From Clostridia bacterium (lineage in GTDB: Bacteria; Bacillota; Clostridia; UBA1381; UBA9506), in NCBI GenBank assembly GCA_017416985.1, contig JAFQAG010000249.1, positions 1 through 43,633 of the forward strand: a stretch of 43,633 nt of DNA, read 5' to 3'. The translations under genes were made by a program, and so were the position numbers. Below are positions 1 to 43,633 of this stretch, in pieces. Numbering within the stretch: position 1 is the stretch's first letter; each line of letters starts with the position of its first letter. A model generated the notes under the pieces. It was given only the letters and a program-made list of their open reading frames with translations, ran no database searches and was not told where the DNA came from.

Positions 1-142
1 ACGCATCAGACCAGACAGTACCCTCTTCCCACTTTTTATAAGCGGCTTTGCCGTCTGTTCCATCAACAGGAAGATATATAGAAAGATTTTTAGCAAGCTC
101 AGCAAAAACTGAACTCATCTTATCTAACGAACATTTACGCAT
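1..142 (-). CDS. AsrA/Flx-like iron-sulfur protein, N-terminal part (cut by window edge)
   Basis: An open frame begins at an ATG at 142 and runs off the left edge, giving 47 residues without a stop. The visible part (residues about 8-32) contains ELAKNLSIYLPVDG and AAYKKWEEG. This resembles the N-terminus of 4Fe-4S dicluster proteins of the anaerobic sulfite reductase A/FlxB type that accompany Hdr modules. The start overlaps the stop of the upstream gene by 8 bp, so translation is probably coupled. No cysteine cluster lies inside the window, so the iron-sulfur assignment rests on the N-terminal look and on context. An Flx-type subunit would pass electrons between NADH and the Hdr complex; that is inference. 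Confidence 0.55.
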   Translation of the reverse strand, partial: MRKCSLDKMSSVFAELAKNLSIYLPVDGTDGKAAYKKWEEGTVWSDA

Positions 143-1130
143 CAATATCCCCCCTGTCAAAAACCTCACCGGGTTCAACATCATCGGTGGTATAATTAAC
201 AAGCGGCGCTCTTTGTCCAACTTCGCTACCCGCCTGATATTCGCCGTAAAATTCGTTCATATCTTTAATAAATTTACGGTTTAAAAGATGGAGCGGAATA
301 TTCTGCGGACATACTCTTGAGCATTCGCCACAGTCTGTACATCTGCCTGCTACGTGATATGCACGTATAATGTGGAACATCTTTTCTTCAAAGCTGTTTG
401 CAGGAGATTTGTTTTCAACACCTGACTGGGGATTGTTAAACACGCACTTTTCACAAGTGCAAGCAGGGCAAACATCACGGCACGCATTACAACGAATGCA
501 ACGCGAAAGCTCATTCTGCCAGAAAGCAAATCTTTCATCAGGAGTCATAGCCTCTAACTTTTCAACCTCGTCAAAACGAGCAGACTCTAAAACCTCTCCC
601 TCTTCGCCCAAAAGCTCATCATATGCAACGTGCTTTTTGCTCTTGCAGTTTACGCATCTTTCTAAAAGCACATCTTTAGCATCTAACTCTATTGGCTTAT
701 CAGCATAAAGAGTTGTTACGGCAATTTTTTCGCCGCAGTCAATTTTAATTATACCGTCACCGCAAGCCACTTTTACTTTTTCAACATCTACCATACCTTC
801 GCATGGTATACCTACTGCATAAACCTTTTCGCGGTCAAAACGATGCTCGGTTAAAAGCTGATTAAAGCTATATGTGTCGCAAGGCTTTAAAAAAACTAAA
901 ATTTTACCCTCTGTTTTGCGGGTTTTTTCTATTAAATATTTAGAGAAGTTAGCACCGCAAAAATCATTCCATACAAAACCATCTTTAAGCTCTTCTTCAG
1001 TTTTGAACACAGCAGGAGTAATATCATAGTCAAACTCACCCTTGCTCCATCCTAAAACGCAGGATACTGTTCCATCTTTAAGCAGAGAAGCTGCTTTGTC
1101 AATTAATTGTGTTTGTGTTATCTTTTGCAT
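135..1130 (-). CDS. 4Fe-4S dicluster, FrhB/Flx-like electron-transfer subunit
   Basis: This is a 331-residue cytoplasmic protein. The N-terminal half (about residues 20-150, with ILVFLKPCDTYSF and VYAVGIPCEGM) resembles the F420-hydrogenase beta-subunit type of domain. The C-terminal half carries two ferredoxin-like clusters: CIRCNACRDVCPACTC near residue 213 and CTDCGECSRVCP near residue 263, plus CVNCKSKK in the linker. The start ATG follows GGAGGATCTGCG and overlaps the end of mvhD by 13 bp. Proteins of this shape sit beside HdrA-MvhD in anaerobes and are thought to feed NAD(P)H- or ferredoxin-derived electrons into Hdr. F420 itself is not implied in Clostridia. The subunit letter within the Flx scheme cannot be fixed from sequence. 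Confidence 0.75.
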   Translation of the reverse strand: MQKITQTQLIDKAASLLKDGTVSCVLGWSKGEFDYDITPAVFKTEEELKDGFVWNDFCGANFSKYLIEKTRKTEGKILVFLKPCDTYSFNQLLTEHRFDREKVYAVGIPCEGMVDVEKVKVACGDGIIKIDCGEKIAVTTLYADKPIELDAKDVLLERCVNCKSKKHVAYDELLGEEGEVLESARFDEVEKLEAMTPDERFAFWQNELSRCIRCNACRDVCPACTCEKCVFNNPQSGVENKSPANSFEEKMFHIIRAYHVAGRCTDCGECSRVCPQNIPLHLLNRKFIKDMNEFYGEYQAGSEVGQRAPLVNYTTDDVEPGEVFDRGDIDA

Positions 1131-1552
1131 CGCAGATCCTCCAATCTCTTGTTTTCTCCAAGTGCAGCTACTTTTTCAGCAAAATCGTTCATAGTAGCAG
1201 CAAATTTTGCACCCTCGGCAGCCGATACCCATTCAACACGGGTACGCTCTTTTTCAATACCAAGGTAATCAAGCATTGAAAACAGCATTGCCATACGACG
1301 ACGGGTGTAATAGTTACCCGAGGTATAGTGACAGTCACCTGGGTGACATCCGCAGATTATAACTCCGTCAGCTCCACGCTGAAAAGCTCGAAGTATAAAC
1401 ATAGGATTAACACGGCAGGAGCACGGAACACGAATGATTTTTACATCAGCAGGATAATTCAAACGATTGTTACCTGCAAGGTCTGCACCTGCATATGAGC
1501 ACCAGTTGCAGCAAAATGCCACAATCAGCGGTTTATATTCATTCATTTGCAT
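1118..1552 (-). CDS. mvhD: Hydrogenase iron-sulfur subunit, MvhD/FlpD family
   Basis: This 144-residue protein has the MvhD core: an early CCNWCSYAGAD motif, then RVPCSCRVNP and CGCHPGDCHY. Those cysteines would bind the [2Fe-2S] cluster that passes electrons to HdrA. I chose the ATG at 1552 because GGAGGTGG lies 7 bases upstream. An in-frame ATG at 1546 overlaps the hdrA stop as ATGA and is an alternative. A longer open frame reaches 1651 but lies inside hdrA. No hydrogenase large or small subunit follows. The electron donor is therefore more likely the Flx-like proteins downstream than a NiFe hydrogenase. Confidence 0.9.
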   Translation of the reverse strand: MQMNEYKPLIVAFCCNWCSYAGADLAGNNRLNYPADVKIIRVPCSCRVNPMFILRAFQRGADGVIICGCHPGDCHYTSGNYYTRRRMAMLFSMLDYLGIEKERTRVEWVSAAEGAKFAATMNDFAEKVAALGENKRLEDLRCKR

Positions 1553-3537
1553 ATAGCATCCACCTCCGCCATAATTTGTCCACTTGCAAAGCCGTGTAAG
1601 TCCATAGCACCTGATGGGCAGGCAACGGTACAAGCACCGCAACCCTGACATACTGCAGGATTTACAACAGCAATTCTTCTTACCAATGTTGTTCTGTCGG
1701 GCATACGGAATTCTTTATCCTCGTAGGTAATAGCACCATAAGGACAAACCCTTTCACACGATGAACAACCATTACACATAAGCTCGTTTGAATGAGCGAT
1801 ACAAGGGTTACCTGTAAGCTTATCTTTAGCTAAAAGACCAATAACCTTAGATGCCGCAGCACCAGCCTGAGAAACAGTTTCAGGAATATCTTTAGGTCCC
1901 TGACAAGCACCTGATAAGAACACACCAGCGGTCGGACTTTCTACCGGACGAAGCTTTGGATGCGCCTCGGTAAAGAAGTCATTTGTATCCATACTTGCTG
2001 TAAGCATTGTAGCAAGCGGTCTTGCCGATTTGTCTGGCTCGATAGCTGCTGCTAAAACAACCAAGTCAGCATCAATATGCAGCTGTTTGTTTTCTAAAAG
2101 GTCAGATGCCTGAACCTTTAGCTTATCGCCCTCGGGAACAACCTTGCCAACCATTCCCTTAACATAATGAACGCCATATTCTTCAACCGCACGGCGATAA
2201 AATTCATCAAAGTTTTTACCCGGAGTTCTTACGTCAATATAGAATACATAAACATCGGTATCCGGATATTTATCTCTTGTAAGCATTGCGTGCTTTGCAG
2301 TATACATACAGCAAATTTTTGAGCAGTATTCTTTGCCCTTTTCGGCACACGCATCACAACGAGAACCAACACACTGAACAAATACTATTGTGTGCGGATG
2401 CTTGCCGTCAGACGGACGGAGCAACTTACCGGCAGTAGGTCCTGCCGCATTTGTTAAGCGCTCAAACTCTAACGATGTGATAACATCTTTAGACTGGTTA
2501 TAAGCAAACTCGTCAAATTTATCCATACTAATCGGGTTAAAACCGGTTGCAACAACGATTGCACCATATTTTTCCTCGATGTATTCATCCTTTTGAGTGT
2601 AATCAATTGCGCCTGCTGCACAAACTCTTGCACAAAGACCGCACTTGCCGTTTTTAAGCATATTACAAGCGTTAGGGTCAATGGTTGCAACCTTAGGAAC
2701 AGCCTGAGCAAACGGAATATAGATTGCACTGCGGTTATCCATACCCAGATTAAATTCGTTAGGAACTTTTTTCATCGGGCATTTTTCAACACACGCACCG
2801 CAGCCTGTACAAATATCTTCTTTTACATAACGGGCATTCTTTTTAATGGTAACATCAAAATTACCAACAAAGCCCTTAACATCTGTAACCTCACTGTACG
2901 AGAAAATGCGTATTTTATCATTCTGAGCAACGTCAACCATTTTAGGTGTTAAAATACAAGCCGCACAGTCAAGTGTCGGGAAGGTTTTATCAAGCTGAGC
3001 CATTTTTCCGCCGATTGTAGGCTTTTTCTCTACAATGTCAACCGGGAAACCAGCATCTGCGATATCTAAAGCAGTCTGAATACCTGCAATACCACCACCG
3101 ATTACTAAAGCACGTTTAGTTACCGGAGATTCACCCGGTGTAAGCGGTGTGTTAAGGTTTACCTTTGCAACTGCTGCTTTACCTAAAATAATAGCCTTTT
3201 CGGTTCCGGTAGGAATATCTTTATGAACCCATGAGCATTGCTCACGGATGTTTGCAATTTCTACCATATACGGATTTAAGCCTGCTGCCTGAGCTGTTCT
3301 TCTGAATGTAGCCTCGTGCATACGAGGTGAACAAGAGCAGACAACAATTCCTGTAAGATTGTGTTCTTTAACGGCATTTATAATCATATCCTGACCCGCC
3401 TGAGAACACATATATTGATAGTTGGTGGAAAAGACTACTCCAGGCTCATTTTTAAGAGCATCTGAAACCGCCTGTACATCAACAGTACCAGCGATATTAC
3501 TTCCGCACCAACATACAAATACACCAATTCTTTGCAT
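1543..3537 (-). CDS. hdrA: Heterodisulfide reductase-like subunit A (flavin bifurcation core)
   Basis: This is a 664-residue HdrA. An N-terminal Cys-containing domain (CWCGSN, then CSCSPRMHE near residue 90) precedes the FAD dinucleotide fold at about 145-180 (VIGGGIAGIQTALDIADAGF) and GGKMAQLDKTFPTLDC. Ferredoxin-type clusters follow: CTGCGACVEKCP near 245, a CGLCARVC insert near 300, and two C-terminal clusters, CNGCSSCERVCPYGA and CQGCGACTVACPSGA. In methanogens and clostridial relatives HdrA holds the bifurcating FAD, splitting electron pairs between ferredoxin and a higher-potential acceptor at HdrB. GGAGGAAAGG precedes the ATG. It is a single-copy HdrA, not the duplicated form. The physiological acceptor is unknown here because methanogen CoM/CoB is not expected. 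Confidence 0.95.
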   Translation of the reverse strand: MQRIGVFVCWCGSNIAGTVDVQAVSDALKNEPGVVFSTNYQYMCSQAGQDMIINAVKEHNLTGIVVCSCSPRMHEATFRRTAQAAGLNPYMVEIANIREQCSWVHKDIPTGTEKAIILGKAAVAKVNLNTPLTPGESPVTKRALVIGGGIAGIQTALDIADAGFPVDIVEKKPTIGGKMAQLDKTFPTLDCAACILTPKMVDVAQNDKIRIFSYSEVTDVKGFVGNFDVTIKKNARYVKEDICTGCGACVEKCPMKKVPNEFNLGMDNRSAIYIPFAQAVPKVATIDPNACNMLKNGKCGLCARVCAAGAIDYTQKDEYIEEKYGAIVVATGFNPISMDKFDEFAYNQSKDVITSLEFERLTNAAGPTAGKLLRPSDGKHPHTIVFVQCVGSRCDACAEKGKEYCSKICCMYTAKHAMLTRDKYPDTDVYVFYIDVRTPGKNFDEFYRRAVEEYGVHYVKGMVGKVVPEGDKLKVQASDLLENKQLHIDADLVVLAAAIEPDKSARPLATMLTASMDTNDFFTEAHPKLRPVESPTAGVFLSGACQGPKDIPETVSQAGAAASKVIGLLAKDKLTGNPCIAHSNELMCNGCSSCERVCPYGAITYEDKEFRMPDRTTLVRRIAVVNPAVCQGCGACTVACPSGAMDLHGFASGQIMAEVDAICK

Positions 3538-3551
3538 TATTCCTTTCCTCC

Positions 3552-3938
3552 TTACTTACTATATTTTCTAAATGCGCTGACGATTAACTGCTGTGGAGTT
3601 TCATCATCAAGCATGTCAGGCACCGAATCTGCCTTTAAGTGATTTGCACCCTGCTTGCGCACAGCTGCAAGTCTTACTGCCTCGACCAGTTTTGCCGGCT
3701 CGACACCTCTTGGGCATCTGTCAACACAAGCAAAGCAGGTCAAGCATTTATACAGAGAATCTGAGTTAAGCAGGGGCTCGATATCTCCGTTTTCAACCAT
3801 ACTAACAAACTGATGCGGATGATATTCCATCTCGTCATATGCAGGGCAGGTAGCTGAGCACTTACCGCAGCGCATGCATTTTTTAGGATTAACTCCGCTC
3901 ATACGCAAAAGGTCTTCGTAAAGATACTTATTATTCAT
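3552..3938 (-). CDS. hdrC: Heterodisulfide reductase-like subunit C
   Basis: This is a short (128-residue) ferredoxin-like protein with two [4Fe-4S] motifs, CMRCGKCSATCP near residue 21 and CLTCFACVDRCP near residue 65, the normal HdrC layout. It links clusters in HdrA to the HdrB active site. The start follows GGAGGATACAA and lies 8 bp inside the end of hdrB, so the two are translationally coupled. The stop sits 14 bases before hdrA. Length and motifs match soluble HdrC; no membrane segment is seen. Confidence 0.92.
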   Translation of the reverse strand: MNNKYLYEDLLRMSGVNPKKCMRCGKCSATCPAYDEMEYHPHQFVSMVENGDIEPLLNSDSLYKCLTCFACVDRCPRGVEPAKLVEAVRLAAVRKQGANHLKADSVPDMLDDETPQQLIVSAFRKYSK

Positions 3939-4719
3939 TTGTATCCTCCTTTACGCCAAGTGCCTCTGCTAAAAGCTCGGTAAAATATACTACCGGAATA
4001 TCAGCACCGTTTTTAATAAGGTTATATTTGCAAAGCGGACAAGCAGTAATAATCATTTCTGCACCTGCTGCTTTTGCATTTTCTATAACTGCATTACTCT
4101 TTTTCTTAGCTAAATCAGGACTTTCCATAGCGATATATCCGCCACAGCATTCGTTGCGGTTTGCATATACTATCGCATCAGCACCGATTGCACGGATAAA
4201 ATCCTCCATAATGCTCGGATTTTCAGGGTCATCCATTTTCATAACACTGTTTGGTCTTAATAAAAGACAACCATAATATGCCGCTATTTTTTTGCCGGCA
4301 AGTTTGTTTACTACTTTTTCTTTAACTGCGTCAAATCCTACAACATCACGCAAAAGCTCAAGATAGTGATAAACCTGTGTTTCGCCGCTGTATGGCTCTT
4401 CGCCCATATATCTGTTTACTTTATCTGCAAACTCTTTATCTGTCTGCATTGCATGGTTTGTCTGCTTTATAACGTTGTGACACGCAGAACATACTGTAAC
4501 AAGCGGTTGTTCTTTGTTTTTTGCCGCTACAAGAGCACGAACTGAGGACAGCTTTGTAGCAACCTCGTCACGAGCGGTAGTAAACACACCGCCGCAACAC
4601 TGCCATTCTTCTATTTCTTCCAGAGTAACACCTAAAGCCTCGGCAGATTTTCTGGCATAATCATCAAGCTCTTTTGCCTTGTTCTTTAAGGTGCATCCTG
4701 GGAAATAAGCTACTTTCAT
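3931..4719 (-). CDS. hdrB: Heterodisulfide reductase-like subunit B (CCG-domain)
   Basis: This 262-residue protein has two CCG domains: CQ/CCGG at about residue 42 (EWQCCGGVFTTA) and NECCGGYIAMESPDLAKKK near 190, followed by ITACPLCKYNL. In HdrB such cysteine sets bind the unusual non-cubane [4Fe-4S] clusters that cleave a disulfide. In non-methanogens the substrate is unknown and may be a small-molecule or protein disulfide. A GGGAGGTAG ribosome site precedes the ATG. It lies 15 bases after fumarase in the same operon. Related CCG domains occur in thiol:fumarate reductase and lactate oxidation (LutA) proteins, which is notable beside fumarase and LDH. Confidence 0.93.
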   Translation of the reverse strand: MKVAYFPGCTLKNKAKELDDYARKSAEALGVTLEEIEEWQCCGGVFTTARDEVATKLSSVRALVAAKNKEQPLVTVCSACHNVIKQTNHAMQTDKEFADKVNRYMGEEPYSGETQVYHYLELLRDVVGFDAVKEKVVNKLAGKKIAAYYGCLLLRPNSVMKMDDPENPSIMEDFIRAIGADAIVYANRNECCGGYIAMESPDLAKKKSNAVIENAKAAGAEMIITACPLCKYNLIKNGADIPVVYFTELLAEALGVKEDTNE

Positions 4720-4734
4720 TTTACTACCTCCCGA

Positions 4735-6111
4735 TTAAACCATTTCTTCCGGATGGAACACTTCATCAAATTTTTCAGCTGTTAAAAAGCCCAGCTCAAC
4801 GCAAGCCTCTTTAAGTGATATATTATCCTTAAATGCTTTTTTAGCTGTTTTTGCAGCGTTTTCGTATCCGATATACGGATTGAGTGCTGTAACAAGCATT
4901 AAGGAATTATGCAGATTGTGATACATTTTTTCTTTGTTTGCGGTGATTCCTACTGCGCAATTTTTGTTAAACGAAACAATTGCCTCTGCTAAAAGTCTTG
5001 CAGACTGCAGGAAGTTATAAATGCAAACCGGCATAAATACGTTAAGCTCGAAGTTACCCTGAGATGCCGCCATAGAAACTGCAACATCGTTACCCATAAC
5101 CTGAACTGCAACCATAGTTACAGCCTCGCACTGTGTTGGGTTAACCTTACCCGGCATAATTGATGAGCCCGGCTCATTTTCAGGAATAAAGATTTCACCT
5201 AAACCATCACGTGGACCAGATGCAAGCCAACGGATGTCGTTTGCAATTTTCATCATATCGCAAGCTAATGCTTTAATTGCACCATGAGCAAAAACAAGCT
5301 CGTCTTTTGATGTTAATGCGTGGAATTTATTTTCAGCAGTTTTATATGATTTGCCTGTAATTGCCGCAATTTCTGCTGCAACGCTTTCTGAGAATCCTTT
5401 AGGAGCATTAAGACCTGTTCCTACTGCTGTACCGCCCAATGCTACCTCGTAAAGAGGCTCTAAAGATCTGCGGATAAGCTCAACGTCTTTTTCTAAGCTT
5501 GAACGCCAACCGCTGATTTCCTGACTGAATTTAATAGGAGTTGCATCCTGAAGATGTGTTCTTCCGCTCTTTACGATTCCTTCGTTTTCTTTTTCTAAGC
5601 GTTTAAAGGTTTCGATTAACATTTCTGCTGCAGGAATAAGCTTATCTTCTAAGATTAAAACTGCTGCAATGTGCATAGCAGTCGGAAAGGTATCGTTTGA
5701 AGACTGGCTCATATTCGAATCATCGTTCGGATGGAGCAGCTTTTTACCTAAAATCTCGTTACCGCGATTTGCAACAACCTCGTTTGCGTTCATATTAGAC
5801 TGTGTGCCAGAACCTGTCTGCCAAACAACCAACGGAAAATGATCATTAAGCTTTCCGCTCATAACCTCGTCACAAGCCGCAGATATTGCACCTAACTTTT
5901 CTTCCGTCATTTTTTCTGGGCGGAGCTTGTTATTAGCAATCGCCGCTGCTTTTTTTAATACTCCAAAAGCATGAATAATTTCACGGGGCATTGTTTCGAT
6001 GCCCACACCTATTTCAAAGTTTTCGTGACTTCTTTGGGTCTGCGCTGCCCAAAGACGGTCAGCAGGAACTTTTACCTCACCCATAGAATCGTGTTCTATA
6101 CGATAATCCAT
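4735..6111 (-). CDS. fumC: Fumarate hydratase, class II
   Basis: This 458-residue fumarase/aspartase-superfamily enzyme interconverts L-malate and fumarate. Signatures include SGTQSNMNANEV, GRTHLQDATPIKFSQE and the superfamily loop GSSIMPGKVNPTQCE with the catalytic serine. GTAVGTGLNAP favours fumarase, although aspartase is a close relative. I place the start at the ATG at 6111, with AAAGGG 8 bases upstream. A GTG three codons earlier (6120) overlaps that site. Class II enzymes need no iron-sulfur cluster. Flanked by an LDH/MDH-fold dehydrogenase and Hdr genes, it probably serves a malate-fumarate branch of fermentation. Confidence 0.93.
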   Translation of the reverse strand: MDYRIEHDSMGEVKVPADRLWAAQTQRSHENFEIGVGIETMPREIIHAFGVLKKAAAIANNKLRPEKMTEEKLGAISAACDEVMSGKLNDHFPLVVWQTGSGTQSNMNANEVVANRGNEILGKKLLHPNDDSNMSQSSNDTFPTAMHIAAVLILEDKLIPAAEMLIETFKRLEKENEGIVKSGRTHLQDATPIKFSQEISGWRSSLEKDVELIRRSLEPLYEVALGGTAVGTGLNAPKGFSESVAAEIAAITGKSYKTAENKFHALTSKDELVFAHGAIKALACDMMKIANDIRWLASGPRDGLGEIFIPENEPGSSIMPGKVNPTQCEAVTMVAVQVMGNDVAVSMAASQGNFELNVFMPVCIYNFLQSARLLAEAIVSFNKNCAVGITANKEKMYHNLHNSLMLVTALNPYIGYENAAKTAKKAFKDNISLKEACVELGFLTAEKFDEVFHPEEMV

Positions 6112-6132
6112 TATTTTCACCCTTTCAATATA

Positions 6133-7074
6133 TTAAATCTTAATATTTCTCATTACTTCTTTTAAGCTTTCTGCGCTCTTGTGAAGGTCTTCAATTTCTT
6201 TATCATTTAAAGGAAGAACAATTTTGTTATGAACTCCGTTGCGACCTACAACATTTAAAAGACTTAAGCATACATCATCAATGCCGTATTCGCCGTGAAG
6301 CATTGTCGAAACAGTCATTGTTGTATCAATACCGCTAAGCAGGCATTTGCATATGTGACATACCGAAACAGATACCGCATAGAAGGTAGCACCTTTTCTC
6401 TGAATTACACGTGCACCGGATTTACGAACATAATTTTCAACCTCTTCTTTGTGAAGTTCAGGGAAGTTAGCAGACTTTAAAACGGATTTGCCATAATCCT
6501 CAACCGGAACGTTTGAAATGTTCGCAACTGACCATGGAACAAACGATGAATCGCCATGTTCACCCAAAACATATGCATGAACGTTCTGCTGGCTTACTGA
6601 ATAATATTCAGAAAGTCTTGAACGCAGACGTGCAGTATCTAAAATAGTACCCGAACCGATAATGCGTTCTTCAGGGATTCCTGAATATTTAGTAAACGCA
6701 TAAGTTAAAATATCAACCGGATTACTTACAATAACATAAGTTGCATCAGGAGCATATTTTACAATCTGCTCTGTAATAGATTTTAAGATATCAACATTGG
6801 TCTGTGCCAGGTCAAGTCTTGACTGACCTGCTTTTCTTGCTACACCCGATGTAATGACAACTATATCAGAGCCGGCAGCATCTTCATAAGTTCCTGCATA
6901 AATATTGCAAGGATTGCAAAAAGGTGTTCCCTGTCTGATGTCTAATGCCTCGCCCAATGCTTTTTCGTTGTTGATGTCAATCATTACAATTTCAGAAGCA
7001 ATGCCTTCAATTGTAAGTGTGTAAGCGATAGTAGAACCTACACTACCTGTTCCTATTACTGTAATTTTATTCAT
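6133..7074 (-). CDS. LDH-fold L-2-hydroxyacid dehydrogenase with MDH-like Arg specificity residue
   Basis: This is a 313-residue NAD-dependent lactate/malate dehydrogenase. The N-terminal GTGSVGST and Asp33 (MIDIN) fit an NAD-binding Rossmann fold. Catalytic parts are SRLDL (Arg86), NPVDILTY, LDTARLR and GEHGDS, which are LDH-like rather than MDH-like. The residue aligned with LDH Gln102 is Arg80 (SGVARKAGQSR), the arginine that selects oxaloacetate in malate dehydrogenases. Thr in KGATFYA is LDH-like. The start at 7074 is chosen over an upstream GTG/ATG extension because homology begins at MNKITV and GAAAGG lies upstream. Both pyruvate and oxaloacetate are possible substrates. Next to fumarase, a malate role is plausible. 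Confidence 0.85.
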   Translation of the reverse strand: MNKITVIGTGSVGSTIAYTLTIEGIASEIVMIDINNEKALGEALDIRQGTPFCNPCNIYAGTYEDAAGSDIVVITSGVARKAGQSRLDLAQTNVDILKSITEQIVKYAPDATYVIVSNPVDILTYAFTKYSGIPEERIIGSGTILDTARLRSRLSEYYSVSQQNVHAYVLGEHGDSSFVPWSVANISNVPVEDYGKSVLKSANFPELHKEEVENYVRKSGARVIQRKGATFYAVSVSVCHICKCLLSGIDTTMTVSTMLHGEYGIDDVCLSLLNVVGRNGVHNKIVLPLNDKEIEDLHKSAESLKEVMRNIKI

Positions 7075-7156
7075 TAATAATCCATACCTTTCTGCCCACA
7101 AATTAATTATCTTATGTCTTATCCGGGCTGATAAGACCAAACTTTAAGCAAAACTT

Positions 7157-7396
7157 TTACAGTTTTGCCTTTATTTCTTTTTCGAAAAACTCGTTCACGG
7201 TTTCGGGAGTTACTGAAAAAACTTTATCTTCAATTGAAACAGAAACCCCGTCCTGACATCTGCCCATACAAAATGCTGCACATAAATTAATTTTTTCACC
7301 AAGACCGCTTTGTTCTGACAAAGCTTTCAGGTCTTCCAGCACGTGCTTAGAACCTTTTAAATGACAAGCACTTCCTATGCATACCGAAACCTTCAT
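7157..7396 (-). CDS. Thioredoxin-like [2Fe-2S] ferredoxin (NuoE C-terminal type)
   Basis: This is a 79-residue protein. Cys6 and Cys11 (CIGSACHLKGS) and the CAAFCMGRC segment (Cys39, Cys43, Cys47) give the C-x4-C plus C-x3-C ligand pattern of NuoE/HydA-type [2Fe-2S] thioredoxin-fold domains. The ATG at 7396 has GGAG 10 bases upstream, which decides the start; the open frame extends upstream into the promoter. It is the first gene of the operon and likely acts as a small electron carrier or NADH-side partner of the Hdr/Flx proteins. As a lone domain without NuoF, its partner is not identifiable here. Confidence 0.85.
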   Translation of the reverse strand: MKVSVCIGSACHLKGSKHVLEDLKALSEQSGLGEKINLCAAFCMGRCQDGVSVSIEDKVFSVTPETVNEFFEKEIKAKL

Positions 7397-7435
7397 TTTT
7401 AAACGACTCCTTTCGTTTTTTGATATATAATCACA

Positions 7436-7461
7436 GACATTGTTAATTATATAACAATGTC
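7436..7461. promoter_or_regulatory. Rex-type operator overlapping the -10 box
   Basis: A perfect 10-bp inverted repeat, GACATTGTTA and TAACAATGTC, is separated by 6 bases that form the -10 box of the promoter. The inner 18 bases TTGTTATATAATTAACAA match the clostridial Rex consensus TTGTTAANNNNTTAACAA at all but one fixed position. Rex leaves DNA when NADH/NAD+ is high, so the operon should be derepressed under reducing conditions. The assignment rests on the consensus match and on the redox function of the genes. Confidence 0.82.
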
Positions 7462-7474
7462 CGACAAATTTCAA
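7446..7474 (-). promoter_or_regulatory. Promoter of the ferredoxin-LDH-fumC-hdr operon
   Basis: On the minus strand TTGAAA (7474-7469) and a perfect TATAAT (7451-7446) are 17 bases apart. The -10 box is the exact centre of the inverted repeat listed separately. Transcription would begin about 40 bases before the ferredoxin start. Confidence 0.85.
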
Positions 7475-7525
7475 CCCCTAATATACAAAATAATATAAAT
7501 TTTTATATTTTTTTATTAAAAAAGG

Positions 7526-7551
7526 CTGCTATGCAAAAATTGGCATAGCAG
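7526..7551 (-). terminator. Terminator of the ABC importer operon
   Basis: CTGCTATGC (7526-7534) pairs with GCATAGCAG (7543-7551) as a 9-bp stem with an 8-base loop. On the minus strand it is followed by CCTTTTTT, directly downstream of the ATPase gene. Confidence 0.88.
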
Positions 7552-7560
7552 TCCTGTTTT

Positions 7561-8304
7561 TTATAATACTTTACTTAAGAATAATTTAGTTCTATCGTTC
7601 TGCGGATTATCAAAAATCTGCTCAGGTGTTCCGCTTTCTACAATTACACCCTCGTCCATAAAAATAACTCGGTCAGCAACCTCTTTTGCAAAGCCCATTT
7701 CGTGCGTAACAACAACCATTGTCATACCCTCTTCTGCCAACTGTTTCATAACAGCCAAAACCTCTCCAACCATTTCAGGGTCTAAGGCAGATGTAGGCTC
7801 GTCAAAGAGCATAACCTCAGGATTCATACAAAGAGCACGCACAATTGCAACACGCTGCTTTTGTCCGCCCGAAAGCTGCGAAGGATATGTATTTGCTCTG
7901 TCAGCCAATCCAACACGCTCTAAAAGCTGCATTGCTTTAGCCTCGGCATCTTCTTTAGACATTTTAAGCAGTTTCATTGGTGCAACTGTCATATTTTTAA
8001 GTATGGTCATATGTGGAAACAGATTAAAATGCTGAAAAACCATTCCCATTTTTTGACGATGAATATTAATATTCACTTTAGGGTCTGTGATTTCGTTACC
8101 ATCAAACATTATCGAGCCGGAGGTCGGTAACTCTAAAAGGTTAAGCGAGCGCAAAAATGTAGATTTACCCGAGCCTGACGGACCGATAACAACTACAACC
8201 TCGCCCTTATTTATTTCAGCACTTACACCATTAAGAGCTTTAATGGCTCCACCTTTATAAAACTTACATAAATCGTTTGTTTTTATAATGCAATCAGCGT
8301 TCAC
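7561..8304 (-). CDS. glnQ: Polar amino-acid ABC transporter ATPase (GlnQ/HisP family)
   Basis: This 247-residue ATPase has Walker [11 protein letters not shown]-loop [11 protein letters not shown], signature LSGGQKQR, Walker [15 protein letters not shown] and H-loop VTHEMGFA. All are typical of the polar amino-acid transporter subfamily, which powers import through a HisM-type permease. I choose the GTG at 8304 because GGAGG lies 10 bases upstream and homology starts just after it. The longer ATG at 8334 lies inside the permease gene. The GTG overlaps the permease stop by 11 bp, showing coupling. The specific amino acid cannot be read from the ATPase. Confidence 0.9.
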
Positions 8305-8998
8305 TCTTGCGCAACCTCCTTTCGAGCAAGCCAATAAGCCACGTAAATAACATTACCATAACAAGATAAACCAATGCAACAAGCAAAATCGGGTTAATCT
8401 GGTCGTATGTAGTATTTTTAATCTGGTTACCGGCTTTTGTAAGGTCAACAACTGCAACGTAACCTGCAACAGATGTTTCTTTTAAAAGAGCAATCATTTC
8501 GTTACCGATTGCAGGAAGAATATTTTTAAACGCCTGCGGCAGGATGATAAGCCACATAGTCTGTATGTTAGAAAATCCCAAGGACCTTCCTGCTTCCATC
8601 TGACCTGGGTCAATTGCCATAATACCAGAACGTATGGTTTCGGCAACATATGCACCTGAGTTTATACCGAATGTAAGCATTGCCACCCACGTTCCGTCTT
8701 TTGCTGATATAAATATAATGAAAAATGATATTAAAAGTTGCACTACAACCGGTGTTCCGCGAATAACTGTAAGATATATGTTCATTATTACATCAAGAAC
8801 TTTTAAAATTCTTGATTTTGGACTATTGTGCGCAAAAACTTTTATCATAGCAACAATTGTACCAATAATAACACCGATAATCAAAGCGCCGAAGGTTATA
8901 ATGAGTGTTTTTTCAAAACCCTCGATAAGTGTCATATATCTGTCGCCTACTATAAAGGTTTCGTGCAACTTGTTAATCCAGTTATTAAACCATTCCAT
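8294..8998 (-). CDS. Polar amino-acid ABC transporter permease (HisM/GlnP family)
   Basis: This is a 234-residue integral membrane protein. About five hydrophobic segments are visible, for example [20 protein letters not shown] near the N-terminus and [20 protein letters not shown] near the C-terminus. The EAA coupling loop is readable as [21 protein letters not shown] around residue 140. It would form a homodimeric channel driven by the adjacent ATPase. The ATG has AGAGGTAGAG upstream. It is separated from the binding-protein gene by a stem-loop that probably lowers its expression relative to the binding protein. Confidence 0.9.
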
Positions 8999-9050
8999 AT
9001 TACTCTACCTCTCATCTGGAAAAATTAACTTTCCCTTTTACTGCAAAAAT

Positions 9051-9073
9051 GGGGCTGTAATTTTTACAGCCCC
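9051..9073 (-). terminator. Intercistronic stem-loop between binding protein and permease
   Basis: GGGGCTGTAA (9051-9060) pairs perfectly with TTACAGCCCC (9064-9073), followed on the minus strand by ATTTTTG. It lies between the binding-protein stop and the permease start. Such partial terminators or 3' stabilisers commonly raise binding-protein dosage. Confidence 0.8.
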
Positions 9074-9092
9074 TTAATTAACAAAAGTCTAA

Positions 9093-9836
9093 TTATTCAG
9101 CATCGTACGGCAATTCGAATTTTTCGAATATTTTAGCTAATGTGCCGTCTGCTTTAAGTTCGCCAAGAGCTTTGTCGATTTCAGCAGTAAGCGCGTCATC
9201 ACCCTTTTTAAGAGCGATAGCATATGCTTCCTGTGTTAAAGCTTCGTCTAAAACTTTTGTTTTGCCGTTCTGTTCAGCAGAAAGTGCTCTTGCAACAGCA
9301 TCGTCAATAACAACAGCCTCTACTTTACCAGAAGTTAAAGCAGTAACTGCCTCTGCGCCTGTTTTAAACGACTGAACTGTGTATGCGTTATCAAGTAAGT
9401 ACTGTTCGCCTGTTGTGCCTTCCTGACAAGCAATTGTTTTGCCCTCTAAGTCAGCAGCACCTGCAATAGCGCTGTCAGCCATAACGATGATAGCCTGAGA
9501 AGCTGTGTAGTAGTCAACTGAGAAGTTCATGTTCTTCTTTCTTTCATCGTTTGCTGTGATACCTGCAACTGCCATGTCGTATTTACCTGTTGCAGCACCT
9601 GTTAAAGCAGCATCAAAGTCAATGTTAGTAATTTCGAGTTCTTTGCCAAGTTTTTCAGCAATAGCTTTTGCGATGTCTACGTCAGCACCAACGATTTCAC
9701 CATTTTCTAAATATTCAAATGGTGGAAACTCAGCGTTTGTAGCCATTGTAAGCTTGTCGCTTTTAGCTGAACAACCAGCGAATACACAAACCGCCATCAT
9801 AACGGCAAGTGCGAGTGCAATAATCTTTTTCATCAT
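9093..9836 (-). CDS. Amino-acid-binding lipoprotein of the ABC importer
   Basis: This is a 247-residue family-3 solute-binding protein. A signal peptide of about 21 residues ends in VFAGC, with Cys22 as the predicted lipidation site, so it is membrane-tethered outside the cell. The mature part begins LTMATNAEFPPFEYLENGEI, and DFDAALTGAATGKYDMAVAG and GITANDERKKNMNFS supply the loops that normally hold the ligand carboxylate (Arg) and amine (Asp). Polar amino acids, cystine or glutamine are candidates. GGAGG lies before two tandem ATGs (9836, 9833). It is first gene of the importer operon and has its own promoter. Confidence 0.9.
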   Translation of the reverse strand: MMKKIIALALAVMMAVCVFAGCSAKSDKLTMATNAEFPPFEYLENGEIVGADVDIAKAIAEKLGKELEITNIDFDAALTGAATGKYDMAVAGITANDERKKNMNFSVDYYTASQAIIVMADSAIAGAADLEGKTIACQEGTTGEQYLLDNAYTVQSFKTGAEAVTALTSGKVEAVVIDDAVARALSAEQNGKTKVLDEALTQEAYAIALKKGDDALTAEIDKALGELKADGTLAKIFEKFELPYDAE

Positions 9837-9868
9837 AAAATCCTCCTAAAAATATATTTGTCTTATTC

Positions 9869-9897
9869 ATTATACATTAAAAAGGTGGATTAATCAA
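9869..9897 (-). promoter_or_regulatory. Promoter of the amino-acid importer operon
   Basis: On the minus strand TTGATT (9897-9892) and TATAAT (9874-9869) are separated by 17 bases, about 35 bases upstream of the binding-protein ATG. No clear operator or riboswitch is visible in the short leader. Confidence 0.8.
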
Positions 9898-9938
9898 GTG
9901 TAATTTACAATTTTATTACAAAATACACTGTTTCTTCC

Positions 9939-10634
9939 TTATAAAACGTTAAATTCTTCTGCAATTTCTAAGGCAAAGTCGGCAATATCGTCATACATTT
10001 TTGAATTATCAAGCTCTGCTAAAATGTGGTGTCCGCCGTTATCATAATATCTAACAGTCTTTTTAGCGCTTTTAATATTTGAATATAAATATTCCGCACT
10101 TTTAGGGATAACCACATCATCATCAGAACACTGCAGAATAAATGCAGGAGTTTTAACTTCCGAAAGCATCAGTTTGGTATGCTCTAAAAGTTTTTTAAAC
10201 TCTCTTAACGTTTTGGGCGGAATATTATCAATATACATATATCGCCTGATGTTTTTAAAATCGTGTTCTTTTAAATCGTGCATCACACCTTTTATAATTG
10301 CAGGCACATTAACGCAAAAAACTGGACAGTTTACCAGCACAACGGCCGCCGCTTTGTGACGTTTAGCAAGATTTAAGGCTATTAATCCACCCATAGAAAA
10401 GCCTATAATAATAACCTTGTCATATATTTTTGCAAGCTCGGTATATTTCTTACCAGAGTCGGCAAGCCATTCATAATATTTTGAATCAGAAAGTACCTTT
10501 TTACCTTGCTCGTGACCTTTAATCGTTATTGATTCAGCCGAAATACCTTTTTTATTTAAATGCTTTTTAAGACGCTCCATCTGATACTTTCCGCCTGCAA
10601 CTCCGTGAATAAGCAAACACGCAATATGCTCCAT
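9939..10634 (-). CDS. Alpha/beta hydrolase (carboxylesterase/monoacylglycerol lipase-like)
   Basis: This 231-residue cytoplasmic hydrolase has the Est30/lysophospholipase shape. The oxyanion HG motif is LLIHGVAGG (residues 7-15), and the nucleophile elbow GFSMGG places Ser80. The acid is probably in CSDDDVVIP near 180, and the base is in GGHHILAE near 205. No signal peptide is present. AAAGGAGAAAAACAAA precedes the ATG. It appears monocistronic, between tRNA-Ser and the ABC importer. The ester substrate is unknown; short-chain acyl esters or lipids are usual for the family. Confidence 0.85.
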   Translation of the reverse strand: MEHIACLLIHGVAGGKYQMERLKKHLNKKGISAESITIKGHEQGKKVLSDSKYYEWLADSGKKYTELAKIYDKVIIIGFSMGGLIALNLAKRHKAAAVVLVNCPVFCVNVPAIIKGVMHDLKEHDFKNIRRYMYIDNIPPKTLREFKKLLEHTKLMLSEVKTPAFILQCSDDDVVIPKSAEYLYSNIKSAKKTVRYYDNGGHHILAELDNSKMYDDIADFALEIAEEFNVL

Positions 10635-10731
10635 TTTGTTTTTCTCCTTTTTCGGTTTGACTATTAGTTTGCTAAAAAAAACGAAAAATAAAAGGAGATT
10701 TAAAAATGTTTTAAAAAATATAATTTAGGTC

Positions 10732-10760
10732 TTGCAAACCTTTTAAAACTGTGCTATAAT
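10732..10760 (+). promoter_or_regulatory. Promoter of tRNA-Ser
   Basis: TTGCAA (10732-10737) and TATAAT (10755-10760) have a 17-base spacer and end 29 bases before the mature tRNA 5' end, as expected for a tRNA promoter. Confidence 0.82.
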
Positions 10761-10789
10761 AACAATTCGTGATATAAAACTTAATATAT

Positions 10790-10881
10790 GGAGAGATGGC
10801 TGAGCTGGCCTAAGGCGCACGATTGGAAATCGTGTAACGGCTAATACCCGTTCGAGGGTTCGAATCCCTCTCTCTCCGCCA
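10790..10881 (+). tRNA. tRNA-Ser (GGA)
   Basis: The acceptor arms GGAGAGA (10790-10796) and TCTCTCC (10871-10877) pair perfectly, followed by discriminator G and an encoded CCA. The anticodon stem CACGA/TCGTG encloses TTGGAAA, giving anticodon GGA at 10825-10827 for UCC/UCU serine codons. The long variable arm (about 10834-10850) is diagnostic of class II tRNA-Ser, and the T-arm GTTCGAATC is intact. Its 3' end faces the remnant of a tyrosine recombinase, which suggests it once served as an integration site. Confidence 0.97.
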
Positions 10882-10889
10882 CTCATCAA

Positions 10890-10920
10890 GGTTTCTGAAA
10901 TACCGGAAACCCTGATTTTT
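10890..10920 (+). terminator. Terminator of tRNA-Ser
   Basis: GGTTTC (10890-10895) pairs with GAAACC (10906-10911), followed by CTGATTTTTTT. It lies 8 bases after the tRNA CCA. Confidence 0.75.
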
Positions 10921-10927
10921 TTGAGAA

Positions 10928-10957
10928 TTCCCAAAAAAATGCTTTGGGAACTTTTTT
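10928..10957 (+). terminator. Second plus-strand terminator after tRNA-Ser
   Basis: TTCCCAAA (10928-10935) pairs with TTTGGGAA (10943-10950), followed by CTTTTTT. Its T-tract overlaps the stop codon of the recombinase stump on the other strand. Confidence 0.75.
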
Positions 10958-11067
10958 ATATATTAACCAATCCCAAAATCGTTTCCATTGATGCTTGCTT
11001 AGAACTTGCATCAACATGTGAGTAAATGTTAGCAGTAGTTGCAAAATCACTGTGGCCAAGCCAGGGT
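10956..11067 (-). pseudogene. Tyrosine recombinase (phage integrase) C-terminal remnant
   Basis: Reading the minus strand down to a TAA at 10958-10956 gives WLGHSDFATTANIYSHVD followed by about 18 more residues (ASSKQ...TILGLVNI). This is the characteristic end of a Xer/phage-type integrase, with the catalytic His (LGHS) and the nucleophilic Tyr (NIYSH). About 36 residues remain. The frame is cut at about 11067, where an unrelated REP-like hairpin starts, and the rest of the catalytic domain (Arg boxes) is absent. It lies 75 bases from the 3' end of tRNA-Ser and convergent to it, a position typical for integrases of elements inserted in tRNA genes. Confidence 0.82.
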
Positions 11068-11090
11068 GTCAAGGGGACGGTTCTTCTGAC
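11068..11090. repeat. REP-like imperfect hairpin at the integrase breakpoint
   Basis: From 11068 to 11090 a 10-bp imperfect stem can form: GTCAAGGGGA against TTCTTCTGAC with loop CGG, one A-C mismatch and three G-T pairs. The sequence has the look of short palindromes scattered in clostridial genomes in association with Y1 (REP/IS200-type) transposases. Only one copy is present in this window, so the repeat nature is inference. Confidence 0.5.
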
Positions 11091-11101
11091 GCACTTTAGA
11101 G

Positions 11102-11130
11102 AGAGCGGCTATTTTCCGCTCTTCTTTTTT
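11102..11130 (+). terminator. Orphan plus-strand terminator
   Basis: AGAGCGG (11102-11108) pairs with CCGCTCT (11116-11122), followed by TCTTTTTT. No intact plus-strand gene lies immediately upstream, so it is probably left over from the lost element or terminates readthrough from the tRNA. Confidence 0.75.
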
Positions 11131-11165
11131 GTCACAAAATGAACACGCAAATAAGAATTTGCTTA

Positions 11166-11180
11166 TTGCAAACGTTTGCT
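11166..11180. promoter_or_regulatory. cre-like LacI-family operator
   Basis: TTGCAAACGTTTGCT contains the perfect 12-bp palindrome GCAAACGTTTGC with central CG (11168-11179). It fits every fixed position of the catabolite-responsive element WTGNAANCGNWNNCW. Binding by CcpA or another LacI/GalR regulator across the -35 box would repress the downstream gene. Which regulator binds cannot be told from the site. Confidence 0.72.
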
Positions 11181-11194
11181 ATATATCTTATAAT
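11166..11194 (+). promoter_or_regulatory. Promoter of the putative glycosidase gene
   Basis: TTGCAA (11166-11171) and TATAAT (11189-11194) are separated by 17 bases. The -35 hexamer is part of the palindrome at 11166-11180. Confidence 0.8.
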
Positions 11195-11237
11195 TAATAT
11201 GAGTTAAACCATAAATTAACAAGAAAGAGGAAAGATT

Positions 11238-13373
11238 ATGTCAAATGTTAAATTACCTCCTGTTATAGAGGATAAACAGCTTTTACTTCCACATTTTCCT
11301 AGCAGATTGCATGCCGCAGTCTTTCGCTTGTGGGAGACTGTAAAGGCTGAAAGAATAGCTTATGCTTTAGACCTGCCACTTGAAAAGATTATTGAAACAG
11401 CCAACGAGTTAGGTCTTAGCGAGCAGAAAAATATGGATATATGGAGCGAGCGCGGTTACATAACAACCATTCGTAATGCGTGGCATGTTCTGCCATACGA
11501 ACAGCTTTTAAAGGTTTTAGATTGGACTGATGAGCAGTTAGCAAATTGCTTAAAGGATGATGACTTTTTAGATATAAAACTCGGCGGATGGACTCCGTTT
11601 AAAGCATACTGCGAGCCGGTTACTGCCGAAGATCTAAACGATGAACAAAAGGCTCAGCTTGAAAAGATAAGAAAAATTATGAAAAGCGATTTTTCTGATA
11701 TGTTTTCCGGCAGCAAGCCGTTTGAATTTTTTAGTGAAAATGAAAAGGCTGTAACACCTGCAAACGATGCTGACGGACTTAGAATGATATTCTCATACTG
11801 CGGTCTTTACGCAACTGTTCTTGATAACGACATCAGCACTTCTTATCCTGAGGCGCTTATGCAAAAATATCAGGCAGCAGGAGTTAATGCTGTGTGGCTA
11901 CCTGTTGTGCTTTATCAGGTTACAGAATTTCCGTTTGATGCAAGCTATTCTGTCGGATACGAAAAACGTCAGGAAAGACTGCGTGAATTAGTTAAGCTTG
12001 CCGCACAATATGGAATAAAAATATATCTTTATTTGAATGAGCCAAGAAATATGCCGATTACATTTTTTGATAAACATCCTGAACTATTGGGTAGAAAAAA
12101 TGATTTATACGGCGCATTGTGCACAAGCGATAGTCGTGTTTTAGAGTATGTTAAAAACTCAGTTACTGCTCTTTGTAAGGCTGTGCCTGGTTTGGGCGGT
12201 TTTGTTACGATTACCCAGTCAGAAAATCTTACACATTGTAAGTCCCGTCCTGAAGGTGAAGAATGTCCCAGATGCAAAGACAAGCCTGTTTTAAAGCTGA
12301 TTTCTGAAGTGCTATGTGCAATTTCTGAAGCATCAAGAGCAGTTGACCCTTCAATTAAAACAATCGCATGGACATGGGCGTGGACAAGTGCAATGAACAA
12401 CGACGAAATTCGCGAGTGTATCGCATCATTACCTGAAGAAATCATTGTGCAGTGCAACAGCGAGGCTCAAAAACCATTCACCATCGGTGGAGTCAACGGC
12501 AATATTGAAGATTACAGTATGTCTATCCCAGGACCGGGAGAGCTCGCAAAATCCGTATGGTCGCTGGCAAGAGATTTAGGCAGAGAAACCTGCGCTAAGG
12601 TTCAGGTAAACGTAACCTGGGAATGCAGTACCATTCCTTACCTACCCGTATTTGATTTAATAAGAGAGCATATGTGCGGCCTTAAAGCTGAGGGTGTGCG
12701 CCACTTAATGCTTAGCTGGACGCTTGGCGGATATCCGTCTGTAAACTTAAAGGTTGCATCACAGTGTCTGGTTGATCCCAGCGAAAAAAAGTATGACGAG
12801 CTTTTAAAAAGCGAATATGGTGAATATGCCGAAACTGTTAAAAAAGCGGCAAAAATATTCTCTGATGCTTTTCGTGAGTTCCCATTCCACTTAGACAGTG
12901 TATATCACGGTCCGCAAAACGCAGGTCCTTCGAATCTGTTATTTGAAAAGCCAACAGGCTTTACCGCAACTATGACCGGATATTCGTATGACGATATCGA
13001 CACGTGGAGAGCAAATTATCCTCGTGAGGTTTATTTAAACCAGTATAAAAAGTTAAGTGACAAATGGAGAGAGGGCTTAGAGCTTATTAAAAATATGCCT
13101 GAATGCGAATTTACCCAAGCAGCCTGGGCAGGATATGCTCTGTTCTACTCTTCATATCTGCAATCTGAGTTTATTTTAAGCCGTGACGGCGGAGACAAAG
13201 AAAAACTCGCCAAAATATTGTCAGAAGAACGCGACTTAGCATTTAAAATGTATCAGCTTATGAACAAAAACTCACTAATCGGATACGAAGCAGCAAATCA
13301 CTATTACTTTAATAAGGGTATGATGGCAGAAAAGGTAATATGTTGTGAATATTTAAAAGATAAACTTTGTTAA
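11238..13373 (+). CDS. Large putative TIM-barrel glycoside-hydrolase-like protein
   Basis: This is a 711-residue cytoplasmic-looking protein with no signal peptide. I do not recognise a named family with certainty. Residues about 20-60 look helix-turn-helix-like (AERIAYALDLPLEKIIETAN), and about 75-100 carry ITTIRNAWHVLPYEQLLKVL. The central part (about 190-530) has TIM-barrel-like strands and loops: GVNAVWLPVV, GIKIYLYLNEPRN, GGFVTITQSENLTHC with an ECPRCKDK cysteine pair, IKTIAWTWAW and GVRHLMLSWTLGGYPS. These recall GH20/GH163-like barrels. Conserved acids (for example Glu in TQSENL) could be catalytic, but that is inference. AGAGGAAAG precedes the ATG. The operator context fits sugar-responsive control. 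Confidence 0.6.
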   Translation: MSNVKLPPVIEDKQLLLPHFPSRLHAAVFRLWETVKAERIAYALDLPLEKIIETANELGLSEQKNMDIWSERGYITTIRNAWHVLPYEQLLKVLDWTDEQLANCLKDDDFLDIKLGGWTPFKAYCEPVTAEDLNDEQKAQLEKIRKIMKSDFSDMFSGSKPFEFFSENEKAVTPANDADGLRMIFSYCGLYATVLDNDISTSYPEALMQKYQAAGVNAVWLPVVLYQVTEFPFDASYSVGYEKRQERLRELVKLAAQYGIKIYLYLNEPRNMPITFFDKHPELLGRKNDLYGALCTSDSRVLEYVKNSVTALCKAVPGLGGFVTITQSENLTHCKSRPEGEECPRCKDKPVLKLISEVLCAISEASRAVDPSIKTIAWTWAWTSAMNNDEIRECIASLPEEIIVQCNSEAQKPFTIGGVNGNIEDYSMSIPGPGELAKSVWSLARDLGRETCAKVQVNVTWECSTIPYLPVFDLIREHMCGLKAEGVRHLMLSWTLGGYPSVNLKVASQCLVDPSEKKYDELLKSEYGEYAETVKKAAKIFSDAFREFPFHLDSVYHGPQNAGPSNLLFEKPTGFTATMTGYSYDDIDTWRANYPREVYLNQYKKLSDKWREGLELIKNMPECEFTQAAWAGYALFYSSYLQSEFILSRDGGDKEKLAKILSEERDLAFKMYQLMNKNSLIGYEAANHYYFNKGMMAEKVICCEYLKDKLC

Positions 13374-13381
13374 TAAAAAAA

Positions 13382-13411
13382 GAAAAATATCGCTTTTATG
13401 CGATATTTTTC
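13382..13411. terminator. Bidirectional terminator
   Basis: GAAAAATATCGC (13382-13393) pairs perfectly with GCGATATTTTTC (13400-13411), with A and T tracts on both sides. It serves the glycosidase-like gene on plus and the SDR gene on minus. Confidence 0.88.
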
Positions 13412-13416
13412 TTTTT

Positions 13417-14073
13417 TTAATCTTCCTGCCAAACAAATTTATAATTAATTGCTTCTCCGCCATCCACAAGTATGTTCTGACCGGTGCAAAAACTATTTAC
13501 AGCCGTAAGAAAATATGCCCATTCGGCAATTTCTTCAGGTGTTGCCCATCTTTTAAGAGGTGTTTCGTCCATAATCTGATTCCACAAGTTCGCATCATTT
13601 ATAACGCAGTCGTTAAGCGGTGTTATAACTCCACCGGGGTCTAAGCTGTTGCAGGTTGCTCCAAATGGTGCAACACGAATTGCAACATTTTTTGTGTATG
13701 CCATAACTCCGCCCTTGCTTGCGCAGTATTCGGGAAATTCAGAGCCTGTATGTCCGCTTGCTGAGCCGATATTTAATATCGATTTAATTTTATTCTGAAT
13801 GCCGTATTTTTCTGTAATATGAATAAGTGCCTTAAGGTTTACATCAATATCCGCTTCGTTTTGCGTTCCTGCATTATTTATTAAAATATTAATCTCTTCT
13901 AATTCAGGAAGATTATTATAATCACGCACATCGCATACATAATGAGTATATTCAGGACGCGTAATACTCGCCTTTTCTTTATCAATTCCTATTACCTTGT
14001 TATTCTCTTTTAAAAATTTCTCTGCTATTGCCTTGCCTATTCCCTGCGAGGTTCCTGTAATTAAAACATTCAC
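13417..14073 (-). CDS. Short-chain dehydrogenase/reductase (SDR)
   Basis: This 218-residue classical SDR has the nucleotide motif TGTSQGIGKAIA (residues 6-17), ILINNAG, SASG with the catalytic Ser, and YCASKGG for the Tyr-Lys pair. GQNILVDGGEAIN closes the fold. It is slightly shorter than the usual 245-260. The acidic GIDKEK after strand 2 suggests NAD preference. The GTG at 14073 follows GCAGGTGAG and lies 8 bases after the VUT transporter gene, so they are co-transcribed. The substrate is unknown. Confidence 0.87.
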   Translation of the reverse strand: MNVLITGTSQGIGKAIAEKFLKENNKVIGIDKEKASITRPEYTHYVCDVRDYNNLPELEEINILINNAGTQNEADIDVNLKALIHITEKYGIQNKIKSILNIGSASGHTGSEFPEYCASKGGVMAYTKNVAIRVAPFGATCNSLDPGGVITPLNDCVINDANLWNQIMDETPLKRWATPEEIAEWAYFLTAVNSFCTGQNILVDGGEAINYKFVWQED

Positions 14074-14080
14074 GTTAAAC

Positions 14081-14824
14081 TCACCTGCTTTCAGATATAT
14101 ATTGAAGATATTCTTTTCCTACTTGTCTGCCCCTCCAGCGTTTAACAATTCGATAGCCTATAGGCGAGAATATAATTTCCATTATAAGCTCTGCTACCGC
14201 TCCTGTAAGAGCACACATTGCGCATTGCAAAACAGTCCAGCTGAATCCGTCCCAGAATATCGGGGCAAAACCCACGAAAACTATAACCGAAAAGATAAAA
14301 TTATCGCAGAACTGACCTATAAAGGTGGATATATAGCTCTGCATTGCATATGCAAACTTTCCGTCAGGATTCTTTTTAAATGCCTTTCCGATCGACCAGT
14401 TAAGCATATTATTAATAACTGCCGATGCTAAAAACGCAATCGTACTGCCAAGTAATATAAACCAAGTACCGCCAAAAATCCCGTCAAATGCGCTGTAATC
14501 ACTGGCGTTTGATGGAATAGCACTTGCAACAAAAAATATAAGGCAGGTAAGCAAGTTTATCATCGCCGCAAGCACCGATATTTTGTTTGATGCTTTAGGA
14601 CCGAAATGCTTTGTTATAATATCCATACACATAAACGAAAGCCATGATATTAATATTCCGCCGTCTAATGCTATCCAGCTTAGCTGAAGTAATGTTTTAT
14701 TTGCCAAAAGATTCATTGATATTACACTTACAACAAATAAAGTTACAACAGGAGCAGGTATGCACATTATTAAAAGCGAAGTTTCTTTCCGCTCTTTTTT
14801 TATATATTCTTTTAAATTAAGCAC
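14081..14824 (-). CDS. VUT-family (YhhQ-like) putative queuosine-precursor transporter
   Basis: This is a 247-residue membrane protein with about six hydrophobic segments. Family marks of DUF165/VUT transporters are DIITKHFGPKASNK near 68-81, the long segment ASAVINNMLNWSIG and STFIGQFCDNFIFS. Characterised relatives import queuosine precursors for tRNA modification. The start is a GTG with AGGGTGAAAAGGC upstream; no ATG fits. The leader is only about 40 bases and shows no preQ1 riboswitch, so the substrate is less certain than usual. It heads a two-gene operon with an SDR enzyme. Confidence 0.82.
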   Translation of the reverse strand: MLNLKEYIKKERKETSLLIMCIPAPVVTLFVVSVISMNLLANKTLLQLSWIALDGGILISWLSFMCMDIITKHFGPKASNKISVLAAMINLLTCLIFFVASAIPSNASDYSAFDGIFGGTWFILLGSTIAFLASAVINNMLNWSIGKAFKKNPDGKFAYAMQSYISTFIGQFCDNFIFSVIVFVGFAPIFWDGFSWTVLQCAMCALTGAVAELIMEIIFSPIGYRIVKRWRGRQVGKEYLQYISESR

Positions 14825-14869
14825 GCCTTTTCACCCTATTTTTAAAATTTCAGTTTTATGCTGTTTAAT

Positions 14870-14898
14870 ATTTTATCAAAATAAAAAATTTCTGTCAA
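14870..14898 (-). promoter_or_regulatory. Promoter of the VUT-SDR operon
   Basis: Minus strand TTGACA (14898-14893) and TAAAAT (14875-14870) with a 17-base spacer lie between the end of the PocR-AraC gene and the transporter start. Confidence 0.8.
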
Positions 14899-14909
14899 CA
14901 AGCATGCAT

Positions 14910-15713
14910 TTAGTTCATATTGTTTTTGCGATACTTAAGCGGTGATATGCCAAATTCTTTTTTAAAAAGATATATAAAATAGCTTGTATCATTAAAACCT
15001 GTATCAAATGCAATTTCTGTAATCGAAAAATCTGTTTCTAAAAGCATTTTTTTGGCATCTGCTAATTTTAACTTATTGCAGTATGCTTTAATCGTCATTT
15101 TACACTCACGCTTAAACATATGACTTATATACGATTTACTTCTGTTAAAATGCGCACACAAATCTGACAAAGTAACGTTGTTATGATATTCATTTAAAAA
15201 CTGAATCAACTGATTAAATTCATTGGCAGTTTCTTTGGCATAGCATTCAAATAATTGTTCAAGCATTATGCAAAGCGGAGGAATAAGAGTGTCGCACAAC
15301 TCCTTGGGTATTTCTTTATCGGATAATGCTCTTTCCCATAAGTCTGCTTTAGCACCTTTACAATTTGAAACCTTGTTTCTGTATCCACTTACAACAACAA
15401 AGCCTATCGCCTTTTCTGCTTTAAATATAGGATGCACGTATTCTAAAACCCCTGCGTGACACATACTTAAAAAGCTTTCTCTAACGCCTTTTTTTATAAT
15501 ACTTTGCTGATATAATACACACTCGTGATGTTTTGTTCTTTTTACCGCTATACAATACGGATTAGTATGAGAATTGTATTCAAGCAGCATCGGTAATATT
15601 TTCTGCGGAAGACAGTATAAAATATTCTGGTCAAAATGAACCGATACACTAAGACCGCACTCTTTATTCAGGTATCCGATATATGAATTTATTTTTAAAA
15701 TAAGCTTTTCCAT
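14910..15713 (-). CDS. AraC-family regulator with PocR sensor domain
   Basis: This is a 267-residue transcription factor. The N-terminal ~150 residues look like a PocR ligand domain, with NPYCIAVKRTKHHECVLYQQ, a SMCHAGVLEYVHPI segment and IGFVVVSGY. The conserved Cys/His pattern fits the family that senses small hydrocarbons or metabolites. The C-terminal ~100 residues hold two helix-turn-helix motifs (TLSDLCAHFNRSKSYISHMF and SITEIAFDTGFNDTSYFIYL) ending in the AraC FGISPLKYRK signature. GGGTGAGAGT precedes the ATG. It is divergent from the FAD oxidoreductase gene at a 118-base spacer, so that gene is the likely target. Confidence 0.9.
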   Translation of the reverse strand: MEKLILKINSYIGYLNKECGLSVSVHFDQNILYCLPQKILPMLLEYNSHTNPYCIAVKRTKHHECVLYQQSIIKKGVRESFLSMCHAGVLEYVHPIFKAEKAIGFVVVSGYRNKVSNCKGAKADLWERALSDKEIPKELCDTLIPPLCIMLEQLFECYAKETANEFNQLIQFLNEYHNNVTLSDLCAHFNRSKSYISHMFKRECKMTIKAYCNKLKLADAKKMLLETDFSITEIAFDTGFNDTSYFIYLFKKEFGISPLKYRKNNMN

Positions 15714-15831
15714 ACTCTCACCCTTTGTGCATATTTTTTATATTTTTCTACATTTTTTTAATAGAAAATCACTATAAAATATAATATAATTATACTACAC
15801 ACTAAACTTTTGTCAATACGGAGTTGATTTT

Positions 15832-17616
15832 ATGTTAAAAACAAAGCATATAGAATGTGATTTATGTGTTATCGGCGGTGGTATGTCAGGTTTAGCTGCA
15901 GCAATTTCTGCCGCTCGTGAGGGAATAAACGTTGTTTTAATGCACGAACGTGCTGTGCTGGGCGGAAATGCATCTTCTGAAATCCGTATGTGGATATGCG
16001 GCGCACACGGTAAAGACAATCGCGAAACAGGAATTTTAGAAGAAATTGCCTTAGAAAATTTATACCGCAATCCTACCAAAAGCTATGCCGTATGGGATAC
16101 TGTACTGTATGATTTTGTCAAACGCGAAAAAAACATTACACTGCTTCTTAACTGCACTTGTATGGATGCCACGACAGAAAATAAACCTTTAGCACATAAT
16201 CGCAACGCAAGAATTACATCTGTAACAGGATATCAGATGACCACTCAATGTTTTTACGAGGTAACGGCAAAATACTTTTGCGACAGCTCGGGCGACAGCA
16301 TACTTGCTCCGCTTTGTAACGCTGAATACAGAATAGGCCGTGAGGCTTGCTCTGAATTTGGAGAAGACACTTCTATTTTAACTGCAGATTCTATGACTAT
16401 GGGAATGTCCTGCCTTATCGGCGGTCGTGAAACTACCAATGATATAAAATATACTGCGCCCGAATGGAGCACACCGCTTAACGAACAGAATTTTGAAAAC
16501 AGAAATCCCGACTTATATAACGAAACAGAAAACTTCTGGTATCTTGAGCTTGGCGGCGACCGAAATACCATTGATGATACAGAGGTATTGCGTGACGAGC
16601 TTATCTCTCTTGCAACAGGCACATGGGATTACATAAAAAATTCAGGAAAATTCGATAGCAGCAAGTGGGATTTGGACTTTTTAGGATTTTTACCTGGAAA
16701 AAGAGAATCTCGCAGGATGTGCGGCGAATATATGGTCACTCAAAGAGATATAAGCGATGGCAAGGTTTTTACAGATGAAATCGCTTATGGTGGCTGGCCG
16801 ATAGACGACCATTTTCCAGGTGGATTTTATCATAAGGGAACTCCCAATACAGATATAGCAACACCTGCACCTTATTCACTTCCTTATCGTGCCTTATATT
16901 CTAAAAATATAGAAAATCTGTTTTTTGCAGGCAGAAACATAAGTATGACTCATATGGCAATGAGCAGTATAAGAGTTATGGCAACTTGTTCACTTTTAGG
17001 TGAGGCAGTTGGAAAGGCAGCTGCAATAGCCACAAAATTTGATTTGACACCACACGAGGTTTATTTAGAAAAGATTGGTTTATTACAGAAATTGCTTTTA
17101 GACGAAGATTGTTTTCTGCCATCTAAAACAAGAGAAATTTCAACAAAATGCAAAAATGCTGAACTTAATATCGAAAACGATATAATAAGAAACGGCCAGG
17201 ACCGTGCTCATGTAATCTATGAAAACTCTGATGGAGAGTATGCTTACCTCGCAGAAGGCGGCGAAGAAATAACATACAGTTTTGGTACGCAAAATATTTC
17301 TTCAGTACACATTGTATTTTGCAGCGACTTAAATCGAGATACTCTTCCGGGCGGTGTATGCGAAAGAGGACATTCTACACGTGCAAACCATATGCTTACA
17401 AGTCCTCAGATGCATATGCCAAAAACATTATGTAAAGAATTTAAACTGTTTGGAGAGTCAGATGGCAAACGTACCGAAATTTTAAATGTTACAGATAACC
17501 GCAAACGTTCATATCACGTTAATATTAATCAGACGTTTGATAAGCTGATTTTAGTTCCGCAAAAGTGTTGGAGCGACGAAGAAAATGTACGTATAATATC
17601 ATTTGATTTTAATTAA
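15832..17616 (+). CDS. FAD-dependent oxidoreductase (FAD_oxidored family)
   Basis: This 594-residue flavoprotein opens with the dinucleotide motif CVIGGGMSGLAAAISAAREG (residues 12-31), then VLGGNASSEIRMW. The second FAD segment is LFFAGRNISMTHMAMSSIRV near 370. The C-terminal ~150 residues form an extra beta-rich region of unknown role. Family members often sit in carbohydrate or polysaccharide-utilisation loci and are annotated only as xanthan-lyase-like or FAD-dependent. No signal peptide is seen. ACGGAG is 8 bases upstream of the ATG. It is transcribed alone, opposite its probable PocR-AraC regulator, and followed by structured element copy A. The substrate is unknown. Confidence 0.85.
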   Translation: MLKTKHIECDLCVIGGGMSGLAAAISAAREGINVVLMHERAVLGGNASSEIRMWICGAHGKDNRETGILEEIALENLYRNPTKSYAVWDTVLYDFVKREKNITLLLNCTCMDATTENKPLAHNRNARITSVTGYQMTTQCFYEVTAKYFCDSSGDSILAPLCNAEYRIGREACSEFGEDTSILTADSMTMGMSCLIGGRETTNDIKYTAPEWSTPLNEQNFENRNPDLYNETENFWYLELGGDRNTIDDTEVLRDELISLATGTWDYIKNSGKFDSSKWDLDFLGFLPGKRESRRMCGEYMVTQRDISDGKVFTDEIAYGGWPIDDHFPGGFYHKGTPNTDIATPAPYSLPYRALYSKNIENLFFAGRNISMTHMAMSSIRVMATCSLLGEAVGKAAAIATKFDLTPHEVYLEKIGLLQKLLLDEDCFLPSKTREISTKCKNAELNIENDIIRNGQDRAHVIYENSDGEYAYLAEGGEEITYSFGTQNISSVHIVFCSDLNRDTLPGGVCERGHSTRANHMLTSPQMHMPKTLCKEFKLFGESDGKRTEILNVTDNRKRSYHVNINQTFDKLILVPQKCWSDEENVRIISFDFN

Positions 17617-17687
17617 ATACCGTGGCCGTAACAAAAGAAATGCATTTTACCACCGTTCTTTGTGCTGGACGGAAAATAGCGCAGATT

Positions 17688-17754
17688 GGACAAACTGAAC
17701 CCGTAGGGGTTACCCGAAGGCGTACATAGGTACGTCGAGAGGTGAAGTTTGTTC
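17688..17754 (+). ncRNA. Putative structured RNA core, copy A
   Basis: The outer stem pairs GGACAAAC (17688-17695) with GTTTGTTC (17747-17754), with one G-T pair. Hairpin 2 is AACCC/GGGTT (17698-17702, 17707-17711). Hairpin 4 is GGCGTAC/GTACGTC (17719-17725, 17730-17736), inside a short ACC/GGT stem (17712-17714, 17741-17743). Conserved unpaired segments are GAAC, CCC and GAGA. It lies 71 bases after the FAD oxidoreductase stop, in sense, and 21 bases before a terminator. Confidence 0.6.
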
Positions 17755-17775
17755 GAAACACAAGGCATATAACAA

Positions 17776-17803
17776 AAGGAATTCGCCAAGTGACGAATTC
17801 CTT
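17776..17803. terminator. Terminator hairpin downstream of RNA core A
   Basis: AAGGAATTCG (17776-17785) pairs perfectly with CGAATTCCTT (17794-17803), followed on plus by a T-rich tract ending TTTATTTTTT. On minus, TTTTG follows, so it may also end ROK transcripts. Confidence 0.82.
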
Positions 17804-17901
17804 CATTAATTTTATTTTTTAAAAATCTCTTGCTTTAATTAAAAAGCTCGGTTATGCAATTTTGCCTTGTGTGGTATGCGCATTTTACTACAGCGCCTAT
17901 G

Positions 17902-19275
17902 TTATTTAATTTTCGGCAAGCTAGCAGCCGCAACTGACTGACCTACTCTTCTTGCCTTTTCATCAGGAATATGAAGTTTAACCTTTTTATAAAGTTCGGG
18001 GAATTCTTTTTCTAATACTTCGTTAGCTTTAGCTAAAAGAATTGTGCCGCCCTTACCGCTTGTTACACGTCCCATAATAAGTACGTGTTTAATATCGTAA
18101 AACAGAGAATAATATGCGATTGTGTAACCGAAATATGTTCCGATTGTTTCGTAAATATCTGCTGCACGACTGTCGTCTTTTTCCATAAGTCCCTGAACAA
18201 CCTTAAGCTTTTCAGCAGGAGAAAGACTTTCGTCAAGCTCGATGCCTGCTTTAGGAGCAAGCTTTATAACTGCATCCTGAGAGAAATATTTAACACCGCA
18301 ACCGTAGTCACCGCTCCACTCGTCAACCATAGCACCCTTGTTAAAGTCAACCGGAACGAATGCAAGCTCGTTAAGCCAGCCTGTGATGTTTCCGTCTTTA
18401 TCAACATAACCTGCTGCTTCACTTGTGCCCATTGCAACACCTAAAACGTTGTTGTCTTCTAAGCTCATAGCACCTGCTAAAGCAGTTACGTCACCGTCGT
18501 TTGCAACCTCTACCGGAACATCGCCGATTTCTTTTGCAACATCTAAGTACATATTTTTAACGTGCTTTTCGAAATCTTCATCAGATACCTTTAAGAAAAG
18601 TGATGCAACCATAATCTTGTTGTCGATATAAACACCGGCAGACGAAACACCGATAGCATCGACTCTCGGCATATGAGATGCCGCAGTTTTCATAGCACTT
18701 AAAATACCCTCATAATGATATTTAGGGTCGCTTTCAAGTTTCGGGAACCAAACAACCTCTTCTGAATATACAGTTTCGCCATCAACAACTGCCGAAACCT
18801 TACGGTCACTGCCGCCTGCGTCAAAACCGATACGGCAACCGTCAAGATGACGGCCGATAGGTGAAGACGCATCATTTTCTTTCGGTGCATCTGCTACATT
18901 TTCAACATAGATAACTTCAAACGGCTTTTCATATACTCTTGCCATAAAGTTAAAGTCAAACTCTCTTGCGCCTCCTACTCTGTAATCATCTGCAATGCGG
19001 TCGTAAATGTATTTAGAGCCTGCGATATAAACCTTAAAGCCGCCCTTTGCCCAAAGAAGAGTTTTAATAATTCTTTCAGCAATTTCGTAGTTTTCTTCAT
19101 CATGACCTGTATTTTCTTTATACACGTCAAGCTTGTATACAGCCATAAGACCGTTATTACGTTCAACGCAGATGCATACCTCCTGCGAATCAGTAGCTTT
19201 AACAGCCTCTTTAAAGTCGTTAATAACCTTTACCATAGGTTTAAATTCCGGTTCTAATTTTGCAATCATTTTCAT
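17902..19275 (-). CDS. ROK-family sugar kinase-like protein, atypical
   Basis: This is a 457-residue protein. The first ~145 residues are an extension of unknown fold. The ROK domain follows with phosphate loop IGFDAGGSDRKVSAVV, GVSSAGVY, and NDGDVTALAGA carrying the probable catalytic Asp, then GVAMGTSEAAGY. The usual zinc motif CxCGxxGCxE and the GEIGH histidine are missing; in their place are NELAFVPVDF and GDYGCGVKYFSQ. The start ATG overlaps the nagA stop by 4 bp (ATGA), so the two work together, which suggests an amino sugar or its phosphate as ligand. It may be a kinase of unusual architecture or a sensor; activity is unproven. Confidence 0.78.
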   Translation of the reverse strand: MKMIAKLEPEFKPMVKVINDFKEAVKATDSQEVCICVERNNGLMAVYKLDVYKENTGHDEENYEIAERIIKTLLWAKGGFKVYIAGSKYIYDRIADDYRVGGAREFDFNFMARVYEKPFEVIYVENVADAPKENDASSPIGRHLDGCRIGFDAGGSDRKVSAVVDGETVYSEEVVWFPKLESDPKYHYEGILSAMKTAASHMPRVDAIGVSSAGVYIDNKIMVASLFLKVSDEDFEKHVKNMYLDVAKEIGDVPVEVANDGDVTALAGAMSLEDNNVLGVAMGTSEAAGYVDKDGNITGWLNELAFVPVDFNKGAMVDEWSGDYGCGVKYFSQDAVIKLAPKAGIELDESLSPAEKLKVVQGLMEKDDSRAADIYETIGTYFGYTIAYYSLFYDIKHVLIMGRVTSGKGGTILLAKANEVLEKEFPELYKKVKLHIPDEKARRVGQSVAAASLPKIK

Positions 19276-20417
19276 TCTCCTTTATATCTGATTTCTCCAC
19301 CTAAGATGGTCATGCTTACATTAAATTTTTCGTCTGCAATAGCAAAGTCTGCACGTTTGCCAACCTCTATTGAGCCGATTTCATCTGCAACACCCAATGC
19401 CGTTGCAGGATTAAGTGATGCACAGTTTACAGCCTCGTTAAGCTCTAAGTCAGAGTTTTCGTATAAGTTACGAACTGCCTCGTTAAGCTTTAACACACTG
19501 CCTGCGATTGTGCCGTCGGCAAGCAGACATTTAATACCCTCTTTAAATACCTCCTGACCGCCTAAGTCATAAGTACCGTCAGGCATTCCTCCGGCTCTCA
19601 TACAGTCAGTAATAAGGCAAAGCTTGTCACCTTTAATTTTAGCAACAAGATTAAAAAGTCCTTTGCTGATATGGAAGGTATCGGCTATAAGTTCAACACT
19701 TACTCTGTCGTCAGATAAAGCCGCACCCACAACACCCGGGCTACGATGTGTAAGTGCTGTCATCGCATTAAATAAGTGCGTTGTATGACGAACACCGCCG
19801 TCTATTCCTGCGTTAGCCTCTTCAAAGGTTGCGTTTGTGTGACCCATTGAGATTAAAACATCAGTTTCGTAAGAAACTTTTTTTATACACTCTTTAGCAC
19901 CATCAACTTCAGGAGCAACAGTAAAGAGCTTTACTACATCAGAATGCTTTTTAATAAAATCGGCATCTGGCTTTAAGATATGTTCTTCTGCCTGAGCACC
20001 TTTTTTAGAAGGATTGATAAACGGACCTTCGCTGTTTACGCCCAAAATTCTTGCGCCGTAATATTCGCCTGAATTTTTAACCTCTCTTACGCAGTCGAAA
20101 GCCTTTTCGATTTCTGCCTTAGATACTGTCATAGTAGTAGGACACCATGCAGTAACACCGTTTTTAATGATTCCCTCTGCCATGGTTTTAATTCCGTCGG
20201 CTGTGCCGTCAGATGCATCTTCGCCAAGATATCCGTGAATATGCATATCTACTAAGCCGGGCGATACAAATTTGCCGCCTGCATCAATAACTTCGTAGTC
20301 AGAAACGTTTATGTCTTTAAGTTCGGTTATTTTCTCAATTTTTTCATCGAAAATAATTGCCAGATTATCGGCAATTCTATCCTTTAAGAGGACTTTACCG
20401 TTTATAATGCATTTCAT
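19272..20417 (-). CDS. nagA: N-acetylglucosamine-6-phosphate deacetylase
   Basis: This 381-residue amidohydrolase releases acetate from GlcNAc-6-P in amino-sugar and murein recycling. It shows VDMHIHGYLGEDASDGT (residues ~56-72), GVNSEGPFINPSKKGAQ with the metal-binding Glu, MGHTNATFEEANAG, RHTTHLFNAMTALTHR and LITDCMRAGGMPDG with the catalytic Asp. AAAGGAGGAATATACA precedes the ATG. No nagB is nearby; the next gene is the atypical ROK. Its promoter is overlapped by tandem repeats near an AraC gene (see the operator entry), so induction by an amino-sugar signal is likely. Confidence 0.94.
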   Translation of the reverse strand: MKCIINGKVLLKDRIADNLAIIFDEKIEKITELKDINVSDYEVIDAGGKFVSPGLVDMHIHGYLGEDASDGTADGIKTMAEGIIKNGVTAWCPTTMTVSKAEIEKAFDCVREVKNSGEYYGARILGVNSEGPFINPSKKGAQAEEHILKPDADFIKKHSDVVKLFTVAPEVDGAKECIKKVSYETDVLISMGHTNATFEEANAGIDGGVRHTTHLFNAMTALTHRSPGVVGAALSDDRVSVELIADTFHISKGLFNLVAKIKGDKLCLITDCMRAGGMPDGTYDLGGQEVFKEGIKCLLADGTIAGSVLKLNEAVRNLYENSDLELNEAVNCASLNPATALGVADEIGSIEVGKRADFAIADEKFNVSMTILGGEIRYKGE

Positions 20418-20452
20418 TGTATATTCCTCCTTTTAAATTTCTTTATATAAAA

Positions 20453-20481
20453 ATAATACCACATCAGGACTAAAATTGCAA
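20453..20481 (-). promoter_or_regulatory. Promoter of nagA-ROK
   Basis: Minus strand TTGCAA (20481-20476) and TATTAT (20458-20453) with a 17-base spacer. The -35 box is part of the third operator repeat. Confidence 0.78.
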
Positions 20482-20527
20482 CTGCTTTTAACAAAAAACG
20501 CAACCGAATTTAACAAAAATCCGCAAC
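20471..20527 (-). promoter_or_regulatory. Tandem operator repeats upstream of nagA
   Basis: On the minus strand three units start at 20527, 20504 and 20482, spaced 23 and 22 bases (about two helical turns). Units 1 and 2 share GTTGCG-N-TTTTTGTTAAA with small gaps; unit 3 is GTTGCAATTTTA and includes the -35 box. Same-face direct repeats touching -35 are the usual layout for AraC-family activators, and an AraC gene lies just beyond. Confidence 0.68.
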
Positions 20528-20560
20528 TAAACTTTACATCAGTTGCGGATTTTTGTTAAA
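20509..20560. terminator. Terminator of the AraC gene, doubling as an operator-unit palindrome
   Basis: TTTAACAAAAATCCGCAAC (20509-20527) and GTTGCGGATTTTTGTTAAA (20542-20560) form a perfect 19-bp inverted repeat with a 14-base loop. Its left arm is operator unit 1 of nagA. It is the only clear terminator for the AraC operon. Confidence 0.8.
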
Positions 20561-20578
20561 TATATGTTTTTAAGTTGC

Positions 20579-21502
20579 CTATTTTAGTTTGCGATATTGT
20601 GTGGGCGACATCCCAATAAGTTTTTTAAATACACGATTAAAGTTTGTAACGTTCTCAAAACCAACATCCAGAGCAATATCAATAACCCTTTTGTCTGTAT
20701 TCTTTAAAAGCTCCATAGACTTTTTAACTCTGTAATGATTTAAGTACTCTAAATAGCTTTTTGACGTTACTGATTTAAACAAAGTACAAAAATATGAGCT
20801 GGAATAATTTGCAAGCTGCGACAGGCTTTCTAATGTTATATCCTTTTCGTAGTTAGAATGAATATAGTCAATAACCTTTAAGATTTCGTTCCGATGCTTT
20901 TTGTATCGGTCCGCCGCCAGCTCATCAGAATTTAAACTGTATTGTCTGCCCAAAACGGTTAAAAGATGTAAAATAAGCGAACGCAAAACAGTTTCAAAAC
21001 CCGGTTCTCTGTTTTGGTATTCATACATTGCATCTTCTATTATTCGCTCAACTTTTTCGCATATTTCGCCATCTAAATTTAAAATATGCTTGCTGTATTC
21101 TTTGGGATCTTCTCTCATTCCAAGACATATAAAGTCAGAGTATGCCTCTATATCGTTTATTTTATGCGATGGCGGAAAGATAAAATCTGTCATAAATTCC
21201 ACTTCAAAAACTACTGCTTTTTCAGCTTTTTCTCCGAGTATTATTTTATGCGGAACATACGGTGGAATAATAAAACACGAGCCTTGTGTAAATCTTGCCG
21301 TTCCATCTTCAAATTCACAAAATCCGTTACCCTCTGAAACGTAGTTTATCTGCATATACTCATGACGGTGAAACTCTGTTTGCGACTCATCAAAAATATG
21401 CTTATTTACAAATAACGACTTGTGATGCGAAAGGTTATTTTGCATTTTAATCAGTTGCATAGATTTATATTCCTGCTTATCTGAGTAATTTACACCTTCC
21501 AC
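20579..21502 (-). CDS. AraC-family regulator with cupin sensor domain
   Basis: This is a 307-residue regulator. The N-terminal cupin (about 40-110) includes FHRHEYMQINYVSEGNGFCEF and GSCFIIPPYVPHKI. Two helix-turn-helix motifs follow near the C-terminus (TLESLSQLANYSSSYFCTLF and VIDIALDVGFENVTNFNRVF) with the signature IGMSPTQYRK. I start at the GTG at 21502, which has AGAGGTGG 5 bases upstream; a TTG at 21538 inside the previous gene lacks a site. It ends the DegT-amidohydrolase-esterase operon. It lies next to the nagA operator and is the best candidate for binding those repeats. Confidence 0.88.
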   Translation of the reverse strand: MEGVNYSDKQEYKSMQLIKMQNNLSHHKSLFVNKHIFDESQTEFHRHEYMQINYVSEGNGFCEFEDGTARFTQGSCFIIPPYVPHKIILGEKAEKAVVFEVEFMTDFIFPPSHKINDIEAYSDFICLGMREDPKEYSKHILNLDGEICEKVERIIEDAMYEYQNREPGFETVLRSLILHLLTVLGRQYSLNSDELAADRYKKHRNEILKVIDYIHSNYEKDITLESLSQLANYSSSYFCTLFKSVTSKSYLEYLNHYRVKKSMELLKNTDKRVIDIALDVGFENVTNFNRVFKKLIGMSPTQYRKLK

Positions 21503-21524
21503 TTTTGCCACCTCTTTTAAAAGA

Positions 21525-22286
21525 TTACAGATTTTCAAATCCGCTTTTTAAGACGTTATCTGCGCTTTGCTTTTCGCTGAAAACTTTATCCGCCTTTTCA
21601 AGTCTTTTAAATTCGTTATAATATCTTAACCCGAATTCACGCAATGATTTTGAATTAAAATGCACCTTGTCGGGATTCGAAGTCAATCCCTCTGCTGATG
21701 CAAAACCAACCATTTCGGTACTAGCAGCGACATTTTTTATTTTTTCATTTATATATACATAATTGTTAAGCCAGCTGTATAGCTCAATTTCAGGATGTTC
21801 AGGTAAAAAGTCACCCAGACCACCTAAAATAAACGGCACATCGTAGAGGTTAAGTCTTCTTTTAAATGCCTCTATAACCTTTAAAAGCTTTGGCTCATAA
21901 GACGGATAAAGCTCGTCCCTGCAATCATTTTCACCCTGATGCCACAGTATTCCTGCAATGGTAGATGTGCGTGACGCAAGCTCTGCCATATAGCAGGCGT
22001 GGTCAAACAAAAGCTCACCCTCTTGCCACTGGTCAACAGATGTTCCACCATCTGCACAAGGGATAAGCCCAACCTCTACTCCCTTTTCTTTTGCATACAT
22101 ATCGGCAAAGCTCTCTGCAAGATTTATCCCTGACGTTACCCTGTCAGGATTAACAGGAACATACATAGGTTTGAAGCAGCCATTTCGCAAAACTTTTATT
22201 TTGTCATTGTTTATCGGCTCAACCTCGCCCAAAAAGCCTCGTCCTGCCATATTTGACTGACCGACTAAAAGAAAAGAATGTATCAC
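21525..22286 (-). CDS. SGNH-type sialate O-acetylesterase-like protein
   Basis: This is a 253-residue SASA/DUF303-family esterase. The nucleophile is in LLVGQSNMAGRG (Ser11). Further motifs are CADGGTSVDQW, ILWHQGENDC and the C-terminal KVHFN for the His. No signal peptide is visible, so it should act inside the cell on imported acetylated sugars. GGAGGAAATTTAA precedes a GTG start. It lies between an amidohydrolase and an AraC regulator in an operon with a sugar-type aminotransferase, next to nagA. Acetylated amino sugars or sialic acids are reasonable substrates, but that is inference. Confidence 0.87.
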   Translation of the reverse strand: MIHSFLLVGQSNMAGRGFLGEVEPINNDKIKVLRNGCFKPMYVPVNPDRVTSGINLAESFADMYAKEKGVEVGLIPCADGGTSVDQWQEGELLFDHACYMAELASRTSTIAGILWHQGENDCRDELYPSYEPKLLKVIEAFKRRLNLYDVPFILGGLGDFLPEHPEIELYSWLNNYVYINEKIKNVAASTEMVGFASAEGLTSNPDKVHFNSKSLREFGLRYYNEFKRLEKADKVFSEKQSADNVLKSGFENL

Positions 22287-22355
22287 TTAAATTTCCTCCG
22301 AAATAAATTTAAGTATATTTTAACACACAGTCTTTAAATAATCAACCAATTCCAC

Positions 22356-23252
22356 TTATTTATCAAGTCCGATAAGCTTTGCCGCATTTTTGTAAACTAT
22401 TTTTTCATAATTTTCTTTTGTCAGCATATTATCAGAAACCATCTTTGTAAGGAACTTGTCAAAATCAAGGTGGAAGATCTGCTCAGTTGAGCACACGTCT
22501 GTTCCGTAGCAGATTCTGTCAGAAAACTCTTCTAAAAATCTTGCTGCGTGCTCAGGGTCGCGCATTAAAGCATTTGCCCCGCTGCCTGCCGATAAATCAC
22601 AATATAGATTTCCGTATTCACGCATTAAATAGTGCAATCTGCCCTCTGTAACCTTACCTTGAGGATATGCCATCCTGACTTTATCGGTCACATCTCCCGA
22701 TATTTCGCACCAGAACGATGCAGAATGCCCAACAAGCTTTAAATCAGGATGCTTTTTAAGCATTTTTTCGATTCTTGGCAAACCCAGCTCGTCAATTATG
22801 CCATAGTGTGCACGACACTTAGGTGCAATATGAATTATCGCAGGCATATCAAGACTTTCACACGCACCAAACAGATTGTCCATCATAGGGTCATCTGCAT
22901 ATAGCGATGCAGTAATTTCACCAACACCACGCGCACCTAAATCTTTATAAAAACCTATAGCATGCCCTAAGTCTGTATTTTCACAGTTTTCACCTGAACG
23001 AGGGTCAACATTACAAAACCACACGAATCGGTCAGGATTTTTATCCGCTATAATTTTAGCCTCCTGATTACTTATGTTTTCCCACTGGCATTCGGGCGAA
23101 ACTATCGGCAAAATTACGCCCTTTTCTGTGTTTACATCATCAAACAGCTTAATTTGTTCATCAATGGACAAAAACCTCTTCATATCACCTTTTCTTGGCG
23201 GTATAATATCAGGATAAAGTGTAACGTGCGTATGAATATCTATTTTTTTCAT
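22356..23252 (-). CDS. Amidohydrolase-2 family metal-dependent hydrolase
   Basis: This 298-residue TIM-barrel enzyme has N-terminal HTH metal ligands in KIDIHTHVTLYP (residues 5-8), the strand motifs MPAIIHIAP and LKLVGHSASFWCE, and GTDVCSTEQ with the catalytic Asp near 255. This family includes decarboxylases and lactonases as well as amide hydrolases. GGAAAGTGAATAATA lies before the ATG. The upstream aminotransferase and the downstream esterase are in the same operon. The reaction is unknown; hydrolysis of a lactone or a cyclic amide in sugar metabolism is possible. Confidence 0.83.
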   Translation of the reverse strand: MKKIDIHTHVTLYPDIIPPRKGDMKRFLSIDEQIKLFDDVNTEKGVILPIVSPECQWENISNQEAKIIADKNPDRFVWFCNVDPRSGENCENTDLGHAIGFYKDLGARGVGEITASLYADDPMMDNLFGACESLDMPAIIHIAPKCRAHYGIIDELGLPRIEKMLKKHPDLKLVGHSASFWCEISGDVTDKVRMAYPQGKVTEGRLHYLMREYGNLYCDLSAGSGANALMRDPEHAARFLEEFSDRICYGTDVCSTEQIFHLDFDKFLTKMVSDNMLTKENYEKIVYKNAAKLIGLDK

Positions 23253-23267
23253 TATTATTCACTTTCC

Positions 23268-24584
23268 TTATTTAAAAGAGTTAATACTTCTGCCAATACC
23301 TAAGTCCTTTGTTTTCTCTTCTTTATTAAGCTTTTCTTCATATTCAAGTAAGTCATCAATATTTTCTGCTATTTTATGATAAGCTAGAGCATATTCTTCA
23401 ATAAATTCTCTGCCTACATTTTCAAATCGTGGAGCTATCATAATATCATTAATCGCTAAAATCTCGGTATTGGGCATATCTGTGTTCGGCTTATATTCTT
23501 TTCCATAATGAGGACAAGCAAGAGGACAACCGTTTCCAAACATACCACTTTCGGTATAAAGCGGTGCTTTATGCAGTCTGCCGTATCCGCAAGTGCCACC
23601 TGCAACGCCCTCTGCAGCCAACGCTTTACAAAGAGTTGTTACACTTAAGTTTTTAAGATTTTCTGGTACATATCTCATATAGTGATAAGCATATACCCTC
23701 TCGGCATTATCAGGAGTTCTCTGCAGTTTTAAAAAGTCCACATCAGCCAAAAGAGACTCTAAAAGCTTGCCGTGATTGTTTCTTATCTCGTTACGTTCGT
23801 CAAGCACATCAAGACCTGCATCTGCAATTGCAATTCCGAGCGGATTTGCTCTATGCTTAAATCCTAAGCCTGTGCCTGCAAATTTTTTATATTCAGAATC
23901 AGGCGAAAATCCGTCTATACGCTCATAATGACCTAAAGCGCATGCTCTTTCGTAATATTCTTTTGAATCAGTTACTAAAATCCCGCCCTCGCCTGCCGAT
24001 AAAATCTTAGAGCCCTGAAGCGAAAAACAGCCAACATCGCCAAAGCTGCCGACTTTTTTGCCGTGATATGTTGCACCGTGTGCGTGTGAACAGTCTTCAA
24101 CCACTTTAATATTGTGTTTTTTAGCAAGCTCGATAATCGGCTCAATTTCACAGGGAGTTCCCCATGTGTGAACAATAATAATTGCCTTAGTTTTAGGAGT
24201 TATAACCTTTTCAATTGTTTCTGCAGTCAAGGTCTGAAGCTCTAAATCAACATCGGCAAATACAGGAATTGCGTTACAAGCCACAACAGGTCCTACCGTT
24301 GCCCAGAATGTAAACGATGGTACAATTACCTCATCACCTGTACCTACACCTACAGCAAACAGTGCCGACTGAATAGATGTTGTTCCGTTACACATACACA
24401 ATCCGTATTCTCTGCCTATGTAATTTGCAAATTTTTCTTCAAAATTTTTAGTTACAGGCGACATAGATATTGCGCCTTTTTTCATCATTTCTTCTACTGT
24501 TTTATATGCCGCATCAGGCACGATAGGAAATATAGCAGGTGCCTTTGTTATGGTTTTTTCTCCGCCTAATAATGCAAGTTTCAT
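23268..24584 (-). CDS. DegT/DnrJ/EryC1/StrS-family PLP aminotransferase
   Basis: This is a 438-residue PLP enzyme. It has CNGTTSIQSALFAVGVGTGD (cofactor phosphate site), DEVIVPSFTFWATVG, VVEDCSHAHGATYHGKKVG and the Schiff-base lysine segment SLQGSKILSAGEGG. It is longer than many sugar aminotransferases (~370-400) because of a C-terminal helical tail. Family members aminate nucleotide or free keto-sugars or act on cyclitols. The upstream region has a TATAAT at about 24628-24633 on minus but no convincing -35. AAAGGAGCGG precedes the ATG. It is first gene of the operon leading to amidohydrolase, esterase and AraC. Confidence 0.87.
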   Translation of the reverse strand: MKLALLGGEKTITKAPAIFPIVPDAAYKTVEEMMKKGAISMSPVTKNFEEKFANYIGREYGLCMCNGTTSIQSALFAVGVGTGDEVIVPSFTFWATVGPVVACNAIPVFADVDLELQTLTAETIEKVITPKTKAIIIVHTWGTPCEIEPIIELAKKHNIKVVEDCSHAHGATYHGKKVGSFGDVGCFSLQGSKILSAGEGGILVTDSKEYYERACALGHYERIDGFSPDSEYKKFAGTGLGFKHRANPLGIAIADAGLDVLDERNEIRNNHGKLLESLLADVDFLKLQRTPDNAERVYAYHYMRYVPENLKNLSVTTLCKALAAEGVAGGTCGYGRLHKAPLYTESGMFGNGCPLACPHYGKEYKPNTDMPNTEILAINDIMIAPRFENVGREFIEEYALAYHKIAENIDDLLEYEEKLNKEEKTKDLGIGRSINSFK

Positions 24585-24697
24585 TTTAAACCGCTCCTTT
24601 TACTTAAATGTTTGGGTCTTTAACTGCATTATAGACGTTTTATATTTTTTCATCTTTAGAATTTATACTTAAAACTTTGTAATTTTTTCGACTTTTA

Positions 24698-25621
24698 TTA
24701 TAATTCAGGCAAGGATTCAACCAAAGACATAAATTGATTTAGTTTAGTTGCCTTGCTTATTGCCTTTTGGATTTTCTTTTCCTCTGGATAGTTTTGCATA
24801 ACATAAACCCATATTTCTTTCAATTTATGTAAAGTAAAGGTTTCTGATTTAAGCTTTTCGAAATATTTTTTCGAAAGCGACTCTGCAAATGTAACAAGTT
24901 CATCCTTTTTAAGAGGCTCTCCACCTCTTATTTCTCTGAATATTGCAGGATTTTTTATAGCACCTCTGCCAATCATAACACCCTCGCAATCAGAAAATCG
25001 GTTTGCAATTAAATCATAATCCTCTTTTGTATAAATATCTCCGTTATAGCAAAGCTTGTTTTTCGAGTTTTCGTATGCGTAATTAAAAACCTCTGTGTTA
25101 GCTTTTCCCTTATAAAAATCAACCCTTACACGAGGATGCACAATTAAAAGCTCTAACGGATATTTATTATAAATCTGCATTAATTGTTCAAACTCATTAC
25201 TCGAATCATATCCCGTTCGGGTTTTAAGCGATATTTTTATATCGCATTCAGAAAAAATATCATTTAAAAATTTATCAAGTTCATAAGGATTTGCTAAAAA
25301 TCCTGAGCCACGACCCTTTTTAACAACAGTAGCTGACGGACAGCCTAAATTTATATTTATTTCATCAAAACCGGCAAACTTAATCTTTTTTGCAAACTTC
25401 AAAAACGACTCCGCATGATTTACCAAGGTCTGCACCTTTAAGTTTACGCCTTCATTGTTTTCAGGCAATACATCTTTCAAGCCTTTTTTGCTGACCTTTT
25501 CATTGTCACTAGGAGTTATAAAAGGCGCATAATAAGCATCGCATCCGCCAAAAATTTCGGCGTGTGTTGTTCGATATATACTTGTTGTAATCCCCTCAAG
25601 CGGTGCGAAATATAAATTCAT
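24698..25621 (-). CDS. dus: tRNA-dihydrouridine synthase
   Basis: This 307-residue FMN TIM-barrel enzyme reduces uridines in tRNA D-loops. It starts LYFAPLEGITTSIYR. The catalytic-cysteine segment is INLGCPSATVVKKGRGSGF near residue 90-110. ISLKTRTGY, LLIVHPRVR, LCYNGDI and GVMIGRGAIKNPAIF are all standard. The C-terminal helical domain is present. The subtype (DusA/B/C) is unclear; it resembles the shorter clostridial DusB/C-like group. TCGGAGGAAAGCA precedes the ATG and the gene has its own promoter. Confidence 0.92.
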   Translation of the reverse strand: MNLYFAPLEGITTSIYRTTHAEIFGGCDAYYAPFITPSDNEKVSKKGLKDVLPENNEGVNLKVQTLVNHAESFLKFAKKIKFAGFDEININLGCPSATVVKKGRGSGFLANPYELDKFLNDIFSECDIKISLKTRTGYDSSNEFEQLMQIYNKYPLELLIVHPRVRVDFYKGKANTEVFNYAYENSKNKLCYNGDIYTKEDYDLIANRFSDCEGVMIGRGAIKNPAIFREIRGGEPLKKDELVTFAESLSKKYFEKLKSETFTLHKLKEIWVYVMQNYPEEKKIQKAISKATKLNQFMSLVESLPEL

Positions 25622-25651
25622 TGCTTTCCTCCGATTTTAAAATATGCTATA

Positions 25652-25680
25652 ATTGTAGCACATTTTTTATAAGATGGCAA
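25652..25680 (-). promoter_or_regulatory. Promoter of dus
   Basis: Minus strand TTGCCA (25680-25675) and TACAAT (25657-25652) with a 17-base spacer, immediately after the agcS terminator. Confidence 0.78.
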
Positions 25681-25687
25681 ACAAAAA

Positions 25688-25707
25688 GATGCATCATGCG
25701 ATGCACC
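25688..25707 (-). terminator. Terminator of the alanine symporter gene
   Basis: GATGCATC (25688-25695) pairs with GATGCACC (25700-25707) as an 8-bp stem with one G-T pair. On minus it is followed by TTTTTGT, just after the symporter stop. Confidence 0.8.
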
Positions 25708-25714
25708 TTTTTAT

Positions 25715-27097
25715 TTATCTTATTTCGTGTCTTTTTTCGGCAAAATATTCTTTTGTCAGCGAGCTAACCACCTTATAAAGACCTATAACACCGATAAGGT
25801 TCGGAATAGCCATAAGACCATTCATCGTTTCTGAAATGCTCCAGATTAACTCTAAGTTTCCTACCGCTCCGACAAATACCATTATAACATAAATTATTCT
25901 GTATGTCATCACTGCCTTTTTGTTATTTTTCGATAAATACTGAACACTTACCTCACCATAATACGCCCAGCCTAAAATAGTAGACAGCGCAAAGAACACT
26001 GTCGAAAGTGTAACACCTACACCGCCTATACCCGGTATGATTGAGTTAAACGATGCAATCGAAAGTGCCGCACCATTAAGCTCACCCTGTGACCAGATAC
26101 CCGTAGTTAAAATAATCAAAGCTGAAAATGTACAGATGATAATTGTGGTAAAGAATACCTCAAACATTCCCCATAAACCCTGGTCTACCGGATTTTTTGT
26201 GCTTGATGCCGCATGAGCAATCGGCGCACTACCAAGACCAGCTTCGTTTGAGAATACGCCACGTGCAAAGCCGTAATGCATTGCAAGCATAATACCGTAT
26301 CCTGCCGCACCGCCAGTTGCTGCTTTAAAATTAAACGCTTCTTTAAAGATTAACGCAAATGCCGCCGGAACGTCTTTTATATTAAGCACAAGCGCAACAA
26401 TAGCACACACAACATAAAACACAGCCATAAACGGAACAAGCTTTTCGTTTACCGATGCAATTCTGCGCATTCCGCCTAAAATTACAGCAGCAACGATTAC
26501 AGTCAGCACAACACCGGTAATCCACGGAGCTATACCTAAAGTAGAATCAAGCGCAACCGAAATGGAATTTGACTGAGTTGCATTACCTGTACCTAAGCAT
26601 GCAATCATTGCAAAAACGGCAAATGCAGCTGCCAGCCATTTAATTTTTAAGCCATTTCTTATATAATACATAGGACCGCCAATCCATTCGCCCTTTTCAT
26701 TCTTTTCACGGAATTTTAAAGACAATACGATTTCGGAATATTTTGTAACCATACCTAAAAGCGCGCTTATCCACATCCAGAAAACTGCACCCGGACCTCC
26801 TGCAACGATAGCTGTTGCAATACCTGCAATACTACCGGTTCCTATTGTTCCTGCCATTGCCGTAGCAACTGCCTGAAACGGGCTTACCCCCGAGCTGTCT
26901 TTTGCGTGCTGATTTTTCCCAAAAACACTGCCAATTGTGTTTTTTATTGCATAGCCGAATTTTCTAAACTGAATAAATCCGACCTTAAACGATAAAAAAA
27001 GTCCTGCGCCGATTAAAAGTGTCAGCATTATCGGACCCCAGACTACGTCATTAACTTTTCCATTTACAAATTCAATAAAACCAATGATAGCACCCAT
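25715..27097 (-). CDS. Sodium:alanine symporter (AGCS family)
   Basis: This is a 460-residue polytopic membrane protein with about eleven hydrophobic segments. Family signatures include GTGSIAGIATAIVAGGPGAVFWMW, the EKNEKGEWIGGPMYYI loop and FSNEAGLGSAPIAHAAS, which contains a conserved Glu. It imports alanine or glycine with Na+ or H+. CGAGGAGATTAAGC precedes the ATG. The gene is alone, divergent from secA, under a strong consensus promoter embedded in an inverted repeat. Confidence 0.93.
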   Translation of the reverse strand: MGAIIGFIEFVNGKVNDVVWGPIMLTLLIGAGLFLSFKVGFIQFRKFGYAIKNTIGSVFGKNQHAKDSSGVSPFQAVATAMAGTIGTGSIAGIATAIVAGGPGAVFWMWISALLGMVTKYSEIVLSLKFREKNEKGEWIGGPMYYIRNGLKIKWLAAAFAVFAMIACLGTGNATQSNSISVALDSTLGIAPWITGVVLTVIVAAVILGGMRRIASVNEKLVPFMAVFYVVCAIVALVLNIKDVPAAFALIFKEAFNFKAATGGAAGYGIMLAMHYGFARGVFSNEAGLGSAPIAHAASSTKNPVDQGLWGMFEVFFTTIIICTFSALIILTTGIWSQGELNGAALSIASFNSIIPGIGGVGVTLSTVFFALSTILGWAYYGEVSVQYLSKNNKKAVMTYRIIYVIMVFVGAVGNLELIWSISETMNGLMAIPNLIGVIGLYKVVSSLTKEYFAEKRHEIR

Positions 27098-27136
27098 GCT
27101 TAATCTCCTCGTTTAATTAATTTATGCAACGAATTA

Positions 27137-27165
27137 ATTATAATATCACGTTAAAATTTTGTCAA
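27137..27165 (-). promoter_or_regulatory. Promoter of the alanine symporter gene
   Basis: Minus strand TTGACA (27165-27160) and TATAAT (27142-27137), both perfect, with a 17-base spacer. Confidence 0.88.
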
Positions 27166-27179
27166 GAAATATTTTAACG
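27149..27179. promoter_or_regulatory. Inverted repeat around the symporter -35 box, possible operator
   Basis: CGTTAAAAT (27149-27157) and ATTTTAACG (27171-27179) are perfect 9-bp arms 13 bases apart, with the -35 box between them. A dimeric regulator could block the promoter here; its identity is unknown. Confidence 0.5.
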
Positions 27180-27247
27180 TTTTTACATTTTGTCATATTT
27201 TTTATATTTTGCACATTGTTAACTTTTAATTAATTTTTATATTTTCT

Positions 27248-27276
27248 TTGACCTTGGATATATTTTATGCTATACT
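27248..27276 (+). promoter_or_regulatory. Promoter of secA
   Basis: TTGACC (27248-27253) and TATACT (27271-27276) with a 17-base spacer. It overlaps any upstream-extended secA start, which supports the TTG start at 27386. Confidence 0.82.
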
Positions 27277-27385
27277 AAAAGTTGGAGTGTTCTATTTAAA
27301 AATATATACCGCATTTTTAAAACGCAAGCGGTCATACTATAATAAATACGAATTCTGCATTTTTTGCAGTTATGAGGTGAACGGA

Positions 27386-30121
27386 TTGAAAAAATTACTT
27401 GAAAAGATAATAGGTAATTATTCGCAAAGAGAGTTAAAGCGTCTGCGCCCTATTGCTGATAAGGTTATGGCGTTAGAAGACGAATACCGAAAGCTGTCTG
27501 AAAGCGAATTAAAAGGTAAAACTGCAGAGTTTAAAACTCGTATAGCAAACGGTGAAACATTGGACGATATATTACCGGAAGCATTTGCAACCGTGCGCGA
27601 GGCAGCTGACCGTGTGCTTGGTATGCGTCACTTTTATGTGCAGATTTTAGGTGGTATTGTTCTGCATCAGGGCCGTATATCCGAAATGAAAACAGGCGAA
27701 GGTAAAACTTTGGTATCTACCCTTCCTGCATACTTAAACGCATTAAGCGGCAAAGGCGTGCATATTGTAACGGTCAATGACTACCTTGCAAAACGTGACT
27801 CTGAGTGGATGGGTAAAATCTTTAAATACTTAGGTCTTAGTGTCGGTCTTATAATTCACGAGGTTGAAAATAAAGACAGAAAAGCCGCATACGAAGCTGA
27901 TATTACCTATGGTACAAATAACGAGTTCGGCTTTGACTACCTGCGTGATAATATGGTTATCTACAAAGAACAGATGGTTCAGCGTGGCCACAACTACGCA
28001 ATTGTCGATGAGGTTGACTCCATTTTAATCGACGAAGCAAGAACTCCGCTTATTATATCGGGTGTGGGCGACCGCTCAACTATGTTATATCAACAGGCAG
28101 AAAACTTTGCCCGCACACTTAAAAGCCATCGTGTTGCAGAATCTGATGACAAAGCATTAGAAGACGACAGTATTACAGCAGATTATATAATAGACGAAAA
28201 GGCAAAAACTGCAACTCTTACAAAACACGGTGTTGAAAAGGCAGAACGTGCCTTTAATATCGAAAACCTTTCTGACCCCGAAAATATGACTCTTCAGCAT
28301 CATATAAATCAGGCAATAAAGGCTCATGGTACAATGCATCGTGACAAAGATTATGTTGTAAAAGACGGCGAAGTAATAATTGTTGACGAATTTACAGGTC
28401 GTCTGATGTTCGGCAGACGCTACTCTGACGGATTGCATCAGGCAATTGAGGCAAAAGAGGGAGTTAAGGTAGAGCGAGAAAGCAAAACCTTAGCAACCAT
28501 TACCTTCCAGAACTATTTCAGACTCTATTCAAAGCTTTCAGGTATGACAGGTACAGCTCAGACCGAAGAAACCGAATTTCAGGATATTTACAAGCTTGAC
28601 GTTATTGTTGTTCCTACAAATAAAGAGCTTGCAAGAAAAGACCTTGCCGATGCTGTATATAAAACAGAGGCAGGCAAATTAAATGCAGTTGTTAATCAGG
28701 TTGCAGAATGTCACGAAAAGGGTCAGCCTATTTTGGTGGGTACTGTAACAATCGAAAAATCAGAGCTTATATCATCAATGCTCAAGCGTCGTGGCATAAA
28801 GCACGAGGTGCTAAATGCTAAACACCACGAAAAAGAGGCAGAAATCGTTGCTCAGGCTGGTAAGCTTGGTGCGGTAACCATTGCAACCAATATGGCTGGT
28901 CGAGGAACCGACATTATGCTTGGTGGTAATGCCGAATTTATGGCAAAGCATGAAATGAAGCGCATGGGCTATGAAGATGAAATGATTGCAGAAGCTATGG
29001 GCTTTGGCGAAACAGACGACGAAGAAATTTTAAATGCAAGAAAAAGCTTTGCCGAGCTTTTGGCAAAATATAAAGAACAAATTGCACCCGAGGCAGAAAA
29101 AGTGCGTCAAGCGGGTGGTTTGTTTATCATAGGTACAGAAAGGCACGAATCAAGACGTATTGATAATCAGTTGCGTGGTCGTGCAGGTCGTCAGGGTGAC
29201 CCTGGTTATTCTAAGTTTTATATATCATTAGAAGATGAGCTTATGCGTCTTTTCGGCTCAGAAAGAATATCACGAGTTGTCGAAACCTTAGGCTTAGAAG
29301 AAGATCAGCCGATTGAGCACAGTATGTTAACAGGCGCAATCGAAAATGCTCAGAAACGAGTCGAGGGACGAAACTTCCAGATTCGTAAGCACGTGCTTCA
29401 GTATGACGATGTTATGAATCAGCAGCGTGAGGTTATCTACGGTCAGCGTCAGAAGGTTTTAGGTGGCGAAAGCGTTAAAGAAAGCATCTTAAAAATGCTT
29501 GGCGAAGTTACAGAATCTGCAATCCTTCGTTTTACAGGCGAAACTGACGTGGCAGATGACTGGAATTTAGAGGGACTTATTAACTATTTAGAATCTTTAT
29601 ATATTCCACAAGGCGCATTAGAAATAAGCCGTGACGAGCTTGAGTTTATTACAAAAGAAGAGCTTAAAGAAAAGGCACTTAATATAGGATATGAGATTTA
29701 TGAACAACGTGAGGCAGAGTTTGGCAGCGAAAATATGCGTGAGCTTGAACGTGTAGTTCTTCTTCAGGTGGTTGACAGAAAGTGGATGGACCACATTGAC
29801 GATATGGACCAGTTAAGAAACGGCATTAACCTAAGAGCATATGCGCAGCGTGACCCGGTTATCGAGTATAAATTCGAAGGCTTTAATATGTTTGAAGAGA
29901 TGATTAGTGCAATTGGTGAGGACACCGTTAGATTTATCTATCACGCACGAATTGAGGCACCGCCAGAACGTGAGCAGGTAGCAGAGCCTACCAGCGCAGC
30001 TCTTGCAGGTGAGAACACAAATAAAACTGTTAAAAAGGCTGAAAAAATCGGCAGAAACGACCCGTGTCCTTGCGGTTCAGGTAAAAAATACAAAAAGTGC
30101 TGCGGTGCAGACGAAGCATAA
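27386..30121 (+). CDS. secA: Preprotein translocase ATPase SecA
   Basis: This 911-residue motor drives secretion through SecYEG. Motifs are Walker [11 protein letters not shown], the DEAD-box [36 protein letters not shown] and [10 protein letters not shown]. The C-terminal zinc/SecB-type tail is [18 protein letters not shown] choose the TTG at 27386: GAGGTG lies 6 bases upstream, homology begins [16 protein letters not shown], and a promoter occupies the longer frame's start. A TTG start is unusual for secA and may moderate translation. It is followed at 38 bases by prfB, a conserved Firmicute neighbourhood. Confidence 0.96.
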
Positions 30122-30159
30122 CAGCATAAAATATCATTAAAGTATAAGGATGTGAAAAA

Positions 30160-31282
30160 ATGATTGAATTCGACCAATATCGTCTGGATTTAGACGCTAT
30201 GAAGAAGGATATTATTGAATTGAGGGATTCACTTTGAATTGCCCAAGACAGAATCTAAAATAGCTGAGCTTGAGGCAAAATCATCCGAAAGCGGTTTTTG
30301 GGATGATATGGAAAATTCCCAGAAAGTATTGCAGGAGTTAAAGCAATTAAAGGCAAAGGTTGAGCGCTATACTGCCCTTTCTTCTCAATGGGAGGATATG
30401 GTAACCTTAGTTGAGCTTGCAATCGAGGCAGAAGACGAATCAATGCTTGACGAAGTCGCAGAGGGCTATACCCTACTAACTTCAGATTTAGAAAGTATGA
30501 AGCTCGAAACTCTGCTTTCAGGAAAATATGATAAAAACAATGCCATTATTTCGCTGCACCCGGGCGCAGGCGGAACAGAGGCTCAGGATTGGGCACAAAT
30601 GCTTTTCCGTATGTATCAGATGTGGGCAGAACGTCGTGGCTTTAGCGTTGAAACCTTAGACTACTTAGCGGGCGACGAGGCAGGAATTAAAAGTGTAACT
30701 ATTCTTATTAAGGGCGAAAATGCCTACGGATACGCCAAAAGCGAAAAGGGCGTTCACCGTCTGGTAAGAATTTCTCCATTTGACTCATCAGGCAGACGAC
30801 ATACCTCGTTTGCATCGGTTGATGTAATGCCCGAAATTGACGATGATATCGAGGTCCACATTAATCCCGAAGATTTAAAGGTAGACACCTTCCGCGCAAG
30901 CGGTGCAGGCGGTCAGCACGTAAACAAAACCGATTCGGCAATACGTATTACACATATCCCCACAGGTGTTGTTGTTGCGTGTCAGACTGAACGTTCACAG
31001 CATCAGAACAGAGATAATGCTATGAAAATGCTTACTGCTAAACTTTTTGAGATGGCGGAACGTGAACAAAAAGAAAAAATCGAAGACTTAAAAGGCGATA
31101 TGAAAGACATTGCATGGGGCAGCCAGATTCGCTCTTACGTGTTCCATCCATATAATATGGTTAAAGACCACCGTACAAACTTTGAAGTTGGTAACATCGG
31201 TGCTGTAATGGATGGCGACCTTGATGGTTTTGTAAATGCGTACTTAAAGGCATCGAGTATGGGAACATTAAATTTAAAATAA
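30160..31282 (+). CDS. prfB: Peptide chain release factor 2, programmed +1 frameshift
   Basis: RF2 (about 373 residues) recognises UGA and UAA stops. Translation starts at ATG 30160 (AAGGATGTG upstream) and reads 25 codons to CTT, then meets an in-frame TGA at 30235-30237. A +1 slip at CTT-T continues as GAA from 30236 through 31282. The slip site CTTTGA is preceded by TTGAGGGA, the Shine-Dalgarno-like stimulator. Later motifs include SPFDSSGRRHTSF (SPF stop-recognition tripeptide) and the GGQ catalytic motif in GAGGQHVNKTDSA. The frameshift is autoregulatory: low RF2 favours slippage. It is not a broken gene. Confidence 0.95.
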
Positions 31283-31372
31283 ACGGTTGGTGTATTTAGC
31301 GCAGACTGTTCAAAGGCAAGAAAGTTTTTCAATACTTAGCATTTAATTAGATAAAAAGTTTAAAAAAAAGTT

Positions 31373-31397
31373 GAACTTCGCAAAAATTGCGAAGTTC
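31373..31397. terminator. Terminator shared by prfB and element copy B
   Basis: GAACTTCGCAA (31373-31383) pairs with TTGCGAAGTTC (31387-31397). T-tracts follow on plus (TTTTTT) and on minus (AACTTTTTTTT), so it can end prfB and minus-strand transcripts from copy B. Confidence 0.88.
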
Positions 31398-31423
31398 TTT
31401 TTTATAATCCGCCTTTGAAATAT

Positions 31424-31508
31424 GAACAAACCTCACCTCTCGGCGTATACACATACGCCTTTGGGTAGCCAAAAGCAAGACTTTATCTTGCTTTTGTTCG
31501 GTTTGTCC
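31424..31508 (-). ncRNA. Putative structured RNA core, copy B
   Basis: The outer stem pairs GGACAAAC (31508-31501) with GTTTGTTC (31431-31424). Hairpin 2 is a perfect 10-bp stem AAAAGCAAGA/TCTTGCTTTT with loop TAAAG, replacing the 5-bp hairpin of copy A. Hairpin 4 is GGCGTAT/ATACGCC. Conserved unpaired parts GAAC, TACCC and GAGAGGTGA match copy A. It follows the LysR gene in sense and precedes a terminator by 26 bases. Confidence 0.6.
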
Positions 31509-31543
31509 ATTCTGCATCTAAATTCACTCAGCCTTAATTATTG

Positions 31544-32380
31544 CTATTTAGATTTCCCCTTTAAAAAATTTAAAAAGTGCCTTACATTTCCATAATCTGC
31601 GTGCTTTTTGTAATATCCATAAACTGTGTAGCGCTCATCAAAATCGGTGATGTCTAAATAATCTGCCGCATCATTTAACTTTTCACGACCAAGACCTATT
31701 CCTATACCTGATTCGACCAGCTTATCATAACAGTTAATATCATTACTCTGCACCACAATATTAGGGGTAAACCCTGCACGGTTGCAGTTTCGCATTAAAA
31801 TTTTGTGCATATTACTCTGCTCACCCATAGATATAAACGGCTGATTCGAAAGCTGCTTTAATATCAACTTTCTGCCACTTAATGCACTGCCTGCTTTAAC
31901 CTTCATTCTGATACGCATTGTGCACAGCTCGAATTTTTCATATTCAGAATATGCATCTGTTTTTTCATCAATTATTATGTCATATTTTTCGAAATCTGTT
32001 TCAGCAAAATCAAACACCGTTTTAAATGCTATGTGCGGATGCCTTTCTTTATATTCAATTATATAGTCCGTAATATTGCTGCGCATAGCACGCACAAGCA
32101 TTTTAATTTCTCGGCTATCCTCTTCTGCTTTAGATAAGCTGTCAACCGCCTCATCAAGCTCAGAAAAAACTAAACACAGCGACTGCTGGAGTCTTTTGCC
32201 GTTTTCGTTTAAAATAATTCGGTTTGAAAGACGATCAAAAAGCTTGCATCCAAGCTCCTTTTCAAGCCTTTTTACAGATGCCGAAACAGATGTAGTAGGC
32301 ACCATATATTTTTCTGCTGTCTTTGCAAAATTTTCGTTTTTTGCACTTTCAAAAAAATAACGCAGCTGCAAAATCTCCAT
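31544..32380 (-). CDS. LysR-family transcriptional regulator
   Basis: This is a 278-residue regulator. The N-terminal winged helix-turn-helix covers residues 1-60 (LQLRYFFESAKNENFAKTAE and SVSASVKRLEKELGCKLFDR). An effector-binding domain follows, with QPFISMGEQSNMHKIL and SGIGIGLGREKL. I place the start at ATG 32380, with GGAG 7 bases upstream; a TTG two codons earlier overlaps the site. It is divergent from the ornithine-cyclodeaminase-family gene and probably controls it, with an amino acid or keto acid as effector. Confidence 0.9.
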   Translation of the reverse strand: MEILQLRYFFESAKNENFAKTAEKYMVPTTSVSASVKRLEKELGCKLFDRLSNRIILNENGKRLQQSLCLVFSELDEAVDSLSKAEEDSREIKMLVRAMRSNITDYIIEYKERHPHIAFKTVFDFAETDFEKYDIIIDEKTDAYSEYEKFELCTMRIRMKVKAGSALSGRKLILKQLSNQPFISMGEQSNMHKILMRNCNRAGFTPNIVVQSNDINCYDKLVESGIGIGLGREKLNDAADYLDITDFDERYTVYGYYKKHADYGNVRHFLNFLKGKSK

Positions 32381-32457
32381 AACCAATCTCCTAAAAACAA
32401 TATATAAAACATTTTACCACATATTTTAAGATGGTGCAACTGCATTTTATGCTATTG

Positions 32458-32486
32458 TTTACAGTTATCTCGTTGATTGTTATAAT
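32458..32486 (+). promoter_or_regulatory. Promoter of the ornithine-cyclodeaminase-family gene
   Basis: TTTACA (32458-32463) and TATAAT (32481-32486) with a 17-base spacer, in the intergenic region shared with the LysR gene. Confidence 0.75.
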
Positions 32487-32517
32487 TATTTTTAAAGCAT
32501 ATAAAAGGAGAATAAAT

Positions 32518-33540
32518 ATGAGCACAGCAGAAATTTTATTTTTAAACAACAAAGCAATGGAAGAATTAGGTGTAACCGATATGCAAGCGGTTATTAACGA
32601 TGTAGAAAGGGTTTATGTTTTAAAACACCAGGGTGACATAATCGCTCCGGGTAAATGCGTAATGCGTTGGGGCAAAACTGTCGAAGACGAAAACGTGATG
32701 GGACGTATAAACGCAATGCCAGGGTACATAGGCGGCGAGTATGATATGGCAGGAATAAAGTGGATAGGCAGTGGTCCTATGAACTTTAAAAAAGGTCTGC
32801 CACGTGCAAGTGTTACCATTATTTTAAATGACCCTGACACAAAACTGCCTGTATGTATAGCAGACGGAACCGCAGTAAGCACAATGCGCACAGGCGCATC
32901 AGGCGGAGTTGCCGTAAGGCTTTTAGCAAAAAGCGATGCCTCGGTTATGACGATTTGCGGCGCAGGCGCACAAGCTCCCACACAGCTCGAGGCGGCACTT
33001 ATTGCTCGTCCATCAATAAACACCCTATATGTTTATGATATAAAAATGGAAAACGCAGAACGTTTTTGTGAAAGCACAATGAAAAAATATCCGCACATTA
33101 AAGCGATATCAACAAGCGATATTGAAAAAGCCACACGCGAAAGCGACATTATCGACTGTGTTACTTTAGCCTCCGAGCCGTTTATTAAGGGAGAGTGGCT
33201 AAAAAAGGGTGCGTTTGTTATGAATATGGCAGATTTCGAGGTAGATTATGACTGTGTAAAAAAAGCCGACAAGCTGGTTGTTGACTATTGGGACAGCATT
33301 AAGCACCGTATGATCAGTACCGTTGCACTTATGTGGAAAGAAGGACTTGTAAAAGATGAAGACATCCACGCAGAGCTTGGCGAAATTTTAAGCGGCGACA
33401 AGCCCGCACGTGAAAACGATGACGAAATTATTTATTTTAATGCCGTTGGTGCAGGTATTTCTGATATAGCAGTTACAACTCGTTGCTATAAGAATGCGCA
33501 AAAAACCGGTAAGGGTATAAAATTACCCTATTGGGAATAA
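32518..33540 (+). CDS. Ornithine cyclodeaminase/mu-crystallin family protein
   Basis: This 340-residue NAD(P)-binding protein includes GGEYDMAGIKWIGSGPMNFK near 75, GLPRASVTIILNDPDT, ADGTAVSTMRTGASGGVA and the Rossmann loop ICGAGAQAPTQLEA near 150. The family covers ornithine cyclodeaminase, alanine dehydrogenase, imine reductases and lysine cyclodeaminase. The KWIGS...GLPR pattern recalls the clostridial proteins annotated as tyramine-oxidase subunit B. The start at 32518 has AAAAGGAGAATAAAT upstream; a longer frame lacks a site and overlaps the promoter. It is a single gene under divergent LysR control. Ornithine is not assured as substrate. Confidence 0.84.
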   Translation: MSTAEILFLNNKAMEELGVTDMQAVINDVERVYVLKHQGDIIAPGKCVMRWGKTVEDENVMGRINAMPGYIGGEYDMAGIKWIGSGPMNFKKGLPRASVTIILNDPDTKLPVCIADGTAVSTMRTGASGGVAVRLLAKSDASVMTICGAGAQAPTQLEAALIARPSINTLYVYDIKMENAERFCESTMKKYPHIKAISTSDIEKATRESDIIDCVTLASEPFIKGEWLKKGAFVMNMADFEVDYDCVKKADKLVVDYWDSIKHRMISTVALMWKEGLVKDEDIHAELGEILSGDKPARENDDEIIYFNAVGAGISDIAVTTRCYKNAQKTGKGIKLPYWE

Positions 33541-33544
33541 TATA

Positions 33545-33579
33545 AAAACTGCCTGATGCTTAAAGCATCAGGCAGTTTT
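33545..33579. terminator. Bidirectional terminator
   Basis: ACTGCCTGATGCTT and its complement AAGCATCAGGCAGT form a long stem, framed by AAAA and TTTTT. It serves the cyclodeaminase-family gene on plus and the hydrolase on minus. Confidence 0.9.
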
Positions 33580-33590
33580 TATATTATATT

Positions 33591-34316
33591 TTATTGTTCT
33601 TGAGGATAATTAGCCTCTACAAAATCTACAATAATCATCGGGTCATCAAGTCCGTGAGGATGATGTCCGCACATAGATTTGCAAATCACATGCATAATAC
33701 CGCCGTTTTCTCTGTAAAAGTTCTCTAAAACCTTACCGTTTTCTTCGTATATTACAACGTTATCAGCGTTTCCATAAAGCATGATAATTGGAATATTATT
33801 TTCAATCAACGGCTCCATATTGTCAATAGGACTTTTTCTGAAGTTTATTATTGTTGAACGACTAACACCATAGGTTGCCACAATTTCTCTCCAGAATGAA
33901 TCAATTGCATCGCATCTGCATTCACCTAAGCCAACCATACTTAAAATATTAAGTACAGGTGCATCTAAATAAAGCACCCCTACAAGCTCAGGATAAAGCT
34001 CAGCCAGTTTTGCCGCCTGCAAGCCGCCGCAGCTCATACCTTCAACAATCAGCTTGTTATTAGCGCCAAGCTTTTCTATACAAAAATGCGCAAAGTCTGC
34101 CATAATTGATATTTCTTCATCCGATGCCCAACGAGTGCGCTGAACAATATGAATTAAATAATATCCTCTCTCTAGCATTGCAATATCAAATGCAGGAAAA
34201 GCATCTAAATATTCGGTTTTAAGCAAGATTTTGCCGTTTGGTTTGCCCTTAGGATACACAATAATTGCATCTCTTTCTGCAAATCTGATACGTTCTGTTT
34301 TAAATCCGTTCCACAT
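33591..34316 (-). CDS. Alpha/beta hydrolase, uncharacterised
   Basis: This 241-residue hydrolase has the elbow VEGMSCGGLQAAK (Ser95) and a likely acid in LYGNADNVVIYEENGK. A C-terminal CGHHPHGLDDP supplies the base. There is no signal peptide. The nucleophile context G-M-S-C-G with a following GL resembles acetylxylan/carbohydrate esterase-like or prolyl-oligopeptidase-like families rather than lipases. GGAGGGGTTAAA precedes the ATG. It lies 15 bases after a dolichyl-phosphate-type glycosyltransferase gene, so the two form an operon. The substrate may be an acylated glycan, but this is inference. Confidence 0.82.
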   Translation of the reverse strand: MWNGFKTERIRFAERDAIIVYPKGKPNGKILLKTEYLDAFPAFDIAMLERGYYLIHIVQRTRWASDEEISIMADFAHFCIEKLGANNKLIVEGMSCGGLQAAKLAELYPELVGVLYLDAPVLNILSMVGLGECRCDAIDSFWREIVATYGVSRSTIINFRKSPIDNMEPLIENNIPIIMLYGNADNVVIYEENGKVLENFYRENGGIMHVICKSMCGHHPHGLDDPMIIVDFVEANYPQEQ

Positions 34317-34331
34317 TTTAACCCCTCCGTT

Positions 34332-35048
34332 TTAATCATAAAGTCCGTTTTTGTTGTTTTCTCTTACACGAAGAACCTCGCCAATCATAGTTTTAGTAGC
34401 CTCTAGAACTCTGATTTTCGAGCCATCGTTTTCGTGAGTCAGATGAACAGGAATTCTGCCAATCAAATACCCCATCTTTTTCGCTATAAATATAAGCTCA
34501 ACATCAAATCCCCAGCCAACTAAGGTACTCTTTTTAAATATTTTATCGGCAGCACTTCTTCTAAAACACTTAAATCCGCATTGAGTATCAGGAACATGCA
34601 GCTTTAGAACTATATCTACGAGTATCGAAAATGTATGTGACATAATGGTGCGGTACCACGGATATCTTTGCCCCTGCTCAGAAATTACACGACTGCCTAA
34701 AATTAAATCAAAGTTTTCTTTTTCAAAAATCTCAACCGCTTTTTTAATACTCTCGGGCGGATAAGGCAGGTCTGCATCGGTAAAAATAATAATATCGCCG
34801 TTTGAATTTTCTACGCCATATTTAACTGCTCCGCCTTTGCCACGATTTTTTTCGTAAGATAAGAGCGAAACATTCTTTCCACCATGATTTGTAACAACTT
34901 CGTTTGTACCATCCTTACTGCCGTCTGATACAACTAAAATTTCATACTCATCGCCATTAAAATTACTCTCCATAAACGAGCTGAGTGCATCAAGAGTTTT
35001 TCCTATGCGGTTTTGTTCGTTATATGCAGGTACTATAACTGAAATCAT
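34332..35048 (-). CDS. Family 2 glycosyltransferase (dolichyl/polyprenyl-phosphate type)
   Basis: This is a 238-residue GT-A enzyme. It begins ISVIVPAYNEQNRIGKTLDA. Nucleotide-sugar binding is at EILVVSDGSKDGT, and the metal motif DAD is in IIIFTDADLPYPP. ILGSRVI, RYPWYRTIMSHTFS and DTQCGFKCFRR resemble the Alg5/DPM1 group, which moves glucose or mannose to a polyprenyl phosphate. No long membrane tail follows, so a separate flippase would be needed. The start at ATG 35048 has AGGTG 6-7 bases upstream; a GTG at 35057 would lie inside that site. Confidence 0.9.
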   Translation of the reverse strand: MISVIVPAYNEQNRIGKTLDALSSFMESNFNGDEYEILVVSDGSKDGTNEVVTNHGGKNVSLLSYEKNRGKGGAVKYGVENSNGDIIIFTDADLPYPPESIKKAVEIFEKENFDLILGSRVISEQGQRYPWYRTIMSHTFSILVDIVLKLHVPDTQCGFKCFRRSAADKIFKKSTLVGWGFDVELIFIAKKMGYLIGRIPVHLTHENDGSKIRVLEATKTMIGEVLRVRENNKNGLYD

Positions 35049-35301
35049 ATTGTACACCTACTTTTCTGTCGCAACGTAATAACATCAAATTCTTTTAAAT
35101 TATCTTTTTCTGATTTATGCAGGATTACTAAAAATCCTTCCTAACAAAATTTGTTAATTTTATTATAGACCAAAATTCAATTAGAATCAACCTTTGACAC
35201 CAAAATTTAACGTAAAATATATAAAAACATAGTAGAAACAGTCGAAATTTTATGATAATATAAGATAATAACAGAATTTAATTAAGAAAGGAATATTAAA
35301 A

Positions 35302-36660
35302 GTGAACACAAGAAAAATTATTAACGAGAATTTTATCAAACCATTTTGCGCTAAAGACCGTAAAAATATCGGTATTGAGCTTGAGTTTCCTTTGCTTAAC
35401 TTAAAAAAAGCACCTGTCGAGCATAGTGTAGCGTTAGGACTTTTAGAATATATGATAAAAAACCATTCTTTTCGTGTCGCAGAAACAGATTCTAGAGGCA
35501 AGCTCGCATTTATAATAAACAAAGATGGAGATGTTTTATCATTTGACAACTCGTATAACAATTTCGAGTTTTCAATGGAAAAATGTGAAAATTTGCTTGA
35601 CTGCGCTAAGCGTTTTTATAAACTTTATGACATAGTACAGAACTTTCTTTTGCCTCGCTCGCACACTCTTTGCGGAACAGGCACAAATCCGTTTAAAGAA
35701 CATATTAAAAGCGATTTTGTATCCTTCCCAGTTTACGAGATGATACACGAATTTTTAGGTAATTTTTGTGGTGGTGCTTATCACACCTATACCGATTTTC
35801 CCGCATATCTTTCGTCGGTACAAACGCATTTAGACGTTAAAGAAGATGAACTTGCTAAATCGTTAACCCTTTTTGCTAATCTAGATTTTGTGCGTGCGCT
35901 TTTGTTTTCTAACTCCCCTGCATTTTTGGGTGCCGACGGCTTTTCTGACTGCGTATGCTTTCGTGACTATCTGTGGGAGATGAGCGGTTTTGGCTCTCTG
36001 GGCAAAAACACAGGCAAAATATGCTCTGATTTTTCTTCAATATCAGATATAGAAGATTTAATTTTAGAGCGTAAAATGTTTAACCGAATAAGAAACGGAA
36101 AATACGAAACGATAACACCTGTTACCATAAGCGAATATTTTAACAACGACGACAGCGATGAAAACGATATTGGCTGTTACTTATCGTTTTGCAACGTAGA
36201 GGTCACACGCCGTGGTACTTTAGAGGTACGAAGCGACTGCGCTCAGCCTGTATCTGAAGCTTTTTGCGCCTCTGCTTTTAATTTAGGAATTTTATATGCC
36301 AAAGAAAAAGCAACGCAACTTCTTGATGAGTTTTTAAATAACAACATACCAAAAGAAATTTTAGAATCGCCCGAAAAAAATAAAATTTTGCGTGATAACG
36401 TGATATACGAATACAAACTGCCCGCATCCGAGAGCGAGGTGCAAAAACTTTTAATGGCTCTTGTTGCGTTAGCAGAAGAATCGCTTATAAAGCGTGGATT
36501 AGGCGAAGAAAAGCTCTTAAACCCTCTGTTTGCGCGAGCTGAGCACATCACCTGCCCTGCTTTGATATGGAAACAGCTTTTAAAAGACGGCATCAGCATC
36601 GAAACAATTATTAAAAAATTCTCAAGCGCAGATGAAATGGTATCTCATCTTGCATTTTAA
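35302..36660 (+). CDS. Glutamate-cysteine ligase family (GCS2) protein
   Basis: This is a 452-residue ATP-dependent carboxylate-amine ligase. It shows KNIGIELEFPLLNL near residue 22, LPRSHTLCGTGTNPF near 115, YLSSVQTHLDVKE near 170, and the C-terminal TRRGTLEVRSDCAQP. These are the GCS2 fold's glutamate- and Mg-ATP-binding segments. It would make gamma-glutamylcysteine or a related gamma-glutamyl amide. No gshB follows, so glutathione synthesis is not indicated here. The start is GTG (35302) with AAAGGAATATTAAAA upstream; no ATG fits. It is followed after 51 bases by the GH26-like gene. Confidence 0.85.
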   Translation: MNTRKIINENFIKPFCAKDRKNIGIELEFPLLNLKKAPVEHSVALGLLEYMIKNHSFRVAETDSRGKLAFIINKDGDVLSFDNSYNNFEFSMEKCENLLDCAKRFYKLYDIVQNFLLPRSHTLCGTGTNPFKEHIKSDFVSFPVYEMIHEFLGNFCGGAYHTYTDFPAYLSSVQTHLDVKEDELAKSLTLFANLDFVRALLFSNSPAFLGADGFSDCVCFRDYLWEMSGFGSLGKNTGKICSDFSSISDIEDLILERKMFNRIRNGKYETITPVTISEYFNNDDSDENDIGCYLSFCNVEVTRRGTLEVRSDCAQPVSEAFCASAFNLGILYAKEKATQLLDEFLNNNIPKEILESPEKNKILRDNVIYEYKLPASESEVQKLLMALVALAEESLIKRGLGEEKLLNPLFARAEHITCPALIWKQLLKDGISIETIIKKFSSADEMVSHLAF

Positions 36661-36711
36661 TATAAAATAATATACAATAATGTAAAATCAACTAAGGAGG
36701 AATTTGCACAG

Positions 36712-38490
36712 ATGCAAAAACAAAAAAATTCTAAACTTAAAAACCGAATAGGTACTTCAGTTTTTATTGTTCTGGCGATTTTGCTCTGCGCTGGCTGTGC
36801 GTTATATAGTGCAAACTCTCCGTATGTAAAAAAAATAAAAAGCACTATTCGTAGTATAGGGACAGAGCTTTTAACTGTTCGTTCTTTAGAATATGAGCCG
36901 TTAGAAAATGCAAAAAGCACTCTTTATGTTGACAATAAAGGCTCAAAAATTGAAAAGCTAAATCCAAAAAAAGATAATAAAATCGTTGAAAAAACTGATA
37001 GCCAAACTCGTCTTATTGACTATTGCACAGGCTTTTTAATTGACCTGCCCGAAAATATGGTGCCTGATTTTTCACACAGCCCCAATTTTGTAAAAATGAC
37101 AAGTGATTTTTTAGATGTTACAATATCAAAAGAACGCTCCCCTTATGAAGATATTGACGAATATATTGCGCACTATTTAAATCGCTTTATTACAAACGAA
37201 ACCCTGCGCAAAAATAATTCTATTGAGCTTTTAGCTGACACTACAAGCACCTACGGCAAAAATACCGCTCGGGTTATATCTGTAAAAATAACCGATATGC
37301 CCGAAGATAAGAAAAACGTTTATACTTATGCTACGATAAAGACCGTTGACCGTGAATTTTTCAGGTTTTTATTTAAATTCCGTTCCGATTCTTACGATAA
37401 AATAAATCAGGCAACAAACACTGCTCTTACCAGCTTTGTTCGATGTGCATCTTTTGGCACACCGCACTACGACTTGAAATTTTCGCCTCAAAAACCTGAT
37501 TTCTGGTCACGTGATACCAAAAAAACGTATAACTTAATGCTCGATAGCGACGATATTTTCTGGGGAATCTTTCACGCAGATGTTCAGGCAGGAAGGCTTG
37601 ACGGTGCGATTGCCGATATAGAAGAAAAAATCGACTTTACATTCCCTGTAATACTTACTTACAATCATCTGGGCAATCCATTAGCAGAGGGTTTGGCAGA
37701 AAAATGCGCCGAGCAAGGCAGAATGCTTGAGCTAACCGTTCAGATGACCGAAACAAATAACGAAGATTTGCACTGCAAAAGTCCTCTTTTAGAAACATAT
37801 AAAGGAAAATATGATGATAAAATCCGCGCTCTTGCCCGTGATATAAAACAAAACATCAACCTTCCGTTTTTCTTCAGACTGAATAACGAAATGAATACCG
37901 ACTGGACCAACTATTCGGGAATTATAAATCTTTCGGACCCTGAAATTTATGTCGAAAGCTGGCGCAGAGTTTATAACATTTTTAAAGAAGAAGGCGTAGA
38001 TAACGCAATATGGGTGTTTAACCCCAACGACCGCAACTATCCGCCGTGCAACTGGAACAACTTTTTAGCGTACTATCCTGGTGATGAATATGTGCAGATG
38101 ATAGGTGTTACAGGCTATAACACAGGCACATATTTTAAAGATGTTACAGGCGAAGACTGGCGTTCGTTCACAGAAATTTACGATGAGGTTAACGAGGCAT
38201 ACAGTCCGTTTTTTGCAGATTTTCCATGGATAATTACAGAATTTGCATCAAGCTCGGTTGGCGGTAACAAACCAATGTGGATTAACCATATGTTTAAAAA
38301 TCTGCATAAATATCCTAATATTAAGGTAGCCGTATGGTTTTCTGCCCCCGATATGGATATGCGCCCAGGATTTGAGGGCAAAATAAGCAGACCCTATATG
38401 CTTGACGAAACCGAAGAATCGCTTTTGGCATTCGCAAAAGGAATAGATAAAACAAATCCGCCCGAGCCAAAGGTTAAGCAGTTACGTTAG
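36712..38490 (+). CDS. Membrane-anchored GH26-like glycoside hydrolase (mannanase-type)
   Basis: This is a 592-residue exported protein. A basic start and hydrophobic stretch (residues 12-30, ending AILLCAGCALY) indicate a signal anchor or a lipoprotein signal whose lipobox (C-A-G-C) is not canonical. About residues 100-255 form a beta-rich domain of unknown role. The catalytic domain (about 280-580) has the GH26 acid/base in FFRLNNEMNTDW (Glu393) and the nucleophile in WIITEFASSS (Glu510), the two residues expected for retaining beta-mannanases. WVFNPNDRNYPP and VAVWFSAPDMD fit too. It would cut beta-mannan-like chains at the cell surface. AAGGAGGAATTTG precedes the ATG. Confidence 0.83.
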   Translation: MQKQKNSKLKNRIGTSVFIVLAILLCAGCALYSANSPYVKKIKSTIRSIGTELLTVRSLEYEPLENAKSTLYVDNKGSKIEKLNPKKDNKIVEKTDSQTRLIDYCTGFLIDLPENMVPDFSHSPNFVKMTSDFLDVTISKERSPYEDIDEYIAHYLNRFITNETLRKNNSIELLADTTSTYGKNTARVISVKITDMPEDKKNVYTYATIKTVDREFFRFLFKFRSDSYDKINQATNTALTSFVRCASFGTPHYDLKFSPQKPDFWSRDTKKTYNLMLDSDDIFWGIFHADVQAGRLDGAIADIEEKIDFTFPVILTYNHLGNPLAEGLAEKCAEQGRMLELTVQMTETNNEDLHCKSPLLETYKGKYDDKIRALARDIKQNINLPFFFRLNNEMNTDWTNYSGIINLSDPEIYVESWRRVYNIFKEEGVDNAIWVFNPNDRNYPPCNWNNFLAYYPGDEYVQMIGVTGYNTGTYFKDVTGEDWRSFTEIYDEVNEAYSPFFADFPWIITEFASSSVGGNKPMWINHMFKNLHKYPNIKVAVWFSAPDMDMRPGFEGKISRPYMLDETEESLLAFAKGIDKTNPPEPKVKQLR

Positions 38491-38514
38491 TATCTGCTTA
38501 AGTAGATTTATTGC

Positions 38515-38543
38515 TTGACACAGAGTTTATAAACCGATATAAT
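38515..38543 (+). promoter_or_regulatory. Promoter of gltX
   Basis: Perfect TTGACA (38515-38520) and TATAAT (38538-38543) with a 17-base spacer, about 40 bases before the ATG. No T-box-like structure is visible in this short leader. Confidence 0.9.
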
Positions 38544-38583
38544 TATTTATAATGGAAAATTTACGAAAGGATGATATATAAAG

Positions 38584-40035
38584 ATGGAAAAAATCAGAAC
38601 AAGATTTGCACCCAGTCCGACAGGATATATGCATATCGGTAATCTGCGCACCGCTCTTTATGCTTATCTTTTGACCAAGCACAGCGGCGGCGATTTTATT
38701 TTGAGAATTGAGGATACCGACCAGGAACGTTTTGTTGAAGGTGCGGTAGATTTAATTTATAAAACCATGAAAGAAACAGGACTTTTTCACGATGAAGGTC
38801 CTGACATCGGCGGACCATACGGCCCCTATGTTCAGAGCGACAGACGCAGCATTTATAAAGAGTATGCTGAAAAGTTAGTTGAGCTTGGCGGCGCATATTA
38901 CTGTTTCTGCGATAAAGAACGCTTAGACGATCTTCGTCAGCAGCAGGAGGCAGCTAAACTTATGCCTAAATACGACGGTCACTGCGCACGTCTTTCGAAA
39001 GAAGAAATTGCTGAAAAGTTAGCAGCTGGCGTTCCTTATGTTATCCGTCAGAAAATACCAAAAAGAGGAACAACCTCTTTTTATGATGAAATCTACGGCA
39101 AAATTACCGTTGATAATGCAACCTTAGACGATAACGTTCTTTTAAAATCAGACGGATTGCCGACATATAACTTTGCTAACGTTATCGACGACCATTTAAT
39201 GAAAATTACACACGTAATTCGTGGTAGCGAATATCTTTCTTCCTCACCTAAATACAACCTTCTTTACGAGGCATTTGGCTGGGAAGTTCCTAAGTACATT
39301 CACGTTTCTCCTGTTATGAAGGATGCACACAAAAAGCTGTCAAAGCGTGAGGGCGATGCATCTTATGAAGATTTTATAAACAAGGGATACTTAAAAGATG
39401 CAATCGTAAACTACATTGCACTTTTAGGCTGGAGTCCCGGCGGTGAGCAGGAGGTATTTACCTTAGAAGAGCTTATCGAGGCATTTGACATTAAAGGAAT
39501 AAGCAAATCACCTGCTATTTTTGACCAGAAAAAACTCGACTGGTTAAACGGCGAATATATCAGAAAACTTTCCGCAGAAGAATTTCACGAAATGGCTCTG
39601 CCGTATTATAAAGATGTTATTAAAAATCCTGCCATCGACCTTAAAAAAGTCAGTGCTCTCTTGCAGCCACGTTGCGAAAAACTGTCTGATATTCCTGAAC
39701 AGGTTGACTTTTTTGACGCACTCCCCGAGTATTCACCCGAGATGTATTGCCACAAAAAGATGAAAACCAACGAAGAAAACTCACTTGAGAGCTTAAAGGC
39801 AATCGTTCCTGCACTCGAGGCTGTATCTGACTGGACTTTAGATAACATTCACAACGCTTTATTTGACCTGATTGCAAAATTAGAGGTTAAAAACGGTATT
39901 ATTCTCTGGCCTCTTCGTTGCGCAGTTTCAGGCAAGGCTTTTACCCCAGGCGGCGGTGTTGAGCTTGCTGAAATTTTAGGAAAAGAAGAGACACTTTCAA
40001 GAATTGAAAAAGGTATAGAACTTTTAACTAAATAA
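38584..40035 (+). CDS. gltX: Glutamyl-tRNA synthetase
   Basis: This 483-residue class I synthetase has the HIGH motif in [18 protein letters not shown] (residues 6-23) and KLSKREGD near 258, the ATP-binding KMSKS equivalent. [13 protein letters not shown] is the glutamate-binding segment. The anticodon-binding domain fills the C-terminal third. AAAGGATGAT precedes the ATG by about 10 bases. Length and residues fit GluRS; Clostridia may use it as a non-discriminating enzyme with GatCAB, but sequence alone does not decide. All ten glutamine codons are CAG, the norm for this genome. Confidence 0.95.
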
Positions 40036-40078
40036 CAATAAAACGGAGCAGTGAAATCACTGCTCCGTTTTATTGTTA
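40033..40078. terminator. Bidirectional terminator after gltX
   Basis: A perfect 21-bp stem: positions 40033-40053 (core ACGGAGCAGTG) pair with 40058-40078 (core CACTGCTCCGT), framed by A and T tracts. It also ends the PHP phosphatase gene on minus. Confidence 0.93.
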
Positions 40079-40080
40079 TA

Positions 40081-40854
40081 CTATTTTATTAACCTCAGTT
40101 TAGGAATACCTATATAATTAAGATTATATTTTTCTACTATTTGCTTTGCTTTTAAAAGCGATTCTCCATCAAATGCGCTGCTAACCTCATGAGCATCAAA
40201 GCCAAATGTAACAGGAGATTTTTCTTCACCTGCAATCTGCCAAAAGGCATCGTTAGGATAAACTCTGTGCTGGCGAATACCTAAAAAATTTAATTCTAAA
40301 GGCACATTATTTTCTCTTGATGCAACACATATCTTCCGCATTTCTTTCTGATAGATACCGACATCTCCTACATAGTTAAAAACATCAGGATGTGCAACAT
40401 AAGTAAAAATATTTTTCTCAATTGCCGAAAGAACGGCTTTTGTATATTTTTTTAACTCGTCTACGCTGTTGGTTGCTCTGAAGGTATCTTTTGCCGCCAG
40501 ATTTTCAGGCATTATAAAATGCTGTCCTAAAATCAGGTACTCCGCTCCGTATTCTATTGCCTTTTTTAGCATTTCGTCAAAAAGCTCAGGATAATACTCC
40601 ATTTCAAAGCCGACTTTTATATCAATTTTACCTTTATATTTTTTGCTAAGCGCTTTTATTTGCTCGCAATATATTTTACCTTCAGCAGTCGGCACTCTGT
40701 AACCGGATTCAGAACCATCTGCAAATTTTAGCGGCATATGGTCTGAAAATCCCATATATTTTATACCATTTTTTATTGCTGCTTCTATGTATTCCTCTTC
40801 CGCTCCAGATGCATGACCGCATCTGTGCGTATGAGTATGATAATTGTATATCAT
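40081..40854 (-). CDS. PHP-domain phosphatase, histidinol-phosphatase-like
   Basis: This is a 257-residue PHP metallophosphatase. Metal-binding residues are readable in NYHTHTHRCGHASG (residues 4-17), GFSDHMPL, GFEMEYYPE, ILGQHF, YVAHPDVF and FGFDAHE. HisK/HisJ-type histidinol phosphatase is the usual annotation, but the window has no other his genes, so another phosphomonoester is possible. The start at ATG 40854 has GGAG 8 bases upstream; a longer frame to 40890 is unsupported. The gene is single, between gltX and khpA. Confidence 0.82.
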   Translation of the reverse strand: MIYNYHTHTHRCGHASGAEEEYIEAAIKNGIKYMGFSDHMPLKFADGSESGYRVPTAEGKIYCEQIKALSKKYKGKIDIKVGFEMEYYPELFDEMLKKAIEYGAEYLILGQHFIMPENLAAKDTFRATNSVDELKKYTKAVLSAIEKNIFTYVAHPDVFNYVGDVGIYQKEMRKICVASRENNVPLELNFLGIRQHRVYPNDAFWQIAGEEKSPVTFGFDAHEVSSAFDGESLLKAKQIVEKYNLNYIGIPKLRLIK

Positions 40855-40929
40855 TACCTTTTCTCCTCTTAATCGTCTGTCATATTCCAATCACACTCAA
40901 TATAGCACAAAAAACCGTAAAATGCAACA

Positions 40930-40961
40930 AAAAAATCACTGCTTTTAAGCAGTGATTTTTT
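40930..40961 (-). terminator. Terminator of the rpsP-khpA operon
   Basis: AAAAAATCACTGCTT (40930-40944) pairs with AAGCAGTGATTTTTT (40947-40961), with T-tracts on both sides. It follows the khpA stop on the minus strand. Confidence 0.9.
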
Positions 40962-40995
40962 CAAGAGTACAGGCTATATGCCGTTCCTCTTATTT

Positions 40996-41226
40996 TTATT
41001 GTACTATTTCGACTATGACTTTCTTGTTTTCGTGGTTTGCAGCCGCTTTCATAACGGTACGGATAGATTTTGCAATTCTTCCCTGCTTACCGATTACCTT
41101 ACCCATATCGCCGTCAGCCACACGAAGCTCTAAAAGAACAGAATGTTCGTTTTCTTTTTCGTTTACACTGACTGCATCTGGTTCGTCAACAAGAGCCTTT
41201 GCGATAACTTCCAATAATTCTTTCAC
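40996..41226 (-). CDS. khpA: KH-domain RNA-binding protein KhpA
   Basis: This is a 76-residue single KH-domain protein of the YlqC/KhpA family. The GxxG RNA-binding loop is in DMGKVIGKQGRIAKSIRTV. It partners with KhpB (Jag) in Firmicutes and affects cell division and RNA metabolism. AAGGAGGTAAATGCT precedes the ATG. It lies directly after rpsP in the conserved ffh-rpsP-khpA order. The standard next genes rimM and trmD are missing on this side; instead comes an unrelated phosphatase. Confidence 0.93.
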   Translation of the reverse strand: MKELLEVIAKALVDEPDAVSVNEKENEHSVLLELRVADGDMGKVIGKQGRIAKSIRTVMKAAANHENKKVIVEIVQ

Positions 41227-41292
41227 AGCATTTACCTCCTTAAAGAGTGATGTTATAGCATCACTTCAACGGGATACAAAATCAACTAATAA

Positions 41293-41547
41293 TTAGTCAA
41301 TAATGCCGCTCTTTTTAAGCAGACCCTTAACGGTATCAGTCGGCTGTGCGCCGTTACCCAACCATTTCTTTGCTTTTTCTGCGTCGATTTTGATTTCTGA
41401 CGGCTGTGTAAGCGGATTGTAAGTTCCGATTTCTTCGATAAATCTACCATCTCTAGGATATCTTGAATCAGCAACAACAACTCTGTAAAAAGGAGCCTTT
41501 TTAGCACCCATTCTTCTTAATCTGATTTTTACTGCCATTAATTTCAC
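41293..41547 (-). CDS. rpsP: 30S ribosomal protein S16
   Basis: This 84-residue S16 begins with [20 protein letters not shown] after a four-residue lead (MKLM; the ATG at 41538 is an alternative). [17 protein letters not shown] is the conserved core. It binds 16S rRNA in 30S assembly. AAAGGAGGTGAAAT lies just before the start, and its spacing slightly favours the inner ATG at 41538. Both glutamine codons are CAG, unlike the adjacent ffh, which marks this gene as native while its upstream neighbours look foreign. Confidence 0.95.
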
Positions 41548-41579
41548 CTCCTTTAAAGGGTTATATTATATATAAACTC

Positions 41580-42929
41580 TTAAAAAGGTAATTTACCAAA
41601 TAAACCTTTCTTGGACTTTTTAGTTAATGATTTCATTTGCCTCATTTGCTTTCTCATCATTTCGTGTCCTTTTATGAGTTTGTTAACTTCTTGTAATGAT
41701 GTACCTGATCCCATAGCTATTCTCTTCTTTCTTGAAGATGAACCTACTATAAGTTTAGGATTTCTTCTTTCTTTTGGAGTCATTGAATGAATTATTGCTT
41801 TTACTCTTGCTAGTTGCTTTTCACCAGCATCAAAGTCAATTTCTTTCATCTCCTTAGGTACACCTGGTATCATATCTATGATTTTACTTAATGATCCTAA
41901 CTTTTTCATTTGCTCCATAGCTGTTAAGTAATCATCATAAGTAAAGTCATTTTCCATCATCTTTTGACCTAACTCTTTAGCTTCTTTTTCATCAATTGCT
42001 TCTTGAGCTTTTTCTATTAACGAAAGTACATCTCCCATTCCAAGAATTCTACTAGACATTCTATCCGGATGGAATACTTCAAAATCATTCATCTTTTCCC
42101 CAACACCAATGAATTTAATTGGTTTTTGAGTCATATGTCTAATTGATAAAGCAGCTCCACCTCTTGTATCTCCATCAAGTTTTGTTAATATAACTCCTGA
42201 GATATCAAGTGCTTCATTAAATGTTTCTGCTACATTTACAGCATCTTGTCCTGTCATTGCATCAACAACAAGTAGAATTTCTGAAGGATTAACTTCAGCT
42301 TTTACATCTTTAAGTTCAGTCATAAGCTCTTCATCTATGTGAAGTCTACCAGCTGTATCTATAATTATAACATTATTTCCGTTTTCCCTACCGTATTTTA
42401 TACCTTCTTTGGCAATTTGTACAGGGCTAATTTTATCACCCATTTGGAAAACTGGAATATCAATTTGCTTACCAACTACCTCTAATTGTTTAATAGCCGC
42501 TGGTCTATATATATCACAAGCAACTAATAGAGGTCTCTTATTTTTATCTTTTCTTAATTTTAGTGCAAGTTTACCAGCCATTGTAGTTTTACCTGCTCCT
42601 TGAAGCCCAACTAACATAATAACAGTTGGCCCAACGCCAGAGAAATTAATCTTACTTTCACTACCACCCATAAGATCTGTAAGCTCGTCATTAACAATTT
42701 TAATAACTTGTTGAGCTGGTGTCAAGCTTTCTAATACTTCACTACCAACACACTTTTCGCTAACATTTTTAACAAATGTTTTTACAACTTTAAAGTTAAC
42801 GTCAGCTTCTAATAGTGCAAGCTTTACTTCCCTCATGGCTTCTTTAATATCTTTTTCGCTTAATTTACCTTTGCCTCTAAGTTTTTTAAACGTCTCTTGT
42901 AACTTATCAGCTAAACCTTCAAAAGCCAT
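41580..42929 (-). CDS. ffh: Signal recognition particle GTPase Ffh
   Basis: This 449-residue Ffh targets nascent membrane proteins with 4.5S RNA and FtsY. The N domain comes first, then G1 GLQGAGKTTMAGKLAL near 105, ACDIYRPAAIKQLE, G3 DTAGRLHIDEEL and G4 TKLDGDTRGGA. The M domain follows, with MTPKERRNPK, RIAMGSGTSLQEVN and the Met-rich helix HEMMRKQMRQMKS. All 17 glutamine codons are CAA, whereas neighbouring gltX uses CAG ten of ten times. The coding base composition is visibly AT-richer. GGAGGGGTAAA precedes the ATG. The gene is complete and functional in appearance. Confidence 0.97.
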   Translation of the reverse strand: MAFEGLADKLQETFKKLRGKGKLSEKDIKEAMREVKLALLEADVNFKVVKTFVKNVSEKCVGSEVLESLTPAQQVIKIVNDELTDLMGGSESKINFSGVGPTVIMLVGLQGAGKTTMAGKLALKLRKDKNKRPLLVACDIYRPAAIKQLEVVGKQIDIPVFQMGDKISPVQIAKEGIKYGRENGNNVIIIDTAGRLHIDEELMTELKDVKAEVNPSEILLVVDAMTGQDAVNVAETFNEALDISGVILTKLDGDTRGGAALSIRHMTQKPIKFIGVGEKMNDFEVFHPDRMSSRILGMGDVLSLIEKAQEAIDEKEAKELGQKMMENDFTYDDYLTAMEQMKKLGSLSKIIDMIPGVPKEMKEIDFDAGEKQLARVKAIIHSMTPKERRNPKLIVGSSSRKKRIAMGSGTSLQEVNKLIKGHEMMRKQMRQMKSLTKKSKKGLFGKLPF

Positions 42930-42945
42930 TTTACCCCTCCTATGC

Positions 42946-43275
42946 CTATAAATTTTCTAAAGTTTCTTTGTAATTTATATAATCCTCTTCACTTAAAGAA
43001 TATTTATTATTAATATCATCTAAAACACTAATAATCTTTTTTTCTCTTTCTAAGGATTTTTCAAGTAAATTTAATTTACTTTCATAGGTTAGAAGTTGTT
43101 TATAACATCTTTTTATAAGATCATGAATCGCTTGGCGACTCGTATTGTTTAATTCAGCAATCTCAGCTAAAGATAAATCCTCATTGTAATATAGCTCCAT
43201 GATACTTTTTTGTTTTTCCGTAAGTAATGGACCATAAAAATCCATCAATAAGGAAATTTCAACTCTATCTTCCAT
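42946..43275 (-). CDS. ylxM: YlxM/p13-like SRP-associated helix-turn-helix protein
   Basis: This is a 109-residue sigma-70-region-4-like protein. The core is [20 protein letters not shown], then [20 protein letters not shown], a helix-turn-helix, and a C-terminal coiled stretch. It sits upstream of ffh in most Firmicutes and may modulate SRP function. The start at ATG 43275 has AAGGTG upstream; a longer frame to 43329 overlaps the promoter. Its three glutamine codons are all CAA, like ffh. Confidence 0.92.
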
Positions 43276-43300
43276 GCATATCACCTTACCCACATCTGAG

Positions 43301-43329
43301 ATTTTAACAGAATAATAATTAAGTGTCAA
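43301..43329 (-). promoter_or_regulatory. Promoter of ylxM-ffh
   Basis: Minus strand TTGACA (43329-43324) and TAAAAT (43306-43301) with a 17-base spacer, about 26 bases before the ylxM ATG. Confidence 0.85.
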
Positions 43330-43467
43330 GTATTTTTACTTAACACTTTTAATTTTTTTATTCCTTATCTTAAAAGTGGTTATTTTCTATTCTTCCTATG
43401 AAAATTAAACCTACGTCTTAGGTGTCTATAGTTATTTTAATTACTAATTTAAATTTTAGCAACAAAT

Positions 43468-43506
43468 TTTTAGTTAATACCTATAATTTATAGATATTAA
43501 CTAAAA
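43468..43506 (-). terminator. Hairpin between ftsY and ylxM
   Basis: TTTTAGTTAATACCTATAA (43468-43486) pairs with TTATAGATATTAACTAAAA (43488-43506) apart from one mismatch. It lies just after the ftsY stop; the T-tract is weak (AAATTTG), so termination may be partial. Confidence 0.6.
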
Positions 43507-43528
43507 GAATTATAATTTATTGTACTAA

Positions 43529-43633
43529 CTAAAATAATGCTTCTACAAAGCTTTCAGCATCAAATGCTTGTAAATCTTCAATACCTTCTCCTACACCTAT
43601 GTATTTTACAGGTATTTTTAGAGTGTTTTTAAT
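43529..43633 (-). CDS. ftsY: Signal recognition particle receptor FtsY, C-terminal end (cut by window edge)
   Basis: The frame enters from the right edge and stops at 43529, giving 34 residues. KIPVKYIGVGEGIEDLQAFD then AESFVEALF is the invariant C-terminus of FtsY, the SRP receptor GTPase. The gene order ftsY-ylxM-ffh is the standard Firmicute one. Its only visible glutamine codon is CAA, consistent with the block shift seen in ffh and ylxM. Confidence 0.93.
   Translation of the reverse strand: MKNTLKIPVKYIGVGEGIEDLQAFDAESFVEALF

Follow-up and report, generated by a model that had tools for sequence, protein, structure and literature searches.

The question raised by this locus is whether a gene recognized by sequence models as a lactate dehydrogenase (LDH) encodes a malate dehydrogenase (MDH). 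The gene lies on the minus strand of the window, which is the whole 43,633 nucleotide stretch of Clostridia DNA analyzed here. The following features of the gene are used below:

6133..7074, minus strand: LDH/MDH-family protein of 313 aa, predicted to be an NADH-dependent malate dehydrogenase (Ldh_1_N and Ldh_1_C)
6835..6837, minus strand: codon AGA of Arg80, LDH position 102 (codon read and alignment)
6415..6417, minus strand: codon GGT of Gly220, the second specificity residue of malate type, at LDH position 236 (codon read and alignment columns)

The enzyme passes the L-LDH equivalog model TIGR01771 (344.5 bits against a cut-off of 303.55) and misses TIGR01763, the model for canonical MalDH type 3 (233.5 bits against a cut-off of 351.85). 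The "lactate dehydrogenase" of the sequence models is nevertheless almost certainly a malate dehydrogenase, because it carries a malate-type residue at a key specificity position and because its gene heads a succinate operon.

Specificity residues of the enzyme and its orthologs

On the minus strand the letters 6840-6832 are gca-aga-aaa, and the AGA at 6837-6835 specifies residue 80 counted from the ATG at 7074. The segment SGVARKAGQSR aligns without gaps to AGANQKPGETR of the Bacillus subtilis LDH, which places Arg80 opposite Gln102, and Arg80 also aligns with an arginine of the Clostridium thermocellum protein in PDB entry 1y6j. The first-pass annotation had placed an arginine at the Gln102 position, and both its coordinates and the residue are correct. 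It had also considered all other marks of the protein to be LDH-like. This is the case for GEHGDS (Glu194), GSGT, Thr246, and Val/Ile250, but not for Gly220 (position 236), which is malate-type, or for Gln at position 68 and Ser at position 199, which are not LDH-type.

A search of 100 relatives identified 20 further orthologs with at least 57% identity, separate from paralogs at approximately 38-46%, and a scan of named genomes added 80 more. The named carriers include Anaeromassilibacillus senegalensis, Ruminococcus flavefaciens MAGs, Petroclostridium sp. X23, Neobittarella massiliensis, Faecalicatena contorta, and Treponema sp. Marseille-Q4130. Arg102 was found in 100/100 ortholog loci, with some genomes entered under two handles (e.g., L038/L121, L039/L123, L040/L122, and L042/L138), and is a fixed trait and not a chance variant. 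The paralogs within the order are about 42% identical and mostly carry Gln102. Four genomes (G053, G038, G092, and G008) hold the Arg102 gene together with a separate Gln102 paralog, as expected if malate and lactate are divided between the two genes. At L179 a second LDH-family gene (3682-4641, plus strand) is located near the ortholog; it reads AGAPPKPGQSR with a proline at position 102.

Residues were compared directly between 40 orthologs, 36 LDHs grouped by having Gln102, and 15 canonical MDHs. Nineteen alignment columns clearly split LDH from MDH; the clade is LDH-like in 10 of these (including Thr143, Glu194, and Thr246), MDH-like in five, and neither in four. Position 236 is among the sites that were altered in the classic work on redesigning LDH specificity. 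It is Gly in 40/40 orthologs, in 5/5 members of a malic-enzyme-linked group and in 15/15 canonical MDHs, while it is Ala in 35/36 Gln102 LDHs. Among the orthologs from named genomes Gly236 was found in 79/80, the remaining one being unread. Position 68 is Gln in 40/40 orthologs (His in LDH), and position 199 is Ser in 37/40 (Glu, i.e., acidic, in LDH). No variation was seen at the catalytic residues Asp168, Arg171, His195, and Arg109 or at the NAD-type Asp.

The clade fits neither canonical type. Of the L-LDH features it has Thr246 (40/40 orthologs) and lacks Gln102, His68, and the acidic residue 199; of the MalDH type 3 features it has Arg102, while the protein of the window has Ser, Thr, and Val in place of Met199, Ala/Ser246, and Pro250. 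The combination of Arg102, Gly236, and Gln68 with Thr246, Glu194, and Val250 gives it a mixed signature like that of the intermediate group of Brochier-Armanet and Madern (2021), which includes enzymes of Archaeoglobus fulgidus and Ignicoccus islandicus and likewise joins Arg102 to Thr246 (PMC9486893). The two solved enzymes of the intermediate group have His68 and Pro250 (PMC9486893), whereas the protein of the window has Gln68 and Val250. The engineered Gln102Arg LDH of Geobacillus stearothermophilus (Wilks, 1988), as summarized in PMC3268733, has the same residue at the same position of an LDH scaffold; compared to that mutant, the clade is natural, has Arg102 throughout, and adds Gly236 and further changes.

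Mixed-type malate dehydrogenases with Arg102 on an LDH-like scaffold are already known, and Ccel_0137 is a precedent with measured activity. Ccel_0137 (Arg81) provides the main malate dehydrogenase activity of Clostridium cellulolyticum, and its disruption lowers that activity, while Ccel_2485 (Gln86) is the LDH of the organism (PMC3268733). Ccel_0137 adjoins malic enzyme and matches Cthe_0345 (PMC3268733). Both share the LDH-like scaffold with Arg102 but form a branch separate from the clade, at about 43% identity, and adjoin malic enzyme, whereas the gene of the clade belongs to a fumarase/Hdr/fumarate reductase operon. The 1y6j protein shares the pattern of Arg102, Gly236, Thr246, and Ile250 with the clade. 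It groups with Arg102 genes of relatives, two of which (L183 and L187) have malic enzyme as their downstream neighbor. Its Arg102 and its place among genes that adjoin malic enzyme make it probable that 1y6j is Cthe_0345.

The operon in the window and in relatives

The content and order of the cluster were read directly from the window. The fumarase reported next to the gene by the first-pass annotation is indeed directly downstream of it in the same operon. On the minus strand the presumably cotranscribed genes run NuoE-like, the enzyme, FumC, HdrB, HdrC, HdrA, MvhD, Flx 4Fe-4S, and FlxB-like, where the contig ends:

7446..7474, minus strand: promoter-like TTGAAA-17-TATAAT upstream of the operon (consensus scan; counts near the shuffled expectation)
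7157..7402, minus strand: NuoE-like thioredoxin-fold [2Fe-2S] protein (PF01257)
4735..6111, minus strand: class II fumarase FumC (TIGR00979, 710.6 bits against a cut-off of 664.75)
3931..4719, minus strand: HdrB-like CCG-domain subunit (PF02754; best NCBIfam match TIGR03288, under its cut-off)
3552..3938, minus strand: HdrC-like 4Fe-4S subunit (TIGR03290, under its cut-off; Fer4_8)
1543..3537, minus strand: HdrA-like flavoprotein with 4Fe-4S clusters (NF040770 HdrA2, 783.5 bits, under its cut-off)
1118..1564, minus strand: MvhD/FlxD-like subunit (PF02662 FlpD, 188 bits)
135..1130, minus strand: Flx-type 4Fe-4S subunit in FlxC-like position (Fer4_8; operon position conserved in relatives)
2..142, minus strand: FlxB/AsrA-like subunit, first 47 codons, cut by the contig end (53% identity to FlxB of a relative)

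The start codon of the NuoE-like gene was taken arbitrarily; MKVSV has its ATG two codons further in. A terminator-like hairpin is located at 7524-7553, with the promoter-like site just inside it. Elsewhere in the window (30161-30240, plus strand) prfB, encoding release factor 2, follows secA and has the usual in-frame TGA roughly 25 codons in (ctt tga a), ahead of the main frame, which is the known programmed frameshift.

In relatives the cluster continues with FlxB, FlxA, the iron-sulfur protein and the flavoprotein of a fumarate reductase, and a permease. The best match of the relatives' flavoprotein is TfrA at 338.6 bits, under the cut-off. In the present genome the operon is divided between two contigs, C238 and C249. 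The two pieces probably make up a complete operon interrupted by an assembly gap, since C249 ends inside FlxA and also carries FrdB, FrdA, and an Asp-Al_Ex permease.

Among the 95 ortholog loci with 900 or more bases downstream, the next gene was FumC in 60 and HdrB in 16, i.e., 76/95 in total, counts that are not independent because of shared ancestry. Neither gene was found next to any of 44 paralog or canonical MDH loci. The 19 evaluable loci without FumC or HdrB next door include those of R. flavefaciens MAGs; in one of these (L137) genes resembling the NfnAB transhydrogenase and NuoE/NuoF-type genes were seen by eye after the ortholog, with no fumarase there.

The same malate dehydrogenase-fumarase-Hdr cluster was found in a Treponema isolate genome and a Treponemataceae MAG (L158 and L163), and its sharing between clostridia and spirochaetes suggests horizontal transfer. 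A clostridial copy of the gene with fumarase was also present on a contig filed under an archaeal Methanocorpusculum genome (L130); this contig is probably wrongly binned.

Apart from its malate dehydrogenase, the cluster corresponds to the "succinate operon" of the succinate producer Pseudoclostridium thermosuccinogenes, in which fumarate hydratase and fumarate reductase are combined with Flx-Hdr and a putative succinate transporter and whose expression rises approximately 4-fold under CO2 limitation (PMC7282089). In that organism GTP-PEPCK supplies oxaloacetate, and a coupling of fumarate reduction to ferredoxin has been proposed (PMC7282089). All four parts lie in one cluster in the relatives and are split between C238 and C249 here, and GTP-PEPCK is present in the genome as well. 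The clusters differ in that a malate dehydrogenase, often together with the NuoE-like gene, heads the one described here, while the P. thermosuccinogenes operon is listed from fumarase on. As far as the literature consulted shows, a known kind of intermediate enzyme and a known kind of operon occur here in a new combination.

Ancestry of Arg102

The first-pass annotation had proposed a malate dehydrogenase re-specialized on an LDH scaffold and called for a phylogeny of the superfamily. In a careful tree with the columns around position 102 masked, the clade formed one group (100/100). Relative to canonical MDH (MalDH type 3) this group lies, with full support, on the side of the LDHs. A change from Gln back to Arg did not find support. 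The quick and the careful tree, both masked in the 102 region, disagree at the base, and the AU tests rejected no arrangement tried: p-AU was 0.332 for all Gln102 rows as one clade, 0.327 for the clade together with the malic-enzyme group, and 0.569, in a quick tree, for the clade with clostridial Gln102 LDHs.

In the published phylogeny, such Arg102 enzymes form an intermediate group from which LDHs arose, and Gln102 arose once, on the LDH stem (PMC9486893). On that view the Arg102 of the clade was kept and not regained. A true reversal, in which the clade arose within Gln102 LDHs and regained Arg102, would concern history only and is compatible with a malate dehydrogenase function. It would agree with the nesting among clostridial Gln102 LDHs (p-AU 0.569, quick tree) and with the careful tree, where the Gln102 LDHs fall into more than one group. 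However, a single Gln102 clade was likewise not rejected (p-AU 0.332) and was recovered in wider quick trees (93), Gly236 and Gln68 would also have to be restored, and the published phylogeny has one origin of Gln102 from Arg102 intermediates (PMC9486893). We consider a reversal in this clade unlikely. Other families of the phylum contribute two long-branch Arg102 proteins (L095 in G154 and L092 in G195); L095 was placed among Gln102 LDHs and may represent a real Gln-to-Arg reversal.

Predicted function and its alternatives

We find it highly probable from the sequence that the enzyme is an intermediate-type, NADH-dependent malate dehydrogenase reducing oxaloacetate to malate for succinate formation. 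A malate dehydrogenase on an LDH scaffold, as first suggested, is well supported by the two malate-type residues, the operon, GTP-PEPCK, and the finding of no second Ldh_1 gene above the cut-off in the genome; that it was re-specialized is not supported. Neither malic enzyme nor ATP-PEPCK was detected in the genome; such absences carry little weight because the genome is 78% complete. With Arg102 and Gly236 on an LDH-like scaffold, Arg80, located on the mobile loop at the site of the LDH Gln, would hold the second carboxylate of oxaloacetate. Oxaloacetate would be supplied by GTP-PEPCK and reduced to malate by the enzyme, FumC of the same operon would convert malate to fumarate, and the fumarate reductase pair with a putative FlxABCD-HdrABC complex would reduce fumarate to succinate. 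This last step is possibly coupled to ferredoxin reduction, and the Asp-Al_Ex permease may export the succinate.

It has been stated that Thr246 disfavors oxaloacetate, and intermediate enzymes with Thr246 include users of both oxaloacetate and pyruvate (PMC9486893). Since the clade keeps Thr246, a side activity on pyruvate is possible by analogy. A dual-function enzyme, using both substrates at useful rates and serving as the only malate and lactate dehydrogenase of the cell, is rather improbable. It would be in line with Thr246 in all 40 orthologs, the LDH-like Val/Ile250, the published dual users, the lack of another Ldh_1 gene in this 78% complete genome, and the overlapping specificity that Li et al. 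suggest for both C. cellulolyticum enzymes (PMC3268733). This is countered by the invariance of Arg102 and Gly236, by Ser at position 199 where LDH is acidic for charge balance, by an operon content confined to C4 acids, and by the separate Gln102 paralog that several relatives retain.

That the enzyme is a lactate dehydrogenase in spite of Arg102 appears very improbable. The match to TIGR01771 and the nearest solved structures, all named L-lactate dehydrogenase, would favor it, but positions 102 and 236 are both malate-type and the operon context argues against it. Moreover, the LDH name of the second-best solved match, 1y6j, is unreliable because this protein itself has Arg102 and groups with genes beside malic enzyme. 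Arg102 could in principle also pair with the second acidic group of substrates other than oxaloacetate, for example 2-oxoglutarate or sulfopyruvate; a reductase for such a 2-oxo dicarboxylate is hardly to be expected here, as the fumarase and fumarate reductase of the same operon point to malate.

Altogether, these observations favor an intermediate-type malate dehydrogenase. More tentatively, many Clostridia and some Treponema could have a single transcription unit that covers all steps from oxaloacetate to the export of succinate. Within it, a soluble Flx-Hdr fumarate reductase would bifurcate NADH electrons to fumarate and ferredoxin, and a dedicated intermediate-type malate dehydrogenase would have coevolved with it. 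Because the NCBI model that the enzyme passes is named L-lactate dehydrogenase, many gut Clostridia may be predicted to make lactate although their gene more likely serves succinate formation. The clade provides a large natural set of Arg102 plus Thr246 enzymes for studying the divergence of malate and lactate dehydrogenases, and the operon flags candidates for a putative ferredoxin-coupled fumarate reductase.

Follow-up and report, generated by a model that had tools for sequence, protein, structure and literature searches.

Small mobile repeats are usually regarded as passive leftovers of insertion sequences, and group IIC introns, which are far larger than the element described here, insert beside intrinsic terminators. 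REP elements and BIMEs, with their RAYT transposases, are extragenic imperfect palindromes present many times per genome, and BOX, RUP, SPRITE and QMITE are short, intergenic and multi-copy, with stable predicted RNA (PMC10969869, in part). For the insertion sequence IS1272, the published account reports that the target hairpin is replaced and no duplication is left; its model also drew a pathway that duplicates the whole hairpin, but the reported result was target replacement (PMC5678879). Here we describe two copies of a structured repeat in the window, by which we mean the whole 43,633-nucleotide stretch of Clostridia DNA that was analysed, and compare them with these systems.

Architecture and distribution of the repeat

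The first-pass annotation had noticed two inverted copies of a 67–85-nt unit, each followed by a separate terminator hairpin. A sequence check locates both copies on the strands and at the positions given for the apical domains in Table 1, with GGACAAAC/GTTTGTTC as outer stem, the unpaired blocks conserved and hairpin 2 exchanged. However, this cluster is only the tip of an element of ∼240 nt that forms a three-way junction of common architecture in both copies, and the hairpin lying 21–26 nt to its 3' side is internal, with a helix closing over it in A and in B. By folding, the apical domains have z-scores of −4.16 (A) and −7.79 (B), and 0 of 200 shuffles were equally stable. On the plus strand of the core, G.A-rich loops flank ACC/GGU and GYGUAY/RUACRY. 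Hairpin 2 is an optional insert that many relatives lack (16 copies without it were aligned), so its exchange between the two copies, although real, is weak evidence when taken alone.

Table 1. Features of the two copies in the window
Feature	Position	Strand	Basis or remark
Copy A, entire three-way-junction element	17660..17898	+	MFE fold z −6.13; R1 match 17670-17773, E 7.3e-13
Copy A, degenerate imperfect palindrome, left end	17621..17659	+	Sequence; clean hairpin there in orthologous G006 copy
Copy A, P1 helix, 5' strand	17662..17667	+	Partner 17891-17896
Copy A, P2 helix, 5' strand	17673..17683	+	Bulged A 17678; partner 17877-17886; swap test, 139 copies
Copy A, apical domain (outer stem, optional hairpin 2, conserved core)	17688..17754	+	Folding; family covariation
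Copy A, optional hairpin 2, AACCC/GGGTT	17698..17711	+	Folding; missing in hairpin-2-free aligned relatives
Copy A, conserved core ACCCGAAGGCGTAC..GTACGTCGAGAGGTGA	17712..17745	+	Sequence patterns
Copy A, second-domain helix, 5' strand	17758..17767	+	Partner 17863-17872; swap test
Copy A, inner hairpin (first annotated as terminator)	17776..17803	+	Folding
Copy A, right end TGCGCATTTTACTACAGCGC; same type as IS end TTTTGCTACAGCC	17877..17896	+	Sequence comparison
Copy B, entire element, copy-A architecture	31285..31535	−	Fold z −8.69; R1 match 31405-31490, E 1.9e-5
Copy B, apical domain	31424..31508	−	Sequence; folding
Copy B, conserved core	31433..31466	−	Sequence
Copy B, optional hairpin 2	31467..31495	−	Folding
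Copy B, P2 helix, 5' strand	31511..31522	−	Bulged A 31517; partner 31295-31305
Copy B, second-domain helix, 5' strand	31411..31420	−	Partner 31309-31317
Copy B, inner hairpin (first annotated as terminator)	31370..31402	−	Folding

The two copies belong to a repeat family. Searching with a covariance model gives at least 21 copies for the genome that carries the window, matches in 17 of 20 genomes of its family and, class-wide, matches in 52 of 391 genomes (33 of 222 genera). The hosts are gut Clostridia and two distantly related Helicobacteraceae, with many copies per genome; the two Helicobacteraceae MAGs hold 52 and 33 copies. The Helicobacteraceae element, with AAAAGTTTCAG/CTGGAACTTTT ends, is ∼110 bp long, compared with ∼240 bp in the window. 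Copies are found close to gene ends. One array consists of 4.1 tandem 215-bp units, several Helicobacteraceae copies stand in close tandem, and a partial unit retaining its 3' end lies ahead of some arrays and copies. Two further genomes from the phylum of the Helicobacteraceae each carry one diverged match, located alike behind a 2-oxoacid:ferredoxin oxidoreductase beta-like gene. Searches of plasmids and phages with blastn gave one weak 32-base match (E 0.06) and then none, and pattern searches of viral contigs gave 0 and then 11 raw pattern matches. Many matches of a broad pattern search (Streptomyces, Akkermansia and others) seemed due to chance; a crude filter retained 48 of 127 pattern matches and lost real copies too, and early alignment sets were chosen by eye.

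The motif had been called unrecognised, and it remains so: with Rfam 15 at the gathering cut-off, a tRNA is the sole match in the whole window, and every match up to E 10 around the two copies falls below the cut-off, none of them credible. Resemblances to the kink-turn, the glycine and SAM-I riboswitches, the hammerhead, twister-sister and attC sites were considered and dropped.

Covariation and strand asymmetry of the fold

In a 102-row family alignment fitted to the covariance model, 95.5% of 1,938 cells are paired and 18 of 19 pairs show changes on both sides. Covariation is 0.604, compared with 0.232 for shuffled and at most 0.134 for slid alignments, and the outer helices covary as well (swap test, 139 copies). 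The strength of this signal upholds the earlier proposal of selection on a single-stranded fold, and the many copies that might have spoken against that proposal do covary.

The mismatches carry information about strand. G–T cells number 198 of 1,938, compared with 303 expected from shuffled partners (a ratio of 0.65), whereas A–C cells number 13 compared with 149 expected (0.09). When two G–T-dominated pairs are set aside, the counts are 83 against 206 expected for G–T and 13 against 145 for A–C. The much stronger depletion of A–C than of G–T indicates that the fold is retained mainly on one strand, as RNA or single-stranded DNA. Among 30 dissimilar copies, the z-score is lower on the plus strand in 27; the first strand test was partly a composition effect, and corrected tests leave a smaller bias. 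The plus-strand fold is under selection mainly as a single strand, RNA or ssDNA. The window copies themselves show no clear strand bias in fold z-score (−6.13 and −6.18 for the two strands of copy A, −8.69 and −8.21 for copy B), which gives slightly more weight to the ssDNA and DNA-only readings considered below.

Hairpin duplication and IS1182-type ends

Copy A is shared with a close relative, G006, but the orthologous prfB–lysR spacer of that genome lacks copy B. In genomes G020 and G021, direct repeats of an intrinsic-terminator hairpin surround 13 of the 16 copies that are well preserved (core fitting a fixed string list) and have both flanks within the contig. The repeats are 13–38 bp as exact words, and their length tracks the hairpin. 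The element is mobile, as seen from the lack of copy B in the corresponding spacer of G006 and from the terminator-hairpin repeats around copies in G020 and G021.

With weaker copies added, duplication is seen in 12 of 21 copies in G020 and G021, the weaker copies L238–L242 having none. In a looser test of 141 copies, 21 own pairs pass, compared with 4 of 419 swapped pairs; the passing rows comprise 12 terminator hairpins (all from G020/G021), eight of the element's own repeats and one artefact (L081). No hairpin duplication was found in the other Clostridia copies tested, and no target duplication in the Helicobacteraceae, where the longest shared word is 6.4 for own and 6.7 for swapped pairs.

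The ends of the element are of IS1182 type. IS1182 transposases (NF033551, 364 and 399 bits; cut-off 270) are either flanked by GGGGCTGTAGCAAAA and TTTTGCTACAGCCCC or bounded by TTTTTCGACAGTCTG or TTCGACAGTCTG, in the latter case next to a terminator hairpin on the outer side, and the elements share these ends; at L348 a hairpin adjoins the opposite end, CAGAGTGTAGAAAAA, L248, a G021 locus, has an end of the window type, and in G021 TTCGACAGTCTG is common to the element and a transposase-end fragment. As expected of a MITE, the element is short, lacks a transposase gene, occurs in many dispersed copies and has ends in common with an autonomous IS1182 element. A PF13751 transposase is present in 5 of 21 genomes searched (G017, G021, G223, G323 and G410), and this search found none in the window's own genome (78% complete) or in G020, the source of most hairpin duplications. 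Nor did it find one in G030, a 100% complete genome with at least 11 copies. The G410 transposase, from a Helicobacteraceae genome, was ruled out as a partner by its unrelated ends, and the IS end in G017 is unlike the right ends of the array in that genome. A pattern test found no core in the autonomous IS loci L248–L250, L345 (from G223), L346 and L348.

The reading we favor, with a probability of roughly 0.6, is that the window copies are a non-autonomous, terminator-targeting IS1182-type element with a conserved structured core, and the proposal of a 3'UTR-derived or independent small RNA gives way to mobile-element repeats. The copies would form a MITE-like family whose shared ends are recognized by IS1182-family DDE transposases, the most likely mover in Clostridia. 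Insertion would occur at intrinsic terminators, where the transposase would cut at the hairpin feet and join the element to them on both strands, and repair would then duplicate the entire hairpin; the window copies presumably moved by the same route as those of G020 and G021. The plus strand would fold into the three-way junction with its strongly conserved apical core and, as a single strand that is most likely RNA, would probably bind a protein aiding spread or tolerance. Against this reading count the genomes that have copies but no PF13751 match, the restriction of the observed hairpin duplications to G020/G021, the lack of the core in the IS loci covered, the near-equal folding of both strands in the window copies, the unlike IS end in G017, the replacement of the target reported for IS1272, and the conservation of the core in two phyla, which exceeds what should be expected for the interior of a passive MITE.

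Alternative readings and comparison with known systems

It is possible, though not likely, that a hairpin of one strand is recognized and moved as ssDNA, as for REP/RAYT or attC, with the IS1182-type ends in Clostridia being secondary. In its favor, the fold is strand-biased, yet the gene downstream lies antisense to the plus strand for 99 of the 123 Clostridia copies that could be classified and for 23 of 25 in Helicobacteraceae, which would be odd for an mRNA element; the Helicobacteraceae copies also show no target duplication, and several are in close tandem. (Orientations come from simple ORF calling, by which 123 of 160 Clostridia copies could be classified; 12 of 157 distinct Clostridia copies apparently lie within an ORF of at least 100 aa.) However, the frequency of G–T wobble cells fits RNA better than DNA, and the hairpin duplications in G020/G021 together with the IS1182-type ends suggest double-strand transposition. 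We regard as unlikely a mobile class spanning both phyla, in which the folded plus-strand RNA or ssDNA would work in movement into terminators, with IS1182-type transposases in Clostridia and another enzyme in Helicobacteraceae; if true, this would be RNA-assisted, hairpin-targeted transposition.

It is decidedly unlikely that the element is a regulatory RNA of the host, acting as a small RNA or within a 3'UTR, with copies passively spread by neighboring transposons. The strong covariation and plus-strand bias would suit it, as would the diverged single matches behind the oxidoreductase beta-like gene, but the copy numbers (at least 21 in the window's genome, 52 in one Helicobacteraceae MAG) and the precise ends with hairpin duplication would not. 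The sense position behind a gene, noticed for both window copies, extends to the upstream gene of 77 of the 123 Clostridia copies and of only 10 of 25 in Helicobacteraceae, where 13 of the 25 have an antisense gene on either side; the orientation follows no simple rule, and a consistent sense position of the kind expected for a small RNA is not found.

It is very improbable that the pairing reflects DNA inverted repeats only, arising from the ends of transposons and from cruciforms, and that the single strand has no function. The terminal inverted repeats do coincide with the outer helices, and the window copies fold about equally well on either strand, but a cruciform would be expected to deplete G–T and A–C equally, in place of the asymmetry observed, the plus strand has the lower z-score in nearly all dissimilar copies, and the apical core is no terminal repeat. 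A SINE-like route, in which the plus-strand RNA, once folded, would serve as template for new DNA at terminators, is hardly credible, for all the RNA-like fold, the variable-length target duplications and the arrays or copies behind partial units retaining the 3' end, given that the element ends match those of IS1182 DNA transposons and the duplication length tracks the hairpin.

Among the open-licence papers covered, mostly the starts of abstracts, we found no account of this element. Compared with the short repeats, it is ∼110 to ∼240 nt long with several helices, unlike the 20–40 nt of REP/BIME palindromes, and, unlike BOX, RUP, SPRITE and QMITE, it has a core common to Clostridia and Helicobacteraceae and strand-biased covariation. 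That so elaborate and strand-biased a fold is kept in two phyla makes it probable that some factor recognizes it. An unknown riboswitch-like motif with strong covariation can be a mobile element, which is relevant to screens for new RNAs. Group IIC introns differ in that the terminator is duplicated here, and the window holds no Rfam intron match. The element resembles the IS1272/IS1182 family in the same kinds of ends around transposases and in an inverted-repeat target, here the intrinsic terminator whose hairpins flank the copies. Unlike IS1272, the element carries a structured core and no transposase gene, and in G020/G021 its target is not removed: the hairpin stands on both sides, and the family provides natural cases of whole target-hairpin duplication.

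Extent and fold of the element

Both cores that the first-pass annotation placed in the window are correctly located and fold stably (z of -4.16 for copy A and -7.79 for copy B, with 0 of 200 shuffles as good). It did not recognise the motif as any riboswitch or ribozyme; Rfam 15 run over the whole window returned only a tRNA, and around the two copies no credible match was found at E up to 10. Alignment of the copies from the same genome puts the right end of the repeat at TGCGCATTTTGCTACAGCC, beyond the core first described, and unconstrained folds of copies A and B give one and the same three-way junction (z of -6.13 and -8.69). The hairpin previously taken for a separate downstream terminator sits inside the second domain of this junction. 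For 139 copies, pairing of the P1/P2 strand with its own region downstream was compared with pairing to 15 swapped partners: it beats their median in 112 copies and all of them in 50. For the second-domain strand the counts are 132 and 69. Two copies in the window's genome (L135 and L137) have an additional structured insert of ~65 nt between P2 and the outer stem. The release factor gene beside a window copy encodes PCRF and RF-1 domains (Pfam) and, from our reading of its sequence, is presumably release factor 2.

Positions and parts of the element in the window and in compared loci
Feature	Position	Strand	Description
Copy A	window, 17660-17898	+	second-domain closing helix ACACAAGGCA/TGCCTTGTGT
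Copy B	window, 31285-31535	-	second-domain closing helix TTTCAAAGGC/GCCTTTGAA
Arms of three-way junction			P1/P2 closing helices; domain first described; second domain (folds of A and B)
Genes flanking A and B (Pfam)	window		FAD-dependent oxidoreductase, ROK-family protein, release factor, LysR-type regulator
Tandem array	L174 (G017), 760-1090		compact, three units, 114-bp period, second domain nearly absent
Element apparently without core	L251 (G021), 3120-3412		~290 bp, IS1182-type ends, between two different terminator hairpins
Diverged single match	L342, 1501-1592		genome of the Helicobacteraceae phylum
Diverged single match	L343, 1501-1590		genome of the Helicobacteraceae phylum

Spread of the family and its Helicobacteraceae form

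The core pattern ACCCNAAGG..CGAGAGGTNA occurs five times in the window's genome and never when read backwards. A collection of bacterial genomes holds at least 117 such stretches. Many come from MAGs of ruminant-gut Clostridia and Oscillospiraceae and a small number from Helicobacteraceae MAGs; others look like chance matches. Because many relatives of the window copies lack hairpin 2, we regard it as an optional insert; the covariance model R1 was built from 16 copies without it. R1 finds at least 21 copies in the window's genome, every one at E <=1.9e-5, a lower bound because scoring covered 150 of the 289 first-look candidates. It matches 17 of 20 family genomes, this one counted. Across the class, with scoring limited to 11 candidates per genome, 52 of 391 genomes and 33 of 222 genera give a match at E <=1e-5. 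G020 and G021, to which two of the MAG contigs belong, hold 38 and 21 copies. Two Helicobacteraceae MAGs hold 52 and 33 (E <=0.01), but of 298 genomes sampled from their phylum only 4 give a match at E <=1e-5, G409 being one. A further dispersed repeat (AAGTCCTGCCGGACGGGCCTTCTTTTGATTGCAAAAGAAG..) lies upstream of the element at three loci in the window's genome (L125, L129 and L134).

The Helicobacteraceae element is a hairpin of ~110 nt, AAAAGTTTCAG..core..CTGGAACTTTT, and is itself terminator-like. Two further genomes of the phylum each have a diverged single match, at the same place after the same ferredoxin-oxidoreductase-like gene and antisense to it; from its sequence we take this gene to be 2-oxoacid:ferredoxin oxidoreductase beta. 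Occurrence of the core with ends of more than one type argues that it is important in its own right. A second small hairpin, typically GATGGCGAAGCTCATC, was matched in 15 of 29 Helicobacteraceae copies (loci within L277-L306) at a nearly fixed position, usually 38-48 nt upstream of where the model starts and in one copy 91 nt upstream, and may be part of the repeat unit there.

Covariation, strand bias and orientation

One outcome that the first-pass annotation had set against its reading was many copies without statistically supported covariation and with no transcript. The copies are many and they covary: among 102 distinct rows, fitted to the covariance model, the score of 0.604 exceeds that of shuffled (0.232) and slid alignments (0.134 at most), with standard pairs in 95.5% of 1,938 cells and changes on both sides in 18 of 19 pairs. 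A smaller alignment, unfitted to the model, agrees (97.0% paired; 0.528 versus 0.198). The outer stem varies freely and the tip GA-ACC-CGAAG-..-CGAGA-GGU-GA little, a constancy due in part to the pattern by which the first copies were found.

Counts in the 19 pairs are 198 for G-T and 13 for A-C (Clostridia 90:7, Helicobacteraceae 108:6), a ratio somewhat inflated because the model slightly favours G-T. Shuffling partners within columns gives expectations of 303 and 149 (observed/expected 0.65 and 0.09); with the two pairs richest in G-T left out, 83 G-T compare with 206 expected and 13 A-C with 145. Of 132 whole Clostridia elements, 126 give the stabler RNA fold from the plus strand, as do 11 of 11 dissimilar Helicobacteraceae elements; of 135 control windows 300 nt upstream, 77 do. 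Base composition accounts for part of this excess. With dinucleotide shuffles as the reference, z is lower on the plus strand than on the minus strand in 27 of 30 whole elements (mean -6.35 versus -4.84); among apical domains this holds for 8 of 11 (-5.82 versus -4.20). Copies A and B themselves show no clear difference in z between strands. Since a cruciform should give no family-wide strand bias, selection acts mainly on the plus strand as a single strand. Of the earlier claim of selection on RNA structure, the single-strand fold stands on covariation and strand bias, but these data fit RNA and ssDNA alike.

Simple ORF calling classified 123 of 160 Clostridia copies: 62 have convergent neighbours, 37 run antisense to both flanking genes, 15 run sense to both, and 9 are flanked by divergent genes. 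For the 25 of 30 Helicobacteraceae copies classified in this way the counts are 10, 13, 0 and 2. These orientations do not suit a 3'UTR element that simply belongs to the gene upstream, and are compatible with an element acting as ssDNA.

Mobility, terminator duplication and IS1182-type ends

In the compared genome G006, the place matching copy A is occupied (neighbour protein 98% identical); copy B is missing from the corresponding prfB-lysR spacer. At that position, downstream of prfB (L323), G006 instead carries several hundred bases of other, AT-rich sequence that contains hairpins. Tandem arrays also occur, one of them with 4.1 units of 215 bp. In G020 and G021, 16 copies are well preserved and have both flanks within their contig, and 13 of these lie between direct repeats of an intrinsic-terminator hairpin, such as AAATGGGATGTGAAAAGTTGTTTTTTCACATCCCATTT. 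Ten of the repeats match exactly (20-38 bp), two are imperfect and one is a half-hairpin; repeat length equals hairpin length. In a looser alignment test of 141 copies, 21 own flank pairs pass, versus 4 of 419 swapped pairs. Twelve of these are terminator hairpins, all from the 21 G020/G021 copies tested, and the other nine are the element's own repeats or artefact. No such duplication was found around the other Clostridia copies, window genus included, or around 29 Helicobacteraceae copies.

A candidate partner is an IS1182-family transposase, found in relatives with the same kinds of ends as the element (two of three proteins exceed the NF033551 cut-off; PF13751 was also used as a profile). 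One transposase locus (L248) has ends GGGGCTGTAGCAAAA..TTTTGCTACAGCCCC, as at the window-type right end; no hairpin is evident next to the right end of L248. Three others (L249, L250 and L348) end in TTTTTCGACAGTCTG or TTCGACAGTCTG, as do the G020/G021 elements. A terminator hairpin lies directly beyond this end in L249 and L250; in L348 the end is at the contig edge and a hairpin adjoins the opposite end, CAGAGTGTAGAAAAA. IS1272, of the IS1182 family, is reported to target inverted repeats and to replace them (PMC5678879). Against this partnership, a PF13751 gene, present in 5 of 21 genomes, was not found in the window's genome, G020 or G030, and the core pattern was absent from the autonomous IS loci looked at.

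The element is thus a mobile repeat whose single-strand fold is conserved and which probably seeks out terminators. Its kind, most likely a MITE of an IS family, is already known; new are a structured core across phyla and, in G020 and G021, the duplication of a whole terminator.
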